64,000 bases of DNA from an uncultured Flavobacteriaceae bacterium. GTDB taxonomy: Bacteria > Bacteroidota > Bacteroidia > Flavobacteriales > Flavobacteriaceae. This document shows, piece after piece, positions 1 to 64,000 of the stretch. The notes below the pieces were generated by a model. The model worked only from the letters and a program-made list of their open reading frames with translations. It was not told the DNA's origin and searched no databases. Numbering within the stretch: position 1 is the stretch's first letter; the number at the start of each line of letters is the position of its first letter. The translations under genes were made by a program, and so were the position numbers. The DNA lies in the NCBI GenBank assembly GCA_947494565.1, contig CANLVG010000006.1:62001-126000 (forward strand). Reading direction: 5' to 3'.

Positions 1-547
1 GAATTGTTAATTTCTTTCTTAGACTTTCCTTTGCCCTGCTTATCGTCGTGCGACAGTTGGCATTGCTGATATTCATGATTTGACTGATTTCTTCATAATC
101 ATATCCTTCAATTAAATGTAAGGTCAAAGAAACTCTGTAATTGTCCTTTAATAGGTTCATGGTTTCCATCACTTTTTGAGCCTTCAGTTCGGTTAACGCA
201 TGATCCGAAACAACTCCGTCATTATCTTCGACCTTATAAATTACATCATCCAGATCAACTTCTTTTTTCTTCTGTTTCTTTCTGTAATGATAGATACTGT
301 TGTTTATCACAATGCGTTTAAGCCAAGCTCCGAAAGTTACCTCTCCCTTAAATGTATGCAGCTTCGTAAACGCGTTTAAAAACGACTCTTGCATTACATC
401 CTCAGCTTCGGCGCTATCTTTTACAATCCGAACGGCCGTGTTGTACATGGCTTTGTAATAGCGGTTGTAAATTTCCAATTGTGCACTTGATTTTCCTTCT
501 AGACACAATTGCAATAAAGCGTCAGTATGTTCTTTTTTGTGGCTCAA
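1..547 (-). CDS. RNA polymerase ECF-type sigma factor (3' end outside window)
   Basis: Translating the minus strand from 547 gives an open frame of 182 codons running off the left edge. Region 2 is visible as IVKDSAEAEDVMQESFLNAF followed by KLHTFKGEVTFGAWLKRIV, and region 4 as YDYEEISQIMNISNANCRTT, with the arginine/lysine-rich end typical of sigma-70 family ECF factors. These direct RNA polymerase to a restricted set of promoters. The frame has no ATG at its beginning; the best start is TTG at 545-547 (reading MSHKKEHTDALL), since an in-frame stop lies a few codons upstream. The next gene, lon, diverges from it with about 218 bp between them. No anti-sigma gene can be seen because the downstream side is outside the window. 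The family is clear; the regulon is unknown. Confidence 0.88.
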   Translation of the reverse strand, partial: MSHKKEHTDALLQLCLEGKSSAQLEIYNRYYKAMYNTAVRIVKDSAEAEDVMQESFLNAFTKLHTFKGEVTFGAWLKRIVINNSIYHYRKKQKKKEVDLDDVIYKVEDNDGVVSDHALTELKAQKVMETMNLLKDNYRVSLTLHLIEGYDYEEISQIMNISNANCRTTISRAKESLRKKLTI

Positions 548-765
548 AAAATGAATGGTTTGTCTTAGAGATAAGCCAATTTAACGATTGTTACAGTTTG
601 TGCTAAAAAAAAACAACATTATGGCATGGGAATTGCCAAATCAAAGGGAATGAAGTACACAAAAAACACCTTAACTGCCCCAAGCGTAGGAGTTCAGGGT
701 GTTGAAGTATAATTTTTAAAAATAGAGTTCTGTACAGCTAATGACAGAATGACCGAAATACGACT

Positions 766-3216
766 ATGGGAGATTCCAAGTTTACAAATTTTGACAATAT
801 GTCTTTGCATTCTATTGAAGAGGATGCGGAATTAATACCACTTTTGACACCGGAGGATGAGGAGCAGATGAACAATGAAAATCTCCCGGAAACCCTGCCT
901 ATATTGCCTCTGCGCAATACGGTCTTGTTTCCAGGAGTAGTCGTTCCAATTACCGCAGGTCGCGATAAATCGATAAAACTCGTAAAAGATGCCAATACCG
1001 GGTCTAAGGTTATCGGTGTGGTCTCTCAAAAAGACGAGAGTGTTGAGAATCCTGATGTGAAGGACATCAATACGATAGGTACTGTTGCCCGTATCCTCCG
1101 TATTTTGCAAATGCCCGACGGAAATACGACTGTTATCATTCAAGGAAAGAAACGGTTTGAAATAGCCGAGGTGCTTACAAAAGACCCCTATCTTACGGCT
1201 ACGGTACGCGAAACGAAAGAGGAGCGACCCGCACCGGAAGACAAGGAGTTTCTGACGATTATCGAAACTATCAAAGAAGTGGCCCTTCAAATCATTAGGG
1301 ACAACCCGAATATACCTAGTGAGGCCTCATTTGCCATTAAAAATATTCAAAGCAATTCGTTCCTGATCAATTTTGTTTCATCAAATCTCAATCTCGATGT
1401 AAAGGACAAACAGGAATTGTTGGAAATCGGCAATTTACAAGACCGTGCACTGGCTACCTTGAAGTATATGAATGTCGAGTTGCAAAAGTTGGAACTTAAG
1501 AACGATATTCAATCGAAGGTCCGAAATGATATGGATCAACAACAGCGTGAGTATTTCTTGCATCAACAGATGAAAACCATTCAAGAAGAATTGGGTGGTG
1601 GGTCTTATGATGAAGAGCTGCACGAAATGCGGGTGAAGGCGAAAAAGAAGAAATGGGACGAAAAGGTCAAAGAACACTTCGAAAAAGAGCTTTCCAAGAT
1701 GCAGCGAATGAACCCTCAGGTTGCGGAATACTCTATTCAACGTAATTATCTTGATTTATTCTTGGATTTACCTTGGAATCACTTTTCAAAGGATAAATTC
1801 GATTTAAAGCGTGCCGAACGAATTCTGGATCGAGATCACTATGGCCTAGAGGATGTGAAACGACGCATTATAGAATATTTGGCCGTGCTGAAGCTGAGAA
1901 ATGATATGAAATCGCCCATTCTCTGTTTGTACGGGCCTCCAGGTGTAGGAAAGACCTCTTTGGGTAAATCGGTTGCGGAAGCCCTAGGAAGGGAATATGT
2001 TCGTATGTCCTTGGGAGGGCTGCGGGATGAGGCCGAAATCCGGGGGCATCGAAAGACCTATATTGGCGCAATGCCAGGTCGAATCGTTCAGAGCCTGAAA
2101 AAAGCCGGAACCTCGAATCCAGTGTTTATTTTGGATGAAATCGATAAGCTTTCGAATAGTCACCAAGGTGACCCTTCTTCCGCGATGTTAGAAGTGTTGG
2201 ATCCGGAACAGAATAGTGAGTTCTATGACAACTTCCTCGAAATGGGGTATGATCTTTCTAAAGTGATGTTTATCGCTACAGCGAATAACCTGTCTACCAT
2301 ACAGCCTGCTTTACGAGATCGTATGGAGATCATCAATGTCACGGGATATACCATTGAAGAAAAAGTGGAAATCGCCAAAAGGCATTTACTGCCCAAACAG
2401 TTGGAGGAACATGGTCTAACCACCAAACACCTTAAAATCGGTAAACCACAACTTGAAAAAATAGTTGAAGGGTATACACGTGAGTCAGGGGTGCGTTCAC
2501 TTGAAAAGCAAATCGCCAAAATGGTGCGCTATGCCGCCAAATCGATTGCTACCGAGGAATCGTACAATATCAAAATCACTAGTGCGGATGTGGAAAAAGT
2601 GTTGGGCCCGGCGCGGTTAGAACGTGATAAGTATGAGAATAACGATGTTGCAGGGGTCGTAACCGGATTGGCTTGGACAAGTGTCGGAGGTGACATCCTT
2701 TTTATTGAATCTATTTTATCTAAAGGCAAGGGTTCTTTGAACATTACGGGCAACTTGGGGAAAGTAATGAAGGAATCTGCGACAATCGCCATGGAATATA
2801 TCAAGTCGAACGCGGAACGTTTTGGGCTCGATTCCGAAATATTCGAAAAATACAACGTTCATATTCACGTGCCTGAGGGAGCAACACCAAAAGATGGCCC
2901 AAGTGCCGGTATCACCATGTTGACATCATTGGTCTCTCTATTTACCCAAAGGAAGGTGAAAAAAAGTTTGGCGATGACGGGTGAGATAACCTTGAGGGGC
3001 AAAGTACTTCCCGTAGGCGGAATTAAGGAAAAAATACTTGCTGCCAAGCGGGCACGAATCAAAGAGATCATACTTTGTAAGGATAATGAAAAAGATATTC
3101 TTGAGATTAAAAAAGACTATCTAAAGGGACTTACGTTTCATTACGTTACAGATATGCATGAGGTAATCGATTTGGCGATTACCGGACAAAAAGTGAGGAA
3201 TGCGAAAAAGTTGTAA
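766..3216 (+). CDS. lon: ATP-dependent protease Lon
   Basis: Cytosolic AAA+ serine protease that unfolds and degrades damaged and short-lived regulatory proteins. 816 residues, the usual length. The N-terminal substrate-binding domain (about 40-240) begins with the typical [19 protein letters not shown]. The ATPase domain has Walker [10 protein letters not shown] (about 389-397) and Walker [10 protein letters not shown]. The protease domain holds the Ser-Lys dyad: Ser713 in PKDGPSAG and Lys756 in [13 protein letters not shown], spaced 43 residues apart as in E. coli Lon. A short acidic extension precedes the Lon domain. It is followed after 63 bp by cmk on the same strand and may share its transcript. 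No clear heat-shock element was recognised upstream. Confidence 0.98.
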
Positions 3217-3279
3217 CTGAATTTAGAGACCCGCTGGAAGGGAGGGGGTTACACCGTTTTTTCTGCCTATTTTTACAGT

Positions 3280-3966
3280 GTGAAAAAAATCACCATCGCC
3301 ATAGACGGATATTCGTCCACCGGGAAAAGTACGATTGCCAAGCAGTTGGCAAAGGCACTTGACTACGTATATGTAGATACAGGCGCCATGTATCGGGCCG
3401 TTACTCTCTTTGCGATGCGGAACGGCTTCATAGGTAAGGGTCAGGAAAATACCCAAGCCCTGATCAAGTTACTACCGAGGATCAAGCTTTTATTTAAGTA
3501 CAACAAAGACCTTGGCTTTTCGGAAATGTATTTGAATGGGGAAAATGTCGAAAAGGAAATCCGGTCGTTAGAGGTGTCGAAGTATGTGAGCAGAGTTGCT
3601 GAGTTGGAACAAGTGCGCCATATGCTTGTGGATATACAAAAAAAAATGGGTCTGGAGAAGGGTATCGTTATGGATGGTCGGGACATCGGAACGGTGGTTT
3701 TCCCCGATGCGGAGCTCAAGATATTCATGACTGCCTCCCCAGAGAAAAGAGCCCACCGACGCTACAAAGAATTACTGGATAAGGGTGAGGAAGTCGAATA
3801 CGAGGATGTGCTCAAGAATGTACGCTACAGGGATGACATTGACTCGAATCGCGAATTCTCCCCACTTCGTCAGGCCAAAGATGCCATACCATTCGATAAT
3901 AGTGATATGGGGCTGGAGGAGCAGTTTGAACGGATGTATAATTACGCGCTTCGAATCATCGAGTAG
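3280..3966 (+). CDS. cmk: (d)CMP kinase (cytidylate kinase)
   Basis: Phosphorylates CMP and dCMP to the diphosphates in pyrimidine nucleotide recycling. 228 residues, normal for bacterial Cmk. The P-loop IDGYSSTGKSTIAKQLA lies at residues 5-21, followed by YVDTGAMYRAVTLFA and, further on, MDGRDIGTVVFPDAELKIFM, all family signatures. The start is GTG at 3280-3282 (MKKITIAIDGY), which places the P-loop correctly; no ATG is available nearby. A run of nine adenines (about 3638-3646) lies inside the gene at IQKKMG. It follows lon by 63 bp and ends before a strong bidirectional terminator. Confidence 0.97.
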   Translation: MKKITIAIDGYSSTGKSTIAKQLAKALDYVYVDTGAMYRAVTLFAMRNGFIGKGQENTQALIKLLPRIKLLFKYNKDLGFSEMYLNGENVEKEIRSLEVSKYVSRVAELEQVRHMLVDIQKKMGLEKGIVMDGRDIGTVVFPDAELKIFMTASPEKRAHRRYKELLDKGEEVEYEDVLKNVRYRDDIDSNREFSPLRQAKDAIPFDNSDMGLEEQFERMYNYALRIIE

Positions 3967-4032
3967 GAATAGGCCTGGAATAAACAGTCTGGACACATTC
4001 GTAAAACGACTGTTGGTAAAATAGATACAAAA

Positions 4033-4062
4033 AAAATGCCGTTGGATATCCAACGGCATTTT
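4033..4062. terminator. Bidirectional terminator between cmk and the LysM gene
   Basis: A perfect inverted repeat (AATGCCGTTG, GATATC centre, then its complement) flanked by A-tract on the left and T-tract on the right. It sits between two convergent genes and reads as an intrinsic terminator on both strands. Confidence 0.85.
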
Positions 4063-4079
4063 CATTTTGATGTACGATT

Positions 4080-4460
4080 TTAGATATTTGGAATGACCAA
4101 TACCTGATCTGGATGAATCACATCAGGATTCTTCAAGATATTGGTATTTGCCTCAAAAATTTTAGTGTACTTCATGGCATCACCGTAATAATGCTTGGCG
4201 ATTTTACTCAAAGATTCGCCACTAGCTACCGTATGTCTATGGTACACTGAGTCATCTTCTACCGAGATATTCGCCATGATGTCCGACGCGTTCTCGCCAC
4301 CAGCTTCTTTGATCTTATCCCATAAAAGATCTTTTTCATAGGGAGTTGACGCTTGTCCTTTGATTTTAAGAACACCGTTTTCTTCGGTCACTTTTCCATC
4401 TTTGATTCCTAGTTGCTCACCAAGGGATAAGACACCTTGGTATTTTGCTTTAACACTCAT
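4080..4460 (-). CDS. LysM/BON-domain protein (Kbp/YgaU-like)
   Basis: 126 residues. The N-terminal half (about 15-70) looks like a BON domain, with KVTEENGVLKIKGQASTPYE and the DLLWDKIKEAGG helix. The C-terminal half (about 74-125) is one LysM domain, YHRHTVASGESLSKIAKHYY, ending in HPDQVLVIP. This order and size match E. coli Kbp (YgaU), a cytosolic potassium-binding protein; other LysM proteins bind peptidoglycan. There is no signal peptide, which favours the cytosolic Kbp-type role, but function is by family only. The gene is monocistronic, convergent with cmk and divergent from rpsA. Confidence 0.85.
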   Translation of the reverse strand: MSVKAKYQGVLSLGEQLGIKDGKVTEENGVLKIKGQASTPYEKDLLWDKIKEAGGENASDIMANISVEDDSVYHRHTVASGESLSKIAKHYYGDAMKYTKIFEANTNILKNPDVIHPDQVLVIPNI

Positions 4461-4574
4461 AAGTTAATGTATTTGTTCGTTAATATTTAGGCACTCAATA
4501 TAGTAATAATTGCCAGAAGTTGGTACTAAAAGCAATGAAATAGTAAATAAAGAAGGGTCATTGCTTAGAAAGAG

Positions 4575-4605
4575 TTGTGATACTTAGGTAAAAAGTGTAT
4601 TTTTG
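4575..4605 (+). promoter_or_regulatory. Promoter of rpsA
   Basis: TTG at 4575-4577 and TATTTTTG at 4598-4605, separated by 20 bases, match the Bacteroidota pattern TTTG/TTG-N19-20-TAnnTTTG. It implies a leader of about 115 nt before the rpsA start. Confidence 0.7.
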
Positions 4606-4666
4606 CAGCCCTTTTTAACAAAGATTCAAGAGCGGAAAGGGATAACTAAAGGAAATAAATAACAAC

Positions 4667-4704
4667 TTCTACGATGATTGTTGAGCTCTTGTTTAATCGT
4701 AGAA
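4667..4704 (+). promoter_or_regulatory. Hairpin in the rpsA 5' leader
   Basis: A perfect 9-bp inverted repeat, TTCTACGAT (4667-4675) and ATCGTAGAA (4696-4704), encloses a 20-base loop containing GAGCTC. It ends 21 bases before the rpsA ATG. It lies inside the predicted leader and could take part in translational autoregulation by S1, as leader structures do in gamma-proteobacteria; that role is inference. Confidence 0.45.
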
Positions 4705-4725
4705 TACAAATTTTAAGCTATACAA

Positions 4726-6579
4726 ATGGCTGAAGAAAAAACACAAGCCGAAGTAGAAGAAACTACTGAAGCACAAGTCGAAGCTACTGAGGCTCCGAAG
4801 GCGGAAAAAGAGACTGCTCCTGCACAAGATCCCCAAGAATTTTTGGAAAACTTCAACTGGGAAAAATACGAACAAGGAATCGAAAAAGTAGAGGACTCTA
4901 AGCTAGAGGAGTTCGAAAAATTGGTTTCTGAAAATTTCGTGGATACCGCTGATGAAGAAGTGGTTACCGGTACCGTGGTCTATCTTACCGATCGCGAAGC
5001 GATTATCGATATCAACGCCAAATCTGAAGGTGTTATCTCTCTAAACGAGTTTAGGTATAATCCAGATTTAAAGGTAGGTGACAAAGTCGAGGTGTTGATC
5101 GACATCCGCGAAGATAAAAGTGGTCAATTGGTACTTTCACACAGAAAGGCCAGAACGATTATGGCCTGGGATCGCGTAAATGCGGCACATGACAAAGAAG
5201 AAGTAGTAAGTGGTTTTGTCAAATGCAGAACCAAAGGTGGTATGATCGTGGATGTCTTCGGTATCGAGGCATTCTTACCGGGATCACAAATAGATGTGAA
5301 ACCGATTCGTGACTACGACCAATATGTGAATAAAACGATGGAATTCAAGGTGGTTAAGATCAATCACGAATTCAAGAACGTTGTTGTTTCGCACAAAGCA
5401 CTGATCGAAGCTGATATCGAAGAACAAAAGAAAGAGATCATCAGTCAGCTTGAAAAAGGTCAAGTATTGGAGGGTGTGGTCAAAAACATCACTTCATACG
5501 GTGTCTTTATCGACCTTGGTGGTGTAGATGGTTTGGTCCATATCACAGATCTATCTTGGAGCCGTATCAACCATCCGAACGAAGTGGTGGAGCTCGATCA
5601 AAAATTAAATGTTGTAATTCTTGATTTCGATGAAAACAAATCGAGAATACAATTGGGCTTGAAGCAATTGGAGAAACATCCTTGGGATGCCTTGAGCGAC
5701 GAAATCAAAATTGGAGACAAGGTGAAAGGTAAGGTGGTCGTAATTGCTGATTACGGTGCGTTTATCGAAGTTGTCGAAGGTGTTGAAGGATTGATTCACG
5801 TTTCTGAAATGTCTTGGTCGACCCACTTGCGGTCTGCTCAAGATTTCGTCAAAGTTGGCGATGAGATAGAAGCTGTTGTTTTGACCCTTGATCGCGAAGA
5901 TCGTAAGATGTCATTGGGTATCAAGCAATTGAGTCCTGATCCTTGGACCGATATCACAACCAAATACCCTGTCGGATCAAGACATAAAGGTATTGTTCGC
6001 AACTTCACCAACTTTGGTGTTTTTGTTGAATTGGAAGAAGGTATCGATGGATTGATCTATATCTCTGACCTTTCTTGGACTAAGAAAATCAAGCATCCAT
6101 CTGAATTCGTAACGGTTGGCGATACCTTGGAAGTAGAGGTATTGGAATTGGACGTTGAAGGCCGAAAGTTGAGCTTGGGCCATAAGCAGACCACTGAAAA
6201 TCCTTGGGATAAATACGAAAGTGAGTTTGGTTTAGACTCTGTTCATACCGCTTCTATCACAGAGATCGTTGATAAAGGTGCTATCATTGAATTCAATGAA
6301 GACATCACCGCTTTTGTACCACAACGTCACCTTGAAAAAGAAGATGGTAAGAAACTTGGAAAAGGAGAAGAAGCCCAATTCAAGATCATCGAGTTCAATA
6401 AGGACTTTAAGCGTGTAGTCGCAAGTCACACGGCTATTTTCAGGGAAGAAGAGAAACGTAACGTAAAGGCTGCCGCTAAAAGGCAGAAGGCCGCTGCTGA
6501 TGAAGCAAAACCTACTTTAGGTGATGCCAATGAGGCTTTACAAGCGTTGAAAGATAAAATGGAAGCCGGTAAGAAATAA
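4726..6579 (+). CDS. rpsA: 30S ribosomal protein S1
   Basis: Binds mRNA on the small subunit and helps start translation, important in Bacteroidota where Shine-Dalgarno sequences are rare. 617 residues. A Glu/Ala-rich N-terminal tail (about 1-50) precedes six S1/OB repeats. Their beginnings are visible as VTGTVVYLTD, VSGFVKCRTK, LEGVVKNITSYGVFIDLGG, VKGKVVVIADYGAFIEV, HKGIVRNFTNFGVFVELEE and HTASITEIVDKGAIIEF. The C-terminal tail is Lys/Ala-rich. Repeats 3-5 are the best conserved. It is preceded by its own promoter and a leader hairpin and followed by a terminator, so it is probably monocistronic. Confidence 0.97.
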   Translation: MAEEKTQAEVEETTEAQVEATEAPKAEKETAPAQDPQEFLENFNWEKYEQGIEKVEDSKLEEFEKLVSENFVDTADEEVVTGTVVYLTDREAIIDINAKSEGVISLNEFRYNPDLKVGDKVEVLIDIREDKSGQLVLSHRKARTIMAWDRVNAAHDKEEVVSGFVKCRTKGGMIVDVFGIEAFLPGSQIDVKPIRDYDQYVNKTMEFKVVKINHEFKNVVVSHKALIEADIEEQKKEIISQLEKGQVLEGVVKNITSYGVFIDLGGVDGLVHITDLSWSRINHPNEVVELDQKLNVVILDFDENKSRIQLGLKQLEKHPWDALSDEIKIGDKVKGKVVVIADYGAFIEVVEGVEGLIHVSEMSWSTHLRSAQDFVKVGDEIEAVVLTLDREDRKMSLGIKQLSPDPWTDITTKYPVGSRHKGIVRNFTNFGVFVELEEGIDGLIYISDLSWTKKIKHPSEFVTVGDTLEVEVLELDVEGRKLSLGHKQTTENPWDKYESEFGLDSVHTASITEIVDKGAIIEFNEDITAFVPQRHLEKEDGKKLGKGEEAQFKIIEFNKDFKRVVASHTAIFREEEKRNVKAAAKRQKAAADEAKPTLGDANEALQALKDKMEAGKK

Positions 6580-6602
6580 CGGTTTTTCATTTTAAAATAG
6601 CA

Positions 6603-6638
6603 AAAGGCTCCAGACACTTCGGTTTGGGGCCTTTTTTT
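6603..6638 (+). terminator. Intrinsic terminator of rpsA
   Basis: Stem AAAGGCTCCAGAC (6603-6615) pairs with GTTTGGGGCCTTT (6622-6634) around a 6-base loop containing TTCG, followed by a T-run. Confidence 0.85.
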
Positions 6639-6676
6639 GTTATCCGTTTGCCTAAAGGTTATTCGAGGGAATTTCC

Positions 6677-6684
6677 TATTTTTG
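6677..6684 (+). promoter_or_regulatory. -7 element of the pyrR operon promoter
   Basis: TATTTTTG matches TAnnTTTG exactly, 26 bases before the pyrR ATG. No good -33 TTG is found at the usual spacing. The implied leader is only about 20 nt, too short for a Bacillus-type PyrR attenuator. Confidence 0.5.
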
Positions 6685-6710
6685 TGCCACTAAAGTATTG
6701 AAGACCTATT

Positions 6711-7250
6711 ATGAGTCAAAAAGTACTGCTTTCCTCCGAAGAAATCAATATCATACTCCATCGTTTGGCTTGTCAACTTCTTGAGAATCATCTTGATTTT
6801 GAGCATACTGTTCTTATCGGTATTCAGCCAAGAGGCACCTTCGTAGCCGAAAGATTGACCAAAATCTTGAAAGAAGAATATGGGGTAAAGCATATTGATG
6901 TAGGTTTTTTGGATATTACCTTTTATCGAGACGACTTTAGAAGAGGAGACAAGACTTTGGCCGCTACCAAAACGAAAATCGATTTTTTGGTCGAGGATAA
7001 GAAGGTGGTTCTGATCGATGATGTTCTCTATACCGGAAGAAGTATACGAGCTGCACTTACCGCGATTCAGTCTTTTGGTAGGCCTTCTGAAATCGAACTT
7101 TTAGCACTGATCGATCGACGATTTAGCAGGCATTTGCCAATACAACCCAATTACAGAGGTAGACAGGTAGATGCGATCAATGAAGAAAAGGTAAAGGTGA
7201 TGTGGAAGGAGAACGACGGGAAGGATGTAATTTATTTGATAAATAAGTAG
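6711..7250 (+). CDS. pyrR: PyrR-type bifunctional regulator/uracil phosphoribosyltransferase
   Basis: 179 residues with the type I phosphoribosyltransferase fold. The PRPP loop is VVLIDDVLYTGRSIRAAL (about 102-119), and the PyrR-typical IGIQPRGTFVAERL and LDITFYRDDFRR are present. In Firmicutes PyrR binds pyr mRNA in response to UMP and also makes UMP from uracil; in Bacteroidota the RNA-binding role is less certain. It is followed by pyrB after a one-base gap, so the two are translated together. The rpsA terminator lies immediately upstream of its own promoter. Confidence 0.93.
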   Translation: MSQKVLLSSEEINIILHRLACQLLENHLDFEHTVLIGIQPRGTFVAERLTKILKEEYGVKHIDVGFLDITFYRDDFRRGDKTLAATKTKIDFLVEDKKVVLIDDVLYTGRSIRAALTAIQSFGRPSEIELLALIDRRFSRHLPIQPNYRGRQVDAINEEKVKVMWKENDGKDVIYLINK

Positions 7251-7251
7251 A

Positions 7252-8178
7252 ATGGCAGAATTAAGTGTAAAACACTTGTTGGGAATAAAATATCTTAATG
7301 AAAAAGATATACAACTCATTTTTGATACTGCCGATCATTTCAAGGAAGTAATCAATCGTTCCATTAAAAAAGTTCCATCACTACGTGATATCACCATAGC
7401 CAATATCTTTTTTGAAAACAGTACTAGAACCAAGCTATCATTTGAACTTGCCGAAAAGCGTCTGTCAGCGGATGTCATCAATTTCTCGGCAGGGCAGTCT
7501 TCGGTAAAAAAGGGAGAAACCTTAATTGATACCGTAAACAACATTTTATCAATGAAGGTTGATATGGTAGTAATGCGACATCCAAACCCAGGTTCCGGTA
7601 TTTTTTTGGCAAAGCATGTAAACGCTTCCATCGTAAATGCAGGAGATGGAGCACATGAGCATCCTACCCAAGCGCTATTGGATTCTTATTCCATCCGGGA
7701 AAAATTAGGTGACGTAGCCGGAAAGAAGGTGGTTATTGTAGGTGATATTTTGCATTCAAGAGTTGCCTTGTCGAATATTTTCGCATTGAAGTTGCAAGGC
7801 GCCAAGGTAAAGGTCTGCGGACCAAAAACCCTTTTGCCCAAGTATATAGAGTCGTTAGGTGTTGAAGTTGAGACCGATTTGAGAAAAGCACTGAATTGGT
7901 GTGATGTGGCCAATATGCTCCGCATTCAAAACGAGCGTTTGGACATTAGTTACTTTCCGACAACAAGAGAGTACACGCAACAGTTTGGTGTCAATAAGAC
8001 CCTATTGAACAGTCTTGACAAAGAAATCGTCATCATGCACCCAGGACCCATCAATAGGGGAGTGGAGATCACCAGTGATGTGGCCGATTCCAAACAGTCC
8101 ATAATTTTGAACCAAGTGGAAAACGGGGTTGCGATTCGAATGGCGGTAATCTATCTGTTGGCCTCTAAAATAAAATAA
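7252..8178 (+). CDS. pyrB: Aspartate carbamoyltransferase catalytic subunit
   Basis: Condenses carbamoyl phosphate with aspartate, the committed step of pyrimidine synthesis. 308 residues, the full family length. The carbamoyl-phosphate loop is FENSTRTKLSFELAEKRL (about 56-73), with HPTQALLDSYSI in the middle and MHPGPINRGVEI near the end. No pyrI regulatory subunit gene is adjacent. It is the second gene of the pyrR-pyrB-small protein-rnz group; the next start follows within 50 bp. Confidence 0.97.
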   Translation: MAELSVKHLLGIKYLNEKDIQLIFDTADHFKEVINRSIKKVPSLRDITIANIFFENSTRTKLSFELAEKRLSADVINFSAGQSSVKKGETLIDTVNNILSMKVDMVVMRHPNPGSGIFLAKHVNASIVNAGDGAHEHPTQALLDSYSIREKLGDVAGKKVVIVGDILHSRVALSNIFALKLQGAKVKVCGPKTLLPKYIESLGVEVETDLRKALNWCDVANMLRIQNERLDISYFPTTREYTQQFGVNKTLLNSLDKEIVIMHPGPINRGVEITSDVADSKQSIILNQVENGVAIRMAVIYLLASKIK

Positions 8179-8221
8179 ACCTCATATGCCTTCAAGACCT
8201 GTGAGGTCTAAAAGATTAACT

Positions 8222-8554
8222 ATGATTTTTGACAAAGAAGGAACGACCACTATCGTATTTCAAGAACATATTGCACTGAATGAATTTTTGATGAATTTAA
8301 ATGATGGATACTCAAAAATTGAGAATGATCATATCATTGTGAATTTATTCTCTTTTTCCAAATTGACCGCAAACGATATTTTGGAGTTTTTGACATTGTC
8401 CAGCGCCCATCGAGAATCAGGTAAATCGTTCGTCTTGGTAACCGATAAGGTGTCTTACGATGAGGTTCCGGAAGAAATATTGGTCGTACCCACACTTCAA
8501 GAGGCCAGGGATGTCATTGAAATGGAAGAAATAGAAAGAGATCTCGGGCTGTGA
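8222..8554 (+). CDS. Small conserved protein upstream of ribonuclease Z
   Basis: About 110 residues from ATG 8222 (MIFDKEGTTTIVFQEH); an in-frame ATG at 8186 would add 12 residues that look non-conserved (PSRPVRSKRL). The pattern of a beta strand, NLFSFSKLTANDILEFL, then SFVLVTDKVSYDEVPEEILVVPTLQEARDVIEMEEIERDLGL suggests a small alpha/beta domain resembling a STAS-like fold; I do not recognise a named family. In Flavobacteriia such proteins are sometimes labelled ribonuclease Z because of their position, but it has no metallo-beta-lactamase motif. Its stop overlaps the rnz start by 4 bases (GTGA), so the two are translationally coupled. Confidence 0.75.
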   Translation: MIFDKEGTTTIVFQEHIALNEFLMNLNDGYSKIENDHIIVNLFSFSKLTANDILEFLTLSSAHRESGKSFVLVTDKVSYDEVPEEILVVPTLQEARDVIEMEEIERDLGL

Positions 8555-9456
8555 ACTTGACGATTCTTGGCTGCTATGCCGCAACTCCAAGGGCAATGAC
8601 CAACGCTACATCGCAAGTGTTGGAAATCAAAGGTCATCTTTTTCTGATCGACTGTGGAGAGGGTACTCAAGTACAACTGCGGAAAAATAAAATCAAATTC
8701 TCTCGCATCAACCATATTTTCATCTCCCATTTGCATGGCGATCATTTCTTTGGTCTTCCCGGGCTCATTTCAACATTTCGTTTGTTGGGGAGAAACAAAG
8801 AAATGCATATCTACGGCCCTAAAGGAATAAAAGAAGCCATTACACTTTTGTTGAAGCTCGGTGATTCATGGACAAATTTTCCTTTGATTTTTCACGAACT
8901 GGTTTCCAAGGAAAGCCAAGTGATCTATGAGGACGAAAAGACGATGGTCGAGACCATTCCCTTGAATCATAGGGTGTATACCAATGGATTTTTGTTTCGT
9001 GAAAAACTGGGGGAACGTAAGCTGCATATCGAAGCGGTAAATAAATACAAAATCGATACTTCGCAATATCGAAACATTAAAAACGGGAGAAGCATCACAT
9101 TGGATGATGGCCAAGTAATACCAAACAGTGCACTTACCTTTGACCCGCCAAATCCCAAAGCCTATGCCTATTGCAGCGATACGGCCCACAAACCTGATAT
9201 TGTGCCCCAGATAAAGGGAGTCGACGCCTTGTATCACGAGGCTACCTTTCTCGATTCAGAGGCACATTTAGCGAAAAAAACAAGACATACCACGGCCAAA
9301 GAAGCGGCCTCCATTGCCCAAGCTGCCCGGGTAGGTACTTTGATTTTGGGTCATTATTCCACAAGGTATAGGTCCATTGAACCCTTTAAGGAAGAAGCTC
9401 GGACAATATTCGAATCGGTCTTATTGGCTGATGACGGTAAGGTATTTGAACTTTAA
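8551..9456 (+). CDS. rnz: Ribonuclease Z
   Basis: Metallo-beta-lactamase-fold endonuclease that trims tRNA 3' ends. 301 residues, the short RNase Z form. The zinc motif HLHGDH is in FISHLHGDHFFGLPG (about 60-74), with further ligands in YCSDTAH and LGHYSTRY and the TTAKEAA segment in between. The start is GTG 8551, overlapping the upstream stop as GTGA; homologues begin with the same strand (MNLTILGCYAATP). It ends tail-to-tail with the next gene, the two stop codons sharing TTAA. Confidence 0.96.
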   Translation: MNLTILGCYAATPRAMTNATSQVLEIKGHLFLIDCGEGTQVQLRKNKIKFSRINHIFISHLHGDHFFGLPGLISTFRLLGRNKEMHIYGPKGIKEAITLLLKLGDSWTNFPLIFHELVSKESQVIYEDEKTMVETIPLNHRVYTNGFLFREKLGERKLHIEAVNKYKIDTSQYRNIKNGRSITLDDGQVIPNSALTFDPPNPKAYAYCSDTAHKPDIVPQIKGVDALYHEATFLDSEAHLAKKTRHTTAKEAASIAQAARVGTLILGHYSTRYRSIEPFKEEARTIFESVLLADDGKVFEL

Positions 9457-9887
9457 GGGTGTTGCTTCTCGACGAAGTACTTAAACTGGTCAAGCCATTT
9501 TTGGACCTGTTTCCTGAACATACCAGGAAATAATTTGGCCAGCACTTTGGGTAAAAAGCCATTGAACTGGGTATAGTGTATCTCTTGCTCAAGTCGCGTA
9601 GTTCCAACATCTATCACCTTGAATCTACATGACATGGTATTGACCATATGTTTATGTTCATAGTTGGCCTTAAACTCTTCTGGCAGTTCATTTCGGATAA
9701 TGGTCTCCACAAGTGATAACCTATCGTAGCTTAATTTTGAGATGGACCCCTCTGCGCCAGGAGCTCCTGAGATGTATTCTATGCTTTTAAAGCCATCTTG
9801 CCAGTGTTTGAGATTATCAGGATTTTTAAATAAATCCACTACAATCTGAATAGGTGCCTTAATATCCGTATAACAGGTGAATCGCAT
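9453..9887 (-). CDS. SRPBCC (START-like) family protein
   Basis: About 144 residues from ATG at 9887 (MRFTCYTDIKAPIQIVVDLF). The frame stays open upstream to 9965, but those codons do not resemble the family's beginning. The sequence shows the helix-grip pattern: a first strand, then DLFKNPDNLKHWQDGFKSIE, a run of strands, and the long C-terminal helix FPGMFRKQVQKWLDQFKYFVE. Such proteins bind hydrophobic ligands in a central cavity; the ligand here is unknown. The gene is convergent with rnz (4-base overlap) and about 245 bp from pdxH, which is divergent. Confidence 0.8.
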   Translation of the reverse strand: MRFTCYTDIKAPIQIVVDLFKNPDNLKHWQDGFKSIEYISGAPGAEGSISKLSYDRLSLVETIIRNELPEEFKANYEHKHMVNTMSCRFKVIDVGTTRLEQEIHYTQFNGFLPKVLAKLFPGMFRKQVQKWLDQFKYFVEKQHP

Positions 9888-10132
9888 GGTTTTTATCTCG
9901 AACAGGTATGGGTAAGGTACAAAAAGTAGCGAATTGGCAGAGCACAGGCCTATCGTGAAATCCATTTAATCCGAATTTATGCTTCCCCCTAGGCATAGGC
10001 CATTTTTACTGGAAGGTGTTTTTTTTGATTTGTACCACGAGTTTAGGCAATGAAGAAATGAGATTGAAAAATTTCTTGTCGAATGGAAAGTTTACACCGG
10101 TTCGGTTGTAAATTGCAGTATAAAATAAAGCT

Positions 10133-10777
10133 ATGCAAAACGATTTAGGAAATTACCGAAAGGCATACGAAAAAAGTGCACTTATGGAAGGTTCCATTTC
10201 CGAGAATCCGATGGAACTTTTTCAAAAGTGGTTTTACGAGGTCGAGGCGTCGGACGGTGTTGATGAAACCAATGCAATGACGCTTTCAACGATGGGTTTA
10301 GATGGGTTCCCTAAAAGCCGTGTAGTGTTATTGAAAAAGTATACCCACGAAGGATTTATTTTTTATACCAACTACAAAAGTGAAAAGGGGAGGGCTATTG
10401 CGGAGAACCCAAATGTATGTATTTCCTTTTTCTGGCCGAATCTCGAACGTCAGGTTATCATAAAAGGTCAAGCGAATAAAATAGCCGAAAACCTGTCGGA
10501 TGGTTATTTTCAATCACGCCCTGTAGGTAGTCAACTTGGGGCTATTGTCTCTGATCAAAGTAGTGTAATCCCCTCAAGGGATGTTTTGGAAGAAGAATTG
10601 AAACGTCTCGAGAAAGAATTTGAAGGAAAGGAAATCGAACGGCCCGAATGGTGGGGTGGGTACCTCGTAGCACCTGTTTCTATGGAGTTCTGGCAAGGTA
10701 GGCCAAATCGCTTGCACGATCGAATTCGATTCACTCTAGAGGGTATCGATTGGAAAATAGAACGTCTGGCTCCTTAA
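10133..10777 (+). CDS. pdxH: Pyridoxamine 5'-phosphate oxidase
   Basis: FMN enzyme oxidising pyridoxamine or pyridoxine phosphate to pyridoxal phosphate. 214 residues, the normal size. Recognisable segments are NAMTLSTMGLDGFPKSRVVLLK, shown here in two parts as NAMTLSTMGLDG and PKSRVVLLK (about 43-64), then GFIFYTNYKSEKGR, AENPNVCISFFWPNLERQV, SRPVGSQLGAIVSDQSSVI, and the C-terminal EFWQGRPNRLHDR that contacts the substrate. It is followed after 10 bp by the sixA-like gene, so pdxH-sixA-ppk1 may be one transcript. Confidence 0.97.
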   Translation: MQNDLGNYRKAYEKSALMEGSISENPMELFQKWFYEVEASDGVDETNAMTLSTMGLDGFPKSRVVLLKKYTHEGFIFYTNYKSEKGRAIAENPNVCISFFWPNLERQVIIKGQANKIAENLSDGYFQSRPVGSQLGAIVSDQSSVIPSRDVLEEELKRLEKEFEGKEIERPEWWGGYLVAPVSMEFWQGRPNRLHDRIRFTLEGIDWKIERLAP

Positions 10778-10787
10778 AAAAACAGCT

Positions 10788-11276
10788 ATGAAAACACTCA
10801 TTTTAGTCCGTCACGGTAAATCCTCTTGGGAGTATTCGGTAGGTGATAAAGATCGTCCACTACTGCAGCGGGGAATTAACGATGCCCATTTGGTTTCCGA
10901 CAGGTTCCAGGAGAGTGCACCGATAATCGACATGATTTTTTCAAGTCCGGCAAATAGGGCATTACATACCGCGATGATTTTTTGTAGACAAATGTACCTT
11001 TCATTAGATCAATTTCTAATTACCGAAAGGCTCTATGATTTTTCAGGTGATGAGGTGCTACACTTCATAAAGGAGTTGGATAACACATGTGATACGATTA
11101 TGATTTTTGGACATAATCACGCCTTTACATACATTGCGAATTCCCTCGGAAATACCTATATTGAAAATGTTCCCACAAGCGGTCTGGTGCGGCTGGAGTT
11201 TGATGTAAATGAGTGGGCTTCGATACAAAAGGGAATCACCGAACAGACTATTTTTCCAAAGGCATTAAGAGCATGA
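10788..11276 (+). CDS. Histidine phosphatase (SixA-like)
   Basis: 162 residues. The phosphoglycerate-mutase-like RHG signature is LILVRHGKSSWEY (residues 4-16). The paired region is SSPANRALHTAMIF and the second catalytic histidine is in MIFGHNHAFTYIAN. The short size, with little beyond the core, resembles SixA, which dephosphorylates phosphohistidine proteins in E. coli; other substrates are possible. Its TGA overlaps the ppk1 ATG (ATGA at 11273-11276), indicating coupled translation with polyphosphate kinase. Confidence 0.85.
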   Translation: MKTLILVRHGKSSWEYSVGDKDRPLLQRGINDAHLVSDRFQESAPIIDMIFSSPANRALHTAMIFCRQMYLSLDQFLITERLYDFSGDEVLHFIKELDNTCDTIMIFGHNHAFTYIANSLGNTYIENVPTSGLVRLEFDVNEWASIQKGITEQTIFPKALRA

Positions 11277-13345
11277 TAAAAACTAAAAATCAATATATAA
11301 ATCGTGAAATCAGTTGGTTACGATTTAATGATCGTGTGCTTCAGGAAAGCGCAGACACTAATGTTCCGCTTATCGAGAGATTGCGGTTTTTGGGAATCTT
11401 TTCCAATAACCTTGACGAGTTTTTCAAAGTACGGTATGCTACGGTCAAACGAATTGTCGATGCCGGTAAAAAAGGTAAAAGTGCTTTAGGTGGTGAAACC
11501 GCAAAAGATCTCTTGGCTGAAATCACCAAAATCGTGATTGACCAGCAGGCCAGCAGTGTAAACATCCTAAAAGAGATACAGGAAGAATTAGAAGGACAGA
11601 ATATTTTTATCATCAAAGAAACGGAACTGAGCGAAACGCAACGAGGTTTCGTGAAAGACTATTTTCTGAAAAAGGTCAGTCCGCAGTTGATGACCATTAT
11701 TCTCAACGATTTGACCGAGTTTCCGATTCTGAAGGACACTGCCGCTTATCTGGCGGTAAAAATGATTATCATCGGGGATCAAATTGCCGAGGACAAAGAG
11801 AAGAGGTATGCGTTAATAGAAATTCCCAAAGGGATAGATCGTTTTGTAGTGCTACCGAAAGAGGGCAATAAAAACTACATCATCATTTTAGACGATTTGA
11901 TACGGTATTGCCTAAGAAACATTTTCACGATGTTCGAATATGAGTCCATATCGGCTCATATGATTAAGATTACCCGTGATGCCGAGCTTGATATGGACAA
12001 TGATTTGAGTAAGAGTTTTATTGACAAAATTTCCTCGAGCGTTGAGCACCGAAAATTAGGGGATCCTGTACGTTTTGTATATGACAAGAGTATAGGAAAG
12101 GACACCCTGCGCTTTCTAAAGGAGAAAATGAATATAGAGGACACGGATAGTGTTATTCCTGGGGGGCGGTATCACAATCGACGAGACTATATGGGCTTTC
12201 CTAGTTTGGGAAGGAATGACCTGATGTATGACAAAATCGATGCATTGCCCGTTAAGGGATTTAGTATGGAGGGTAGTCTTCTGGAGCAAATTGCTCAAAA
12301 AGACTATTTGCAATATACCCCCTATCATACCTTCTCTTATATCATCAAGTTCTTAAGGGAAGCCGCTTTAGACCCAAAAGTAAAGACCATAAAGATTACC
12401 GTCTATCGTTTGGCGAGCAATTCGCAAGTAGCAGCCTCTTTGATCAATGCCGTGAAAAATGGGAAACAGGTTACTGTTCAAATAGAGTTACAAGCACGTT
12501 TTGACGAACAAGCGAATATCGAGTATGCCGAACAATTACAAGCAGAAGGTGTCAAACTGATTTTTGGAGTGCCCGGACTTAAGGTTCACAGTAAAATATG
12601 CGTTATTGAGCGAGAGGAAGATGAAGGAATGAAACGGTATGGTTTCATAAGTACAGGTAATTTCAGTGAGGCCACAGCTCGAATCTATACCGATTATACC
12701 TTATTTACGGCGCATGAGTCGATTCTTAAGGAGTTGAACAAGGTTTTTGACTTCTTCGAGACAACCTATAAGATTAACAAGTACAAGCATTTGGTGGTCT
12801 CTCCGCATTACACCAAGAGTACCTTTCAAAAATTAATTGATAATGAAATCGCCAACGCGATTGTAGGTAAAGAGGCGTATATCAAGATTAAGATGAATAG
12901 CTTCACAAGCTACAAAATGGTTGACAAACTTTATGAAGCGAGTAGGGCAGGGGTGAAGATTCAATTGATCATTAGGGGAATTTGTTGTCTCATTCCAGGT
13001 GTAAAAGGAATGAGTGAGAACATTGAAGCTATCAGTATCGTCGACAAGTTCTTGGAACATCCGCGAATGTTCATTTTCGGAAATGAAGGGGATCCAAAAA
13101 TATATATATCCTCAGCCGACTGGATGACCCGTAATCTTGATTATCGCGTTGAAGTGGGTTGCCCTATATATGATGAGGATATCAAGCAAGAGCTTTTGGA
13201 CACCTTTGAAATATCTTGGAACGATAATACAAAAGCACGGATTTTTAATGAACAACAAGACAACTCTTATCTAAAGAATGATTTACCGAAAGTGCGTTCA
13301 CAGTTTGCCATGTACGACTACTATCTGAAGAAGTTAGATATGTAA
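11273..13345 (+). CDS. ppk1: Polyphosphate kinase 1
   Basis: Makes polyphosphate from ATP reversibly, at the membrane. 690 residues from ATG 11273 (MIKTKNQYINREISWLRFND), the normal length; a frame open from 11213 only adds unrelated codons inside the upstream gene. N-terminal (REISWLRFNDRVLQES), head and two phospholipase-D-like C-terminal domains are present. The autophosphorylated histidine lies in PGLKVHSKICVIE, the second conserved histidine in FLEHPRMFIFGNEGD, and the SSADWMTRNLDYRVEV segment follows. It overlaps the sixA-like gene by 4 bases and is convergent with miaE. Confidence 0.97.
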   Translation: MIKTKNQYINREISWLRFNDRVLQESADTNVPLIERLRFLGIFSNNLDEFFKVRYATVKRIVDAGKKGKSALGGETAKDLLAEITKIVIDQQASSVNILKEIQEELEGQNIFIIKETELSETQRGFVKDYFLKKVSPQLMTIILNDLTEFPILKDTAAYLAVKMIIIGDQIAEDKEKRYALIEIPKGIDRFVVLPKEGNKNYIIILDDLIRYCLRNIFTMFEYESISAHMIKITRDAELDMDNDLSKSFIDKISSSVEHRKLGDPVRFVYDKSIGKDTLRFLKEKMNIEDTDSVIPGGRYHNRRDYMGFPSLGRNDLMYDKIDALPVKGFSMEGSLLEQIAQKDYLQYTPYHTFSYIIKFLREAALDPKVKTIKITVYRLASNSQVAASLINAVKNGKQVTVQIELQARFDEQANIEYAEQLQAEGVKLIFGVPGLKVHSKICVIEREEDEGMKRYGFISTGNFSEATARIYTDYTLFTAHESILKELNKVFDFFETTYKINKYKHLVVSPHYTKSTFQKLIDNEIANAIVGKEAYIKIKMNSFTSYKMVDKLYEASRAGVKIQLIIRGICCLIPGVKGMSENIEAISIVDKFLEHPRMFIFGNEGDPKIYISSADWMTRNLDYRVEVGCPIYDEDIKQELLDTFEISWNDNTKARIFNEQQDNSYLKNDLPKVRSQFAMYDYYLKKLDM

Positions 13346-13417
13346 TAAGCCATACCTTCGAATAGAATTGAAATAGCTCGGAAAGTATATCGAGAAACCG
13401 GTTCTAAAAGTTCGGCC

Positions 13418-13999
13418 TTAGCCGTGAATAGTCTCGTTCCTTCCTAGGTTTTTCACGATTTCCGCCTCATATTCCAGTAAATCTTGCCACTTTTTATCAA
13501 CTTCGTTTCGATTTCCATAGTGTCTGGCGAATTTTAAGAACATCGTATAGTGACTTGCTTCACTGATCATTAGTTTGTGGTAGAATTCCGCCAGTTCCTT
13601 ATCCTCGAGCTCTTCCGATAACAGTCTGAAACGCTCGCAACTTCTGGCTTCGATTAAGGCGGCATACAACAGGCGGTGTACCAATTGTGTTGTTCTGCTA
13701 CCTCCCTTGGGAAAGAAGGTTACCAGTTGAAGCACATAGTCATCTTTGCGATCTCTCCCTAATGTTTTTCCACGGGCAATAATTTTGTCATGCACCATTT
13801 TAAAATGTCCCATTTCCTCTCTCGAAAGGGCAACCATTTCTTCCACTAGTTCAGGATATTCCGGAAAACTTACGATCAATGAAATTGCTGTGCTGGCCGC
13901 TTTTTGTTCACAATAGGCATGATCGGTCAATATTTCATCGACATTCTTCTCAACAATATTGACCCATCTAGGGTCCGTAGGTAATTTCAAGCCTAGCAT
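13418..13999 (-). CDS. miaE: tRNA-(ms2io6A37)-hydroxylase
   Basis: Ferritin-like di-iron monooxygenase that hydroxylates the isopentenyl side chain of the modified adenosine at tRNA position 37. 193 residues from ATG 13999 (MLGLKLPTDPRWVNIVEKN). The iron ligands are visible as the ExxH pairs REEMGHFK and SEASHYTMF, plus DHAYCEQKAA and LIEARSCERF. A further ATG at 14020 is in frame, but the TAnnTTTG promoter element (14018-14025) overlaps it, so transcripts probably start downstream of it and 13999 is the better start. Monocistronic, convergent with ppk1. Confidence 0.93.
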   Translation of the reverse strand: MLGLKLPTDPRWVNIVEKNVDEILTDHAYCEQKAASTAISLIVSFPEYPELVEEMVALSREEMGHFKMVHDKIIARGKTLGRDRKDDYVLQLVTFFPKGGSRTTQLVHRLLYAALIEARSCERFRLLSEELEDKELAEFYHKLMISEASHYTMFLKFARHYGNRNEVDKKWQDLLEYEAEIVKNLGRNETIHG

Positions 14000-14017
14000 C
14001 AGCAGTAATTTTGACAA

Positions 14018-14025
14018 CAAAAATA
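14018..14025 (-). promoter_or_regulatory. -7 element of the miaE promoter
   Basis: On the minus strand the sequence reads TATTTTTG, an exact TAnnTTTG. It lies across the upstream ATG candidate of miaE and so helps choose the start at 13999. The -33 side is weak. Confidence 0.5.
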
Positions 14026-14071
14026 GAAAGAAAACGTTATTTTAAGGCCTTGTTAACCAAACATACGTCAC

Positions 14072-14428
14072 ATGAACACCCTTTTTAAAGTATTGGCCAT
14101 AGTTTTTGGAATTTTATTTCTGGTTTCTGCAGGACTTCAGTACAATGATCCCGACCCCTTATTGTGGGTTACTATTTGGGGATTAGCCGGAATAATCGCC
14201 TTAGGCTGTGCTTTTGATAAAGTACCTACATCAGTGCCATTGGTTGCCGGTATAGCTGCTTTGATAGGCTTTTTCTATACCTATCCTGAAAAGTTCGAGG
14301 GTTTTGAAATCGGCCAAGGTGATATCAAAAATGTAGAAGAAGGTCGAGAAGCCTATGGTTTAATGATTATCGCTATTGTTATGCTCATGCTGGTCTTCAA
14401 GGCGATACGGCATAGATCAAAGGTCTAA
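14072..14428 (+). CDS. TMEM220-family membrane protein
   Basis: 118 residues with four hydrophobic segments (about 5-22, 30-46, 52-70 and 93-111) and the family signature LQYNDPDPLLW after the first helix. The family occurs in bacteria and animals (TMEM220) and has no established function. The DIKNVEEGREAYGLMI segment before the last helix is also typical. It is divergent from miaE and overlaps the end of dnaX by 12 bases in convergent orientation. Confidence 0.85.
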   Translation: MNTLFKVLAIVFGILFLVSAGLQYNDPDPLLWVTIWGLAGIIALGCAFDKVPTSVPLVAGIAALIGFFYTYPEKFEGFEIGQGDIKNVEEGREAYGLMIIAIVMLMLVFKAIRHRSKV

Positions 14429-16288
14429 ATCGAACTCTTTCCGCAATAAATCTATGGCAGGGTTTTTCTCCCTTAGTTTTTCGTACTTCTCTTCAGGTGT
14501 AAAGGCGAATTTTTTAGCAGTTTCCTCGTTGACCGTGATTTTCAAATTGATAAAATGATTATTCAGTTTTGACTTAAGATATTCCATTAAATCGTACTGT
14601 TCCCGTTCAATTTCTTTTTTCATCGTACTGTTTGGGAGCTCTATCCAGAGTGTCGTCTCATTAAGCAATTTGGGAACATCAGAGTGCAGATTCGAGGCTA
14701 GTATCTTTCGGCCCTCGTTGTCTATTTTCCGTACGAAATCGGCCCAATGACCTTGCATGACTTCCTCTGTGAAGATGTCTCGAGGCAATTGGCTTTCATC
14801 AACGGAATTATCCTTCTTGTTGAGTTCGTGCGCCTTTTTAGCCTTTAAACTGGAGATACTTAGACCCGAAACGCGGTTTTGAGGTTTCTTTATATCGACC
14901 TTTTTGACAACCGTTTCGCCTACCCCCTCACTTTCTTGTTTCTCTGCGACCTGAGGCGATTGGATACCTGTAGGTTGAACTATGCTTCCCCTGTTGTTAG
15001 GTAATGCATCGCTCTGTACCTCGTCAGCTTTTTGAATAGAATCGATTTTCTCAACAGCTTGTGCAGCGGGTTTTGGCTCTTGGACACTCTGATCATTCTG
15101 GAGGTCTGAGACAGTCGCAACCTTTGTGGTTTTCTCTTTGGGTATGTTCAATCCCTTAAAGAATGAGGCAGGAGCAATGAATTCGACCGTTTTTTGATCG
15201 AGTGCTACGGATTCAGGATTTTTTTTTTGACCTTCAAAATCAATGGAGGCCAATTTCATTAAGGTCAGTTCGACCAGCAAGCGTTGATTTTTGCTTGTTT
15301 TGTATTTCAGGTCACAATCGTTGGCAATTCCCAATGCATGAAGCAAAAAAGTCTTTGAGACTTTACTGGATTGTTCAAGATATAACTTTTTGGCTCCTTC
15401 ACCTACCTCTAGAAGAGCAATCGTATTCTGGTGCTGACAGACCATAAGATCCCTAAAATGGGAGGCGAGCCCACTTATAAAATGATGGCCATCAAAACCA
15501 AGGGCCAATGTCTTATTGAACAATAATAGTAATTCAGGAATGTTGTGTTCTAGAATAAGGTCTGTTGTCCGAAAATAAGTGTCATAATCCAGTACGTTGA
15601 GATTTTCGGTTACCGCCTTTCTGGTCAATTGTTTTCCAGAGAAACTGACCACGCGATCGAAAATCGATAGTGCGTCGCGCATGGCACCATCGGCTTTTTG
15701 TGCGATAATATGAAGGGCATCGTCATCCGCCTCAATGCCCTGACTTTCAGCGATATATTTCAGATATTCAGTTGCATCCTTAACCGTAATTCGCTTAAAA
15801 TCAAAAATTTGACACCTCGAGAGTATGGTGGGAATGATTTTGTGTTTTTCAGTAGTGGCCAATATGAAAATGGCATGTTTCGGAGGTTCTTCCAGCGTTT
15901 TTAGAAAAGCGTTAAAAGCAGATGCAGACAGCATGTGAACCTCATCGATGATGTATACTTTGTATTTTCCAACTTGAGGTGGAATGCGTACCTGATCGAT
16001 CAGATTGCGAATATCATCGACCGAGTTGTTTGAAGCGGCATCGAGTTCAAAAATATTGAATGCGAAGTCTTCGTCTGCACCTTGGGTTCCGTCATGGTTG
16101 ATCTGTTTCGCCAATATTCGCGCACAGGTGGTTTTGCCCACCCCTCTTGGCCCACAAAACAAAAGGGCTTGCGCCAAGTGATTGTTTTCAATGGCGTTGA
16201 GCAAAGTATTGGTAATAGCCTGTTGCCCGACCACATCTTTAAAGGTCTGCGGACGGTACTTTCTTGCCGAAACAATGAAGGGTTCCAA
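14417..16288 (-). CDS. dnaX: DNA polymerase III subunits gamma and tau
   Basis: Clamp-loader ATPase of the replisome. 623 residues. Domain I holds Walker A GPRGVGKTTCARILA (about 44-58), Walker B KVYIIDEVHML and sensor 1 ILATTEKHKIIPTILSRCQI. Domains II-III run to about residue 350, ending in LLVELTLMKLASIDFEG. The rest is a charged linker and a C-terminal part that would contact polymerase. The four zinc cysteines of E. coli DnaX are missing: ARILAKQINHDGTQGADEDF runs straight into FNIFELDAASNNS, as I expect for Bacteroidota. Codons 354-357 contain ten adenines in a row (see separate entry), which could give a short gamma form. The rnpB gene lies upstream, divergent. Confidence 0.97.
   Translation of the reverse strand: MEPFIVSARKYRPQTFKDVVGQQAITNTLLNAIENNHLAQALLFCGPRGVGKTTCARILAKQINHDGTQGADEDFAFNIFELDAASNNSVDDIRNLIDQVRIPPQVGKYKVYIIDEVHMLSASAFNAFLKTLEEPPKHAIFILATTEKHKIIPTILSRCQIFDFKRITVKDATEYLKYIAESQGIEADDDALHIIAQKADGAMRDALSIFDRVVSFSGKQLTRKAVTENLNVLDYDTYFRTTDLILEHNIPELLLLFNKTLALGFDGHHFISGLASHFRDLMVCQHQNTIALLEVGEGAKKLYLEQSSKVSKTFLLHALGIANDCDLKYKTSKNQRLLVELTLMKLASIDFEGQKKNPESVALDQKTVEFIAPASFFKGLNIPKEKTTKVATVSDLQNDQSVQEPKPAAQAVEKIDSIQKADEVQSDALPNNRGSIVQPTGIQSPQVAEKQESEGVGETVVKKVDIKKPQNRVSGLSISSLKAKKAHELNKKDNSVDESQLPRDIFTEEVMQGHWADFVRKIDNEGRKILASNLHSDVPKLLNETTLWIELPNSTMKKEIEREQYDLMEYLKSKLNNHFINLKITVNEETAKKFAFTPEEKYEKLREKNPAIDLLRKEFDLDL
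15219..15228 (-). other. Ten-adenine slippery run in dnaX
   Basis: On the coding strand the codons are CAA AAA AAA AAT (Gln354 to Asn357), giving ten consecutive adenines at the end of domain III. Adding one A, or a -1 ribosomal shift, gives AAA TCC TGA and a 358-residue product. Losing one A, or a +1 shift, gives ATC CTG AAT CCG TAG and a 360-residue product. The arrangement resembles the A9 run of Thermus thermophilus dnaX, where transcriptional slippage makes gamma beside tau. Confidence 0.6.
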
Positions 16289-16337
16289 ATTCTAGTGCTT
16301 TTTTAGGACGGTTATACAAGCTGCCCAAGGGTGACTA

Positions 16338-16345
16338 CAAATATA
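16338..16345 (-). promoter_or_regulatory. -7 element of the dnaX promoter
   Basis: Minus-strand TATATTTG matches TAnnTTTG exactly, about 50 bases before the dnaX start. A CTTG lies upstream at 15-base spacing, shorter than usual. Confidence 0.45.
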
Positions 16346-16410
16346 AAAATTGGAATGGATCAAGCATTTTCTTTATAGTCGATTAAGTCCTTTTTTATCA
16401 ACAATTAGCC

Positions 16411-16418
16411 TAAATTTG
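16411..16418 (+). promoter_or_regulatory. -7 element of the rnpB promoter
   Basis: TAAATTTG matches TAnnTTTG exactly and ends five bases before the first paired base of the RNase P RNA, the distance expected for a transcription start. Confidence 0.65.
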
Positions 16419-16422
16419 CCCT

Positions 16423-16732
16423 GAGCAGGTCACCCTATCGCTGTAGTTGAAATTACTACCGAGGAAAGTCCGGACACCAGAGTGCAACATAGCGGGTAAC
16501 GCCCGTCATCACGTCTTGACGTGATAGGACAAGTGCAGCAGAAAGAATGTACAGGTAATGCTGTAGTGAAATCAGGTAAACTCTATGTGGTGAAACGTCA
16601 TGTAAATCGATGTTCGAGGGTAGCGCGCCCGAGTCGAAGGGTAGGCGGTTTGAGTCTTTGGGTAACTAAAGACCTAGATAAATGATAGGGCTTCGTCTCG
16701 TACGAATACAGAATCCGGCTTACGGCCTGCTT
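16423..16732 (+). ncRNA. rnpB: RNase P RNA (class A)
   Basis: Catalytic RNA that removes tRNA 5' leaders. The core is directly readable: GAGGAAAGTCCGGACACC (P4 5' side and J3/4) near the start, GCAGAAAGA, the GGTGAAACG segment, and ACAGAATCCGGCTTAC (P4 3' side) near the end. Helix P1 forms between AGCAGGTC at the 5' end and GGCCTGCT at the 3' end. A T-run after P1 serves as terminator. The length of about 310 nt fits class A. The ends are set from P1 and the promoter, so they may be off by a few bases. Confidence 0.93.
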
Positions 16733-16800
16733 TTTTTGAAACGCTTTTTGGCCAAAGATAGTCCTCATTTTGGGCAGGGATTCTTTGCCCCATGTCTTAT

Positions 16801-17298
16801 TTATATATGAAGAACCAATTCTAAATGACCACCTACCTCGACCTGTTCCCAGTTCCTCATTAGCCTTTTCAGTTCCTCTCTGATATCTCGTAACCTTTCT
16901 TGATTCAACTGCTCCGGAAAAGCGAGGTTATTCTCTTTTAAAATAGTACCTATTGTTTTGATAAGGTCGAGTTGGTCGGCTGCAGGGCATTGAAAATCAA
17001 TTTGCAATACATTGACGAGATGCTCTGTCATCAAGGCTTCCGGGTGAAGATTTTTCGGTTGTAGCGCCTGAGGTCTTTCCTCCCTCGGGAGCTGGAAATC
17101 ACCAATTTCATACCCCAGTGCGAGCAAGCCGTAAAAGGCATGGGTAAAACCGAGCTGTTTTTCAACAACATAGTGCGCAATATCATGGATTTCAAGATTC
17201 AGGGGTAATTTTGTAAAAGTGTTTGAACCATCACTCCGAATACAATTCAGAATGGTGGTGTTGTGATGTTTCTTTTTTAGTTGAATACGAAGATTCAT
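16801..17298 (-). CDS. Conserved hypothetical protein
   Basis: 165 residues, family not recognised. It begins with strands containing KKKHHNTTILNCIRSDGSNT, then LEIHDIAHYVVEKQLGFTHAFYGLLALGYE, which reads as a helical region with conserved-looking His and Asp, and ends in a helix (RDIREELKRLMRNWEQVEVG) and a final strand GGHLELVLHI. No signal peptide or membrane segment. It is last in a minus-strand run of four (membrane-anchored protein, DUF3822, rsmD, this gene), 27 bp after rsmD, so co-transcription is likely. No function is claimed. Confidence 0.75.
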   Translation of the reverse strand: MNLRIQLKKKHHNTTILNCIRSDGSNTFTKLPLNLEIHDIAHYVVEKQLGFTHAFYGLLALGYEIGDFQLPREERPQALQPKNLHPEALMTEHLVNVLQIDFQCPAADQLDLIKTIGTILKENNLAFPEQLNQERLRDIREELKRLMRNWEQVEVGGHLELVLHI

Positions 17299-17325
17299 GG
17301 TACCTAATATCAGATGACGCCAGAG

Positions 17326-17868
17326 CTACATAGTATTTTGGAAAAAGCTAAAAACGCTACCTCCGTATTTTCGCTCGCTTATGAAGTGGGTTAAATGGGA
17401 AAGTTTCATTTGTTTGGCGTGCTCGATGATCAAGCGTCCTTCCGGTAAAAGAAGTTCCTTTTCGAAAACCAACTCATGAATCTTTTCAAAATCACTCAAG
17501 TCCATGTTATAAGGAGGGTCAGCAAAAATAATATCCGATTTGGACGGGTTTCTTTCGAGATAGGAAAAAACATCCAGTTTTTGTGCCGTAATTTTCATTT
17601 CAAGGCCAGATGCGGTTTTTTCGATGAACCGCACACAATCGGCGTTCGCGTCAACAGCGGTGATGGAAGAAACTCCTCTTGAGGCGAACTCGTAGCTGAT
17701 GTTTCCCGTTCCGGAAAAAAGGTCGAGAACCGATATTTCGTCAAAATAATAGTGATTGTTCAGAATATTGAACAAGCCTTCTTTGGCCATATCTGTTGTA
17801 GGTCTAACAGGCAACTTCTTTGGTGCCGTAATTCGCCTTCCTTTAAAAGTACCTGAGATAATTCGCAT
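17326..17868 (-). CDS. rsmD: 16S rRNA (guanine966-N2)-methyltransferase
   Basis: Methylates N2 of G966 in 16S rRNA using S-adenosylmethionine. 180 residues, the usual size. MRIISGTFKGRRITAP begins the protein as in most RsmD sequences. The SAM-binding motif is VLDLFSGTGNISYEFASRG (about 48-66), and the catalytic motif DPPYNM is in IIFADPPYNMDL. Its ATG shares one base with the stop of the DUF3822 gene (TAATG), a coupling usual for this pair in Bacteroidota. Confidence 0.96.
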   Translation of the reverse strand: MRIISGTFKGRRITAPKKLPVRPTTDMAKEGLFNILNNHYYFDEISVLDLFSGTGNISYEFASRGVSSITAVDANADCVRFIEKTASGLEMKITAQKLDVFSYLERNPSKSDIIFADPPYNMDLSDFEKIHELVFEKELLLPEGRLIIEHAKQMKLSHLTHFISERKYGGSVFSFFQNTM

Positions 17869-18692
17869 TACAGAGAGTTAAGAACCGCAAAGTCAATGAC
17901 TTCCTCGTCTCTAGTATGGAAAGGATACCAGGAGGTTGGAGGCGCAAAAATCGAAACATTTTTCACGTATTCATAGCAGATAGTATAGAACTCATCGCCT
18001 TCCTCGATGTTCCCGAACAGTTTGATGAGCACTTTTTCGGGGTCTAGACTCAATTGTTCGACAGCGAAGAGGAGGTAGTAAATGAAATCCTCTTTTGTAC
18101 TAAACTTAAAACTATTGAATAGCAGTAGTTTCTTTTTCGAAAGCACTGTAATATCCATTTGCCGTAACCCTATATGAACATAACAGATCGGTTCCTGTCC
18201 TTGGGTATTGCTTTTGAGCAATGATTCGACCATCACGGTGCCATTATGCTTAAATGTAAACGCACCAAAAAGCTCATAGATGTAATTGTTCACATTGACA
18301 AAAGGAACATACACATTGATCATGTCGTTGTCTTCTATTTCATCATAGTCCAGGTGATCCGTGGCCAGAATTTTCGCATTGAATTTGAGATAGTTGGGCA
18401 TCTCGTCGACATCGAAAAGCGGTTTGGGTACTAGACTGAACAACGTATTGCAATGAATCACGATAACCTCCGCAAAACTCTTCTTGGGTAACTGATGCTT
18501 TTCAAAAAGGGAAACCAATCCTTTCCTCAGGCCATAAGGTGAACGTTCTTCTTCAAAAGCAAGGGTATCCGATAAACGGATGCGATTCTCAATAGTGTCG
18601 AGAACACAAAAAGAAAGTCCATTCAAGCTGACTTGAATGGACAATTTATCAAATTCTTGTACTATGTCGTTATTAGTCTTTTTTACGGTCAT
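17868..18692 (-). CDS. DUF3822 family protein
   Basis: 274 residues from ATG 18692 (MTVKKTNNDIVQEFDKLSIQ); the frame is open to 18713, but those codons lie in the end of the previous gene. The layout resembles an actin/ASKHA-type fold, with SIQVSLNGLSFCVLDT at the front and a second half with CYVHIGLRQMDITVLSKKKL and NSFKFSTKEDFIYYLLFAVE. DUF3822 proteins are Bacteroidota-specific and usually sit directly before rsmD, as here; the function is unknown. It overlaps the upstream gene by 20 bases. Confidence 0.88.
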   Translation of the reverse strand: MTVKKTNNDIVQEFDKLSIQVSLNGLSFCVLDTIENRIRLSDTLAFEEERSPYGLRKGLVSLFEKHQLPKKSFAEVIVIHCNTLFSLVPKPLFDVDEMPNYLKFNAKILATDHLDYDEIEDNDMINVYVPFVNVNNYIYELFGAFTFKHNGTVMVESLLKSNTQGQEPICYVHIGLRQMDITVLSKKKLLLFNSFKFSTKEDFIYYLLFAVEQLSLDPEKVLIKLFGNIEEGDEFYTICYEYVKNVSIFAPPTSWYPFHTRDEEVIDFAVLNSL

Positions 18693-19317
18693 AAATCGGT
18701 GGCCAGTTTCCACTTGTGCTCACTTGTGTTAATGAACCAACTGAAACGTAGGGTCCATTGACCTCATCAACACTAACTTGTGCATTTTCTCTAGATCTCA
18801 GGTCTTTGGGTTGGTCTGCCAAAACAATGTCCTTAGCAACTTTAGCTTCAAATACCGGGGCTTTATAACCACCTTTATCGATAATATCCGATTTCATTTC
18901 GAAGGACTTTCCACTTGCACCTGGCACATTCATCATGGTCTTAAATCGATCGTCTTTTCCGAAAAGGGAATCTTTCACCGAAACAAAGCCGAGAGTATCA
19001 ATAACTACGGTGTCGACCGGCATATCGATTTGAAAGGCCTCATTGTAACGCATGAATGAAGAATCTTTTTGCGAAGTAATCGTGTATTTACCACCATCCA
19101 CAAAGCTGACCAACGACTTAAAATCATTCGCGTACTTGCCATTCACGGTTTTATACGCTTCCTGCGAATTTCGAATATCTTTAAGGTTGGATATCACCTT
19201 AGCGAAACGTTCCTGTTTTACTTGGGCGAATTGAATAGGTCCTGTTACCGACTGGTAAATAAGATAGGCCAAAACTGCGCATCCAATCCAAAGTACAATT
19301 TGTATGATGGTCTTCAT
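18673..19317 (-). CDS. Conserved protein with one N-terminal membrane anchor
   Basis: 214 residues. A hydrophobic stretch at about 5-24 (IIQIVLWIGCAVLAYLIYQS) is followed by a helix rich in charge (QVKQERFAKVISNLKDIRNS), a layout similar to pseudopilins, and then a mixed soluble domain. The anchor makes it a likely inner-membrane protein facing the periplasm. I do not recognise the family. It is the first gene of the operon with DUF3822, rsmD and the 165-residue protein, behind its own TAnnTTTG element. Confidence 0.8.
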   Translation of the reverse strand: MKTIIQIVLWIGCAVLAYLIYQSVTGPIQFAQVKQERFAKVISNLKDIRNSQEAYKTVNGKYANDFKSLVSFVDGGKYTITSQKDSSFMRYNEAFQIDMPVDTVVIDTLGFVSVKDSLFGKDDRFKTMMNVPGASGKSFEMKSDIIDKGGYKAPVFEAKVAKDIVLADQPKDLRSRENAQVSVDEVNGPYVSVGSLTQVSTSGNWPPIYDRKKD

Positions 19318-19351
19318 TATGTCTCGAGTTAATTAAATTTAGTGGTTGCAA

Positions 19352-19359
19352 CAAATTTA
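19352..19359 (-). promoter_or_regulatory. -7 element of the DUF3822-rsmD operon promoter
   Basis: Minus-strand TAAATTTG, an exact TAnnTTTG, 35 bases before the first start codon (19317). A divergent promoter for the helicase gene lies about 45 bases away. Confidence 0.5.
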
Positions 19360-19385
19360 CATTTTTTTTTCAATCGTAAAAGTTT

Positions 19386-19412
19386 TTGACCTAAAAATCC
19401 TGATTATCTTTG
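19386..19412 (+). promoter_or_regulatory. Promoter of the RecD/Dda-like helicase gene
   Basis: TTG (19386-19388) and TATCTTTG (19405-19412), spaced 16 bases. The -7 element ends only 7 bases before the ATG at 19420, so the mRNA would have almost no leader. Confidence 0.5.
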
Positions 19413-19419
19413 AAAGCCT

Positions 19420-20859
19420 ATGACGATGCTTACAGCAGCTTCTTTTTACTCCATTTTAAAGGAAAGATTTCCACATCAGCCTACGCTAAAACAAGAGGTC
19501 GCCTTACACAAGTTGGCCGCTTACATTTTATCCAACAAAAAAGATGCCATCTTTTTGTTGAAAGGTTTTGCAGGCACTGGTAAGACTACCCTTGTAGGTA
19601 CTCTGGTCAATAGTCTTTGGAAGACAGCCATGAAGTCTGTTTTGATGGCACCTACTGGTAGGGCGGCAAAGGTGATGTCAAATTATTCGAATACCCCGGC
19701 GTTCACTATTCATAGAAAGATTTACTTTCCCAAGAAGCAAAGTGGAGGTGGTGTGCAGTTTGTTCTGGCACCCAACAAGCATAGAAATACGGTTTTTATA
19801 GTCGATGAGGCCTCCATGATTCCGGATACACCTGCTGATTCCAAGTTATTTGAAAACGGTTCTCTGCTAGACGATTTGTTGCAGTTCATTTATTCAGGAC
19901 ACAATTGTAAGTTGATTTTAATCGGTGATACGGCCCAGTTGCCACCGGTAAAGTTAAACCTGAGCCCGGCATTGGATGCGGATCGATTGGAAATGGACTA
20001 TAATAAAGAGGTCGTACGCATAGAATTGGATGAAGTGGTGCGTCAAGCGGAGAATTCCGGAATATTGGCAAATGCCACGTTATTGCGGGAACAACTGCAA
20101 AATACCTATTTCGACAGTTTCCAGTTTGACCTTGGTAGCTATCCTGATATTGTTCGTTTGATCGATGGAAATGAAATACAAGAGGCCATTGACACCTCCT
20201 ATGCTGAAAATGGAAAGGAAGAAACGGCTTTTATCGTGCGATCGAACAAAAGAGCCAACCTGTATAATGAGAATATTCGATCACGTATTCTCTATTTGGA
20301 AAATGAAATTGCAGTGGGAGACTACATGATGGTAGTCAAGAACAATTATTTTTGGTTGGATCCAAAGACCGAAGCAGGTTTTATCGCAAATGGAGATATT
20401 ATAGAGGTTTTGGAGATTTTCTCGATCAAGGAACTCTATTCGTTCAAATTTGCGGAAGTGAAAGTGCAAATGGTCGACTATCCTAATCAAAAGCCCTTTG
20501 AGACCGTGTTGTTATTGGACACGATTCAATCGGTAACCCCATCATTGTCTTATGAAGACGGTAACCGTCTATATCAGAACGTTATGGAAGACTACGCCGA
20601 GGAGAAGTCGAAGTATAAGAGGTTTCTAGGAGTCAAGGGCAATAAGTACTTTAATGCGCTACAGGTCAAGTTTTCTTATGCGATTACTTGTCATAAGTCG
20701 CAAGGAGGTCAATGGAATACCGTTTTTGTAGAACAGCCCTATCTTCCTAACGGAGTGGATAAAGACTATTTGCGTTGGCTTTATACCGCTATAACCCGCG
20801 CCAAGAATCAGCTCTTTCTCATTGGTTTCAAAGACGATTTTTTTCTTGAGACGGAATAG
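19420..20859 (+). CDS. RecD/Dda-like superfamily 1 DNA helicase
   Basis: 479 residues. Walker A is LKGFAGTGKTTLVGTLVNSL (about 47-66), motif Ia MAPTGRAAKVMSN, Walker B VFIVDEASMIPD, motif III LILIGDTAQLPPV. The C-terminal UvrD_C_2 part carries FSYAITCHKSQGGQWNTVFV and LYTAITRAKNQLFLIGF. It is shorter than RecD and lacks RecBC partners nearby, so it resembles the Dda/RecD2-type 5'-3' helicases that act alone in repair or replication. A second in-frame ATG at 19426 (MLTAASF) fits the promoter position better; both are possible. Confidence 0.9.
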   Translation: MTMLTAASFYSILKERFPHQPTLKQEVALHKLAAYILSNKKDAIFLLKGFAGTGKTTLVGTLVNSLWKTAMKSVLMAPTGRAAKVMSNYSNTPAFTIHRKIYFPKKQSGGGVQFVLAPNKHRNTVFIVDEASMIPDTPADSKLFENGSLLDDLLQFIYSGHNCKLILIGDTAQLPPVKLNLSPALDADRLEMDYNKEVVRIELDEVVRQAENSGILANATLLREQLQNTYFDSFQFDLGSYPDIVRLIDGNEIQEAIDTSYAENGKEETAFIVRSNKRANLYNENIRSRILYLENEIAVGDYMMVVKNNYFWLDPKTEAGFIANGDIIEVLEIFSIKELYSFKFAEVKVQMVDYPNQKPFETVLLLDTIQSVTPSLSYEDGNRLYQNVMEDYAEEKSKYKRFLGVKGNKYFNALQVKFSYAITCHKSQGGQWNTVFVEQPYLPNGVDKDYLRWLYTAITRAKNQLFLIGFKDDFFLETE

Positions 20860-20944
20860 GTTAAATTCGTAGCGCACAGAAGCTTGTGAACATAAAGTTT
20901 CCCTCTAATTGCTTTCCGTGCGAAGACCAATAAGTAGTTCTAAA

Positions 20945-21514
20945 ATGACTTCCGAAACAATAATCAGTATTTTTCTTGGTGTGGGCCTCGCCGCTTCGGT
21001 CGGCTTTCGTGTTTTTCTGCCCCTTTTCGCTTTGAGTATGGCTGCCTATTTTGATGTATGGCAGTTAAACGACAATTGGCAATGGATTGGAAGTCTTGCT
21101 GCAGTGATAACTTTGGGCGTTGCGACCTTGGTGGAGATATTCGCCTATTTTATTCCATGGGTAGATAATCTTTTGGATAGTGTGGCCGTACCTTTGGCAG
21201 CGGTTGCTGGTACGGCGGTTATGGTATCTACGGTGGCCGATCTAGACCCGGTAATCACTTGGTCTCTAGCGATTATTGCTGGTGGAGGTACGGCTACCGC
21301 GATTAAGGGCGCCGGAGCTACAGGTAGATTGGCTTCGACGGCCACTACGGGCGGATTGGCAAATCCTCTTGTTTCCACCTTGGAAACGGGCACAGCGGCA
21401 GTGGTGACCACCGCATCCATATTCGCTCCATTTTTTGCAGCGATCTTGGTTATCATCATTTTGTTCATAATTTTTCGAATTTATCGAAAGTTAAGACCAC
21501 GCCCTAAAACCTAA
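20945..21514 (+). CDS. DUF4126 membrane protein
   Basis: 189 residues from ATG 20945 ([20 protein letters not shown]); a TTG at 20909 is in frame but less likely. Several hydrophobic segments (about 5-30, 46-68, 76-100, 105-130, 150-180) and the family motifs [17 protein letters not shown] and [11 protein letters not shown] are present. Near residues 118-140 there is a small-residue stretch rich in Gly, Ala and Thr ([19 protein letters not shown]). Function unknown. It follows the helicase by 85 bp and is 49 bp before kdsB. Confidence 0.87.
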
Positions 21515-21563
21515 ATACGCTTTATTTGCAAAAGCCGAAGAAAACGGAATAAATCTTATCCTT

Positions 21564-22292
21564 TTGAAAACAATCGCAATGATACCGGCCCGCTATGCGG
21601 CATCTCGATTTCCGGCAAAACTGATGCAAGATCTGTCTGGAAAACCTGTCATAGTGCGAACCTATGAAGCCACGATAAACACAAAACTCTTTGATGAAGT
21701 CTTTGTAGTGACCGATAGCGCAATCATATTCGACACAATCACAAAAGCGGGAGGAAAGGCGATAATGAGCTTAAAAGCGCATGATTGTGGGAGTGATCGA
21801 ATCGCAGAAGCTGTATCGAATATGGATGTGGACATCATCGTTAATGTTCAGGGAGACGAACCCTTTACGGATCGTGAAAGTTTGGCAAGTGTTCTAGATG
21901 TTTTCCGGGACGATGTTGCTATGGAAATCGATTTGGCTTCCCTTATGGTACGAATAGATGATGGTGAAGAAATCGCTAATCCTAATACAGTGAAGGTCAT
22001 TGTAGACAATAGAAATTTTGCCCTATATTTTTCGCGGTCCCCGATACCATACCCTAGGGCGGAGGAAGTGGAGAAGGTTTATTATAAACACAAAGGAATA
22101 TACGCTTTTAGAAAGCGTGCATTGATGGACTTTCAAAGGCTGCCCATGTTGTCTTTGGAAGCAACTGAAAAAATCGAGGCCATACGTTATTTGGAGTATG
22201 GTAAGAAGATAAAAATGGTAGAAACTTCGGTAAGTGGTATAGAAATTGATACCCCTGAAGATTTGAAAAGAGCTCAGAAAGCATGGAAATAG
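21564..22292 (+). CDS. kdsB: CMP-Kdo synthetase (3-deoxy-manno-octulosonate cytidylyltransferase)
   Basis: Activates Kdo, or 8-amino-Kdo where made, with CTP for transfer onto lipid A. 242 residues. The nucleotide-binding start is [18 protein letters not shown] (5-22), followed by [34 protein letters not shown] and [11 protein letters not shown]. The start is TTG 21564, giving [11 protein letters not shown] as in homologues; the first ATG (21579) would remove the first strand. It overlaps the next gene (HAD) by 10 bases and is close to a kdnB-like gene, suggesting an amino-Kdo pathway. Confidence 0.95.
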
Positions 22293-22981
22293 ATAAAAGT
22301 AAGATCAAAGTCATCGGCTTTGATGCGGATGACACCCTTTGGGTCAATGAAACTTACTTTAGGGAAACCGAAGAAAGGTTTGCTGATTTATTGGAGGGGT
22401 ATGAGACCAGGAATAAAATCGACCAAGAGCTCTTCAAAATGGAAATGAAAAATTTGGAACTCTATGGCTATGGAATAAAGGGGTTTATGCTCTCAATGGT
22501 AGAGTCGGCCTTAGAACTTTCAAATAATACGGTTTCGCAGGCAACCCTGAACGAGATTTTGACTCTTGGTAAAAAGATGATACAACATCCCGTCGAGTTA
22601 TTGGAAGGAGTGGTAGAGGTACTTGAAAAACTGAACGGAAAGTATCGTCTGATTGTCATGACCAAAGGAGATTTGTTGGATCAAGAACGGAAAATAGAAC
22701 GATCCGGTCTGTCAAAGTACTTTCATCATATCGAGGTGCTTAGTGACAAGAAGGAGAACAACTATATTAATTTGCTCGAGAATTTAGAAGTTGATGTTCG
22801 AGAGTTTTTAATGATCGGCAATTCACTGAAATCAGATGTGCTGCCTATTTTGAATATTGGTGCCCAAGCCGTTCACGTTCCGTTCCACACTACTTGGCAA
22901 CATGAACAAGTAAAAGAACAGGAAGGTGAATTTAATTATTTGAAAATCAATAATTTAAGTGATATTCTTAACTACTTGTAA
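22283..22981 (+). CDS. HAD-superfamily hydrolase
   Basis: 232 residues. HAD motif I is GFDADDTLW (about 12-20) with both aspartates; motif II is the Thr of RLIVMTKGD; motif III a lysine in SDKKENNY; motif [17 protein letters not shown] helical cap lies between motifs I and II (about 25-100), so it is a C1-cap type like YjjG rather than the capless KdsC. It probably hydrolyses a phosphate ester; the substrate is unknown. It lies between kdsB (10-base overlap) and the kdnB-like gene (8-bp gap), so a link to lipopolysaccharide sugar metabolism is possible but only from position. Confidence 0.87.
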
Positions 22982-22989
22982 AGCAAGGT

Positions 22990-24117
22990 ATGGAGATAAG
23001 AAAAGATACTGCTATTAAGAAGAAGTCGATAAACCAGGTACCCGGGTATCGCAATTTCCCAATGGTGCCAAGAGTGGTGTTCGGCCGAGGTAGTTTTGAT
23101 CAACTGAGCGAGATTTTAATGCCAAATCGCAAGCATTCCGATGCTCCATTTATTTTTCTGGTCGATGATGTTTTCGAGGGCACGGCTTTGATCAAACGAA
23201 TTCCCCTGATTTTTAACGACCAACTCATTTTTATTTCCGCGGATGAAGAACCCAAAACCGAACAAGTCGATTACCTGGTAAAGAGAATACGAACCGATTT
23301 CAATGAATTGCCCTCTGGTATTGTCGGTATTGGTGGCGGTACCCTATTGGATTTGTCAAAGGCGGTCTCCATCATGTTGACCAACCGGGGTAGTGCTGCA
23401 GATTATCAGGGCTGGGATCTTGTCCATAAGAAATCGATCTATCACGTGGGTATTCCGACAATTAGTGGTACGGGTGCCGAAGTTTCGAGAACGACCGTGC
23501 TTTTGGGGCCTAAGATGAAATTAGGAATCAATTCGGACCATACGACCTTTAGTCAGGTGGTATTAGACCCCGATTTGACCAAGGGTGTTGAGAAAACCCA
23601 ATGGTTTTACACCGGTATGGATTGTTTTATTCACTGTATCGAATCTTTAAGCGGTACTTATTTGAACGCTTTTAGCGAGAGTTATGGTGAAAAAGCGCTT
23701 GATCTTTGTAAAGAAGTGTATTTGGGAGAATTATCACCTGAAGCATCCCGGGCTAAATTAATGATGGCCTCTTGGCACGGAGGTATGAGCATTGCCTATT
23801 CTCAAGTAGGCGTGGCCCACGCACTTAGTTATGGATTATCCTATCTTTTGGGTGTCAAACATGGTATTGGTAACTGTTTGGTATTTCAGCATCTTGAGGA
23901 ATTCTATCCCGAAGGAGTGGCCTTATTTAAACTCATGAAGGATAAACATCAAATTCAACTCCCAACGAACATATGCGCAAACCTTAACGATTCAGACTTC
24001 GACACCATGATTAACGTGGCTATGGGCATGGAGCCGCTTTGGGAAAATGCCTTGGGCCTCAACTGGAAAAAAGTGATTACCCCTGAAAAATTGAAATCCA
24101 TTTATAAAAAAATCTAA
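22990..24117 (+). CDS. kdnB: KdnB-like Kdo 8-oxidase (iron-containing alcohol dehydrogenase family)
   Basis: 375 residues, as in Shewanella KdnB, which oxidises C8 of Kdo so that the aminotransferase KdnA can make 8-amino-Kdo. The sequence shows GRGSFDQLSEIL (about 32-43), the nucleotide loop GIGGGTLLDLSKA (113-125), GIPTISGTGAEVSRT (154-168), and four metal ligands of the family: Asp211 and His215 in MDCFIHCIE, His277 and His291 in VAHALSYGL and VKHGIGN. The place beside kdsB supports KdnB over a generic alcohol dehydrogenase. No kdnA-like aminotransferase is in the window, so the full pathway is not shown here. Confidence 0.75.
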   Translation: MEIRKDTAIKKKSINQVPGYRNFPMVPRVVFGRGSFDQLSEILMPNRKHSDAPFIFLVDDVFEGTALIKRIPLIFNDQLIFISADEEPKTEQVDYLVKRIRTDFNELPSGIVGIGGGTLLDLSKAVSIMLTNRGSAADYQGWDLVHKKSIYHVGIPTISGTGAEVSRTTVLLGPKMKLGINSDHTTFSQVVLDPDLTKGVEKTQWFYTGMDCFIHCIESLSGTYLNAFSESYGEKALDLCKEVYLGELSPEASRAKLMMASWHGGMSIAYSQVGVAHALSYGLSYLLGVKHGIGNCLVFQHLEEFYPEGVALFKLMKDKHQIQLPTNICANLNDSDFDTMINVAMGMEPLWENALGLNWKKVITPEKLKSIYKKI

Positions 24118-24180
24118 TTCTTTAAAGCGGATTACATCAAATCAATAGGACATTTCTAGAGCCCTTAAATCAAAAGTGCT

Positions 24181-24726
24181 ATGCAATTCATTGCGAAATT
24201 TATATACTTTAAGATACTGGGCTGGAAGGTAGTTGGCGAGTTTCCGTATCATATCGATAAATGCGTTTTTATCGTTGTTCCGCATACAAGTTGGGTCGAC
24301 TTTTTTTTAGGATTGCTCATCCGAAAAGTTTGGAATGCGGAGATCAATTACGTAGGTAAGAAAAGCCTTTTTAAACCTCCTTTCGGATTTATTTTTAGGT
24401 GGACTGGCGGAGCCCCAATCGATAGAACTAAATCGAACGATACGGTTAGTGCGACAGCTGCTATTTTCAAAGAACGTAAAAGGTTTCGACTGACTATTGC
24501 GCCGGAGGGAACCCGTAAGAAGGTCACCAAATGGAAAACGGGTTTTTATTACATCGCCAAGGCTGCTCAAGTACCGATAGTGATGGTCGCTTTTGATTTT
24601 GGCAAAAAGCAGGTCAAAGTATCCGAACCAACATATCCTACGGGGAATTTGGAAGTTGATTTTCAGAAGTATCATGCTTTTTACAAAGGCGTGGTAGGAA
24701 AGGTACCCAAATATGATTTCAATTGA
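24181..24726 (+). CDS. 1-acyl-glycerol-3-phosphate acyltransferase-like protein (PlsC family)
   Basis: 181 residues. The catalytic HX4D motif is in VPHTSWVDFFLG (about 34-45), the second block is FRWTGGAPIDRTKS and the third APEGTRKKVTKWKTGFYYIA. It is shorter than PlsC and lacks a clear N-terminal membrane helix, resembling the lysophospholipid acyltransferase subgroup. Probably transfers an acyl group to a lysolipid or other hydroxyl acceptor at the inner membrane. It follows the kdnB-like gene by 63 bp; a lipid or lipopolysaccharide envelope role fits the neighbours but the acceptor is unknown. Confidence 0.85.
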   Translation: MQFIAKFIYFKILGWKVVGEFPYHIDKCVFIVVPHTSWVDFFLGLLIRKVWNAEINYVGKKSLFKPPFGFIFRWTGGAPIDRTKSNDTVSATAAIFKERKRFRLTIAPEGTRKKVTKWKTGFYYIAKAAQVPIVMVAFDFGKKQVKVSEPTYPTGNLEVDFQKYHAFYKGVVGKVPKYDFN

Positions 24727-25434
24727 GGCCAACATTCCTTCAAATCAGTCGGTTGTTTTTTCTTACGTTTTTCAGACCTCTTGTTAAATAAGTTTCTATT
24801 CATTTGATGTTTTCTCGAATCGATGGTTGTAAATAGTGCCGTTCATCGAATATTTCGAACACATTAACAAGAATCCACAATAAATGCATGTATTTGACCG
24901 GATCAAATGTTAATATTGAGCTAACCAAAACAAACCAATTTCAAAACTGATTTCAAAATCGGAGCTTCTAGTTAATATATGAAAGTTCTTTTCTCCCCCC
25001 TTTTTTTTGATGGTTTTTGGAAGAACTACTCCGAAAGGTAGTGGTTCGTTTCAAGAGGTACGTTTTGAGGATATTTTGCATTTGAGTTCTCTTTTGAGAA
25101 AGTTTACAGTTAGGCTTTTGGCCTATTGTATTCTCATTTGTAGGTAGCATCAATTGTAATTTTTTTAAGACATCCCAAATCTTAAAATGATTTTTTCCTG
25201 TTTATGATCACTTTAATTAAGGGGTCATTACATGAAAATAAATTACGTTAAAAAAATTCTTTTCACCTTATCAACTTCAATGAAGGCAATTGACCGGTCA
25301 TTGGAGTTTCTCCTTATTTCCTTGAAAATAAATGCATTCTGCGTCACATCGAAAAACAACTATGATGATTCGATGTGTGAGCAATTGCCAGAATCAGATA
25401 TCAAACCACAATGTATATAATCAATAGTAACGCT
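24727..25434 (+). other. Long AT-rich leader/intergenic region upstream of the giant operon
   Basis: 708 bp without a convincing gene. Short open frames are present, for example 25232-25420, but they show no codon pattern or family resemblance. No exact TAnnTTTG was found. A hairpin with 9-bp arms, CACATCGAA (25345-25353) and TTCGATGTG (25369-25377), lies about 60 bases before the giant gene's start. The region probably carries the promoter and regulatory sites of the two-gene operon. Confidence 0.5.
25345..25377 (+). promoter_or_regulatory. Hairpin upstream of the first giant gene
   Basis: Two 9-bp complementary arms (CACATCGAA and TTCGATGTG) around a 15-base loop. It has no T-tract, so it is not an intrinsic terminator; it may be an operator or leader structure. 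Confidence 0.3.
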
Positions 25435-28400
25435 ATGAAAATGAGAACCGCCCACACTTTTTCCAAACTTCTAATACTAGTATGTCTGGTGTTAGGTTAT
25501 TCATCAACCTTATCCGCTCAAGCGGATTTTGTAGGTAATGTACAAACAGGCCCACTTAATCCGAGTACACCTTTTACGGTGACAATTGCACTGCAATCGA
25601 GCAGTCAGTTAGTCGATGCCGCAGAGGTACACTTGGCATTTGACCCGAGCGCTTTACAGGTCACTAATCTGTCGATCGCGGGCACGAATCAACTGACGAC
25701 CCCCTTTGTGTCACCGGTTTTTGATAATACGGCTGGTACAATCGATTATTCAGCGGGTGTTCAAACCCCGCCCGCAATTCCGGTTACGGCAAATTTCGAT
25801 TTTCTCGTAATCGAATTTGAAGCTTCACAGGCCGGTGTGACAACGGTAAACTTTGTGGACCCAAATCCTCCCATTGCATTAACGGTGGCCTATCTGGCCG
25901 GTACCGATGTCTTAAATGAACCAGATCCTATCGAATTGACGATTGTAGGTGCGAACGGAGATCCCGTAGCTGATTTTACGGCTACGCCCAATCCGGCGGA
26001 AACCGATCAAATTATTTCGTTTAACGCCTCGACTTCTTCGGATCCAGATGATGACCTACTTACTTATGAGTGGGATTTTGGTGATGGTGCCACGGGCAAT
26101 GGACAGACAATAGACCATGCGTATACTGCGGCGGATACGTACAATGTGGTGCTAACGGTAACCGACGGTAATGGAGGTAGCGATACTGAGAATATACAAG
26201 TTGTTGTAAACGCGCCTACCGTAACGACCTATGTTATTGCAGCAAGTGCAGGGCCAAATGGTTCCATTTCTCCCATTGGCGATACCTCAGTTATCGCTGG
26301 CGGAAATCAAATATTTACGATTACACCGGAATCAGGATATGAAATAGATGATGTCTTGGTCGGTGGAATATCCCAAGGTCCTCTGACTTCTTATGAATTT
26401 ATGAATGTTTCAGCTCCCGGGACAATTGCCGCAACTTTTAAATTAGCCGCATTCGATCCCATATATGTAAACTGTGGGGGAGGTGAAGTGAGCACTGGTG
26501 GCATCACATTTTTGGCCGACACCGGTTTTACGGGAGGTACCGCATTTCCCACTAACGCCGGTCAGGTGACTACTTTGGCGAATACCGATTTTGCGAATAC
26601 TTCGGATGACGAAATTTATCGCAAAGAACGTTTTGGCGACTATTCGTACAATTTTAATGTGCCCAATGGTGATTACATTGTTGACCTATACATAGCAGAG
26701 ATTTTTCAAGGTGTCTTAAATGCACCTTCAAATGCAATACCGGGTAAACGCATATTCAATGTGAATATTGAAGGAAATGCGATTGAGTTGGATAATTTTG
26801 ATGCACTAAATCCTAATTCGGGTGGTGCTTTTGCACCGGCTACCGGTCTGATCAAGACATTCGTAGTAACCGTCACTGACGGTGTTCTTAGCATAGCGAC
26901 TACTACGTTGGTAGACAATGCAAAACTAAGTGCTATAGGTATCAGGGCAAACGATGGTTCGGCCAATTCGGCCCCATCGATTACTACGATCAACGACATT
27001 GCTATAGACCAGGGAGATACTATAACACAAGCAATTACAGCGAGTGACGTAGATGGTATTTCTGAGTTTCAAATAAAGATTACAAACGACGCTGACGACA
27101 GTGTAGTCCCAAGTAGTTCCTACACCTTAACTCCCAATGGGAATAGTGCCGATTTTGAATGGATAACTGTAGCAGGCGATGCTGGTGAGTATACCGCTAC
27201 CTTGTTGGCCTTTGACGGAAAGGATGTCACTTCAACGACTTTTGCGATAAGCATTGGTATTGGCAATAATGCGGCCCCGACTATTGGAGCTATCGCTGAA
27301 GTTTTTGAGGTGAAGGAGAACGAAAGTATTACGATTCCGATTACGGTTACTGATGATACGGATACCTCGGCCTCCATCGTAATTTATGATAAGAGTATCA
27401 ATACAACTCCCGAAAATACGAACACAGTACCTTATACCTCTGGAGGAACGATAGCTGGCTATACCTTTTTGGAAAATCCTGTAGGTTCAGGGAATTATGT
27501 GCTTTCATTTGCGAGTGGTATTCCGGATTCAAGATCCTATTTTGCGCGGGTCACTGCGAATGACGGTGTCAATCCAGAAGTTACGGAAACCTTCATTATC
27601 AATGTGGCACATCCTGTATCCAACGATGCCAATACGCCAAGTGTCCTTGATGCCACTACTTTTTCAAACCCTTTACCATGGTATGGAAATAGTCCAGGAG
27701 TAAATGCGGAAGGAACTTTTACGGTTTCCATAGAAAATTCAGGTACCAATATCGGGTATATTGAAAACGGGGATTTTGTAGAATACCTTATCGATGTACC
27801 TGAAGCAGGTCTTTATGAGGTCAAGTTTACCTCTGCAAATGGAAGCGGGGCAAATGGTAGTTCTACCGATATTACCATGTTCGAAGAAGGAAACCCTACG
27901 TCCATAGGTTTCGTAACGGTTCCGAAAGCGGGATGGTCCAATTACAAGGATTTCACAACTACAGTGACCTTTGCCAACAGTGGGTTACAAACATTACTAT
28001 TGGAGTTCGACGGTGGGGTGAATACGCAAAAATTGGAGTTTACACCTTCAACGCAAAATACGACCCCTACAGTGCTTATTTCCACCCCAGCTGATGGTAT
28101 TGCTTTGACTACAGGCACTACATTGAATTTTAGCGGTACGGCCAATGACTTTCAAGATGGTGATTTATCGTCCACTATTATATGGACTTCAGATATCGAT
28201 GGCCCATTGGGGGTAGGAGCGGATATCACAGCTGCCCTTAGCACGATTGGCACGCATATAATAACTGCGGAAGCAACCGATAGTGACGCTTCTCCTTTAA
28301 CCGGTACTGCTACGGTCACTCTTGTAGTCACTGAGATCGACCCTTCTTGTGATGCTCGTTTTAGGGTCAACGCCGGTGGACCTACCTTGTTGGCCAACTT

Positions 28401-31400
28401 CGGTGATTTTGAAGAAGATCAGGCTGCTTCAGGAGCTGATGCAGGATCAAGTGCGAGCCCTGGTACACCTTCGCCCTATGTCAACTTAGGTGCACTTGCT
28501 GAAGATAAAACTTTTGGTTCACTAACGCCTCTTGTATCCAATACCACAGGATATCCTGATTTCTTGTTTCAGACGGAACGTTACAGCACGGTGGCCAACC
28601 CTGATAATATGAATTGGTCTTTCCCAACAGGTGATGGTATTTTCGATGTTAAGATATTATTTAACGAGAATTGGAATGGAGAAGGAGGAGATCCTCGGGT
28701 CTTTGATGTAGAAATTGAGGGTGACCTTGCTTTAGACGATTATAGGCCTTCAGTTGATGGAACGCAAATCAATGTAGCCAAAGTGGAAACATATCGGGCT
28801 ACTGTACGAGATGGTATTTTAAATGTCAATTTCCTCAAGGGAACTCAAAACCCTTCCGTTAAAGGTTTTGATATTTGTTTTATCTCTGATTTACCAAATG
28901 AGGCTCCCGAGGTCACCATTACGGCACCTGCCGATGGCGCGAATGTCATCAGAGGAACGGATATTCTATTGACCGCTACGGCCAATGATGCCGAGGACGG
29001 AGATATTTCCGGTTCGATTGAATGGTTATCTTCCGATACGGAGTTTGATACGGATGCCACAAATAATGTAGGCGCCTCTGTAAATGGACAATTTGTGAAA
29101 CCCGGCCCTCAAACATTGACGGCTAATGTTCTTGATTCAAATAGCGAATTGGGGACTGACGAAATTACAGTAAATGTTTCCTCTCCGGAGGTTGTGTTTA
29201 CAGCACCAAACAACGAAGATGATTTAAGTAGCTTGACGGTCAGTGTCACGGTGGATCCAACCAGTGTCTTATTTGACAATGCGGAACACTTCCATTTTTA
29301 TATCAACCCACCGGATATCAATGCTCTCGATTCCGAAAAGCGTATCTCTACGGCCGGTAGCTCCGCTACTACATTTGAATTCGATGAAAATAGCGGCTTG
29401 TTGGCCAAAGATGGCGCCGGTAATGGAATTATCGAAGGTCAGAATACTATTTTGGTTTTTGCTGCTGATAAGGATCATGTACAATTTCCGAATTCCGGAG
29501 CTATGGATATGATAACGTTTACGGTGACACTTCCTGATACGACACCGCCAACGATTACCTGTCCCGGCGATATAGTTGTGAATAACGATGCAGGGGAATG
29601 TGGAGCCGCGGTAGCTTTCAGTGCACCGGTTGGAGAGGATAACCTTCCTGGGGCGACAACGACTCAGACTGCAGGTCCAGCAAGTGGGGATGTTTTCCCA
29701 ATAGGAGAGACCACGGTTACTTTCGAAGTAGAGGATGCCGCAGGCAACAAAGAGCAGTGTAGCTTTACGGTTACCGTAAACGATACCGAAGCGCCTGAGG
29801 TAACCTGTCCACCGAACATTTCGGTGACCAGTCTTGATGGAAGTCCGATGATGATCGAGGATATCGGATTCGCTACTGCTAGTGATAACTGTCCCGGAAT
29901 TTTAGAGGTTACGGGTGAAGTAAGAGATACTGGTAACCCGATACCAAATATCTTCCCAGTAGGTACGACGATCATTCGTTGGTCGACTGTTGATTCCAAT
30001 GGTATTCCTGGATTTTGTGACCAGAGCATTACCGTGAATTTCACTGCGTCTACCGAAAAAGAGATAACCGCATTCACCTTAGCGAATCAAGTTGGAGCAA
30101 CAACGATAGTTGGAAATACCATTTCCTTGGATATGCCTGCGGGTAGTGATGTCACCAATTTGGTGCCCGCAAGTTTGGTATTCTCTGCTGGTGCTTCTAT
30201 CGAGCCTGGAACCAATGTGGCAAGAGACTTTAGTGGGTCGGTAGACTATACCGTTACCGCACAGGATAATAGCCAAAAAATATGGACGGTAGACGTGACC
30301 GTACTTCCTGATACGACACCGCCAACGATTACCTGTCCCGGCGATATAGTTGTGAATAACGATGCAGGGGAATGTGGAGCCGCGGTAGCTTTCAGTGCAC
30401 CGGTTGGAGAGGATAACCTTCCTGGGGCGACAACGACTCAGACTGCAGGTCCAGCAAGTGGGGATGTTTTCCCAATAGGAGAGACCACGGTTACTTTCGA
30501 AGTAGAGGATGCCGCAGGCAACAAAGAGCAGTGTAGCTTTACGGTTACCGTAAACGATACCGAAGCGCCTGAGGTAACCTGTCCACCGAACATTTCGGTG
30601 ACCAGTCTTGATGGAAGTCCGATGATGATCGAGGATATCGGATTCGCTACTGCTAGTGATAACTGTCCCGGAATTTTAGAGGTTACGGGTGAAGTAAGAG
30701 ATACTGGTAACCCGATACCAAATATCTTCCCAGTAGGTACGACGATCATTCGTTGGTCGACTGTTGATTCCAATGGTATTCCTGGATTTTGTGACCAGAG
30801 CATTACCGTGAATTTCACTGCGTCCTCCGAGAAAGAGATAACCGCATTCACTTTGGCAGGTCAAGTAGGAGCAACAACGATTAGCGGAAGCACGATTTCC
30901 TTGACCATGCCGATTGGAAGTGATGTCAGCAATTTGGTGCCCGCAAGTTTGGTATTCTCTGCTGGTGCTTCTATCGAGCCTGGAACCAATGTAGCAAGAG
31001 ACTTTAGCGATTTAATCGAATACACAGTTACAGCGCAAGACAACAGTGAAAAAGTATGGACCGTGAACGTTACGGTGTTGGAAGACACAACGCCGCCGAC
31101 AATTACCTGTCCTGGAGATATCGTAGTCGCTAACGATACTGGTGTTTGCGGTGCTGCGGTAGCTTTTAGTGACCCTGTAGGTGAGGATGATCTTCCTGGG
31201 GCAATAACCAAGCAGATTGCCGGTCCGAGCAGCGGTGACACTTTTCCGATCGGGGAAACGACGGTTACTTTCGAAGTAGAGGATGCCGCAGGTAACAAAG
31301 AGCAGTGTAGCTTTACCGTTACCGTAAACGATACGGAGGCACCAGTTGCGGTTTGTAGTGACACGACCATTCAATTGAATGCTTCAGGAACGGCGACTAT

Positions 31401-33825
31401 CAACGCGAACATTTTAGGTAGCGCATCTAGTGACAACTGTGGAATAGCGAGCATTACTTCCAGTAAGACAACGTTCACCGCGGCCGATTTGGGTGCGAAC
31501 ATTATTACCCTGACCGTTACCGATTTAAGTGGTACTCAAAGTACATGTACTTCTGTTGTTACGGTTGAAGCTGCCTCGGTTGGTAATACCCAGCTGACCG
31601 TCTTAGACGCTACAACGGACGAGCCACTATTTGATTTAGTAGATGGTTTGGTGATTAAAAAGAGTGATATTGGTAATACGCCATTAGGTATTATTTTCAA
31701 TGCGAGTTTCAATCCCAATGGAGTGTTCTTCAAACTCTCCGGGCCCATTACACAAAATAGAGGTGAGGGCCAAACCCCACCGTATTCACTTTTCGGTGAT
31801 ATCGGTGTTGATATTCAAGGGATGCCTTTTCCAGTAGGGAATTATACCCTCTCGGCCAATCCTAAAGTTGGACCAACGATAGTAGTGAACTTTGAAGTGA
31901 CCGATGTGGATCCAGCATGCGAGAATTTTGACTTAGCGGTTTCATCCTCAACTGACCCGACTACTTGTAATGGTACTGATGGTGAGATTGTTGTGAATAC
32001 CACAGGATCTACTTCATTGCCGGTAACCTATAGCTGGTCACATGATGCCAACCTTTCAGGAAATACTGCTACGGGTCTTGAGGAAGGTACCTATTCGGTT
32101 ACCGCTTCCGATGGAGCAGGATGTTCAGAAACAGTGACGATAACGCTTGATGGTCCGCCATTGCCGACGGTTACTTTGGCGCCTTTTGCCAATGTGTTGG
32201 AGACCGCTTCATCATTTGCGTTGACCGGAGGTCTTCCTGCAGGAGGAACCTATAGTGGCCAAGGCGTGACCAATAACACCTTTGATCCTAGTATAGGTCC
32301 TGGAAGTTATTCGATTACGTATACCTATACTGATGGTGAAGGTTGTTCAAATAGTGCATCAAGAAACATCTTGGTTACATCGGAAACAGCAAATGCTGCC
32401 CTTATCGTACTGGATGCGAGAGATGACACCGAGTTATTTGCGCTAACCGATGGACTTCAAATAAATAAGAGTACGATTGGTGAGATACCGTTAGGTGTTA
32501 TTTACAACACCAATTTGAATCCGAACGGTGTTTCTTTCAAGCTAACGGGTCCACTTACCCAGAATCGATTTGAAGGCCCTGCCCCGCACTCTTTATTTGG
32601 GGATATCGGAGTCAACATCATAGGGAAAGTATTTCCTGTAGGGAATTACACGCTAGTAGCGAACCCTAATAATGGACCAGCAATAACCGTCAATTTTTCC
32701 GTTGTCGAAGGTAATCCATTGTGCGATGACATGAATATTACTGTACAGTCGAAGGTGAATCCTAGTACTTGTGGAGGTTCTGATGGGGCTATTGTGCTTT
32801 CCATCACAGGAGCTGTTCAGCCCTATACCTATAGTTGGAGCCACGATAATTCGCTTCAGTCTTCTTCTGCGGCAGGGCTTACAGCCGGAACATATTCCGT
32901 TACGGTTACTGATGCCAATGGATGTTCTGATGAGGTCATGACCTCCTTAAGCGATCCTGCCGGTCCGAATGTGACCTTGGCGATGTTTGATTCAGTGATG
33001 GATACCGAAGATGCTTTTGACTTGACTGGCGGTATGCCTGTTGGAGGAACGTATTCCGGTGAAGGGGTATCCGACGGTATGTTCGATCCATCTGTTGGCG
33101 CTGGAACCTATACCATTACGTACTCATACACCGATTCGAATACAGGCTGCGACGGCAGTGCAGTGAGAAACATTACTGTTACAACGGTGAACGCTGAACT
33201 TTCTGTGCTCAGTTTCACGTTGGTGAACGCCAATACAAGTGCCGATATTCTTACTCTAACGAGTGGAGCGGTTATTGCCATAGGTGATCTGCCTACAACA
33301 AATCTGAACATTCGGGCGAACACGACCGCGGATGTTGGTAGTGTGTCATTTACATTGACAGGCGCGCAATCGCATGGTAGCTTGGAAAATGTCGAACCGT
33401 ATGCCCTATTCGGAGATTCTCCGGCAGGTGTTTACGTTGGAAATGAATTCATTACCGGTAACTATGTAGTATCCGCGACCCCGCACTCCTTAAATGGAGG
33501 TGGAGGAGCCACAGGGACTGCATTGACTATTGGATTTACGTTGCAGGAGGCAACACTTTCGGCGAAAGCTGTTCGTGAAATGACTATTTCACCCAACCCG
33601 GTCGATAAGGTTGCCACGCTCCTTTTTGAAACACCGAAGAGGGTAAGTACAATCAATGTTTATGATTCAACCGGTAGGTTGGCCAAAACTTTTGTTGGCG
33701 AAGTAGGAGAAGAAATAACGATAAGACAGATTCCGGTTCAGGACCTACCATCAGGTACGTATTTCGTACGTACTATTGACGCTAGCGGAAAAGAACTGCA
33801 ACAACAAATGGCTATTAAACGATAG
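25435..33825 (+). CDS. Giant T9SS-secreted protein with cohesin-like, PKD, malectin, HYR and SprB modules
   Basis: 2796 residues from ATG 25435; an ATG at 25411 would add eight residues before the signal peptide (about 1-29, ending TLSAQA). Order, approximate residues: cohesin-like domain 31-172; PKD 173-261 with YEWDFGDG; InlB-type repeat 262-338; malectin 342-505; Ig/cadherin-like 505-725; CBM6-like 735-870; Ig-like 876-965; second malectin 970-1160; Ig-like region; HYR and DUF5018-like units 1365-2045, including an exact 522-bp duplication; three copies of an SLFGD-motif domain (about 2052, 2320 and 2587) alternating with two SprB repeats; T9SS type A tail 2717-2796 (ISPNPVDKVATLLF to QQQMAIKR). 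No catalytic domain was recognised. It looks like a cell-surface scaffold or carbohydrate-binding adhesin. The next giant gene follows after 29 bp. Confidence 0.9.
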   Translation: MKMRTAHTFSKLLILVCLVLGYSSTLSAQADFVGNVQTGPLNPSTPFTVTIALQSSSQLVDAAEVHLAFDPSALQVTNLSIAGTNQLTTPFVSPVFDNTAGTIDYSAGVQTPPAIPVTANFDFLVIEFEASQAGVTTVNFVDPNPPIALTVAYLAGTDVLNEPDPIELTIVGANGDPVADFTATPNPAETDQIISFNASTSSDPDDDLLTYEWDFGDGATGNGQTIDHAYTAADTYNVVLTVTDGNGGSDTENIQVVVNAPTVTTYVIAASAGPNGSISPIGDTSVIAGGNQIFTITPESGYEIDDVLVGGISQGPLTSYEFMNVSAPGTIAATFKLAAFDPIYVNCGGGEVSTGGITFLADTGFTGGTAFPTNAGQVTTLANTDFANTSDDEIYRKERFGDYSYNFNVPNGDYIVDLYIAEIFQGVLNAPSNAIPGKRIFNVNIEGNAIELDNFDALNPNSGGAFAPATGLIKTFVVTVTDGVLSIATTTLVDNAKLSAIGIRANDGSANSAPSITTINDIAIDQGDTITQAITASDVDGISEFQIKITNDADDSVVPSSSYTLTPNGNSADFEWITVAGDAGEYTATLLAFDGKDVTSTTFAISIGIGNNAAPTIGAIAEVFEVKENESITIPITVTDDTDTSASIVIYDKSINTTPENTNTVPYTSGGTIAGYTFLENPVGSGNYVLSFASGIPDSRSYFARVTANDGVNPEVTETFIINVAHPVSNDANTPSVLDATTFSNPLPWYGNSPGVNAEGTFTVSIENSGTNIGYIENGDFVEYLIDVPEAGLYEVKFTSANGSGANGSSTDITMFEEGNPTSIGFVTVPKAGWSNYKDFTTTVTFANSGLQTLLLEFDGGVNTQKLEFTPSTQNTTPTVLISTPADGIALTTGTTLNFSGTANDFQDGDLSSTIIWTSDIDGPLGVGADITAALSTIGTHIITAEATDSDASPLTGTATVTLVVTEIDPSCDARFRVNAGGPTLLANFGDFEEDQAASGADAGSSASPGTPSPYVNLGALAEDKTFGSLTPLVSNTTGYPDFLFQTERYSTVANPDNMNWSFPTGDGIFDVKILFNENWNGEGGDPRVFDVEIEGDLALDDYRPSVDGTQINVAKVETYRATVRDGILNVNFLKGTQNPSVKGFDICFISDLPNEAPEVTITAPADGANVIRGTDILLTATANDAEDGDISGSIEWLSSDTEFDTDATNNVGASVNGQFVKPGPQTLTANVLDSNSELGTDEITVNVSSPEVVFTAPNNEDDLSSLTVSVTVDPTSVLFDNAEHFHFYINPPDINALDSEKRISTAGSSATTFEFDENSGLLAKDGAGNGIIEGQNTILVFAADKDHVQFPNSGAMDMITFTVTLPDTTPPTITCPGDIVVNNDAGECGAAVAFSAPVGEDNLPGATTTQTAGPASGDVFPIGETTVTFEVEDAAGNKEQCSFTVTVNDTEAPEVTCPPNISVTSLDGSPMMIEDIGFATASDNCPGILEVTGEVRDTGNPIPNIFPVGTTIIRWSTVDSNGIPGFCDQSITVNFTASTEKEITAFTLANQVGATTIVGNTISLDMPAGSDVTNLVPASLVFSAGASIEPGTNVARDFSGSVDYTVTAQDNSQKIWTVDVTVLPDTTPPTITCPGDIVVNNDAGECGAAVAFSAPVGEDNLPGATTTQTAGPASGDVFPIGETTVTFEVEDAAGNKEQCSFTVTVNDTEAPEVTCPPNISVTSLDGSPMMIEDIGFATASDNCPGILEVTGEVRDTGNPIPNIFPVGTTIIRWSTVDSNGIPGFCDQSITVNFTASSEKEITAFTLAGQVGATTISGSTISLTMPIGSDVSNLVPASLVFSAGASIEPGTNVARDFSDLIEYTVTAQDNSEKVWTVNVTVLEDTTPPTITCPGDIVVANDTGVCGAAVAFSDPVGEDDLPGAITKQIAGPSSGDTFPIGETTVTFEVEDAAGNKEQCSFTVTVNDTEAPVAVCSDTTIQLNASGTATINANILGSASSDNCGIASITSSKTTFTAADLGANIITLTVTDLSGTQSTCTSVVTVEAASVGNTQLTVLDATTDEPLFDLVDGLVIKKSDIGNTPLGIIFNASFNPNGVFFKLSGPITQNRGEGQTPPYSLFGDIGVDIQGMPFPVGNYTLSANPKVGPTIVVNFEVTDVDPACENFDLAVSSSTDPTTCNGTDGEIVVNTTGSTSLPVTYSWSHDANLSGNTATGLEEGTYSVTASDGAGCSETVTITLDGPPLPTVTLAPFANVLETASSFALTGGLPAGGTYSGQGVTNNTFDPSIGPGSYSITYTYTDGEGCSNSASRNILVTSETANAALIVLDARDDTELFALTDGLQINKSTIGEIPLGVIYNTNLNPNGVSFKLTGPLTQNRFEGPAPHSLFGDIGVNIIGKVFPVGNYTLVANPNNGPAITVNFSVVEGNPLCDDMNITVQSKVNPSTCGGSDGAIVLSITGAVQPYTYSWSHDNSLQSSSAAGLTAGTYSVTVTDANGCSDEVMTSLSDPAGPNVTLAMFDSVMDTEDAFDLTGGMPVGGTYSGEGVSDGMFDPSVGAGTYTITYSYTDSNTGCDGSAVRNITVTTVNAELSVLSFTLVNANTSADILTLTSGAVIAIGDLPTTNLNIRANTTADVGSVSFTLTGAQSHGSLENVEPYALFGDSPAGVYVGNEFITGNYVVSATPHSLNGGGGATGTALTIGFTLQEATLSAKAVREMTISPNPVDKVATLLFETPKRVSTINVYDSTGRLAKTFVGEVGEEITIRQIPVQDLPSGTYFVRTIDASGKELQQQMAIKR
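29529..30050 (+). repeat. Exact 522-bp direct duplication, copy 1
   Basis: Identical by eye to 30303-30824, an offset of 774 bp (258 codons). It encodes two HYR-type domains starting at DTTPPTITCPGDIVV. The frame is kept, so the copy is a clean domain duplication. The flanking DUF5018-like segments (30051-30302 and 30825-31077) are similar but diverged. Confidence 0.92.
30303..30824 (+). repeat. Exact 522-bp direct duplication, copy 2
   Basis: Second copy of 29529-30050. A third, diverged HYR copy begins near 31084 (DTTPPTITCPGDIVVANDTG), showing that older copies have drifted while these two have been recently duplicated or converted. Confidence 0.92.
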
Positions 33826-33854
33826 AAATAAGTCCCAATATAAAAGAGAAAAAA

Positions 33855-36800
33855 ATGAAAAAGTATCCTGTAAATGCCATGATGGTGGAGTCCCCTACGC
33901 TCGCTATCGTCCAAAGGCAAAATATAATGAGTCCAATGAAATGGGTCGGTATGGCAATTACTGCCTTATTCTTGATGTTCTTGGGAGTTCAAAACCTGAG
34001 CGCGCAGTCCTTTGGACAAAGTAACTTGAACTTTGATGGAAACGGAGGAGTGAACAACGGTACATCACTGATGTATGGTCCTGATGGGCGACTCTATGTG
34101 TTGAGTCTAAATGGAACCATAGACATTTTCACAGTTCAAAAGAACGGTAACAATGACTATGTGGTTACCGCTTCGGAAGAGTTATTGGATGTCAAAAATA
34201 TTCCAAACCATAACGATGATGGTAGTAATACCAGTGGTGACTCAAGGGAAGCAACCGGTTTGACCGTGGCAGGAACAGCGACAAACCCTATAATGTATGT
34301 TACGTCAAGTGATTCAAGGGTAGGTGGGCCAGCTGGAGACAAAAACTTGGATACCAATTCTGGGGTCATCACCAGATTGACCTGGACCGGAAGTGAATGG
34401 GACGTTGTCGATATCGTACGCGGATTGCCGAGGTCAGAGGAAAATCATGCCACTAATGGTCTTGAATTCGTGACCATCGGTACCACGGACTTCTTGATTG
34501 TTGCCAGTGGTGGCCATGCGAATGCGGGTGCCCCTTCGGACAATTTTGCATGGACTACGGAGTATGCACTTTCAGCGGCAGTTCTTTCGGTCAATTTGAC
34601 CATGCTTGAGGCCATAACGCCTATGCTCGACGGAGGACGAAAGTATCTTTATGATTTGCCTACACTTGATGATCCCACAAGGCCCAACGTTGGCCCTGAA
34701 GATCCTGATGCCGGTGGTTATACCGGTATTGACGTGAACGACCCATGGGGAGGTAACGATGGGCTGAACCAAGCCATGATCGTTGAAGGCGGGCCAGTAC
34801 AGATTTTTTCCGCAGGTTACCGTAACAGTTATGACTTGGCCGTCACGGAAAGTGGCGCCGTATATGTGACCGACAATGGAGCCAATGGTGGATGGGGCGG
34901 TTTGCCGGAAGGTGAAGGTACCGCCAATGTAACCAACAATTACAATCCGGCAGAACCGGGTAGCAGTTCCCCGGTAGATGGTGAGCAGGTGGATAATCAA
35001 GATCATCTGTCTTTGGTGACCACTGACATTCAGAATTATAACTTCGGCAGTTTCTATGGAGGACATCCAGCTCCGATTCGAGCAAACCCGGAAGGTGCTG
35101 GTCTGTATACAAACCCTTCGGAAAACAATACCGTTGGGGCAGTATTCAGAACTAAAAAATATGATCCCACTGGCACTAAAGACCCAAATATCTATACCTC
35201 AGATGCGAGTATTGCCCTTCCAGCAAACTGGCCTCCGGTGCCTGTAGGATTGGCAGATGTGCGTCAAGGCGATTGGAGAGGTCCTACCGTATTCAATCCA
35301 GATGGCCCGCAAGACGTTCTTGTTACTACATGGCAGAACAACAGTAATGGGATAGATGAGTACACCTCGACCATTTTTACAGGTGAGGAAAGTATGGTCG
35401 GTGACCTTATCGTAGGACGAAATAGCAATAACGTTAAAAGTTTGCACCGTGTGGAGCTTCAACCAGATGGTAGTTTGGAAAACTTGACTCAAAATTTTAT
35501 CTCTAACCTTGGAGGTAATCCTCTTGGAATTACCTGTAATAGTGATACCGATCCCTTTCCAGGAACGATTTGGGTGGCTACCTTTAATGGTACCATTAAA
35601 ATTTTTGAGCCGGAACCTAATATCATTTGTATCGATCCCACGGATCCCTTATTTGTTGAAACCGATGATACGGACCTCGATGGCTACGCGAATCTAGATG
35701 AAGTTCAAAATGGTGTTGATCATTGTAACGGTGGTGCACAGCCCACAGACTTTGATAAAGATGCAGGAGGAACATTAGTATCCGATTTAAATGATACGGA
35801 TGATGACAATGACGGCATTCTTGATAAGGACGACGTGTTTCAATTGGGTGACCCTACGGACTCCGGAAGCGACGCTTTTGATTTGCCGGTATTGAACGAT
35901 CTCTTATCGGATAATCCAGTACTTAAAGGAATTTCAGGACTCGGTATGACCGGATTTATGAACAACGGAGCACCTAATCCGAACTGGCTTGATTGGCTGG
36001 ATGTCCTTGGAGCAGGCCCGAATCCGAACGATATTGTCGGAGGCGCAGTTGGTGCGATGACTTTACAGATGACCGATGGCACGGCGCTTGGCACGACAAA
36101 TGATCAAGATAAGGGCTACCAATATGGCGTCAATGTCGATCAATCCTTAACTAGTTTTACGGTCGAAGGGCGTTTGCTGAATTTTACTGACCCCCTTCAA
36201 CTATATGGTTCTTCCGCTCCGACGAATGGTGAGCTTGGCTTGTTCATCGGGGATGGTACCCAGAGCAATTATATCAAATTTGTGGTCAACCAAACAGGGT
36301 TACAAGCGTTGCAAGAAATTAATGATGTACCGCAGGCACCCATCGAATTGGCCCTAGCTCCAGGGGATCGACCCAATGGCAGCATGACGATTTTCTTTAC
36401 AGTCGATCCAGCCACTGGTATTGTGACCTTGCAATATAAAATTAACGGGGGAACGATGCAGACCTTGGGTGACATTACGGCTCAAGGGGCAGTACTCAAT
36501 GCGATACAACAAAGCAACAATCCCTTGGCCGTAGGTTTGATCGGTTCTTCGAATACCGTTGGAGCGGAAGTGGAAGGAACTTGGGATTACTTATACGTAC
36601 AAGCCAGCCAGCCTACGATTCAACAGCCCATACCCGATTCTAGCTTTTTGGTTGGGGAAACGGCTACGTCTTACTCTTTGGATGAGTATTTCAGTGATGA
36701 TGGGGGTGACGCGAATCTTGTGTATTCTGTATTCTCGAATACAAATGTATTGTTCGATCCACAGGTCAATAACAATATTTTGGATGTTTCCTTACCTAAT

Positions 36801-39800
36801 GAAGCAGCTACCACGGAAATTACCATTCGTGCCACGGATGGAGCAGGTCTTTTCGTTGATCAGACCTTTACGGTTACTATTAGCGATGAGCCCATACCCA
36901 TTATACGAATTCGAGCCAATGGAGCGTCGATTACGGCTACGGATGCACCGAATCCAAATTGGCAAGGCATTACCGCCACCGGAGCGCAATCCGGAACGTC
37001 AAATGGTATTGGTTACAGTGTGAATGGCGGAAATCATTCTACACACAATATTGCGGGTAGGGACGCTTCTCTACCGGACTACGTACCACAGGCTATTTTT
37101 GCCAATGAGCGCTGGGATCCCCCTGCAGGTGCCGAGATGTTGTGGAATTTTACGCTTCCCGATGGTGATTATTTCGTGCGTTTGTATATGGGCAATGGTT
37201 TTGATGGTACGTCCACTGTTGGAACCCGTGTTTTTGATATTTCAATCGAAGGGGTACTCGTACAAAATGATATTGATTTGATTACCGAGTTCGGTGATGA
37301 CACAGGCGGTATGAAAGAATACCAGGTTACGGCAACTGGTGGTGACCTCACTATTCTTTTCGAACATGTAGTTGAAAACCCATTGATTAACGGAATCGAG
37401 ATCCTGAGTTTAGGCGGAACCTTTACACCCCCATTGGCGGTTGATGCGATACCGAACCAAGCCAGCAGCGTAGGTGCTTTGGTGAATCTCGATATTATCA
37501 ATGCCTCAGGCGGAGACAGCAATGAGAACTTCATGTATTCCGCTACCGGCCTGCCTCCGGGATTAGAGATAGAACCTACCACAGGAAATATTAACGGAAC
37601 AATTGAAGCAAATGCAGACGCAGGCAGTCCGTATACGGTAGAGATTACCGTAGACAAAACTTCCAGTGATGCAGTTAGTACTACCTTTTCTTGGACTGTC
37701 AATGATGGTTCAAATCCAGGAGGGGTAGTGTATCGTGTGAATACCGGAGGGGGTCTGACCTCTTCAAACGATAGTTCACCCGTAGCTTGGGAAGAAGATC
37801 AAAAATCTGCGGGCAGCCCAGGAAACATAGGAGGTAACGCAGTAACCGGAACGCCCTCTCCCTATGTGAATTTCGCTACCCAAGATTTGACTTTTGGAGC
37901 TGATTTACCAGGAGGGTTCGTGAATTCCACAGGTTACCCGAATGCGTTATTCGCTACGGAACGCTATAATTCCAATCCGGTACCGGATAATATGAAGTGG
38001 AGTTTCCCCACCGGTAATGGCACTTTTCAAGTAAATCTATTGTTCAATGAAAATTGGGCGAATGAAAATGCCGAAACAGCGAATAACCGAATCTTCGATG
38101 TTGAAATAGAAGGTGCGCTTGTTCTGGATAATTACCGTCCTTCCGTCGATGGTTCTGAAACGAATATTGCGAAAGTTGAGTCTTTTCAGACTATTGTAGA
38201 TGATGGTACCTTGAATATAGACTTTATACAAATTAACCAGAATCCCGCGATTAAGGGAATCGAGATTATTGCTGCGGCACCACCAGTTAATGACGAATGG
38301 ACTGCACAAACCGATGATGAAAACCATACGGCAAGGCATGAATGTTCTTTTGTTCAGGCCGGCGATAAGTTTTATCTGTTCGGTGGTAGGGAGAACCCAG
38401 CTGATTTGGACGTTTACGATTATCAATCGAAAACTTGGAGTACTATAGGATCTTCGGCACCTTCCGATTTCAATCACTTTCAGGCAGTGGAATACAACGG
38501 TCTGATTTGGGTTATTGGAGCCTTTAAGGATAATGATTTCCCGAATGAGGTACCTGCCGATTTTGTATGGACTTACAACCCGGCAACGGATGATTGGGTA
38601 CAAGGGCCTGCGGTGCCAAATGCTCGAAAAAGAGGATCTGCCGGTCTTGTGATGTACAATAACAAGTTCTATGTCATTGCAGGGAATGCAGACGGTCACG
38701 ATGGACAATATGTGCCGTGGTTTGATGAGTTTGATCCGGCTACCGGTATTTGGACTACATTGGCCGATGCTCCACGAGCACGGGATCACTTTCACGCCGG
38801 AGTCATAGACGATAAATTATATGTTGCTGGTGGACGTCTTTCTGGAGGACCTGGTGGAACGTTTAGTCCACTTATTGCGGAAGTCGATGTTTTCGATTTT
38901 TCTGCTGGAACCTGGTCTACTTTACCAGCCGGGCAGAATATACCGACCCCAAGAGCAGCCGCTTCGGTAGCCGTTTTCCAAGATGAGTTGTATGTTATTG
39001 GAGGCGAAATCGAAAATGATCTTGATGGTAATCTTGTAGATGATGCGGTTACAACAACAGAATCTTTTAATCCCGCTACAGGGAATTGGACCTCTAGGGC
39101 CGACTTAATCACCGAAAGACATGGCACACAAGCTATTGTATCAGGGAACGGCATACATGTTACTGCCGGTTCGAGCTCTAAAGGCGGTGGAGGTACTATG
39201 AAGAACATGGAGTTCTTTGGTACAGATAACCCACAAGGTACTCCGTTGGTTGCAGGCGTGCTAACATTACCTTCTGACATCACTGTCCCTACGGGAGGTA
39301 CGGAAACGGTTTCAATAACCCATTCCAGTGGTAACGCGGCGGTGATTATTACAAGTATACAATTAGGTGGAACCAATGCAAGTGAGTTTTCGATTTCTTC
39401 GAATACAGGATTTGGTCTAATTAATCCGGGAGAGACGGTATCCGTTTCAATAGTGCATACGGGATCTTCCCAAGGCGAAACGGCTAGTTTAGTAGTGGCT
39501 TATGATGACGGAAAAAGTGTGAACTCTCCAATAGTTTCTGGGGAAGCCATAGATGCGGTACTCTACCGTATCAATGCTGGAGGTGCCTTGGTGGCGGACG
39601 CAGCGGGCGACTTCGAAGAAGATCAAAGTGCTGCCAGTGCTGGAGGATCTGCAAATACGGGAACACCTTCGCCATACGTCAATACTGTAGCTCCAGCTGT
39701 GGATAATACTTTTGGTTCAAACGCCGCATTGGCGCAAAATACCACGGGCTATCCGGATGCAGTTTTCCAGACAGAACGCTGGAGCGATGCGGCCAATCCG

Positions 39801-42800
39801 AACAATATGAATTGGAGCTTCCCGACAGGGGATGGCACCTTTCGTGTAAACCTTTTGTTCAATGAGAACTGGGCGGACGAAAACGCAGCACCGGCCAATA
39901 ATCGTATTTTCGATGTTGAAATCGAAGACGTCCTGGTTTTGGATGATTATCGTCCATCAGGAGACGGTTCCGATGTAAATATCGCCAAAGTCGAGTCTTT
40001 CTTGGCCATTGTAAATGACGGTACATTGAATATTGATTTTATCAAAGGGAATCAAAATCCAGCGATAAAAGGAATTGAAATCCTAAGTGTTACCCCGACA
40101 ACGGGAGGAGGCCCCTTAGTGACCAATCCTGGTGCTCAAGTGAGCGTTGAAGGAGATGTGATCAATTTGCCGATTGTGGCGCTCGATGGAACAAGTCCGC
40201 CTTGTGGGCCATTGACATACACTGCTGAAAATCTTCCGGAAAATCTGACAATCGATGAGACGACCGGAGTAATTTCAGGCACCTTGCTTGAAGGTACCGG
40301 TAGTGGAACCGCTGGGGCCTTTATTGAAGAAAATGGTCTGGTGGTCATCGAAATGGAGTCTACTGATAATTTGCCGGGCAGTTGGGTAAATGCTGCAAAT
40401 GCGACTTCTCCAAACATTACGAGCCCAGAAAACGCCACAGGCGATGATTTTATCGTTTGGGAAGCAGGACAGTTTCTAAGTCAAACAGGTGTCTCAACTA
40501 TTACCTATCCGGTAGAAATAACCACCACGGGTGTCTATCAATTCAAATGGCGGACCCAAGTGGGGAACGGCACCAGTTCTACGGATCACAATGATACTTG
40601 GTTGAAAATCGAAGGGGATGCCTTTTATGGACAAAAAGGTAATGGGAGTAGTATTGTCTGTCCAAAAGGATTCAATGGAAGTACGAATGATTGTACGGGG
40701 AATGTGCCCCAAGGTGCTGGAGGAAATGGCTGGTTCAAGGTCTTCTCAAGTGGTTCAACAAACTGGACATGGTCCACGTTGACCAGTGACAACGATGGAC
40801 ATCAAATATTCGCTCGTTTTGACAATCCGGGTACATACAATATATTGATTTCGGTTCGCTCGAGTAATCATGCGTTGGATCGAATGGTCTTGGCGCACTC
40901 AGGTTTTAGTGGTAATGAACAAAACCTTTCCCTTCCTGAGTCAGAGAGAGCTGTCGGGCAGGTACAGGGTGCTTCTGCCGATAGCCCGTATGATGTGGTC
41001 GTCAATGTGACCGATGCATGTGATCCCCAAGGTACGACCCAGGTAGAGTTTACTTGGAACGTTACCGCTACGGAGATTGGCGATCCTTCTGCCACAGTAG
41101 GAGTTACAACAGGTAGTGATATCAGTTCGTCTACCTTCGGTAACAATTCTTTTGTGATCCAGAACACGGGTGATGACGAAATTGTGAACATCACATTGGA
41201 TATGACTTCAGGGTTTATGAAAGATGTGGTTTTCGACCCCGTAGGTACGGCTGGGGATTCCACCGCAAAATGTCTAACGGGTGGATCTAGCCCAGGAGGA
41301 CCAGTTGGCCTAACGGTAGGAGCTGACGGAAGCGGACAAGATGATTGTGTGGACATCTTCACGCAATTTCACAATGGAATCGATGATGAAGAAGGGTATG
41401 ATATCATGAGTCTTGATTTTACGGATTTCAATCCTGGTGAGACCTTTAGTTTTGGGGTGGATATGGATCCTACAACCATAAAAGGAGATTTAACGGCTGG
41501 TGATGCGGGATCGATTTCCGGATTTGAACTGATCGGCGCTACCATTAGTATTCAATTTGCAAGTGGTGTTGTATATACCTCAAGTTTATTCGATGAGGGG
41601 TCATTGGGCGGTTCCGATGTGATCATCAATGGGGATAGTAATGCATTGATCGCTCCATCTATTCTCGTTGATGGACTGGCTACCTCACGCTTGGTTACGG
41701 ACGCTAATCACTTGGTAGAGGTAACGGGTTCACCGAATAGTTCAATCACCCTTCTACGAGTAGATGGACGTTTGTATATAGATCCGGGTAATCCGAGTGT
41801 TGGGTATGATATCGATTTATTCGAGGCCAACCAGGCCTTAGCCAAAGAACTGTACACCGTACAATTGGGTCCTTCAGGTGTTGCGAACATACCCGTGACC
41901 CTAACCCAGACCCCAGGGGCAACCAACACTCCAGATGGTGGATTGAACCATTTTATTGCCGTGGTCAACGGACCGAATGGGGAAAACAGTATAGCCTCTA
42001 ATGTCATTGTCTTGGAATATGATCCCGATGCCATAATAGGTCCGGCCGTGTTGATCGAGATGACACCAGGAGCCGATTTGGATACCAGTACGTTTACGGC
42101 TGGAAGCATGCAGATTACCAACAATTCTTCAGGGGCCCTGCAGATTACCAATGTCACCATTGACCTTAGTACGGGTATCTTACCAGATATGGTATTCGAT
42201 CCGTTAGGTAATGGTGGTGACGCTACGGCCAAGTGTTTCGAGGCCAGTACAGGCGCAACGGCCGTTGGTTTAGTAGTGCCTGCAGATCCTTGCGCTACAC
42301 CATTCTCGCAACCAAGAAACGGAGGTTTTGATGTGATGAGTATCGACTTTACGGAGTTTGACCCAGGTGAGATTTTCACCTTTGCTACGGATATCGATCC
42401 AAACAGTATTCAAGCGGTGCCCGGAGCAGGAGCAGCGGGATCGGTTTCCGGTTTTGAAGTGGTGGGCGCAACGGTGACCATATCCTTTAGTGATGGTTCC
42501 AATTTGACGACGAGTATATATGAGGATGGTTCCTTGGGTGGAGGCCAGGCCATAGCGGCTCTTGACACTCCTGTGACCCCATCCATTTCGGTTGTTGGAA
42601 CTGGAGTCGGGCCTGCAACGGTCAATAGCTTAAATCAAGTCGTAACCGTGACCGGAACCCCTGGAGATGTAGTTTCCTTGATGGTCGTTGATTCGAGATT
42701 GTATATCGCGCAAGGAGGTGATCCGTTTAATGTTCCTGATCCGACATACTACGCCAATGAAGCCATGGCAAAAAGTCTTTATACAGGGTTGATCGGCACT

Positions 42801-43430
42801 GGAGGTTCTGTGGATATTCCTATTGAGCTATTACAGACCTCGTTCGGTAACGGTACTCCCGATGGTGGGTTGAATCAGTTGGTGGCAGTGACGTCTTCCG
42901 GGGCGTATGCACCAGATAAACCTGTCAGTAATACTTCAAATGTCGTGACGTTATTGTATGATCCAAATGCGGTCGATACCGGTGATTTGACCCTTTCCTA
43001 CACCATGCAAGGAAGAACTGACCTAACGACCGAGATGACCGTTGAGGTATATGAGCAAGGAGCATCGGTTCCTAGTTATCAATTTACGCCTACGGGAAGC
43101 GCTGGAGGTGAGGTAACGGTTTCCGGTATTGAAGCGGGCACTTATGAAGTGGCTGTTAAAGTATCCAATTACTTACAACGGGTGACCACAGTTACCATCG
43201 TGGCTGGTGCCAACACGGCGTCGGTAGCCGAGCTAAGGGCGGGAGATGCTAATAACGATAACTTTGTAACGCTTCAAGACTTTTCGATTTTGGCGGGTAC
43301 GTTTAATCTACAGGAAGGAGGAGCCGGCTATGACCCTCGCGCCGATTTCAATGGAGATGGTTTTGTGACCTTGGTCGACTTCTCATTGTTGGCCTCTAAT
43401 TTCAATACCCAAGGTGAGGAAGTCCCCTAA
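33855..43430 (+). CDS. Giant secreted protein with beta-propeller, malectin, Kelch and C-terminal dockerin
   Basis: 3191 residues. Start chosen at ATG 33855; ATGs at 33927 and 33936 would give a more usual signal peptide (KWVGMAITALFLMFLGVQ, cut after LSAQ). Order: glucose/sorbosone dehydrogenase-like propeller 55-585; calcium-binding Asp-rich segment 590-670 (DTDLDGYANLDEVQNG, DDDNDGILDKDD); lectin-like region 670-915; cadherin-like 916-1012; malectin 1014-1187; Ig-like 1190-1285; malectin 1291-1474; Kelch repeats 1481-1792; choice-of-anchor-D-like 1796-1899; malectin 1902-2079; Ig-like domain split by a CBM-like insert (2154-2365); two related units of about 300 residues 2404-3042; carboxypeptidase-regulatory-like 3044-3126; dockerin 3127-3191 with two loops, GDANNDNFVTLQDF and ADFNGDGFVTLVDF. 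No T9SS tail. It may reach the surface by binding the cohesin-like domain of the preceding protein; this is inference. Confidence 0.88.
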   Translation: MKKYPVNAMMVESPTLAIVQRQNIMSPMKWVGMAITALFLMFLGVQNLSAQSFGQSNLNFDGNGGVNNGTSLMYGPDGRLYVLSLNGTIDIFTVQKNGNNDYVVTASEELLDVKNIPNHNDDGSNTSGDSREATGLTVAGTATNPIMYVTSSDSRVGGPAGDKNLDTNSGVITRLTWTGSEWDVVDIVRGLPRSEENHATNGLEFVTIGTTDFLIVASGGHANAGAPSDNFAWTTEYALSAAVLSVNLTMLEAITPMLDGGRKYLYDLPTLDDPTRPNVGPEDPDAGGYTGIDVNDPWGGNDGLNQAMIVEGGPVQIFSAGYRNSYDLAVTESGAVYVTDNGANGGWGGLPEGEGTANVTNNYNPAEPGSSSPVDGEQVDNQDHLSLVTTDIQNYNFGSFYGGHPAPIRANPEGAGLYTNPSENNTVGAVFRTKKYDPTGTKDPNIYTSDASIALPANWPPVPVGLADVRQGDWRGPTVFNPDGPQDVLVTTWQNNSNGIDEYTSTIFTGEESMVGDLIVGRNSNNVKSLHRVELQPDGSLENLTQNFISNLGGNPLGITCNSDTDPFPGTIWVATFNGTIKIFEPEPNIICIDPTDPLFVETDDTDLDGYANLDEVQNGVDHCNGGAQPTDFDKDAGGTLVSDLNDTDDDNDGILDKDDVFQLGDPTDSGSDAFDLPVLNDLLSDNPVLKGISGLGMTGFMNNGAPNPNWLDWLDVLGAGPNPNDIVGGAVGAMTLQMTDGTALGTTNDQDKGYQYGVNVDQSLTSFTVEGRLLNFTDPLQLYGSSAPTNGELGLFIGDGTQSNYIKFVVNQTGLQALQEINDVPQAPIELALAPGDRPNGSMTIFFTVDPATGIVTLQYKINGGTMQTLGDITAQGAVLNAIQQSNNPLAVGLIGSSNTVGAEVEGTWDYLYVQASQPTIQQPIPDSSFLVGETATSYSLDEYFSDDGGDANLVYSVFSNTNVLFDPQVNNNILDVSLPNEAATTEITIRATDGAGLFVDQTFTVTISDEPIPIIRIRANGASITATDAPNPNWQGITATGAQSGTSNGIGYSVNGGNHSTHNIAGRDASLPDYVPQAIFANERWDPPAGAEMLWNFTLPDGDYFVRLYMGNGFDGTSTVGTRVFDISIEGVLVQNDIDLITEFGDDTGGMKEYQVTATGGDLTILFEHVVENPLINGIEILSLGGTFTPPLAVDAIPNQASSVGALVNLDIINASGGDSNENFMYSATGLPPGLEIEPTTGNINGTIEANADAGSPYTVEITVDKTSSDAVSTTFSWTVNDGSNPGGVVYRVNTGGGLTSSNDSSPVAWEEDQKSAGSPGNIGGNAVTGTPSPYVNFATQDLTFGADLPGGFVNSTGYPNALFATERYNSNPVPDNMKWSFPTGNGTFQVNLLFNENWANENAETANNRIFDVEIEGALVLDNYRPSVDGSETNIAKVESFQTIVDDGTLNIDFIQINQNPAIKGIEIIAAAPPVNDEWTAQTDDENHTARHECSFVQAGDKFYLFGGRENPADLDVYDYQSKTWSTIGSSAPSDFNHFQAVEYNGLIWVIGAFKDNDFPNEVPADFVWTYNPATDDWVQGPAVPNARKRGSAGLVMYNNKFYVIAGNADGHDGQYVPWFDEFDPATGIWTTLADAPRARDHFHAGVIDDKLYVAGGRLSGGPGGTFSPLIAEVDVFDFSAGTWSTLPAGQNIPTPRAAASVAVFQDELYVIGGEIENDLDGNLVDDAVTTTESFNPATGNWTSRADLITERHGTQAIVSGNGIHVTAGSSSKGGGGTMKNMEFFGTDNPQGTPLVAGVLTLPSDITVPTGGTETVSITHSSGNAAVIITSIQLGGTNASEFSISSNTGFGLINPGETVSVSIVHTGSSQGETASLVVAYDDGKSVNSPIVSGEAIDAVLYRINAGGALVADAAGDFEEDQSAASAGGSANTGTPSPYVNTVAPAVDNTFGSNAALAQNTTGYPDAVFQTERWSDAANPNNMNWSFPTGDGTFRVNLLFNENWADENAAPANNRIFDVEIEDVLVLDDYRPSGDGSDVNIAKVESFLAIVNDGTLNIDFIKGNQNPAIKGIEILSVTPTTGGGPLVTNPGAQVSVEGDVINLPIVALDGTSPPCGPLTYTAENLPENLTIDETTGVISGTLLEGTGSGTAGAFIEENGLVVIEMESTDNLPGSWVNAANATSPNITSPENATGDDFIVWEAGQFLSQTGVSTITYPVEITTTGVYQFKWRTQVGNGTSSTDHNDTWLKIEGDAFYGQKGNGSSIVCPKGFNGSTNDCTGNVPQGAGGNGWFKVFSSGSTNWTWSTLTSDNDGHQIFARFDNPGTYNILISVRSSNHALDRMVLAHSGFSGNEQNLSLPESERAVGQVQGASADSPYDVVVNVTDACDPQGTTQVEFTWNVTATEIGDPSATVGVTTGSDISSSTFGNNSFVIQNTGDDEIVNITLDMTSGFMKDVVFDPVGTAGDSTAKCLTGGSSPGGPVGLTVGADGSGQDDCVDIFTQFHNGIDDEEGYDIMSLDFTDFNPGETFSFGVDMDPTTIKGDLTAGDAGSISGFELIGATISIQFASGVVYTSSLFDEGSLGGSDVIINGDSNALIAPSILVDGLATSRLVTDANHLVEVTGSPNSSITLLRVDGRLYIDPGNPSVGYDIDLFEANQALAKELYTVQLGPSGVANIPVTLTQTPGATNTPDGGLNHFIAVVNGPNGENSIASNVIVLEYDPDAIIGPAVLIEMTPGADLDTSTFTAGSMQITNNSSGALQITNVTIDLSTGILPDMVFDPLGNGGDATAKCFEASTGATAVGLVVPADPCATPFSQPRNGGFDVMSIDFTEFDPGEIFTFATDIDPNSIQAVPGAGAAGSVSGFEVVGATVTISFSDGSNLTTSIYEDGSLGGGQAIAALDTPVTPSISVVGTGVGPATVNSLNQVVTVTGTPGDVVSLMVVDSRLYIAQGGDPFNVPDPTYYANEAMAKSLYTGLIGTGGSVDIPIELLQTSFGNGTPDGGLNQLVAVTSSGAYAPDKPVSNTSNVVTLLYDPNAVDTGDLTLSYTMQGRTDLTTEMTVEVYEQGASVPSYQFTPTGSAGGEVTVSGIEAGTYEVAVKVSNYLQRVTTVTIVAGANTASVAELRAGDANNDNFVTLQDFSILAGTFNLQEGGAGYDPRADFNGDGFVTLVDFSLLASNFNTQGEEVP

Positions 43431-43452
43431 TAAAACTTAAATTTATTCAAAT

Positions 43453-43488
43453 AAGAAAGGCCCTTGCATCATGTGCAAGGGGCTTCTT
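43453..43488. terminator. Bidirectional terminator after the second giant gene
   Basis: GGCCCTTGCA and TGCAAGGGGC form a stem around a 5-base loop, with A-rich and T-rich flanks on either side. It lies between convergent genes. Confidence 0.75.
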
Positions 43489-43501
43489 ATATCATTAAGC
43501 T

Positions 43502-44005
43502 TCATCCTCTTTTGATTAGCTTTTTTTGTTTTGGGCTTTCTTTCTTTTTCGTATTTCCGGGAAATACCAAACTGGTACTTGAATAGGTGGTGCCAAATGT
43601 CGCCGCTGCCGAATAGACTTGGTCGATGGCATCCAATACCTGATGGTCCGATAGTTCTTTCAACGGATGGATGAACACTGACCAAATGATCTCATCGCTC
43701 AAAGCGTATTTCACATCCAGGGCGGAGTGGAAGTTGGCTACGAGCATATTCAGTAGTTGTTCTTCTTCAAGTTCCTTTGTTTCGATAATCGGAGTGATGA
43801 TGCGCATACGGTTGGCATTGGCATCATAAACACAGATCAAAGGGGTCTCTTGATATAGAAACTGAATGGAATTGCCATTGACCATTAAAGTATCGGATAC
43901 CTGTGAAATGAGTTCCTGAAGTTTTTCAGGTGACATCGTTTGGGCCTTCAGATGTGATATGTGAACAACTGAGAAAAATATAAAAAGGAATAGGAATTTA
44001 CGCAT
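43502..44005 (-). CDS. Small secreted hypothetical protein
   Basis: 167 residues with a signal peptide (MRKFLFLFIFFSVVHISHL, cut near KAQ). The mature part has an alpha/beta pattern: VNGNSIQFLYQETPLICVYD, MRIITPIIE, a helical QLLNMLVANFHSALDVKYAL, then IIWSVFIHPLKELSDHQVLD and a conserved-looking TFGTTYSSTSLVFPG, ending with a basic tail (KKKESPKQKKLIKRG). The strand-helix order recalls YbjN or secretion-chaperone folds, but I cannot assign it. It is alone between the second and third giant genes and points away from the third. Confidence 0.7.
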   Translation of the reverse strand: MRKFLFLFIFFSVVHISHLKAQTMSPEKLQELISQVSDTLMVNGNSIQFLYQETPLICVYDANANRMRIITPIIETKELEEEQLLNMLVANFHSALDVKYALSDEIIWSVFIHPLKELSDHQVLDAIDQVYSAAATFGTTYSSTSLVFPGNTKKKESPKQKKLIKRG

Positions 44006-44609
44006 AAGGAATTCTTTACGGATTAAGTCGTTCGATGAGGGCCTTATTTACAAAACCCCTTTTCCAATCGATTATTGTGAATGCGTTTGATCTGAATACC
44101 ATTAGACGAAGAAATCATGCACTTTATCGATGAGGCAATACAATACGGGCGTTATAAAGCCGTTATCAATGGAAGTTTATTTTGATTTTGAGTCCATGCA
44201 TTTGGTTGTTGAGAGGTCTCTGACTTGTTTGAAGTGACTGAATTTAGAAGAGTTTAGTTGCAACAAGAAGGTGACATCGATGTCAAGAAGTTTTGGGCAT
44301 ATAAGCCACATGTTGTATTTGTAAATGTTTTACAACGATATATTCCGTAAATCGTCTAGTTAAAACTATGGTCTCAGGATCATTTAAGTACTTCGCTATG
44401 ATTTGTAAGAAATTAATGTTCTTTTTGTCGCATAAAAACCAAACCAATATGAAAAGCTCCTTCCTAAGTTTTAAATGTAAAATTATTTCTTTCCCATTTT
44501 CAACGAAGTTTTCTAAGCAGACGTTGTTTAGTTATTAGTACAATTTCACTCTATTCATTTTCTTTTTTTAATGCTCATTTGGGCCGTAGAGCCCCATCAA
44601 TTGTTGTTT
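44006..44609 (+). other. AT-rich intergenic region upstream of the third giant gene
   Basis: 604 bp without a convincing gene. It contains a 14-bp perfect palindrome at 44272-44285, a tiny open frame at 44117-44185 (22 codons), and another at 44449-44538 (29 codons); neither is supported as a gene. No exact TAnnTTTG was found; TATGATTTG near 44398 is one base too long. The promoter of the third giant gene should lie here. Confidence 0.45.
44272..44285. promoter_or_regulatory. Perfect palindrome TGACATCGATGTCA
   Basis: A 14-bp self-complementary site about 325 bases before the third giant gene's start and about 265 bases before the secreted hypothetical gene. Its length and symmetry suit a dimeric regulator, but no second copy was noticed. 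Confidence 0.25.
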
Positions 44610-47600
44610 ATGAAGAAAAATATACTTTTCGCCCTTGTATTTATTCTTGCAATTTTTCCAACTCTCGGCCAATGGACCCAAACAAACGGGCCAGAGGGGG
44701 GAGATACAAGTGATATTGTAGAACTTGGTTCTGATTTGTTTCTTTCCGCAAGTGCGGGAGGGGTTTACAAGTCAACTGATCAAGGCGAATCTTGGTTTGC
44801 TGTAAATACTGGATTACCAAATAATCGACAATCTTTGGCTTTGGTGGGATACGGAGATCAACTCTATGTCTCTCTTAGACAAAATGGAATTTATAAGTCT
44901 TTAGACGGTGGTTCTACATGGCTGCCATTGAATTCTGGTATCGAAAGAGAAACGTTCTATACGCTTCTAGTTGATGGGTCTAATATTTATGCTGGTCATG
45001 CCAATGGGGGAATGACCTATTCCAATGATGGTGGTTTGAGCTATAGCCACGTTGGAGATAATATTTCTAGCACCCAATTTCAAGATATAGCAGTACATGA
45101 ATCAAAGGTTTACGCAACCGGTGGTGGATTATTTGTGTCCATAGATGAAGGTGCGAGTTGGGAAAAAGTGAACATTCAAGGGGATGGTCCCATCTATGGA
45201 TACAAACTACTATCATTGGAAAACGCCTTGTATGTGATTGATAACAATAGGGTCTTTAAAACTACCGATGGCTTGGCCACATGGAGTGCTTCCCAGTATT
45301 TGAGCAGTGAAGGTGTTGTTAGTATTTCTTCCTACGAGGGTCTTCTCTATTTAGGAGCAACCCATGGCGATTATTACGTGTCAGACGATGAGGGATTGAA
45401 TTGGATTTTCAAACAGAACCCTGGTTCGACAAGTTACTCCACTAATATATGGGCGAATGGCAATAGAAGATTGATGACTGGAAGATCCGGTGTTTTTGCT
45501 TCCGATGATTCCGGATCCACTTGGTCCGAAAGTAATTCAGGGATTAAGGCTACTTACGCGAGAGCTTTATATTCCAATGGTTCTCATGTGTTCGCAGGTA
45601 CATTTGGTCAAGGAATGTTTCGCAGTAGCAATTCGGGTAACTCATGGCAGTCCTTAAATACAGGACTTGCAGATGGCAATTCTAAGGATATCTACGAAAT
45701 TCTTGAAGTGGAAGATACGATTTATATTGCTACAAGTAGAGGAATATTTTCTTCCGTGAATAATGGCGACTCTTGGACATTAAAACTAGACCCGGGATTG
45801 AACCAATACACACGTGACATGGCCTATGACAATGGCCTCTTTGTCACAGCTACTTCGGGTTCAAGTATCTACCTTTCCTCTGATATGACGCAAACTTGGT
45901 CACAAATACCGATCGATGCCTTAAGTCAGCCAGTTTTCTTTCAGGAAGTGGCCATGCAAGGTGATACTATTGCCATTAGCTCGGGAGCTGATATCTATGT
46001 CAGTTTGGACCTTGGTGAAAATTGGCAGAAAAGTGGGAGCGTTAGTAGTTCCCAAATTAACGGGTTGGAGATTTACGGCGATAAAATCTATATGTCTAAT
46101 TACAACGCTGTGTATGTAAGTAACGATTTTGGAGCCAGTTGGGAAATCTTGAATAACAGTTTTAGGCCTTATGGAATTCGCGATCTAAGAATTGTGGATA
46201 ACGTTATTTACGTGGCCTCGCAAAATGGCTTTTTTGTTACAGCGGAAGATCGAAGCGAATGGTATTCTTTATCGCAAGGTGTTGACGAAAAAGGATTATG
46301 GAGTTTTTCTATTGGTGAGAATTATGTTTATGGAGGAGTGGGTACCTCGAGCGTGTGGAAATTATCAAAATCCGAAGCTGCATTACCCCCTCCTATTGAG
46401 TATCCATTTGTCACCAGTTGGTATACTGGAGGTGAAGGAACCTCAGAACGCAATCAAATTACAATTCCGACCTACCCTGAAGCAACCTACGATTATGATG
46501 TTGATTGGGGCGATGGTACTACTTCGGAAGGGGTAACAGGTGATATTACACATACCTATGAAGTGGAAGGCAGTTACACTGTAAGTATAAGTGGTCAATT
46601 TCCAAGAATATACTTTAATAATTCCGGCGATGTAGGCAAATTCAATGGTATTCAAAGTTGGGGTACTATACAATGGTCTTCAATGGAAAATGCATTTTCA
46701 GGTTGTAGGTACCTACGTATCTCTGCCGCTGACATACCTGATTTTAGTAGCGTTGCTTCTACTGAACGGATGTTTGCTGATTGCAACAGACTTCTTGGAT
46801 TGTACAGCAGTATGCGAGTATGGGATATGAGTACTGTAATGAATATGAAGGGTATGTTTGCAAACGTGGAGTTTTTCGAAGTGGATTTATCTTCTTGGAA
46901 TGTGTCAAACGTCAAGAACATGGAAGGTATGTTCGAAAATGGAATCAACTTTCAAAACGATTTGAGTAGTTGGAATGTGGGCCAGGTAACTTCAATGAAG
47001 AATATGTTCAAAGGTTCACCTATCTTCAATAGCGATCTCTCGAGATGGAATGTAGGTAATGTAAATGACACCTCAGGTATGTTTCAGGGAGCATTGGGCT
47101 TTGATCAAGACCTGTCAGGTTGGAATGTCTCTGGGGTACAGCACATGGAAAAGATGTTTCTAGGAGTTTCCTTGAGTATGGAAAACTATGATGCCCTATT
47201 AGTCGGTTGGGGTAGCTTACCTAGTTTGCAAAATGCTGTGGTATTCGATGCTGGTCTAAGCGAGTATTGCGATGCAATGGCCGAGCGTCAAAGCATAGTA
47301 GATAACTATAATTGGACTATAAAGGATGCTGGTGAAAGTTGCACGATTGATACGGATAGCTTCATCATAGCTTGGAAAACTGATAATAACGGGGTATCCT
47401 ATGAGGACCAAATTACTATACCCACTGCTCCGGATACAGTATATGATTACAGGGTTGAATGGGGTGATGGGACTTTTGACGAAGGAATTACAAGTTCCAC
47501 ATCACATACCTACGAAGAACCAGGAACCTATCAAGTATCAATCTCTGGCACCTTCCCAAGGATATATTTCAACAATTCAGGGGATAGGGAAAAGATCATT

Positions 47601-50600
47601 CGAATTGTGCAGTGGGGAACTACAAAGTGGACATCCATGGATAGTGCGTTTTTCGGATGTAATCATCTTGATGTAATCGCGGAAGATGTTCCAAATCTAG
47701 AGAATGTCACTTCAATGGCATCAATGTTCTCGAACTGTTGGGCAATGAAGGGCAACGATTATTTTAAGACCTGGAATACATCAAGTGTTGTCGATATGTC
47801 TAGTTTATTTCTAGGGGCCTACAGTTTTGATATAGACATTGCGGATTGGGATGTTGCAAGTGTGACTAACATGTCGGCCATGTTTCAAGGTATTAACTTC
47901 AATCAACCGATCGGCTCATGGGATGTCAGCTCTGTAACGGATATGAACAGGATGTTTTTAGGCGCATATTACTTTAATCAAGATATAAGCAATTGGAATA
48001 CAGCCAATGTTCGCGACATGGCTCAGATGTTTAGCTATGCCAACAGTTTTAACCAAAATGTGACTGGTTGGAATGTCGCTATGGTAACAGACATGAGCTA
48101 TATGTTTAATAGTGCAAGAATCTTTAATCAAGATATCTCGAGTTGGGATACGGGCAATGTCACCAACATGAAGTATATGTTTTGGGGCTGCCGTGAGTTC
48201 AATCAAGATTTGTCTAGGTGGAATGTTTCCAAAGTTATCGATATGCAATCGATGTTTCAAGAGGCGGAGTTTTTTGATCAGAACCTGGCAGACTGGGATA
48301 TTCGATCAGTTCAAGATATGACTCTGATGTTCAAAGATGTGGTCCTCTCTCCCGATAACTATGATAGCACCTTAATTGCGTGGGCCTCAAACACCAATCT
48401 ACAAAATGGAGTTGTTTTCGATGCTGGTAACAGTAAGTATTGTTTGGGTGAACAAGCTAGACAAGCCTTGATATCTGATTATGGCTGGACGATTACCGAT
48501 AAAGGTCGAAAGTGTCCGATTTCTACCGATTCCATATGGCTGGAGGCAGAGTGTGCGGAGTATGGTACTCAATGGATGCTGACCCAAAATCAAGAAGCTT
48601 CTAAAAACCAGAGCTTAGTGTCCACTGGGACTAATTTCAACGCTCCCCCAGTCGATTTGAGTGCAATGATAACGTTTAGGTTTAAAGCTGAGGCCGGAAT
48701 GTATCGGGTTTATGGAAGGTCAAAAGCCTCGAATCAAGGGTCAGGCAGTTTCTGGGTCAGAGCGAATGGCGGAGACTGGTATTTATGGAATCTGATGACA
48801 GCGAGTGCTGAATTAGCATGGAGTCAGGTTTCTGATTCAAACAATGACCAGACCTTCGTACTATTTGATTTGTTGGAGGGTGATAATACCCTAGATTTTG
48901 CTGTACACGAAGCGGAAGTTGAATTGGACAAAATTTATGTTTCAAATACGAATGAGTTGCCGACTGAATTGGGTGATTCGGCGATCAATTGTCCTTTGGC
49001 CCCATTTGTAACTACTTGGAAAACCGATATAAGATATCAATATGATACCCAAATTACCATCCCGACTTTCGGTTCAGGATACAACTACAACATTGATTGG
49101 GGAGATGGAACCATAGAAGAAGGTATTACTGGTGAAATTTCACATTCCTATCAAGAACCCGGTACGTACCAAGTGTCAATTTCTGGTGATTTTCCGAGAC
49201 TGTATTTCAGTTATGGTCAAGATCGTAATAAGATTATTTCAGTGGATGCCTGGGGCGAAATCGAGTGGCTCTCCATGGAAAGGGCTTTTCAAGGATGCGA
49301 AAACCTAGTGGTGAATGCTGATGACCTGCCAAACTTAAATTTGGTTACCAGTACAAATTCCATGTTTTCAAATTGTAAAAACTTGATGGGAAATCAACAT
49401 TTCAATTCATGGGATGTAAGTCATATAAAGGATTTTGCTAACATGTTTGCTTGGACTGAAAATTTCGATAGTGATATCTCCGATTGGGACGTTTCAAATG
49501 GTGAAAGGTTCAATGGAATGTTCTCAGGAGCGCGGATGTTTAATCAGCCAATTGGGACATGGGACCTGCGGAATGCAAAAGACTTATCCTATATGTTCTC
49601 AGAAACCCAAAACTTCAATCAAGACCTGAGTGAATGGGAGTTTCCCTTGGTAACAAGTTTAAATGGCCTATTTCGAAATGCTCTGGTTTTCGACCAAGAT
49701 TTGGGGGAATGGAATATGGGAAATGTGAGTACAATGTGGAACTTTCTTGGAAATTCAGCTTTATCTAGGAAAAATTATGATAGCACCTTAATCAAATGGA
49801 CCGAATCGAACAACTTGAGTTTCGGTGTGCCCTTTGATGCCGGGAAAAGCGAGTTTTGCCTTGGAGCCGCCGCACGGAATAAGTTAATGAATGAATTTGC
49901 TTGGAATATTATAGATGCTGGCGAGAATTGTAGTAGTACCCTGCCTAGCGTGGATGCTGGTGATGATCAAGTAATTGTTCTTCCAGCGGTTTCTAGTGCG
50001 ACCTTCAAGGGTACGGCTACTGATTCAGATGGCGGAGCCATTGAAAATGTGGAATGGACACAGATTGAAGGTCCTGATTTGGCCCTTCTTGAAGGACAAA
50101 ACACTACCACTCTGGTCGTTACTGGCCTTATAACCGGTTCTTACATGTTTCGATTAACGGCTACCAATTATGAGGGTGATGTTGCATATGATGAGGTTGT
50201 TCTGGAAGTTCAATCTGGAGGTGGTGGGACCGCGCCTATTGCTGATGCAGGCGCAGATATTGAAAGTTCAGAGAATAGCATGACTTTAACGGGAATGGGG
50301 AGCGACCCTGACGGTAGTGATGTTACCTATTTATGGACTCAGTTGAGTGGACCCAATATAGCTGAACTATCAGGTGTTGCTACGCCCGAACTGCTTGTGA
50401 GTAATCTGATTCTTGGAGAATATACTTTTAGGCTGACCGTGGAAGATGAAGACAACGATTCCGCTTTCGATGATGTATTATTGACAGTAGTACCGGATTA
50501 TTCCCAACAAAGACCATTTGTCACTACTTGGAAAACCGATAATGTGGGAACTTCAGAAGACAATCAGATATCTATTTTAGTAGATCAGGAGAATAATTTC

Positions 50601-53600
50601 GTCTATGACTACACCGTAGACTGGGGAGATGGAACTTACTCTTTCCATGTTGCCGAAGAAGTTATGCATACCTATTCAGAACCTGGAACATATCAAGTAT
50701 CCATTTTCGGGGACTTTCCGGCAATTCTTTTGAATGACGAAGACGAATTCAGCAATACGAGAAGAGATGCCCATAAGTTGATTTCTATCGATCAATGGGG
50801 TGATATTGAATGGCAAACGATGGAAAGGGCCTTTGAATGGGGCAATGAACTGGAAATTTTGGCGGAGGATGCACCAGATTTATCAAGAGTACGTAGCGCA
50901 TCTCGAATGTTTGGGGGGTGTCTGAAGATGAGGGGTCATCCTTCGTTAGGGGCTTGGAATGTTTCAAGGCTTGAAGATATGAGTTACATGTTTGCCGCAA
51001 CCGATTTCGACCAAAATGTTTCGGAATGGAACGTTGCTGGAGTTACCAATATAATGGCAATGTTCATTTCTACACCTTTTAATCAGGATATTTCCAAATG
51101 GAATGTCGCCAACGTAATTGATATCAGTAATATGTTTTACGGCGCTGAAAACTTTAATCAAGATTTAGGGTCTTGGGATGTGTCTAAAGTTCAGCACATG
51201 AAAGAAATATTTAATGGAAGCGGGTTAGCGGTCGAGAATTATGACAAAACCCTTATCGGTTGGAGCAATCAACCAGTTCAATCAGGGATTACATTGCGTT
51301 CAGGAACCCTTCAGTATTGTCTGGCCGAAACTGCTCGACAAAAATTGATTGAGGACTTCGGATGGACTATCACTGATGGTGGGAAAGCGGAAGACTGTGC
51401 ACTTATTGTTGAGGAAGAAGTCGATTTGATATATGCGACCTACCTGCGACGAGCCAATAACCCAGAACCCAATGGCCCATTACTTCGTGTGGAGCAGGGC
51501 ATTCGGGAGGTCTACCTTAAATTTGATTTAAATGACATTGAGGGAACAATTACCGAAGCTCGTTTAGAGATGCAAGTAGCGAGTGACCCTGGTAAAGGAA
51601 TCCTTGAAGTATTCCTCGGTAGTAGTTCAGATTGGACGGAGACAGGTCTTAATGGAAGTAACAAGCCGATTACCTTAGGTAGTCCTTTGGGAGTCGTAAA
51701 TGGAACCCATTCAGTAGGGCAGACCAAAATGTGGAATTTGGATGTGGCTTCTTTGTCAACAGGGGGCGAATTGACACTTATCTTAAAGCATCGCAACGGC
51801 AATGATGTTGCTTTTGCCTCAGATGAAACGACCATGACTCCTAAGTTATACGTTTCGTATACAACGCAACCTGAACCACAGCGCCCTTTTATCACTACCT
51901 GGAAAACGGATAACTCTGGTGTTTCGGAAGATAATCAAATCACCATACCGACTTTTGAAGGCGAAGTATACAATTATACGGTAGATTGGGGAGACGGTTC
52001 ATCAGATGCTGGTGTAACCGGGGATATCACGCATACCTATGCAACTCCTGGTACGTATCAAGTTTCAATTTCAGAAGAATTTCCAAGAATTTATGACAAT
52101 TCGGATGCCCCTAAACTGATGGCGATAAACCAATGGGGCGATATCAAATGGTCCAGTATGCAGTTAGCATTTTCCGGTTGTGTGAATTTAGATGTTACTG
52201 CCGACGATATTCCTGACCTTTCAAATGTAACGAGCACACAATTCATGTTTGACAGTTGTTTTAACCTATTGGGAAATACAACTTTCAATGATTGGGATAC
52301 CTCAACTATCGTTGATATGTCCTTTATGTTTGCAGGCGCCCTGAGATTCAATCAACCTATAGGTCAATGGGACACCTCGAACGTAGTCAATATGGAAGAG
52401 CTATTTTTCTCTACCTCCTTTAATAGAGATATCAGTGGATGGAATACAGGTCAAGTAACTAATATGAGTGAAATGTTTGAAGCTTCGGCATTCAATCAAG
52501 ACATTTCGAGTTGGGATGTTTCCAAAGTGGAAAGTATGCACGAAATGTTCCAAGTTTCCTCCTTTAATCAAGATATATCTAGATGGGATGTTTCTAATGT
52601 CAAGAACATGTTTGGAATGTTCAGCGAAGCACGGAATTTCAATCAAAATTTAGGCTCTTGGAATGTAAGCGCCGTCAGTACTATGGGCGGTATTTTTGAT
52701 GAATCTGGTCTTTCCAATAACAACTACGATAAGATACTTATTGCTTGGAGTGCCTTGGAAGGTCTAAAAACTGGTGTTAAATTAGGCGCTTTCACCAACC
52801 AATATTGCTTAAGCAAGGAAGCTCGCCAAAAATTGATCGACGATTTTGGATGGATTATTACTGACGAAGGTTTAGCGGAAGAGTGTGATCAAATCGTAGA
52901 GGGTGAAGCCGACCTTATTGCCGCAACATACTTGCAACGAGCAAAGAATCCTGAACCTACTGGTCCTTTACTTCGAGTGCAATCAGGAATACGAGAAACC
53001 TACCTTAAATTCGATATGAGTAACATTAATGGTACTATTACCGAAGCCCGTTTAGAAATGCAAGTGGCTAGCGATCCAGGAAATGGAAACCTGCAAGTGT
53101 TTTTAGGGAGCAGCTCGGAATGGACCGAGACCGGATTGAATGGAGGAAATAAACCCATGGCTGTAGGGAATGCACTTGCTGCCATTACTGGAGGGCACAC
53201 CGTAGGTCAAACCAAGGTGTGGAACCTTGACGTTGGAAGTTTATCCACGGATGATACCTTGACCTTGATTATCAAACAAAGTGGAGGCAATGATGTGGCA
53301 TTTGCATCCGATGAGACAGTAAACGCACCAAAACTATTTGTTTCATACAGTACGGTTCCTGAACCGCAACGTCCATTTGTCACTACTTGGAAAACGGATA
53401 ATCCCGGATTTTTAGAAGGATCGGATAATCAAATTACCATAAAAACCCATCAGGAGGAAAGTTATGCCTATACGGTACATTGGGGCGATGGTACTTCTGA
53501 CTCGGGAGTTACGGGCGATATCACCCATACTTATCCAGAGGTAGGCATTTATAAGGTTTCCATTTCAGGCTCTTTTCCAAGAATTCACTTCGTGGGATTG

Positions 53601-55220
53601 CAGAAGATAATCGAGGTGAATCAATGGGGTTCTACAAAATGGTCAAGTATGGCGTCGGCTTTTGCAGCATGTGCATATCTGGATGTCGTGGCACTTGATG
53701 TACCGGATTTGTCAAATGTTACTGACTTAAGTGGAATGTTCGACTCATGCGCATCCTTAAAAGGAAACGATAGTTTCAATGAATGGGATACGAGTGCTGC
53801 GACCAATATGCGTGAAATGTTTGCTTTCACAAATATCTTCAACCAAGATATAGGCCGTTGGGATACAGGGTCCGTTACGAACATGAATAGAATGTTTATG
53901 TATACCATTGAATTCAATCAGAATATTGGGGCTTGGGATACTAGTTCTGTGGTGGATATGGGGGGAATGTTCATCGAGACAACCGCATTTAACCAAGATA
54001 TCGGTAGTTGGGACACAAGTTCGGTCACCAATATGGATAGCCTCTTTCCTTTTGCAGTGTCCTTTAACCAAGATATCAGTGATTGGGATACGAGCTCGGT
54101 GACGAATATGAACTCAATGTTCTATGATTCCGATGCTTTCAACCAGGATATCAGCAGTTGGGACACCAGTTCGGTGACGACTATGAACTCAATGTTTGCA
54201 GAAACCACTGTTTTTGACCAAAATCTTGGCGCTTGGGACGTCAGTTCTGTCACTAAGATGAGAAACATGTTCTTTTCTTCCGGTTTATCGGTGGAGAATT
54301 ATGATAAAACCTTGCAAGGTTGGAGTGCGCAATCACTTCAAAACGGAGTTGTATTTGATGGCGGTAACAGTCAATACTGCCTTGGTGAAGTGGCCCGACA
54401 AAAGTTGAGCGACGATTTTGGTTGGATTATTACTGATGGGGGCAAGGCCACAGATTGTAGTCTTGTTGTAGAAGGAGAAGCCGACCTGATTCATGCGACC
54501 TATCTGCAACGGGCAAATAATCCTCAACCCAATGGTCCTTTGCTACGCGTTGAAAAGGGAATAAGAGAGACGTATCTCAAGTTTGATTTGAGCGACTTCT
54601 CCGGTTCAATAACTGAGGCCCGATTGGAGATGCAGGTAGCGAGCGACCCGGGTAACGGAACTGTTGAGGTTTTCTTGGGAAGTAATTCAAACTGGACCGA
54701 AACTGGCCTAAACGGTAGCAACAAACCACTCGAAGTAGGAGTTGCACTGGCTGCCATAGGCGGATCACATGCGGTAGGGCAGGCCAAAGTCTGGAATTTG
54801 GATGTTGCTTCTTTATCCACAGGAGGCGAACTGACCTTGATCGTGAAGCAAAGTAGTGGCAACGATATGGCCTTCGCTTCCGATGAGACCTTTAATGCGC
54901 CACGCTTGGTAGTGACCACTACCTCGGTCAATACCTTGGGGTCTGGAGCAAGTCTATCGGGTATCTTAAGTTTGTCACCTAACCCGGCGGTGAACGAGGT
55001 TCGGGTATCTTTTGTATCTCCTGAGGGGGTAGAGCTCGTGAACGACATCATGGTATACGATACCACAGGAAGATTAGTACATACGGTTTCCGCAACGGAA
55101 GCGGATATCGAAGGTGCTTTCGAAATTGATGTACGAAGCTTGCAAAGTGGAATCTATTTCATCAGAACGTATGATGAAAACGGCGTGCCCTATCAAAAGC
55201 AAATGGCGATTGAACGCTAA
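44610..55220 (+). CDS. Giant T9SS protein with BNR propeller and six PKD-like/BspA-type repeat modules
   Basis: 3536 residues from ATG 44610 ([20 protein letters not shown], a signal peptide); an ATG at 44571 would add 13 odd residues. Order: BNR/sortilin-like propeller 20-593 with about ten Asp-box units such as STDQGESW and SLDGGSTW; six modules starting near 594, 914, 1464, 1967, 2424 and 2921, each a PKD-like domain ([27 protein letters not shown]) joined to DUF285/BspA-type repeats of about 25 residues ([18 protein letters not shown]); a CBM-like domain 1307-1458; two PKD/REJ-like domains 1780-1963; three DNRLRE-like domains near 2269, 2762 and 3288; T9SS type A tail 3450-3536 ending QKQMAIER. 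Likely a surface adhesin or matrix protein. No enzymatic domain was recognised. Terminator follows at 55235. Confidence 0.9.
46390..54460 (+). repeat. Six degenerate PKD-like plus BspA/DUF285 modules in the third giant gene
   Basis: Modules begin near 46390, 47350, 49000, 50510, 51880 and 53370. Each ends with a line like [10 protein letters not shown], then YCLGEXARQKLIXDFGW and TITDGGKA (X variable). The copies are diverged at DNA level except for short stretches such as the [11 protein letters not shown]-coding units near 53940-54190. Confidence 0.85.
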
Positions 55221-55234
55221 AATATAATTTAACT

Positions 55235-55266
55235 AAAAAAAGGAGGTCCATCGACCTCCTTTTTTT
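55235..55266. terminator. Bidirectional terminator between the third giant gene and yebC
   Basis: AAAAAAAGGAGGTC pairs with GACCTCCTTTTTTT around a 4-base loop, giving a terminator usable on both strands between convergent genes. Confidence 0.92.
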
Positions 55267-55284
55267 GGTTATATATCGTGAACG

Positions 55285-55995
55285 TTACTCCTGCATGGTA
55301 TGGTATACATTCTGCACATCATCGTCTTCCTCAATTTTTTCCAATAGTTTCTCCACATCTGCGGCATCTTCTTCGGAAAGTTGTTTGGTCACCTGGGGAA
55401 TACGCTCAAAACCAGAAGACAATATTTCAATTTCGCGCGATTCCAATTCTTTTTGAATGGCCCCGAAACTTTCAAAAGGCGCATAGATCAGAATACCATC
55501 ATCATCCACAAAAACTTCCTCTGCCCCGTAGTCGATCATTTCCAATTCAAGCTCCTCCGGGTCGATGCCCTCAGAAGGAATTCTAAAATTACAGGTATGG
55601 TCGAACATAAATTCTACCGAACCTGAAGTACCCAGGCTTCCGTTGCACTTATTAAAATAGCTGCGCACATTGGCGACTGTTCGGGTGTTGTTGTCCGTAG
55701 CGGTTTCTATCAATATGGCAATACCGTGTGGAGCGTAGCCTTCAAAAAGCACTTCTTTATAGTCCCCTAGATTTTTATCGCTTGCCCGCTTAATGGCACG
55801 CTCGATATTGTCCTTGGGCATGTTTACCGCCTTGGCATTCTGTATGACCGCACGTAGTCGAGAATTGGCATCCGGGTCTGGTCCACCTTCCTTGACCGCA
55901 ATGACAATGTCCTTGCCAATACGTGTAAAGGCCTTGGACATAGCGGACCACCGTTTCATTTTACGTGCTTTTCGAAACTCAAAAGCTCTTCCCAT
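55285..55995 (-). CDS. yebC: YebC/PmpR family protein
   Basis: 236 residues, the typical length. The N-terminal MGRAFEFRKARKMKRWSAMS, KAFTRIGKDIVIAVKEGG and the DKNLGDYKEVLFEGYAPHG segment are family features, with the two-lobed C-terminal domain after them. Family members are described as DNA-binding transcriptional regulators; more recent work on YebC proteins and human TACO1 points to a role in translating difficult sequences such as proline runs. It has its own promoter at 56026-56055 and is convergent with the third giant gene. Confidence 0.93.
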   Translation of the reverse strand: MGRAFEFRKARKMKRWSAMSKAFTRIGKDIVIAVKEGGPDPDANSRLRAVIQNAKAVNMPKDNIERAIKRASDKNLGDYKEVLFEGYAPHGIAILIETATDNNTRTVANVRSYFNKCNGSLGTSGSVEFMFDHTCNFRIPSEGIDPEELELEMIDYGAEEVFVDDDGILIYAPFESFGAIQKELESREIEILSSGFERIPQVTKQLSEEDAADVEKLLEKIEEDDDVQNVYHTMQE

Positions 55996-56025
55996 GGTAA
56001 ATCGTTATTTTAATTTGAACGATAG

Positions 56026-56055
56026 CAAATTTAAGAAAATCAAGTTCAAGCACAA
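56026..56055 (-). promoter_or_regulatory. Promoter of yebC
   Basis: On the minus strand TTG (56055-56053) is followed after 19 bases by TAAATTTG (56033-56026), an exact Bacteroidota promoter pattern, about 30 bases before the yebC start. The heptamer array begins 35 bases further upstream. Confidence 0.7.
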
Positions 56056-56090
56056 GTAGGGCGTAAAGAATGAATTATTTCAATACTTTT

Positions 56091-56146
56091 CCTAACTCCT
56101 AACTCCTAACTCCTAACTCCTAACTCCTAACTCCTAACTCCTAACT
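56091..56146. repeat. Heptanucleotide tandem array, eight copies of CCTAACT
   Basis: Eight perfect head-to-tail copies (56 bp) between the end of phhB and the yebC promoter. It is followed by CTTGAG, a broken copy. Arrays of this kind can change copy number by slipped replication. Confidence 0.95.
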
Positions 56147-56155
56147 CTTGAGATA

Positions 56156-56443
56156 TCACTCCCCATCGATGATTTCCTCGATCGTATGTGCCAACTTGAA
56201 GTCTTTTTCGGTTACACCACCCGCGTCATGGGTATTCAGCCGAATATGAAGGTTTTTGTATACATTGCTCCAATCTGGGTGATGGCCTTGTTTTTCACAT
56301 TCAAAAGCGATTCGCGTCATCGTGGCGAAGGCTTCTTTAAAATTGGCAAATTCGAAAGAGGTTTCAATAGCACCGTCGACATACTCCCAGCCCTCTAATT
56401 TTCCCAAATATTCATTGATTTGTTGATCTGATAGTTTTTCCAT
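56156..56443 (-). CDS. phhB: 4a-hydroxytetrahydrobiopterin dehydratase
   Basis: Recycles the oxidised pterin cofactor made by aromatic amino acid hydroxylases. 95 residues, normal for the family. The signature is near the middle to end: EKQGHHPDWSNVYKNLHIRL and THDAGGVTEKDFKLA, with the paired histidines. The phenylalanine hydroxylase gene it normally serves is not in the window. It follows the SDR gene by 16 bp and is probably the last gene of the gcvT-glsA-SDR-phhB transcript. Confidence 0.94.
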   Translation of the reverse strand: MEKLSDQQINEYLGKLEGWEYVDGAIETSFEFANFKEAFATMTRIAFECEKQGHHPDWSNVYKNLHIRLNTHDAGGVTEKDFKLAHTIEEIIDGE

Positions 56444-56459
56444 AATTCTCTTTTTGTTT

Positions 56460-57281
56460 CTATGTCATCATATGATGATCGATGATTTCTTGATAGCCGA
56501 TCTGTAGATTCTTGGGTAACTTATTATCCTTGGGAAGAACGGCCAAATAACGCTCGTCATTCGTAGTGAAAACCCTTTTGAAAATGGGATTGAAGTTACC
56601 GATACGATCCACGACCTCTTTGATGAAGTCTTCATGATGCACCAGATCCTTGCTTCCCAAATGATAGATTCCACTTTTGTTTCGGTTGATCAAATAGTGA
56701 ATCTGCTGTGTTAATTTGTCATCATTGGTTACATTGAGAATCAGATTCGGAAAGACTTCCACCGGCTCGTTATCCAAAATGAATTTCTTTATCTCTTTGA
56801 TTCGTGGTGAGGCATTGCCAAAAACCATAGGTACCCTTAAGATAGCCATTTTTTTCGCAGGTAATCGCAGAAGCATGTTTTCGATCTTGATTTTCAACCG
56901 ACCATAAACACTTTCCGATAGGGTCTTGTCATTTTCGTATGAGGGGTATTTACTGTAGGCATCAAATACATTGGCCGACGAAATAAAATAAAGTTTGCAG
57001 TCTCTTTTTGAGATATACTCTACCAGATGCTGATGTGCTTGTACCTGAGCAGCGAAATTTCCTCTAAGGGCCGAAATGATGAGTTGTGGGCGGACTTTAT
57101 CCACCAATTCAAAAACATCATCTTCCTGCATATCGTAGCGGAAAAACTGCTGATTGTTTTCGAATGTCCTTCGAGCGGTAAAATAGGTGCCATAGGTATC
57201 GAAATAATTACAGAGCTCCTTATAAATGGCATTTCCCAAAAAACCACTTCCTCCTAAAATGAGTATTTTTTTTGCTTCCAA
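56460..57281 (-). CDS. NAD(P)-dependent sugar epimerase/dehydratase-like protein (extended SDR)
   Basis: 273 residues. The Rossmann loop ILILGGSGFLGNAIY is at 6-20 and the catalytic YxxxK appears as SVYGRLKIKIE (about 143-153), after YFISSANVFDAYSKYPSYEN. The layout is closest to RmlD-like dTDP-sugar reductases, but it lacks neighbours of dTDP-rhamnose synthesis, so the substrate is open. Three bases separate it from glsA, and 16 from phhB. Confidence 0.85.
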   Translation of the reverse strand: MEAKKILILGGSGFLGNAIYKELCNYFDTYGTYFTARRTFENNQQFFRYDMQEDDVFELVDKVRPQLIISALRGNFAAQVQAHQHLVEYISKRDCKLYFISSANVFDAYSKYPSYENDKTLSESVYGRLKIKIENMLLRLPAKKMAILRVPMVFGNASPRIKEIKKFILDNEPVEVFPNLILNVTNDDKLTQQIHYLINRNKSGIYHLGSKDLVHHEDFIKEVVDRIGNFNPIFKRVFTTNDERYLAVLPKDNKLPKNLQIGYQEIIDHHMMT

Positions 57282-57284
57282 AAC

Positions 57285-58199
57285 CTAAAATATCGATTGG
57301 GCGGTTGCTGTCGTCAATTGTTCAAGGGCTTCCATTCCCAATTTGGAATTTCCTTTGGTGTTCAATCCCGGTGACCAAGTGGCGACACAGAATTTTTCGG
57401 GTAATAGGGCAACGATTCCTCCGCCAACACCACTCTTTCCTGGAAGCCCTACCTCAAAAGCAAATTCACCTGCTTCATCGTAAAAGCCACAGGTAAGCAT
57501 CAGGGCATTGATACGCTTTACTTGTCGCAATGTAAGGTAGGTCTTATCTTTTTGACATTTTCCTCGATTCATGAAAAGATAGAATGCCTTTGTCAATTGT
57601 GAGCAGTTCATTTCAATTGCGCATTGATGAAAGTAGAAATCCAGAACGGTCTCCACATCGTTTTTCAAATTGCCATAGGATTTCAATAAATTGGCCGCCG
57701 CGTAGTTTCGAAAACCGGTCCGTTTTTCTGAAGCTGCGACTTCGCGATTAAAATCGATATCATCGTCCCCGGCCAAATTCCGAACAAACTGAAGAAAATC
57801 CGATTTGGGGTTTTTCAAATTTGAAACAAGAATGTCAGCGATGACTAGGGCACCAGCGTTGATCAGAGGGTTTCTTGGAATTCCATTTTCTAGTTCCAAT
57901 AGCGACAAATGGTTGAAAGGGTCACCGGAAGGTTCAACATCCAAACGTGTCCAAAGAGACTCTCCGATAAGACCCATCGCTTGGGCCAATGATAGTACTT
58001 TTGAAATACTTTGAATGGAGAATACGGTTTCACTATCTCCGGCCTGAAAGTTATTTTTATGGGAATCAACTAAGTGAATGCCAAATTTTGAGCTATCTAT
58101 TTTGGCAAGCTCAGGAATATAATTAGCGACTTTACCACGATCTTTTGACAAATAACAATCGGCAGAAATGCTGTTCAGTATTCCTTGATAGTCGATCAT
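57285..58199 (-). CDS. glsA: Glutaminase
   Basis: Hydrolyses glutamine to glutamate and ammonia; beta-lactamase-like serine fold. 304 residues, the standard length. The active-site SxxK is in FSIQSISKVLSLA (about 60-72, Ser and Lys of SISK), with EPSGDPFNHLSLLELENGIP and RNPLINAGALV following, and GLPGKSGVGGGI near the end. Its ATG overlaps the stop of gcvT (58196-58199), so the two are translated together. Confidence 0.96.
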   Translation of the reverse strand: MIDYQGILNSISADCYLSKDRGKVANYIPELAKIDSSKFGIHLVDSHKNNFQAGDSETVFSIQSISKVLSLAQAMGLIGESLWTRLDVEPSGDPFNHLSLLELENGIPRNPLINAGALVIADILVSNLKNPKSDFLQFVRNLAGDDDIDFNREVAASEKRTGFRNYAAANLLKSYGNLKNDVETVLDFYFHQCAIEMNCSQLTKAFYLFMNRGKCQKDKTYLTLRQVKRINALMLTCGFYDEAGEFAFEVGLPGKSGVGGGIVALLPEKFCVATWSPGLNTKGNSKLGMEALEQLTTATAQSIF

Positions 58200-59284
58200 T
58201 GTTTTTTATAAAAGGGTAGTTTCACGACCGTCGCGGCGACGGCCTTTTTGCGAATCTGAATATGTATTTTACTCCCTATTTCGGAAAAAATGATCGGCAC
58301 ATATCCAAGTCCGATTCCTTTTCCCATAGAGGGGGACATGGTACCTGAAGTTACGACACCGATTTTCTTCCCTTGCCCATCCACAATGTCGTAGTCATGA
58401 CGTGGAATACCACGATCGTCCAATTCGAAAGCGATTAATTTACGTTCAGGACCATGTTCTTTTTCTTTGGCTAGGGCGACGCTATTGACAAAGTCCTTTG
58501 TGAATTTGGTAATCCATCCCAAACCGGCTTCAAAAGGCGAGGTTTCATCATTGATATCATTGCCGTACAGGCAATAGCCCATTTCGAGACGAAGGGTGTC
58601 CCGGGCGGCCAGGCCAATAGGCTTTATGCCATATTCAGCTCCGGCTTCGAAGACCTTATCCCATACCTGTTTGACTTCTTCGTTCTTACAATAGATTTCA
58701 AACCCACCCGAACCGGTATAGCCCGTAGCAGATATGATAATATGTTCAATACCTGCAAAATCAGCTACCACGAAATTGTAGAACTTGATCTCTGCTAGAT
58801 CGACGGAAGTTAGAGACTGCATGGCTTCCACTGCTTTTGGTCCTTGAATGGCCAATAGGGAATATCCTTCGGAAAGATCTCTCATTTCCGCATTGTACTC
58901 TGAATTATAGGTCGTGATATGGTCCCAATCTTTTTGGATGTTCGAAGCATTCACTACGAGTAGGTATTGTTCTTCCTTAATCCGATAAACGATAAGGTCA
59001 TCTACAATACCACCTGTTTCATTGGGTAGGCAACTATACTGGGCTTTACCGACGGTTAATTTTGAGGCGTCATTTGAAGTAACCTTTTGAATGAGACCTA
59101 AGGCATTCGGTCCGCTAATCAAAAACTCGCCCATATGTGAAACATCAAAAACACCAAGCGTGTTCCGAACGGTTTCATGTTCGACATTCACACCTTCATA
59201 AGAAACAGGCATATTATATCCGGCAAAAGGTACCATTTTGGCACCCAAAGCCTCATGGGTTGCGGTTAAGGCGGTGTTCTTCAT
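58196..59284 (-). CDS. gcvT: Glycine cleavage system T protein (aminomethyltransferase)
   Basis: Transfers the aminomethyl carbon of glycine from the H protein to tetrahydrofolate, releasing ammonia. 362 residues. The family start is [20 protein letters not shown] (12-31), followed by [38 protein letters not shown] and [20 protein letters not shown], with the conserved Asp in AARDTLRLE. The other cleavage genes (gcvH, gcvP) are not adjacent, as is usual in Bacteroidota. It leads the operon with glsA, SDR and phhB. Confidence 0.97.
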
Positions 59285-59303
59285 TTCTCTTGTTTTAATG
59301 CGG

Positions 59304-59311
59304 CAAAGCTA
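59304..59311 (-). promoter_or_regulatory. -7 element of the gcvT operon promoter
   Basis: Minus-strand TAGCTTTG, an exact TAnnTTTG, 20 bases before the gcvT start. No TTG lies at the normal -33 spacing. Confidence 0.45.
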
Positions 59312-59485
59312 TCGAATAATTTAAGGATAGGAAAGCGTGGGTATTTTTTTGTTTTCCAAATTAGGTCAATTCGATCGTCGGGAACAGTTGAAATAATAGT
59401 ATTGATTTTATGGCGCTTTTTTTGTTGTGGTTTTAACAGCGGGACTGAACTTTAATGCCTATTTTGGGCCGAAATTATACCCTTG

Positions 59486-61102
59486 ATGATGAAGACTTTT
59501 CTTTTACCTGTTTTGGCATTGTTCTCCGCAGTATTGGTTTTTGGACAACAAACACCTACCGATTTTTTGTCAGCTGATTTTCATAAGAAAAGAAGGGCCG
59601 CCGTGCGCGAAAAGATGCCACCGAATACTGTTGCTGTATTTTTTGCGAATGCCGAACGCAATCGGGCCAATGATGTAGATTATGTGTATCACCAGGATCC
59701 CGACTTTTATTATTTGACAGGATATAGAGAGCCCAATGCGGTGTTGCTTCTATTTTCGGAAGTACAGGAAAACGACACAGGTGCTGTTTATGACGAGATG
59801 CTCTATGTTCAAGAACGAGACCCCAAAGCTGAACAGTGGAATGGCAAGCGTTTAGGAACTGAAGGCGCCAAAGCGCTACTCGGTTTTGAAATGGCATTTA
59901 ACGGAGCCGAATTTTCAAATTCGAAGACCGATTTCAGCGCCTTTGACAAAGTCCTTTTTTTCGATTTTGAAAATGATTATCGTGATAAGAGGGGTACTGC
60001 AGACCTTTTCGATTTGATCAAAAGCTTTAAAGAGAAAACCAATTATCCGTCGGATTATGATACGACCAAACAGCAGCTGTACAGCATGATCAATTCGGTT
60101 ACGGATGAGAATAGGGCCGAAGTAGTTCAAACGTTAAGACGTTATCTCGATTTCAACGAATCGCTCCAGGAAGATGATCTACTTCAGAACTTTGTAGAAG
60201 CGAATGATAATCAACAAATCAGCGATATCAAAAAAAAGATATCCTTGAAGTTGGCGGCCCATAATCTGGACTCTTCCTTGCTATCCGAAATCATGGGTTC
60301 GTTGCGTGAAACAAAGACCAAAGAGGAGCTGGCGCTTTTGAAAAAGGCGGTCGAAATTTCTGCTGTTGGTCAAATTGAAGTGATGAAGGCAATGCATCCT
60401 AATATGTCGGAGACCGAAATACAGGGGGTGCACGAGTATGTCTACAAAAAATATGGAGCCGAATACGAAGGGTATCCTTCCATTGTCGGAGGGGGAAACA
60501 ATGGATGTATTCTCCATTATATAGAAAATAACAAGACTCAGGTAGGTACCGATTTGGTATTGATGGACCTTGGAGCGGAATATCACGGATATACGGCCGA
60601 TGTGACGCGCACCATACCTGCGAATGGGAAGTTTTCCCCGGAACAAAAACAGATTTACGATATTGTCTATGATGCCCAGGAAGCTGGCATCAAAGCAAGT
60701 GTGGTGGGGGCGCCATTTCGAGCACCGGGCGAAGCTGCGAGTAAGGTTGTAACAGACGGACTCCTAGCTTTAGGAATAATAGAGGATGCTGCGGATTCCA
60801 GAACCTATTTTCCACACGGAACTTCGCATTACCTCGGATTGGATGTACATGATCGAGGCACTTATGGGGCATTCAAACCCAATACCGTGATTACCGTCGA
60901 ACCAGGAATCTATATTCCCGAAGGAAGTGATTGTGATGAAAAATGGTGGGGTATTGCCGTACGCATTGAAGACGATATCTTAATTACCGATGAAGGCCCA
61001 GTGAATTTGTCGGGAATGGCTCCAAGAACAACTGAAGCCATTGAAGCGGTGATGAAGCAACCGAGTCCGCTTGATGATTTTGTATTACCAAAGCTCGACT
61101 AA
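59486..61102 (+). CDS. Secreted Xaa-Pro aminopeptidase (aminopeptidase P, M24B)
   Basis: About 538 residues. The start is one of two successive ATGs (59486, 59489); a TTG just before is less likely. An N-terminal signal peptide (FLLPVLALFSAVLVFG) exports it, so it acts in the periplasm or outside. The aminopeptidase P N-terminal domain (about 30-230) has FFANAERNRANDVDYVYHQD and DFYYLTGYREP. The metallopeptidase domain holds the five metal ligands: DLGAEYHGYTADVTRT (two Asp), PHGTSHYLGLDVHD (His), TVEPGIYIPEG (Glu) and VRIEDDILIT (Glu). It removes N-terminal residues before proline. The stop codon overlaps that of thrC in convergent orientation (shared CTAA). Confidence 0.94.
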   Translation: MMKTFLLPVLALFSAVLVFGQQTPTDFLSADFHKKRRAAVREKMPPNTVAVFFANAERNRANDVDYVYHQDPDFYYLTGYREPNAVLLLFSEVQENDTGAVYDEMLYVQERDPKAEQWNGKRLGTEGAKALLGFEMAFNGAEFSNSKTDFSAFDKVLFFDFENDYRDKRGTADLFDLIKSFKEKTNYPSDYDTTKQQLYSMINSVTDENRAEVVQTLRRYLDFNESLQEDDLLQNFVEANDNQQISDIKKKISLKLAAHNLDSSLLSEIMGSLRETKTKEELALLKKAVEISAVGQIEVMKAMHPNMSETEIQGVHEYVYKKYGAEYEGYPSIVGGGNNGCILHYIENNKTQVGTDLVLMDLGAEYHGYTADVTRTIPANGKFSPEQKQIYDIVYDAQEAGIKASVVGAPFRAPGEAASKVVTDGLLALGIIEDAADSRTYFPHGTSHYLGLDVHDRGTYGAFKPNTVITVEPGIYIPEGSDCDEKWWGIAVRIEDDILITDEGPVNLSGMAPRTTEAIEAVMKQPSPLDDFVLPKLD

Positions 61103-62394
61103 GCTTGTAGTAGAAAAGCTTTCAACTCTTCGTATGAAGAGATCTTAATGGACTTTTTCTTTTGATGCAAGACCTTTTGAATTTGCGCTGGAATACTTAT
61201 TTTTTCAGGAATGGTTTCCTCTACAACATCCAAAAACTTTACCGGATGCGCGGTTTCCAAGAAGACTCCACAGGTATCGGGATGATTTTCTTGGTACTTT
61301 TTCAATCCTAAGTAGCCAACCGCCCCATGTGGGTCTGCAATGTATCCTGAATGGTCGTAGATGTTTCGCATGGCCTCTTTGGTTTCCATATCCGAAAAGG
61401 TATAGGAAGAAAGCGTTTGGGACAATGCCTCAAAATCATTCTGGAAAAGATGACGTATGCGTATGAAGTTGCTCGGATCTCCCACATCCATTGCATTTGA
61501 AATGGTCGCGGTTGAAGGTTTGGGATCGTATTCTTGCGTACGCATAAAACGTGGAACAGTATCATTTACATTCGTTGATGCTATGAAGTGCTGAACCGGC
61601 ATTCCCAATTGTTGCGCGACCATACCAGCACAAATATTACCGAAATTTCCACTGGGTACCGAAAAAACGATTTCCATGTTTTGTGATTTTACTTGCTTAT
61701 ACGCAAACAAAAAATAGAATAACTGTGGGAGCCATCGCGCAACATTTATCGAATTTGCGGAGGTCAACTGCATAAGTGTCAAAAGCGCTTCATCCAAAAA
61801 GGCTGTTTTTACCATCTTTTGACAATCGTCAAAGGTGCCATCGACCTCCAGCGCTGTAATATTTTGCCCAAGAGTGGTCAATTGGCGCTCTTGAATGTCG
61901 CTTACTTTTCCGCTAGGGTAGAGAATGACCACGTTTACGCCGGGCACTCCTAAAAACCCATTGGCGACAGCTCCGCCGGTATCTCCCGAAGTGGCGACCA
62001 AAACGGTGACGTTTTGTGAAGCTCCCCCTGAGAAGTAACCAAGGCAATTGGCCATGAAACGGGCGCCAACATCCTTAAAAGCCATAGTAGGGCCGTGAAA
62101 TAGCTCTAGGGTCGCCACATTTTCTTCTAACTGAACTACCGGGAAATCGAAGTCGAGTACATTCGTTAGAATTGCTCTTAATTCGTCATTGGGAATTTCA
62201 TCACTGACAAATTGATGGATGGCATTAAATGCGATTTCGTGGTTCGATAGACTTTCTATTCCTTCGAAAAAAGAAGTTGGAAGCGGGGTGATGCTTTCAG
62301 GAAAGTACAATCCTCGATCAGGAGCGATTCCCTTGATGACGGCTTCTTTAAAAGAAACCTCTGGTGCGGTACGGTTTAGGCTATAAAAGTTCAT
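61099..62394 (-). CDS. thrC: Threonine synthase
   Basis: PLP enzyme making threonine from phosphohomoserine. 431 residues. The lysine that binds PLP is in LELFHGPTMAFKDVGARFM (about 97-115). VLVATSGDTGGAVANGFLG is the phosphate-binding region, and VFSVPSGNFGNICAG follows. This is the shorter bacterial class typical of enterobacteria and Bacteroidota. It overlaps thrB by 4 bases (62391-62394) and is last of thrA-thrB-thrC. Confidence 0.97.
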   Translation of the reverse strand: MNFYSLNRTAPEVSFKEAVIKGIAPDRGLYFPESITPLPTSFFEGIESLSNHEIAFNAIHQFVSDEIPNDELRAILTNVLDFDFPVVQLEENVATLELFHGPTMAFKDVGARFMANCLGYFSGGASQNVTVLVATSGDTGGAVANGFLGVPGVNVVILYPSGKVSDIQERQLTTLGQNITALEVDGTFDDCQKMVKTAFLDEALLTLMQLTSANSINVARWLPQLFYFLFAYKQVKSQNMEIVFSVPSGNFGNICAGMVAQQLGMPVQHFIASTNVNDTVPRFMRTQEYDPKPSTATISNAMDVGDPSNFIRIRHLFQNDFEALSQTLSSYTFSDMETKEAMRNIYDHSGYIADPHGAVGYLGLKKYQENHPDTCGVFLETAHPVKFLDVVEETIPEKISIPAQIQKVLHQKKKSIKISSYEELKAFLLQA

Positions 62395-63320
62395 ATGCGA
62401 TCTACTATTTTTATTCCTTTTGAATTGACCTGCGAAACATGTATTTCGTAGTCCACTCCAATGTTCCGATAGACATTTTCCATCGCTTGCCCGACCTGCT
62501 CGGCGGTCTGCTTTCCTTTACTAAAACTGAAAATAGAAGGTCCTGATCCTGAAATGCCACAACCCAAAGCTCCTGCCAATAGTGCTTCTGATTTTACCTC
62601 CTTAAAACCAGGAATCAAAATCGACCGGATGGGTTCGACAATATGATCTTCCAAAGAACGACCGATGAGGTCGTAATCCGCGGTGAAGAGTCCGGCAATC
62701 AACCCACCGACATTTCCCCATTGTTTTATTCCATCGGCTAGTGTGATCTTGGTTTTCAGTATTTTTCGTGAATCCGCGGTCCTCACTTCTATTTGTGGAT
62801 GGATAACGGTAGCGTATAATTCATTCGGACTTGGAATCGGGATGATGTCCAAAGGGGCATAGCTCCGTACCAAGGTGAATCCACCGAATAGGGCGGGGGC
62901 TACATTGTCGGCATGTGCGACACCACTGGCAAGGCGCTCTCCTTCCATAGCGAATTTGACCAGTTCCAATGACGAATAGGGCTTGCCCAATAATTCGTTC
63001 ATGGCCCAAACCGCTCCGGTAGAACTTGCTGCGCTACTCCCAATACCGCTGCCTGCCTTGATCTGTTTATAAATCTCGATCTCAAAACCTCCTTGATGCC
63101 CAATGTCTTCCAACAATGCCATTCCGGCCACTCCGGCCACATTCTTGGCCGTTTCCATAGGGAGGTCTTGTCCTTCTATTTTTGTGATATGAATACCCTC
63201 TTTCGAAGTTTTACGAACGACCATTTCATCTCCTATACTATCTAGGGCGACGCCAAGTACATCAAATCCACAGGAGACATTGGCAATCGTTGCCGGACAA
63301 AACACTTTTACAGCTTCCAT
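62391..63320 (-). CDS. thrB: Homoserine kinase
   Basis: GHMP kinase converting homoserine to phosphohomoserine. 309 residues. VFCPATIANVSCGFDVLGVA (6-25) starts the fold; the ATP-binding motif is GSGIGSSAASSTGAVWAMNE (about 92-111); the C-terminal GALGCGISGSGPSIFSFSKG carries the third GHMP motif. Three bases after thrA and overlapping thrC by 4 bases, so the operon is tightly coupled. Confidence 0.97.
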   Translation of the reverse strand: MEAVKVFCPATIANVSCGFDVLGVALDSIGDEMVVRKTSKEGIHITKIEGQDLPMETAKNVAGVAGMALLEDIGHQGGFEIEIYKQIKAGSGIGSSAASSTGAVWAMNELLGKPYSSLELVKFAMEGERLASGVAHADNVAPALFGGFTLVRSYAPLDIIPIPSPNELYATVIHPQIEVRTADSRKILKTKITLADGIKQWGNVGGLIAGLFTADYDLIGRSLEDHIVEPIRSILIPGFKEVKSEALLAGALGCGISGSGPSIFSFSKGKQTAEQVGQAMENVYRNIGVDYEIHVSQVNSKGIKIVDRI

Positions 63321-63323
63321 TTT

Positions 63324-64000
63324 TTAGAAATTTCCGATTCTAATGATATCCGCAAAGATACCGGAAGCCGTGACATCGGCTCCTGCTCCCGCACCCTTAA
63401 TGATCATGGGCTGGTCAGGATATCTTTCCGTATAGAACAACACGATATTATCACTTCCTTCAAGCGTATAAAAATCATGACCTTTGGGAATCTGCTGTAG
63501 ACCTACACTGGCTTTTCCCTCTTCGAATTGTGCCACATACTTTAACTTACTACCGTTATCGATCGCATCTTTGTACAACTGTTGAAAATGAGGTTCGTTC
63601 CGGACCAAGGAAGCGAAAAAATCCCCATTGTTGTCGGTAGCCAGACTTTCTTGCGGAAGAAAGGAATGGTTCTCAATATCTTCTATTTCCAACAAGCTTC
63701 CGCTCTCACGGGCCAGAATCAAGATTTTTCGCATAACATCGACCCCGCTGAGATCGATTTTTGGGTCTGGTTCGGTATATCCTTGCTCTTGAGCCTCTTT
63801 GACGACATCATGAAAAGTGACCTTGTCATTAAAGGTGTTAAAAACAAAATTTAGACTTCCCGACAAAACGGCCTGGATTTTCAAAATCTTATCTCCCGAA
63901 GCCATCAGGTGTTTCAAGGTATCGATAATGGGCAATCCTGCGCCGACGTTGGTTTCAAATAAAAATGGAGCATTAAAGGTGCGTGCTAGCTCCTTTAGTT
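63324..64000 (-). CDS. thrA: Homoserine dehydrogenase end of bifunctional aspartokinase-homoserine dehydrogenase (5' part outside window)
   Basis: The frame is open to the right edge, giving about 225 residues of the C-terminal part. FNAPFLFETNVGAGLPIIDT is the NAD(P)-dependent homoserine dehydrogenase motif; GSLNFVFNTFNDK, YTEPDPKIDLSGVDVMRKIL and the Gly/Ala-rich end PMIIKGAGAGADVTASGIFA are also typical. Homoserine dehydrogenase reduces aspartate semialdehyde. The aspartokinase half would lie beyond the window; its presence is inferred from the usual Bacteroidota ThrA. The threonine operon order thrA-thrB-thrC is standard. A thr attenuator, if any, is outside. Confidence 0.92.
   Translation of the reverse strand, partial: LKELARTFNAPFLFETNVGAGLPIIDTLKHLMASGDKILKIQAVLSGSLNFVFNTFNDKVTFHDVVKEAQEQGYTEPDPKIDLSGVDVMRKILILARESGSLLEIEDIENHSFLPQESLATDNNGDFFASLVRNEPHFQQLYKDAIDNGSKLKYVAQFEEGKASVGLQQIPKGHDFYTLEGSDNIVLFYTERYPDQPMIIKGAGAGADVTASGIFADIIRIGNF

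Follow-up and report, generated by a model that had tools for sequence, protein, structure and literature searches.

Two giant genes lie side by side in the window, by which we mean the whole stretch of 64,000 nucleotides analysed (positions 62,001 to 126,000 of contig CANLVG010000006.1, assembly GCA_947494565.1, from an uncultured Flavobacteriaceae bacterium). The upstream product, P1, ends in a T9SS tail, and the downstream product, P2, has none, raising the question of how P2 would be displayed at the cell surface. A first-pass annotation, made from the sequence alone, had proposed that P2 is held there by docking of its C-terminal dockerin to a cohesin-like domain near the N-terminus of P1. 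The two adjacent giant reading frames, their 29-bp spacing and the motifs quoted in that annotation were all found in the sequence. Its positions need correction: the pair was placed from 25525 onwards, whereas the P1 reading frame opens at 25411, and the cohesin-like domain, given there as residues 31–172, covers residues 37–180 when counted from that opening. The coordinates of all features are listed in Table 1.

Table 1. Features of the P1 and P2 genes, with positions counted along the window
Feature	Position	Strand	Basis or remark
P1, 2804 aa	25411..33825	+	ORF list and Pfam; candidate anchor/adaptor partner
P1 likely Sec signal peptide	25411..25518	+	By inspection: hydrophobic stretch around residue 17, then SAQ
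P1 cohesin domain, residues 37–180, first after the signal peptide	25519..25950	+	Family profile vs PDB, AF2, Foldseek; Pfam below cut-off
P1 T9SS type A sorting tail, from residue 2726	33586..33822	+	Por_Secre_tail 36.3 bits; TIGR04183 30.1 bits
P1–P2 intergenic gap, 29 bp	33826..33854	+	ORF coordinates; consistent with one transcript
P2, 3191 aa	33855..43430	+	ORF list and Pfam
P2 likely Sec signal peptide	33855..34004	+	By inspection: hydrophobic stretch around residue 34, then SAQ
P2 N-terminal domain, strongly conserved	34005..35654	+	13-row alignment
fn3_3/PEGA-like domain directly before the P2 dockerin	43047..43220	+	fn3_3 22.1 bits, under the 24.4 cut-off
P2 dockerin, residues 3126–3191, extreme C-terminus	43230..43427	+	Dockerin_1; own family profile 114 bits
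P2 dockerin calcium loop 1, DANNDNFVTLQD	43245..43280	+	D-x-N-x-D...D pattern
P2 dockerin calcium loop 2, DFNGDGFVTLVD	43344..43379	+	D-x-N-x-D...D pattern

P1 comprises a signal-peptide-like start, the cohesin-like domain, a PKD domain, two Malectin domains, CBM6, HYR repeats, SprB repeats and the T9SS tail. The tail, already recognised in the first-pass annotation, scores well above the cut-offs for Por_Secre_tail (27 bits) and TIGR04183 (23 bits). Further ATG codons are present at codons 9 and 11 of the reading frame. As for the N-terminal domain, Pfam Cohesin (PF00963, cut-off 24.1 bits) gave no match at E ≤ 1 on full-length P1 and nothing above the cut-off over the whole genome, and the isolated domain reached 17.8 bits (E 0.0039), under the cut-off. 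A 14-bit Cohesin match at G000:C5 in the genome-wide scan was dropped, since the family profile at E ≤ 1e-4 did not recover it. A family alignment took the place of the Pfam scans, and 32 of its 38 rows match PF00963 at E ≤ 0.1. Whole-protein Cohesin scores rise above the cut-off in relatives from Formosa (25.6 bits) and Mangrovimonas (25.7 bits) and in the multi-cohesin relatives from Neolewinella persica (37.2 bits) and Portibacter (63.5 bits). Searching the PDB with the family profile placed cellulosomal scaffoldin chains on top (best 3.4e-9); it gave 22 sequences at E ≤ 1, including two with unrelated names (7urp, 7vqm). The AF2 model of the P1 domain has a pLDDT of 91.7 and a pTM of 0.87, and the best 50 of its 92 Foldseek matches in the PDB (E ≤ 0.001; best E 3.1e-8) are all cohesin or scaffoldin entries. 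Seven of these 50 are scaffoldin entries without cohesin in the title (3kcp, 4fl4), whose chains contain cohesins. By its family, its profile matches in the PDB and its predicted fold, the P1 N-terminal domain is a cohesin, though the copy in the window stays under the Pfam cut-off.

P2 is composed of a signal-peptide-like start, a propeller-like domain, three Malectin stretches, a Kelch propeller, He_PIG, an fn3-like domain and the C-terminal dockerin. Its N-terminal domain contains many invariant residues in the 13-row alignment, and the rows show weak Pfam matches to propeller families (GSDH in 5/13, NHL in 5/13 and SSL_N in 7/13). Against the PDB, the single sequence of this domain found nothing and the profile reached E 0.17 and 0.5 at best; comparison with the Muriicola-type GSDH-dockerin protein revealed no similarity. 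Dockerin_1 (PF00404, cut-off 22.9 bits) matches P2 above the cut-off both in the whole protein (24.6 bits) and in the 66-residue piece (32.3 bits), and 27 of the 28 dockerin family rows match it at E ≤ 0.01. The Pfam check proposed with the first-pass annotation thus gave a direct answer for the dockerin, while the cohesin of the window is recognised at the level of family and fold and not by its Pfam score. No Por_Secre_tail match and no glycoside hydrolase family were found in P2 by Pfam, in line with the first-pass annotation, which had noted the missing tail and no obvious glycoside hydrolase. NCBIfam GlucurArabfur reached 91 bits on P2 against a cut-off of 1800 and was rejected as a hydrolase assignment.

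The genome contains an SprA match of 447 bits and 20 Por_Secre_tail matches above the cut-off, and therefore belongs to a T9SS organism. The P2 dockerin is the sole dockerin in it above the Pfam cut-off, and the cohesin and dockerin family profiles, at E ≤ 1e-4, match nothing in this genome besides P1 and P2. We consider it highly probable from their sequences that P1 and P2 make up a two-protein surface fibre, in which dockerin–cohesin docking lets the anchor of P1 hold P2. A likely Sec signal peptide opens each protein. Once loaded with calcium, the P2 dockerin would bind the cohesin of P1 and thereby join P2 end to end to P1, in the order P2-dockerin, cohesin-P1-T9SS tail, giving about 6,000 residues that the P1 anchor would hold at the cell surface. 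In this scheme we infer the dockerin–cohesin binding, its calcium dependence, the position at the cell surface, and when and where docking takes place.

Beyond the window, we mapped cohesin, dockerin and T9SS-tail profiles on all ORFs of at least 60 aa in 36 loci with P2 relatives. The tail profile was built from the P1 and P3 tails of the same loci and missed three weak Pfam tails. A cohesin gene is present in 17 of the 18 loci with a dockerin and in none of the 18 without (Fisher's test 4e-9, ignoring relatedness), a count in which some dockerin-less loci are short and two loci (L018 and L021) come from one genome. At L015, which has a dockerin and no cohesin gene, the contig ends inside an upstream tail-bearing gene.

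The arrangement of the window, with a giant cohesin and T9SS-tail gene upstream of a giant dockerin gene (type a), is also found in Robiginitalea (L014, L035), Muriicola (L018), Pricia (L024), Maribacter (L020) and two uncultured Flavobacteriaceae (L016, L017). In type b, the dockerin gene precedes a gene for a minimal protein of cohesin and T9SS tail, as in Formosa maritima (L039, 262 aa), in L041 and twice in L044. The reading frames of such minimal partners are 252–299 aa long; Por_Secre_tail is matched in all four and Cohesin above its cut-off in two, and these four proteins of about 260 aa gave no further Pfam match at E ≤ 0.1. In the Lewinella group, a dockerin protein is followed by a cohesin and dockerin protein and then by a cohesin and tail protein (type c: L019, L028, L032); L033 holds the same chain, with the tail in the overlapping next ORF. 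Dockerin, cohesin and tail reside on one polypeptide in L040 and L048 (type d), where multi-cohesin proteins adjoin. In L023, a two-cohesin gene whose match to the tail is weak comes after the dockerin gene. Gene order thus varies, with the cohesin gene upstream or downstream of the dockerin gene. The positions within the proteins are more regular: over the 36 loci, 25 of 27 genes have their first cohesin starting at most 136 residues from the opening of the reading frame, and 23 of 27 have a dockerin that ends at most 4 residues from the C-terminus. With the cohesin N-terminal and the dockerin C-terminal, the usual product would therefore be linear, each protein being attached by its C-terminus to the N-terminus of its successor, with the T9SS tail at its far end.

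Among 395 genomes sampled from the family, 13 contain a P2-type dockerin and 14 a P1-type cohesin (one of them a 23-bit match), and all 13 are among the 14. Without the five genomes that had supplied profile rows, 390 genomes remain, of which 8 have the dockerin, 9 the cohesin and 8 both (hypergeometric 7e-16, ignoring relatedness). In the family sample, 14 of 15 dockerin genes adjoin a cohesin gene and 14 of 15 strong cohesin genes adjoin a dockerin gene, the gene-neighbour data for three genomes being taken from the identical loci L014, L018 and L024. A T9SS tail closes each of the 15 strong cohesin genes but not a single one of the 15 dockerin genes. Two genes stand alone, one encoding a dockerin and the other a double cohesin. 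The first-pass annotation had suggested looking for the pair in related genomes, and there it is kept, in 17 of 18 dockerin loci and in all 13 dockerin genomes of the 395 sampled. The adjacent pair, which that annotation had called unusual, does exist, but it is one instance of an arrangement that recurs and not a singular case.

A class-wide sample of 396 genomes gave 12 genomes with a cohesin, 15 with a dockerin and 4 with both (hypergeometric 0.0006). These four match loci that had supplied profile rows, the window among them, so the class overlap is not independent evidence, whereas the family sample without the five genomes is. At the threshold used, no cohesin match was obtained in 11 of the 15 dockerin genomes and no dockerin match in 8 of the 12 cohesin genomes of the class sample, the modules being weaker and of more distant types; two genomes (G271 and G175) carry a dockerin-like match of 14–16 bits in or beside the cohesin gene. 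Within the genus, a close relative of the P1 cohesin was detected in 2 of 14 genomes, its own genome included. The distribution of the pair is therefore patchy.

Co-inheritance as one operon would alone explain much of the co-occurrence of cohesin and dockerin. Together with the abundance of carbohydrate-binding-type modules in P1 and P2, this suits a reading in which the ligand of the cohesin-like domain is a carbohydrate or something else at the surface, and the dockerin lies nearby through operon inheritance only. Against it, the two modules stay together despite differing gene order, and their divergence bears on the same point. The distances among dockerins correlate with those among the cohesins of their neighbours (r 0.72 for type a, n = 8; 0.59 for type b, n = 10). 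When the region preceding the dockerin and the T9SS tail on the cohesin-bearing protein are both controlled for, the partial correlations are 0.66 in type a (permutation p 0.0002) and 0.54 in type b (permutation p 0.0024), from small samples that exclude L044, which has two pairs, as well as the chain and tandem loci. The dockerin distances agree less well with the T9SS tail carried by the same partner, the values being 0.15 in type a (p 0.22) and 0.33 in type b (p 0.052). Some correlation also appears where no contact is expected, namely between the region preceding the dockerin and the partner's tail (0.51 in type a and 0.45 in type b); in type b the cohesin and the tail of its own protein correlate at 0.63. 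On balance, we regard ligand binding with a merely inherited neighbour as quite unlikely.

The dockerins themselves bear the marks of a binding surface. We compared the two loops in 24 non-redundant dockerins (4 of 28 were removed as at least 85% identical to a kept one), using shuffles in which loops were exchanged between proteins. Position 10 has the same residue in both loops in 21 of 24 dockerins and position 11 in 13 of 24, against 7.8 and 4.7 in the shuffles. A clear excess of identity is also seen at positions 7, 9, 17, 18 and 21 (p 0.0016 or less), a smaller one at 8, 14, 16 and 23, and none at 2, 4, 6, 15, 19 and 22; relatedness inflates these p-values, and more can be learned from how the positions differ from one another. 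The dockerin of the window has L/L at position 10 and Q/V at position 11. Loop positions 10 and 11 set the specificity in studied dockerins, and the two-fold symmetry of the dockerin underlies dual binding (PMC8063739).

We also modelled a natural dockerin-cohesin tandem as a single-chain stand-in for the complex. The cohesin was mostly confident, whereas the dockerin blocks had mean pLDDT values of 40–57 and the pTM was 0.64, with only 4 dockerin rows alignable; no interface was seen in this fold, because its dockerin part is unreliable. The tandem alignments A3, A4 and A6 were discarded for having cohesin rows laid onto the dockerin. A5 and A7 aligned properly, with 3 and 4 dockerin rows, respectively, and the fold was computed from A7.

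To relate dockerins to own tails, we examined the 34 P2 relatives with the conserved N-terminal domain and a complete end, having dropped five that run off the sequence. An own T9SS tail is absent from 16 of the 17 dockerin-bearing relatives, and the seventeenth, from Portibacter (L048), has a cohesin and a tail behind its dockerin. Of the 17 dockerin-less relatives, 15 have a tail, some on weak evidence: ten were detected by the custom T9SS-tail profile, three more by Por_Secre_tail (28.0, 23.4 and 22.2 bits, E ≤ 1.8e-4, one of them above the 27-bit cut-off), and two have the tail in the overlapping next frame (L049 by Pfam and the custom profile, L025 by the custom profile only). The remaining two, L042 (labelled Anaerolineae) and L046 (labelled Pseudomonadales), have no tail by either Pfam or the custom profile. 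Fisher's test for the exclusion between dockerin and own tail gives 2e-6 with all 15 tails counted and 0.002 with the strict 10. Judging from these sequences, the dockerin most likely takes the place of the T9SS tail, tethering P2 to P1. The docking of tail-less P2 to P1, as first proposed, thus gains support from the recurrence of the pair, the exclusion between dockerin and tail, and the correlated distances.

Since the dockerin occupies the place of the T9SS tail in related proteins, it might also be seen as a non-canonical T9SS sorting signal, with the cohesin serving another task. Such a signal does not account for the cohesin genes alongside in 17 of 18 loci, the symmetric recognition positions or the correlation of dockerin divergence with the cohesin, and the genome with the lone Muriicola-type dockerin has a cohesin as well. 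We therefore deem a sorting signal very unlikely.

Within the preferred reading, a dockerin tethering P2 to P1, the place of docking could be the periplasm or the outside of the cell. Docking in the periplasm would allow the T9SS tail of the cohesin protein to carry the dockerin protein through SprA, which extends the docking reading and does not oppose it. P2 has a signal-peptide-like start but no tail, most of its dockerin-less relatives have a tail of their own, and the four proteins of about 260 aa offer a cohesin and a T9SS tail with no other Pfam match at E ≤ 0.1; all these features favour such passenger export. So does the transport of folded proteins by SprA, as described in PMC9251779. 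Among the papers listed by a literature search, none dealt with passenger export by T9SS, a weak absence, and the "piggyback" mentioned in PMC9251779 concerns peroxisomes. Two giant proteins may also exceed one translocon cycle, and P2 could instead cross the outer membrane by another route and dock outside. We hold passenger export to be a serious possibility, short of probable.

For docking outside, P2 would cross the outer membrane by that other route and be captured by P1 at the surface. Classical cellulosomes are assembled outside the cell, which lends it a precedent, whereas the T9SS tails of most dockerin-less related proteins count against it; it seems to us possible but rather doubtful. 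The fixed polarity, the tail-less dockerin proteins and the minimal partners would fit either anchoring only or periplasmic docking with passenger export. In the fullest version, cohesin and dockerin together would act as a T9SS tail that can be detached: in the periplasm, a giant protein (or an enzyme) with no tail of its own would dock onto a cohesin protein that has one, and the complex would leave through SprA like a train, head to tail, with up to three polypeptides. We offer this version tentatively; if true, it would mean passenger export by T9SS and a surface fibre longer than one gene.

The pair shares with the clostridial cellulosome a cohesin fold, here predicted, and a dockerin in which two calcium loops show symmetry at the recognition positions. 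Cellulosomes comprise an enzyme, an adaptor scaffoldin and an anchoring scaffoldin, and the three-protein chain of the Lewinella group is reminiscent of this series. In contrast to the cellulosome, the window has a single cohesin and a single dockerin, Pfam finds no glycoside hydrolase family, the anchor is a T9SS tail, and the mostly N-terminal cohesins and C-terminal dockerins here would lead to linear joining. Where a cellulosome has a multi-cohesin scaffoldin, this genome gives one cohesin match (E ≤ 1e-4), several being found in the N. persica and Portibacter relatives; as for dockerin-bearing hydrolases, P2 contains none and the genome has no second dockerin above threshold.

Another likeness is found in Candidatus Stygibacter (Cloacimonadota), for which a published report predicts a cellulosome-like complex with one 3,755-aa scaffoldin of repeated cohesins and CBMs and with dockerin-bearing hydrolases and peptidases as clients (PMC8542988). 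Both systems, each of them a prediction, have a cohesin protein with a C-terminal element for surface attachment, in Stygibacter a conserved domain for which the paper cites a T9SS review, and dockerin clients (PMC8542988). They differ in that the loci described here form adjacent pairs, the dockerin would replace the client's own T9SS tail, and minimal partners of cohesin and tail occur. Cohesin–dockerin coupling is already known, and a scaffoldin that bears cohesins and attaches through a C-terminal domain had been predicted in Cloacimonadota (PMC8542988). Among T9SS type A cargo, P1 is ordinary, with its signal-peptide-like start and Por_Secre_tail in a genome with SprA and 20 tails, whereas P2 and nearly all other dockerin proteins lack a tail, the exceptions being the dockerin-cohesin-tail proteins of L040 and L048. 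Among the papers listed by searches of mainly open-access literature, preprints excluded, we saw no account of the exchange of a tail for a dockerin, of minimal cohesin and tail proteins, or of linear chains in these Bacteroidota.

In several lineages, then, a dockerin would stand in for a secretion or anchoring tail, and the partner may consist of little more than a cohesin and a tail. The arrangement provides a small natural system for testing whether a partner without a signal of its own can be exported by T9SS, may be of use as a coupling module when proteins are displayed on the surface of Bacteroidota, and suggests that giant surface fibres may be built from separately encoded pieces. 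The dockerin gene that stands alone in the family sample (L137:6040-8829) encodes a protein with GSDH, PSCyt1 and dockerin domains, and its genome also holds the Muriicola pair; this protein is possibly a second client in trans.

The N-terminal domain of P2, the giant protein ending in a dockerin, is strongly conserved in relatives with and without a dockerin alike, and the alignment of these relatives reveals numerous invariant Asp, Asn, His, and Arg residues. No Pfam family scored above the cut-off for the copy in the window, and a comparison with the PDB by sequence found no convincing match. The domain is possibly an uncharacterised propeller. Relatives of P2 also occur in bins labelled Anaerolineae and Pseudomonadales (L042 and L046), where they carry neither a dockerin nor a T9SS tail and may reflect transfer or mis-binning.

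In P1, the giant protein with the cohesin-like domain, the first two copies of an internal repeat are 100% identical across 300 nt, and the third copy shows 71% identity. These repeats may stem from a recent duplication, or the assembly may deserve care at this site. A third giant protein, P3, contains 12 DUF285 stretches (990 bits) together with CBM96 and PKD domains, and possesses a T9SS tail of its own.

The Muriicola genome carries a dockerin on a dehydrogenase/cytochrome-like protein, a possible enzyme client in trans, with the cohesin gene located on a different contig. None of the ORFs flanking the two-cohesin gene of L138 showed a dockerin match, and a complete pair is present elsewhere in the same genome. 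The dockerin-cohesin end of a Kelch/Malectin protein belongs to a second locus in the Portibacter-type genome (L140). We regard L054 and L060 as more distant members of the class; in L060, an ORF adjoining a cohesin gene gives a dockerin-like match of 14 bits. At the position equivalent to the pair beside secA (L141), L139 and L142 each contain an ORF whose C-terminus is closely similar.

Coordinates of the features in the window and in loci (L) from other genomes
Feature	Location	Strand	Remarks
P2 N-terminal domain	window 34005-35654
300-nt repeat, 3 copies	window 29529-31376		within P1; spacing 774 bp
P3, 3549 aa	window 44571-55220		~1.1 kb downstream of P2
Cohesin-cohesin-dockerin gene	L054:703-3404		16-bit dockerin match; adjoins a cohesin gene
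GSDH + PSCyt1 + dockerin protein	L137:6040-8829	-	Muriicola
Two cohesins + T9SS tail, 404 aa	L138:9076-10287
Kelch/Malectin protein ending in dockerin-cohesin	L140:8578-14679	-	no recognised tail
Dockerin + minimal partner (small cohesin + T9SS-tail protein) pair	L141:3502-6858		adjoins secA (by Pfam)
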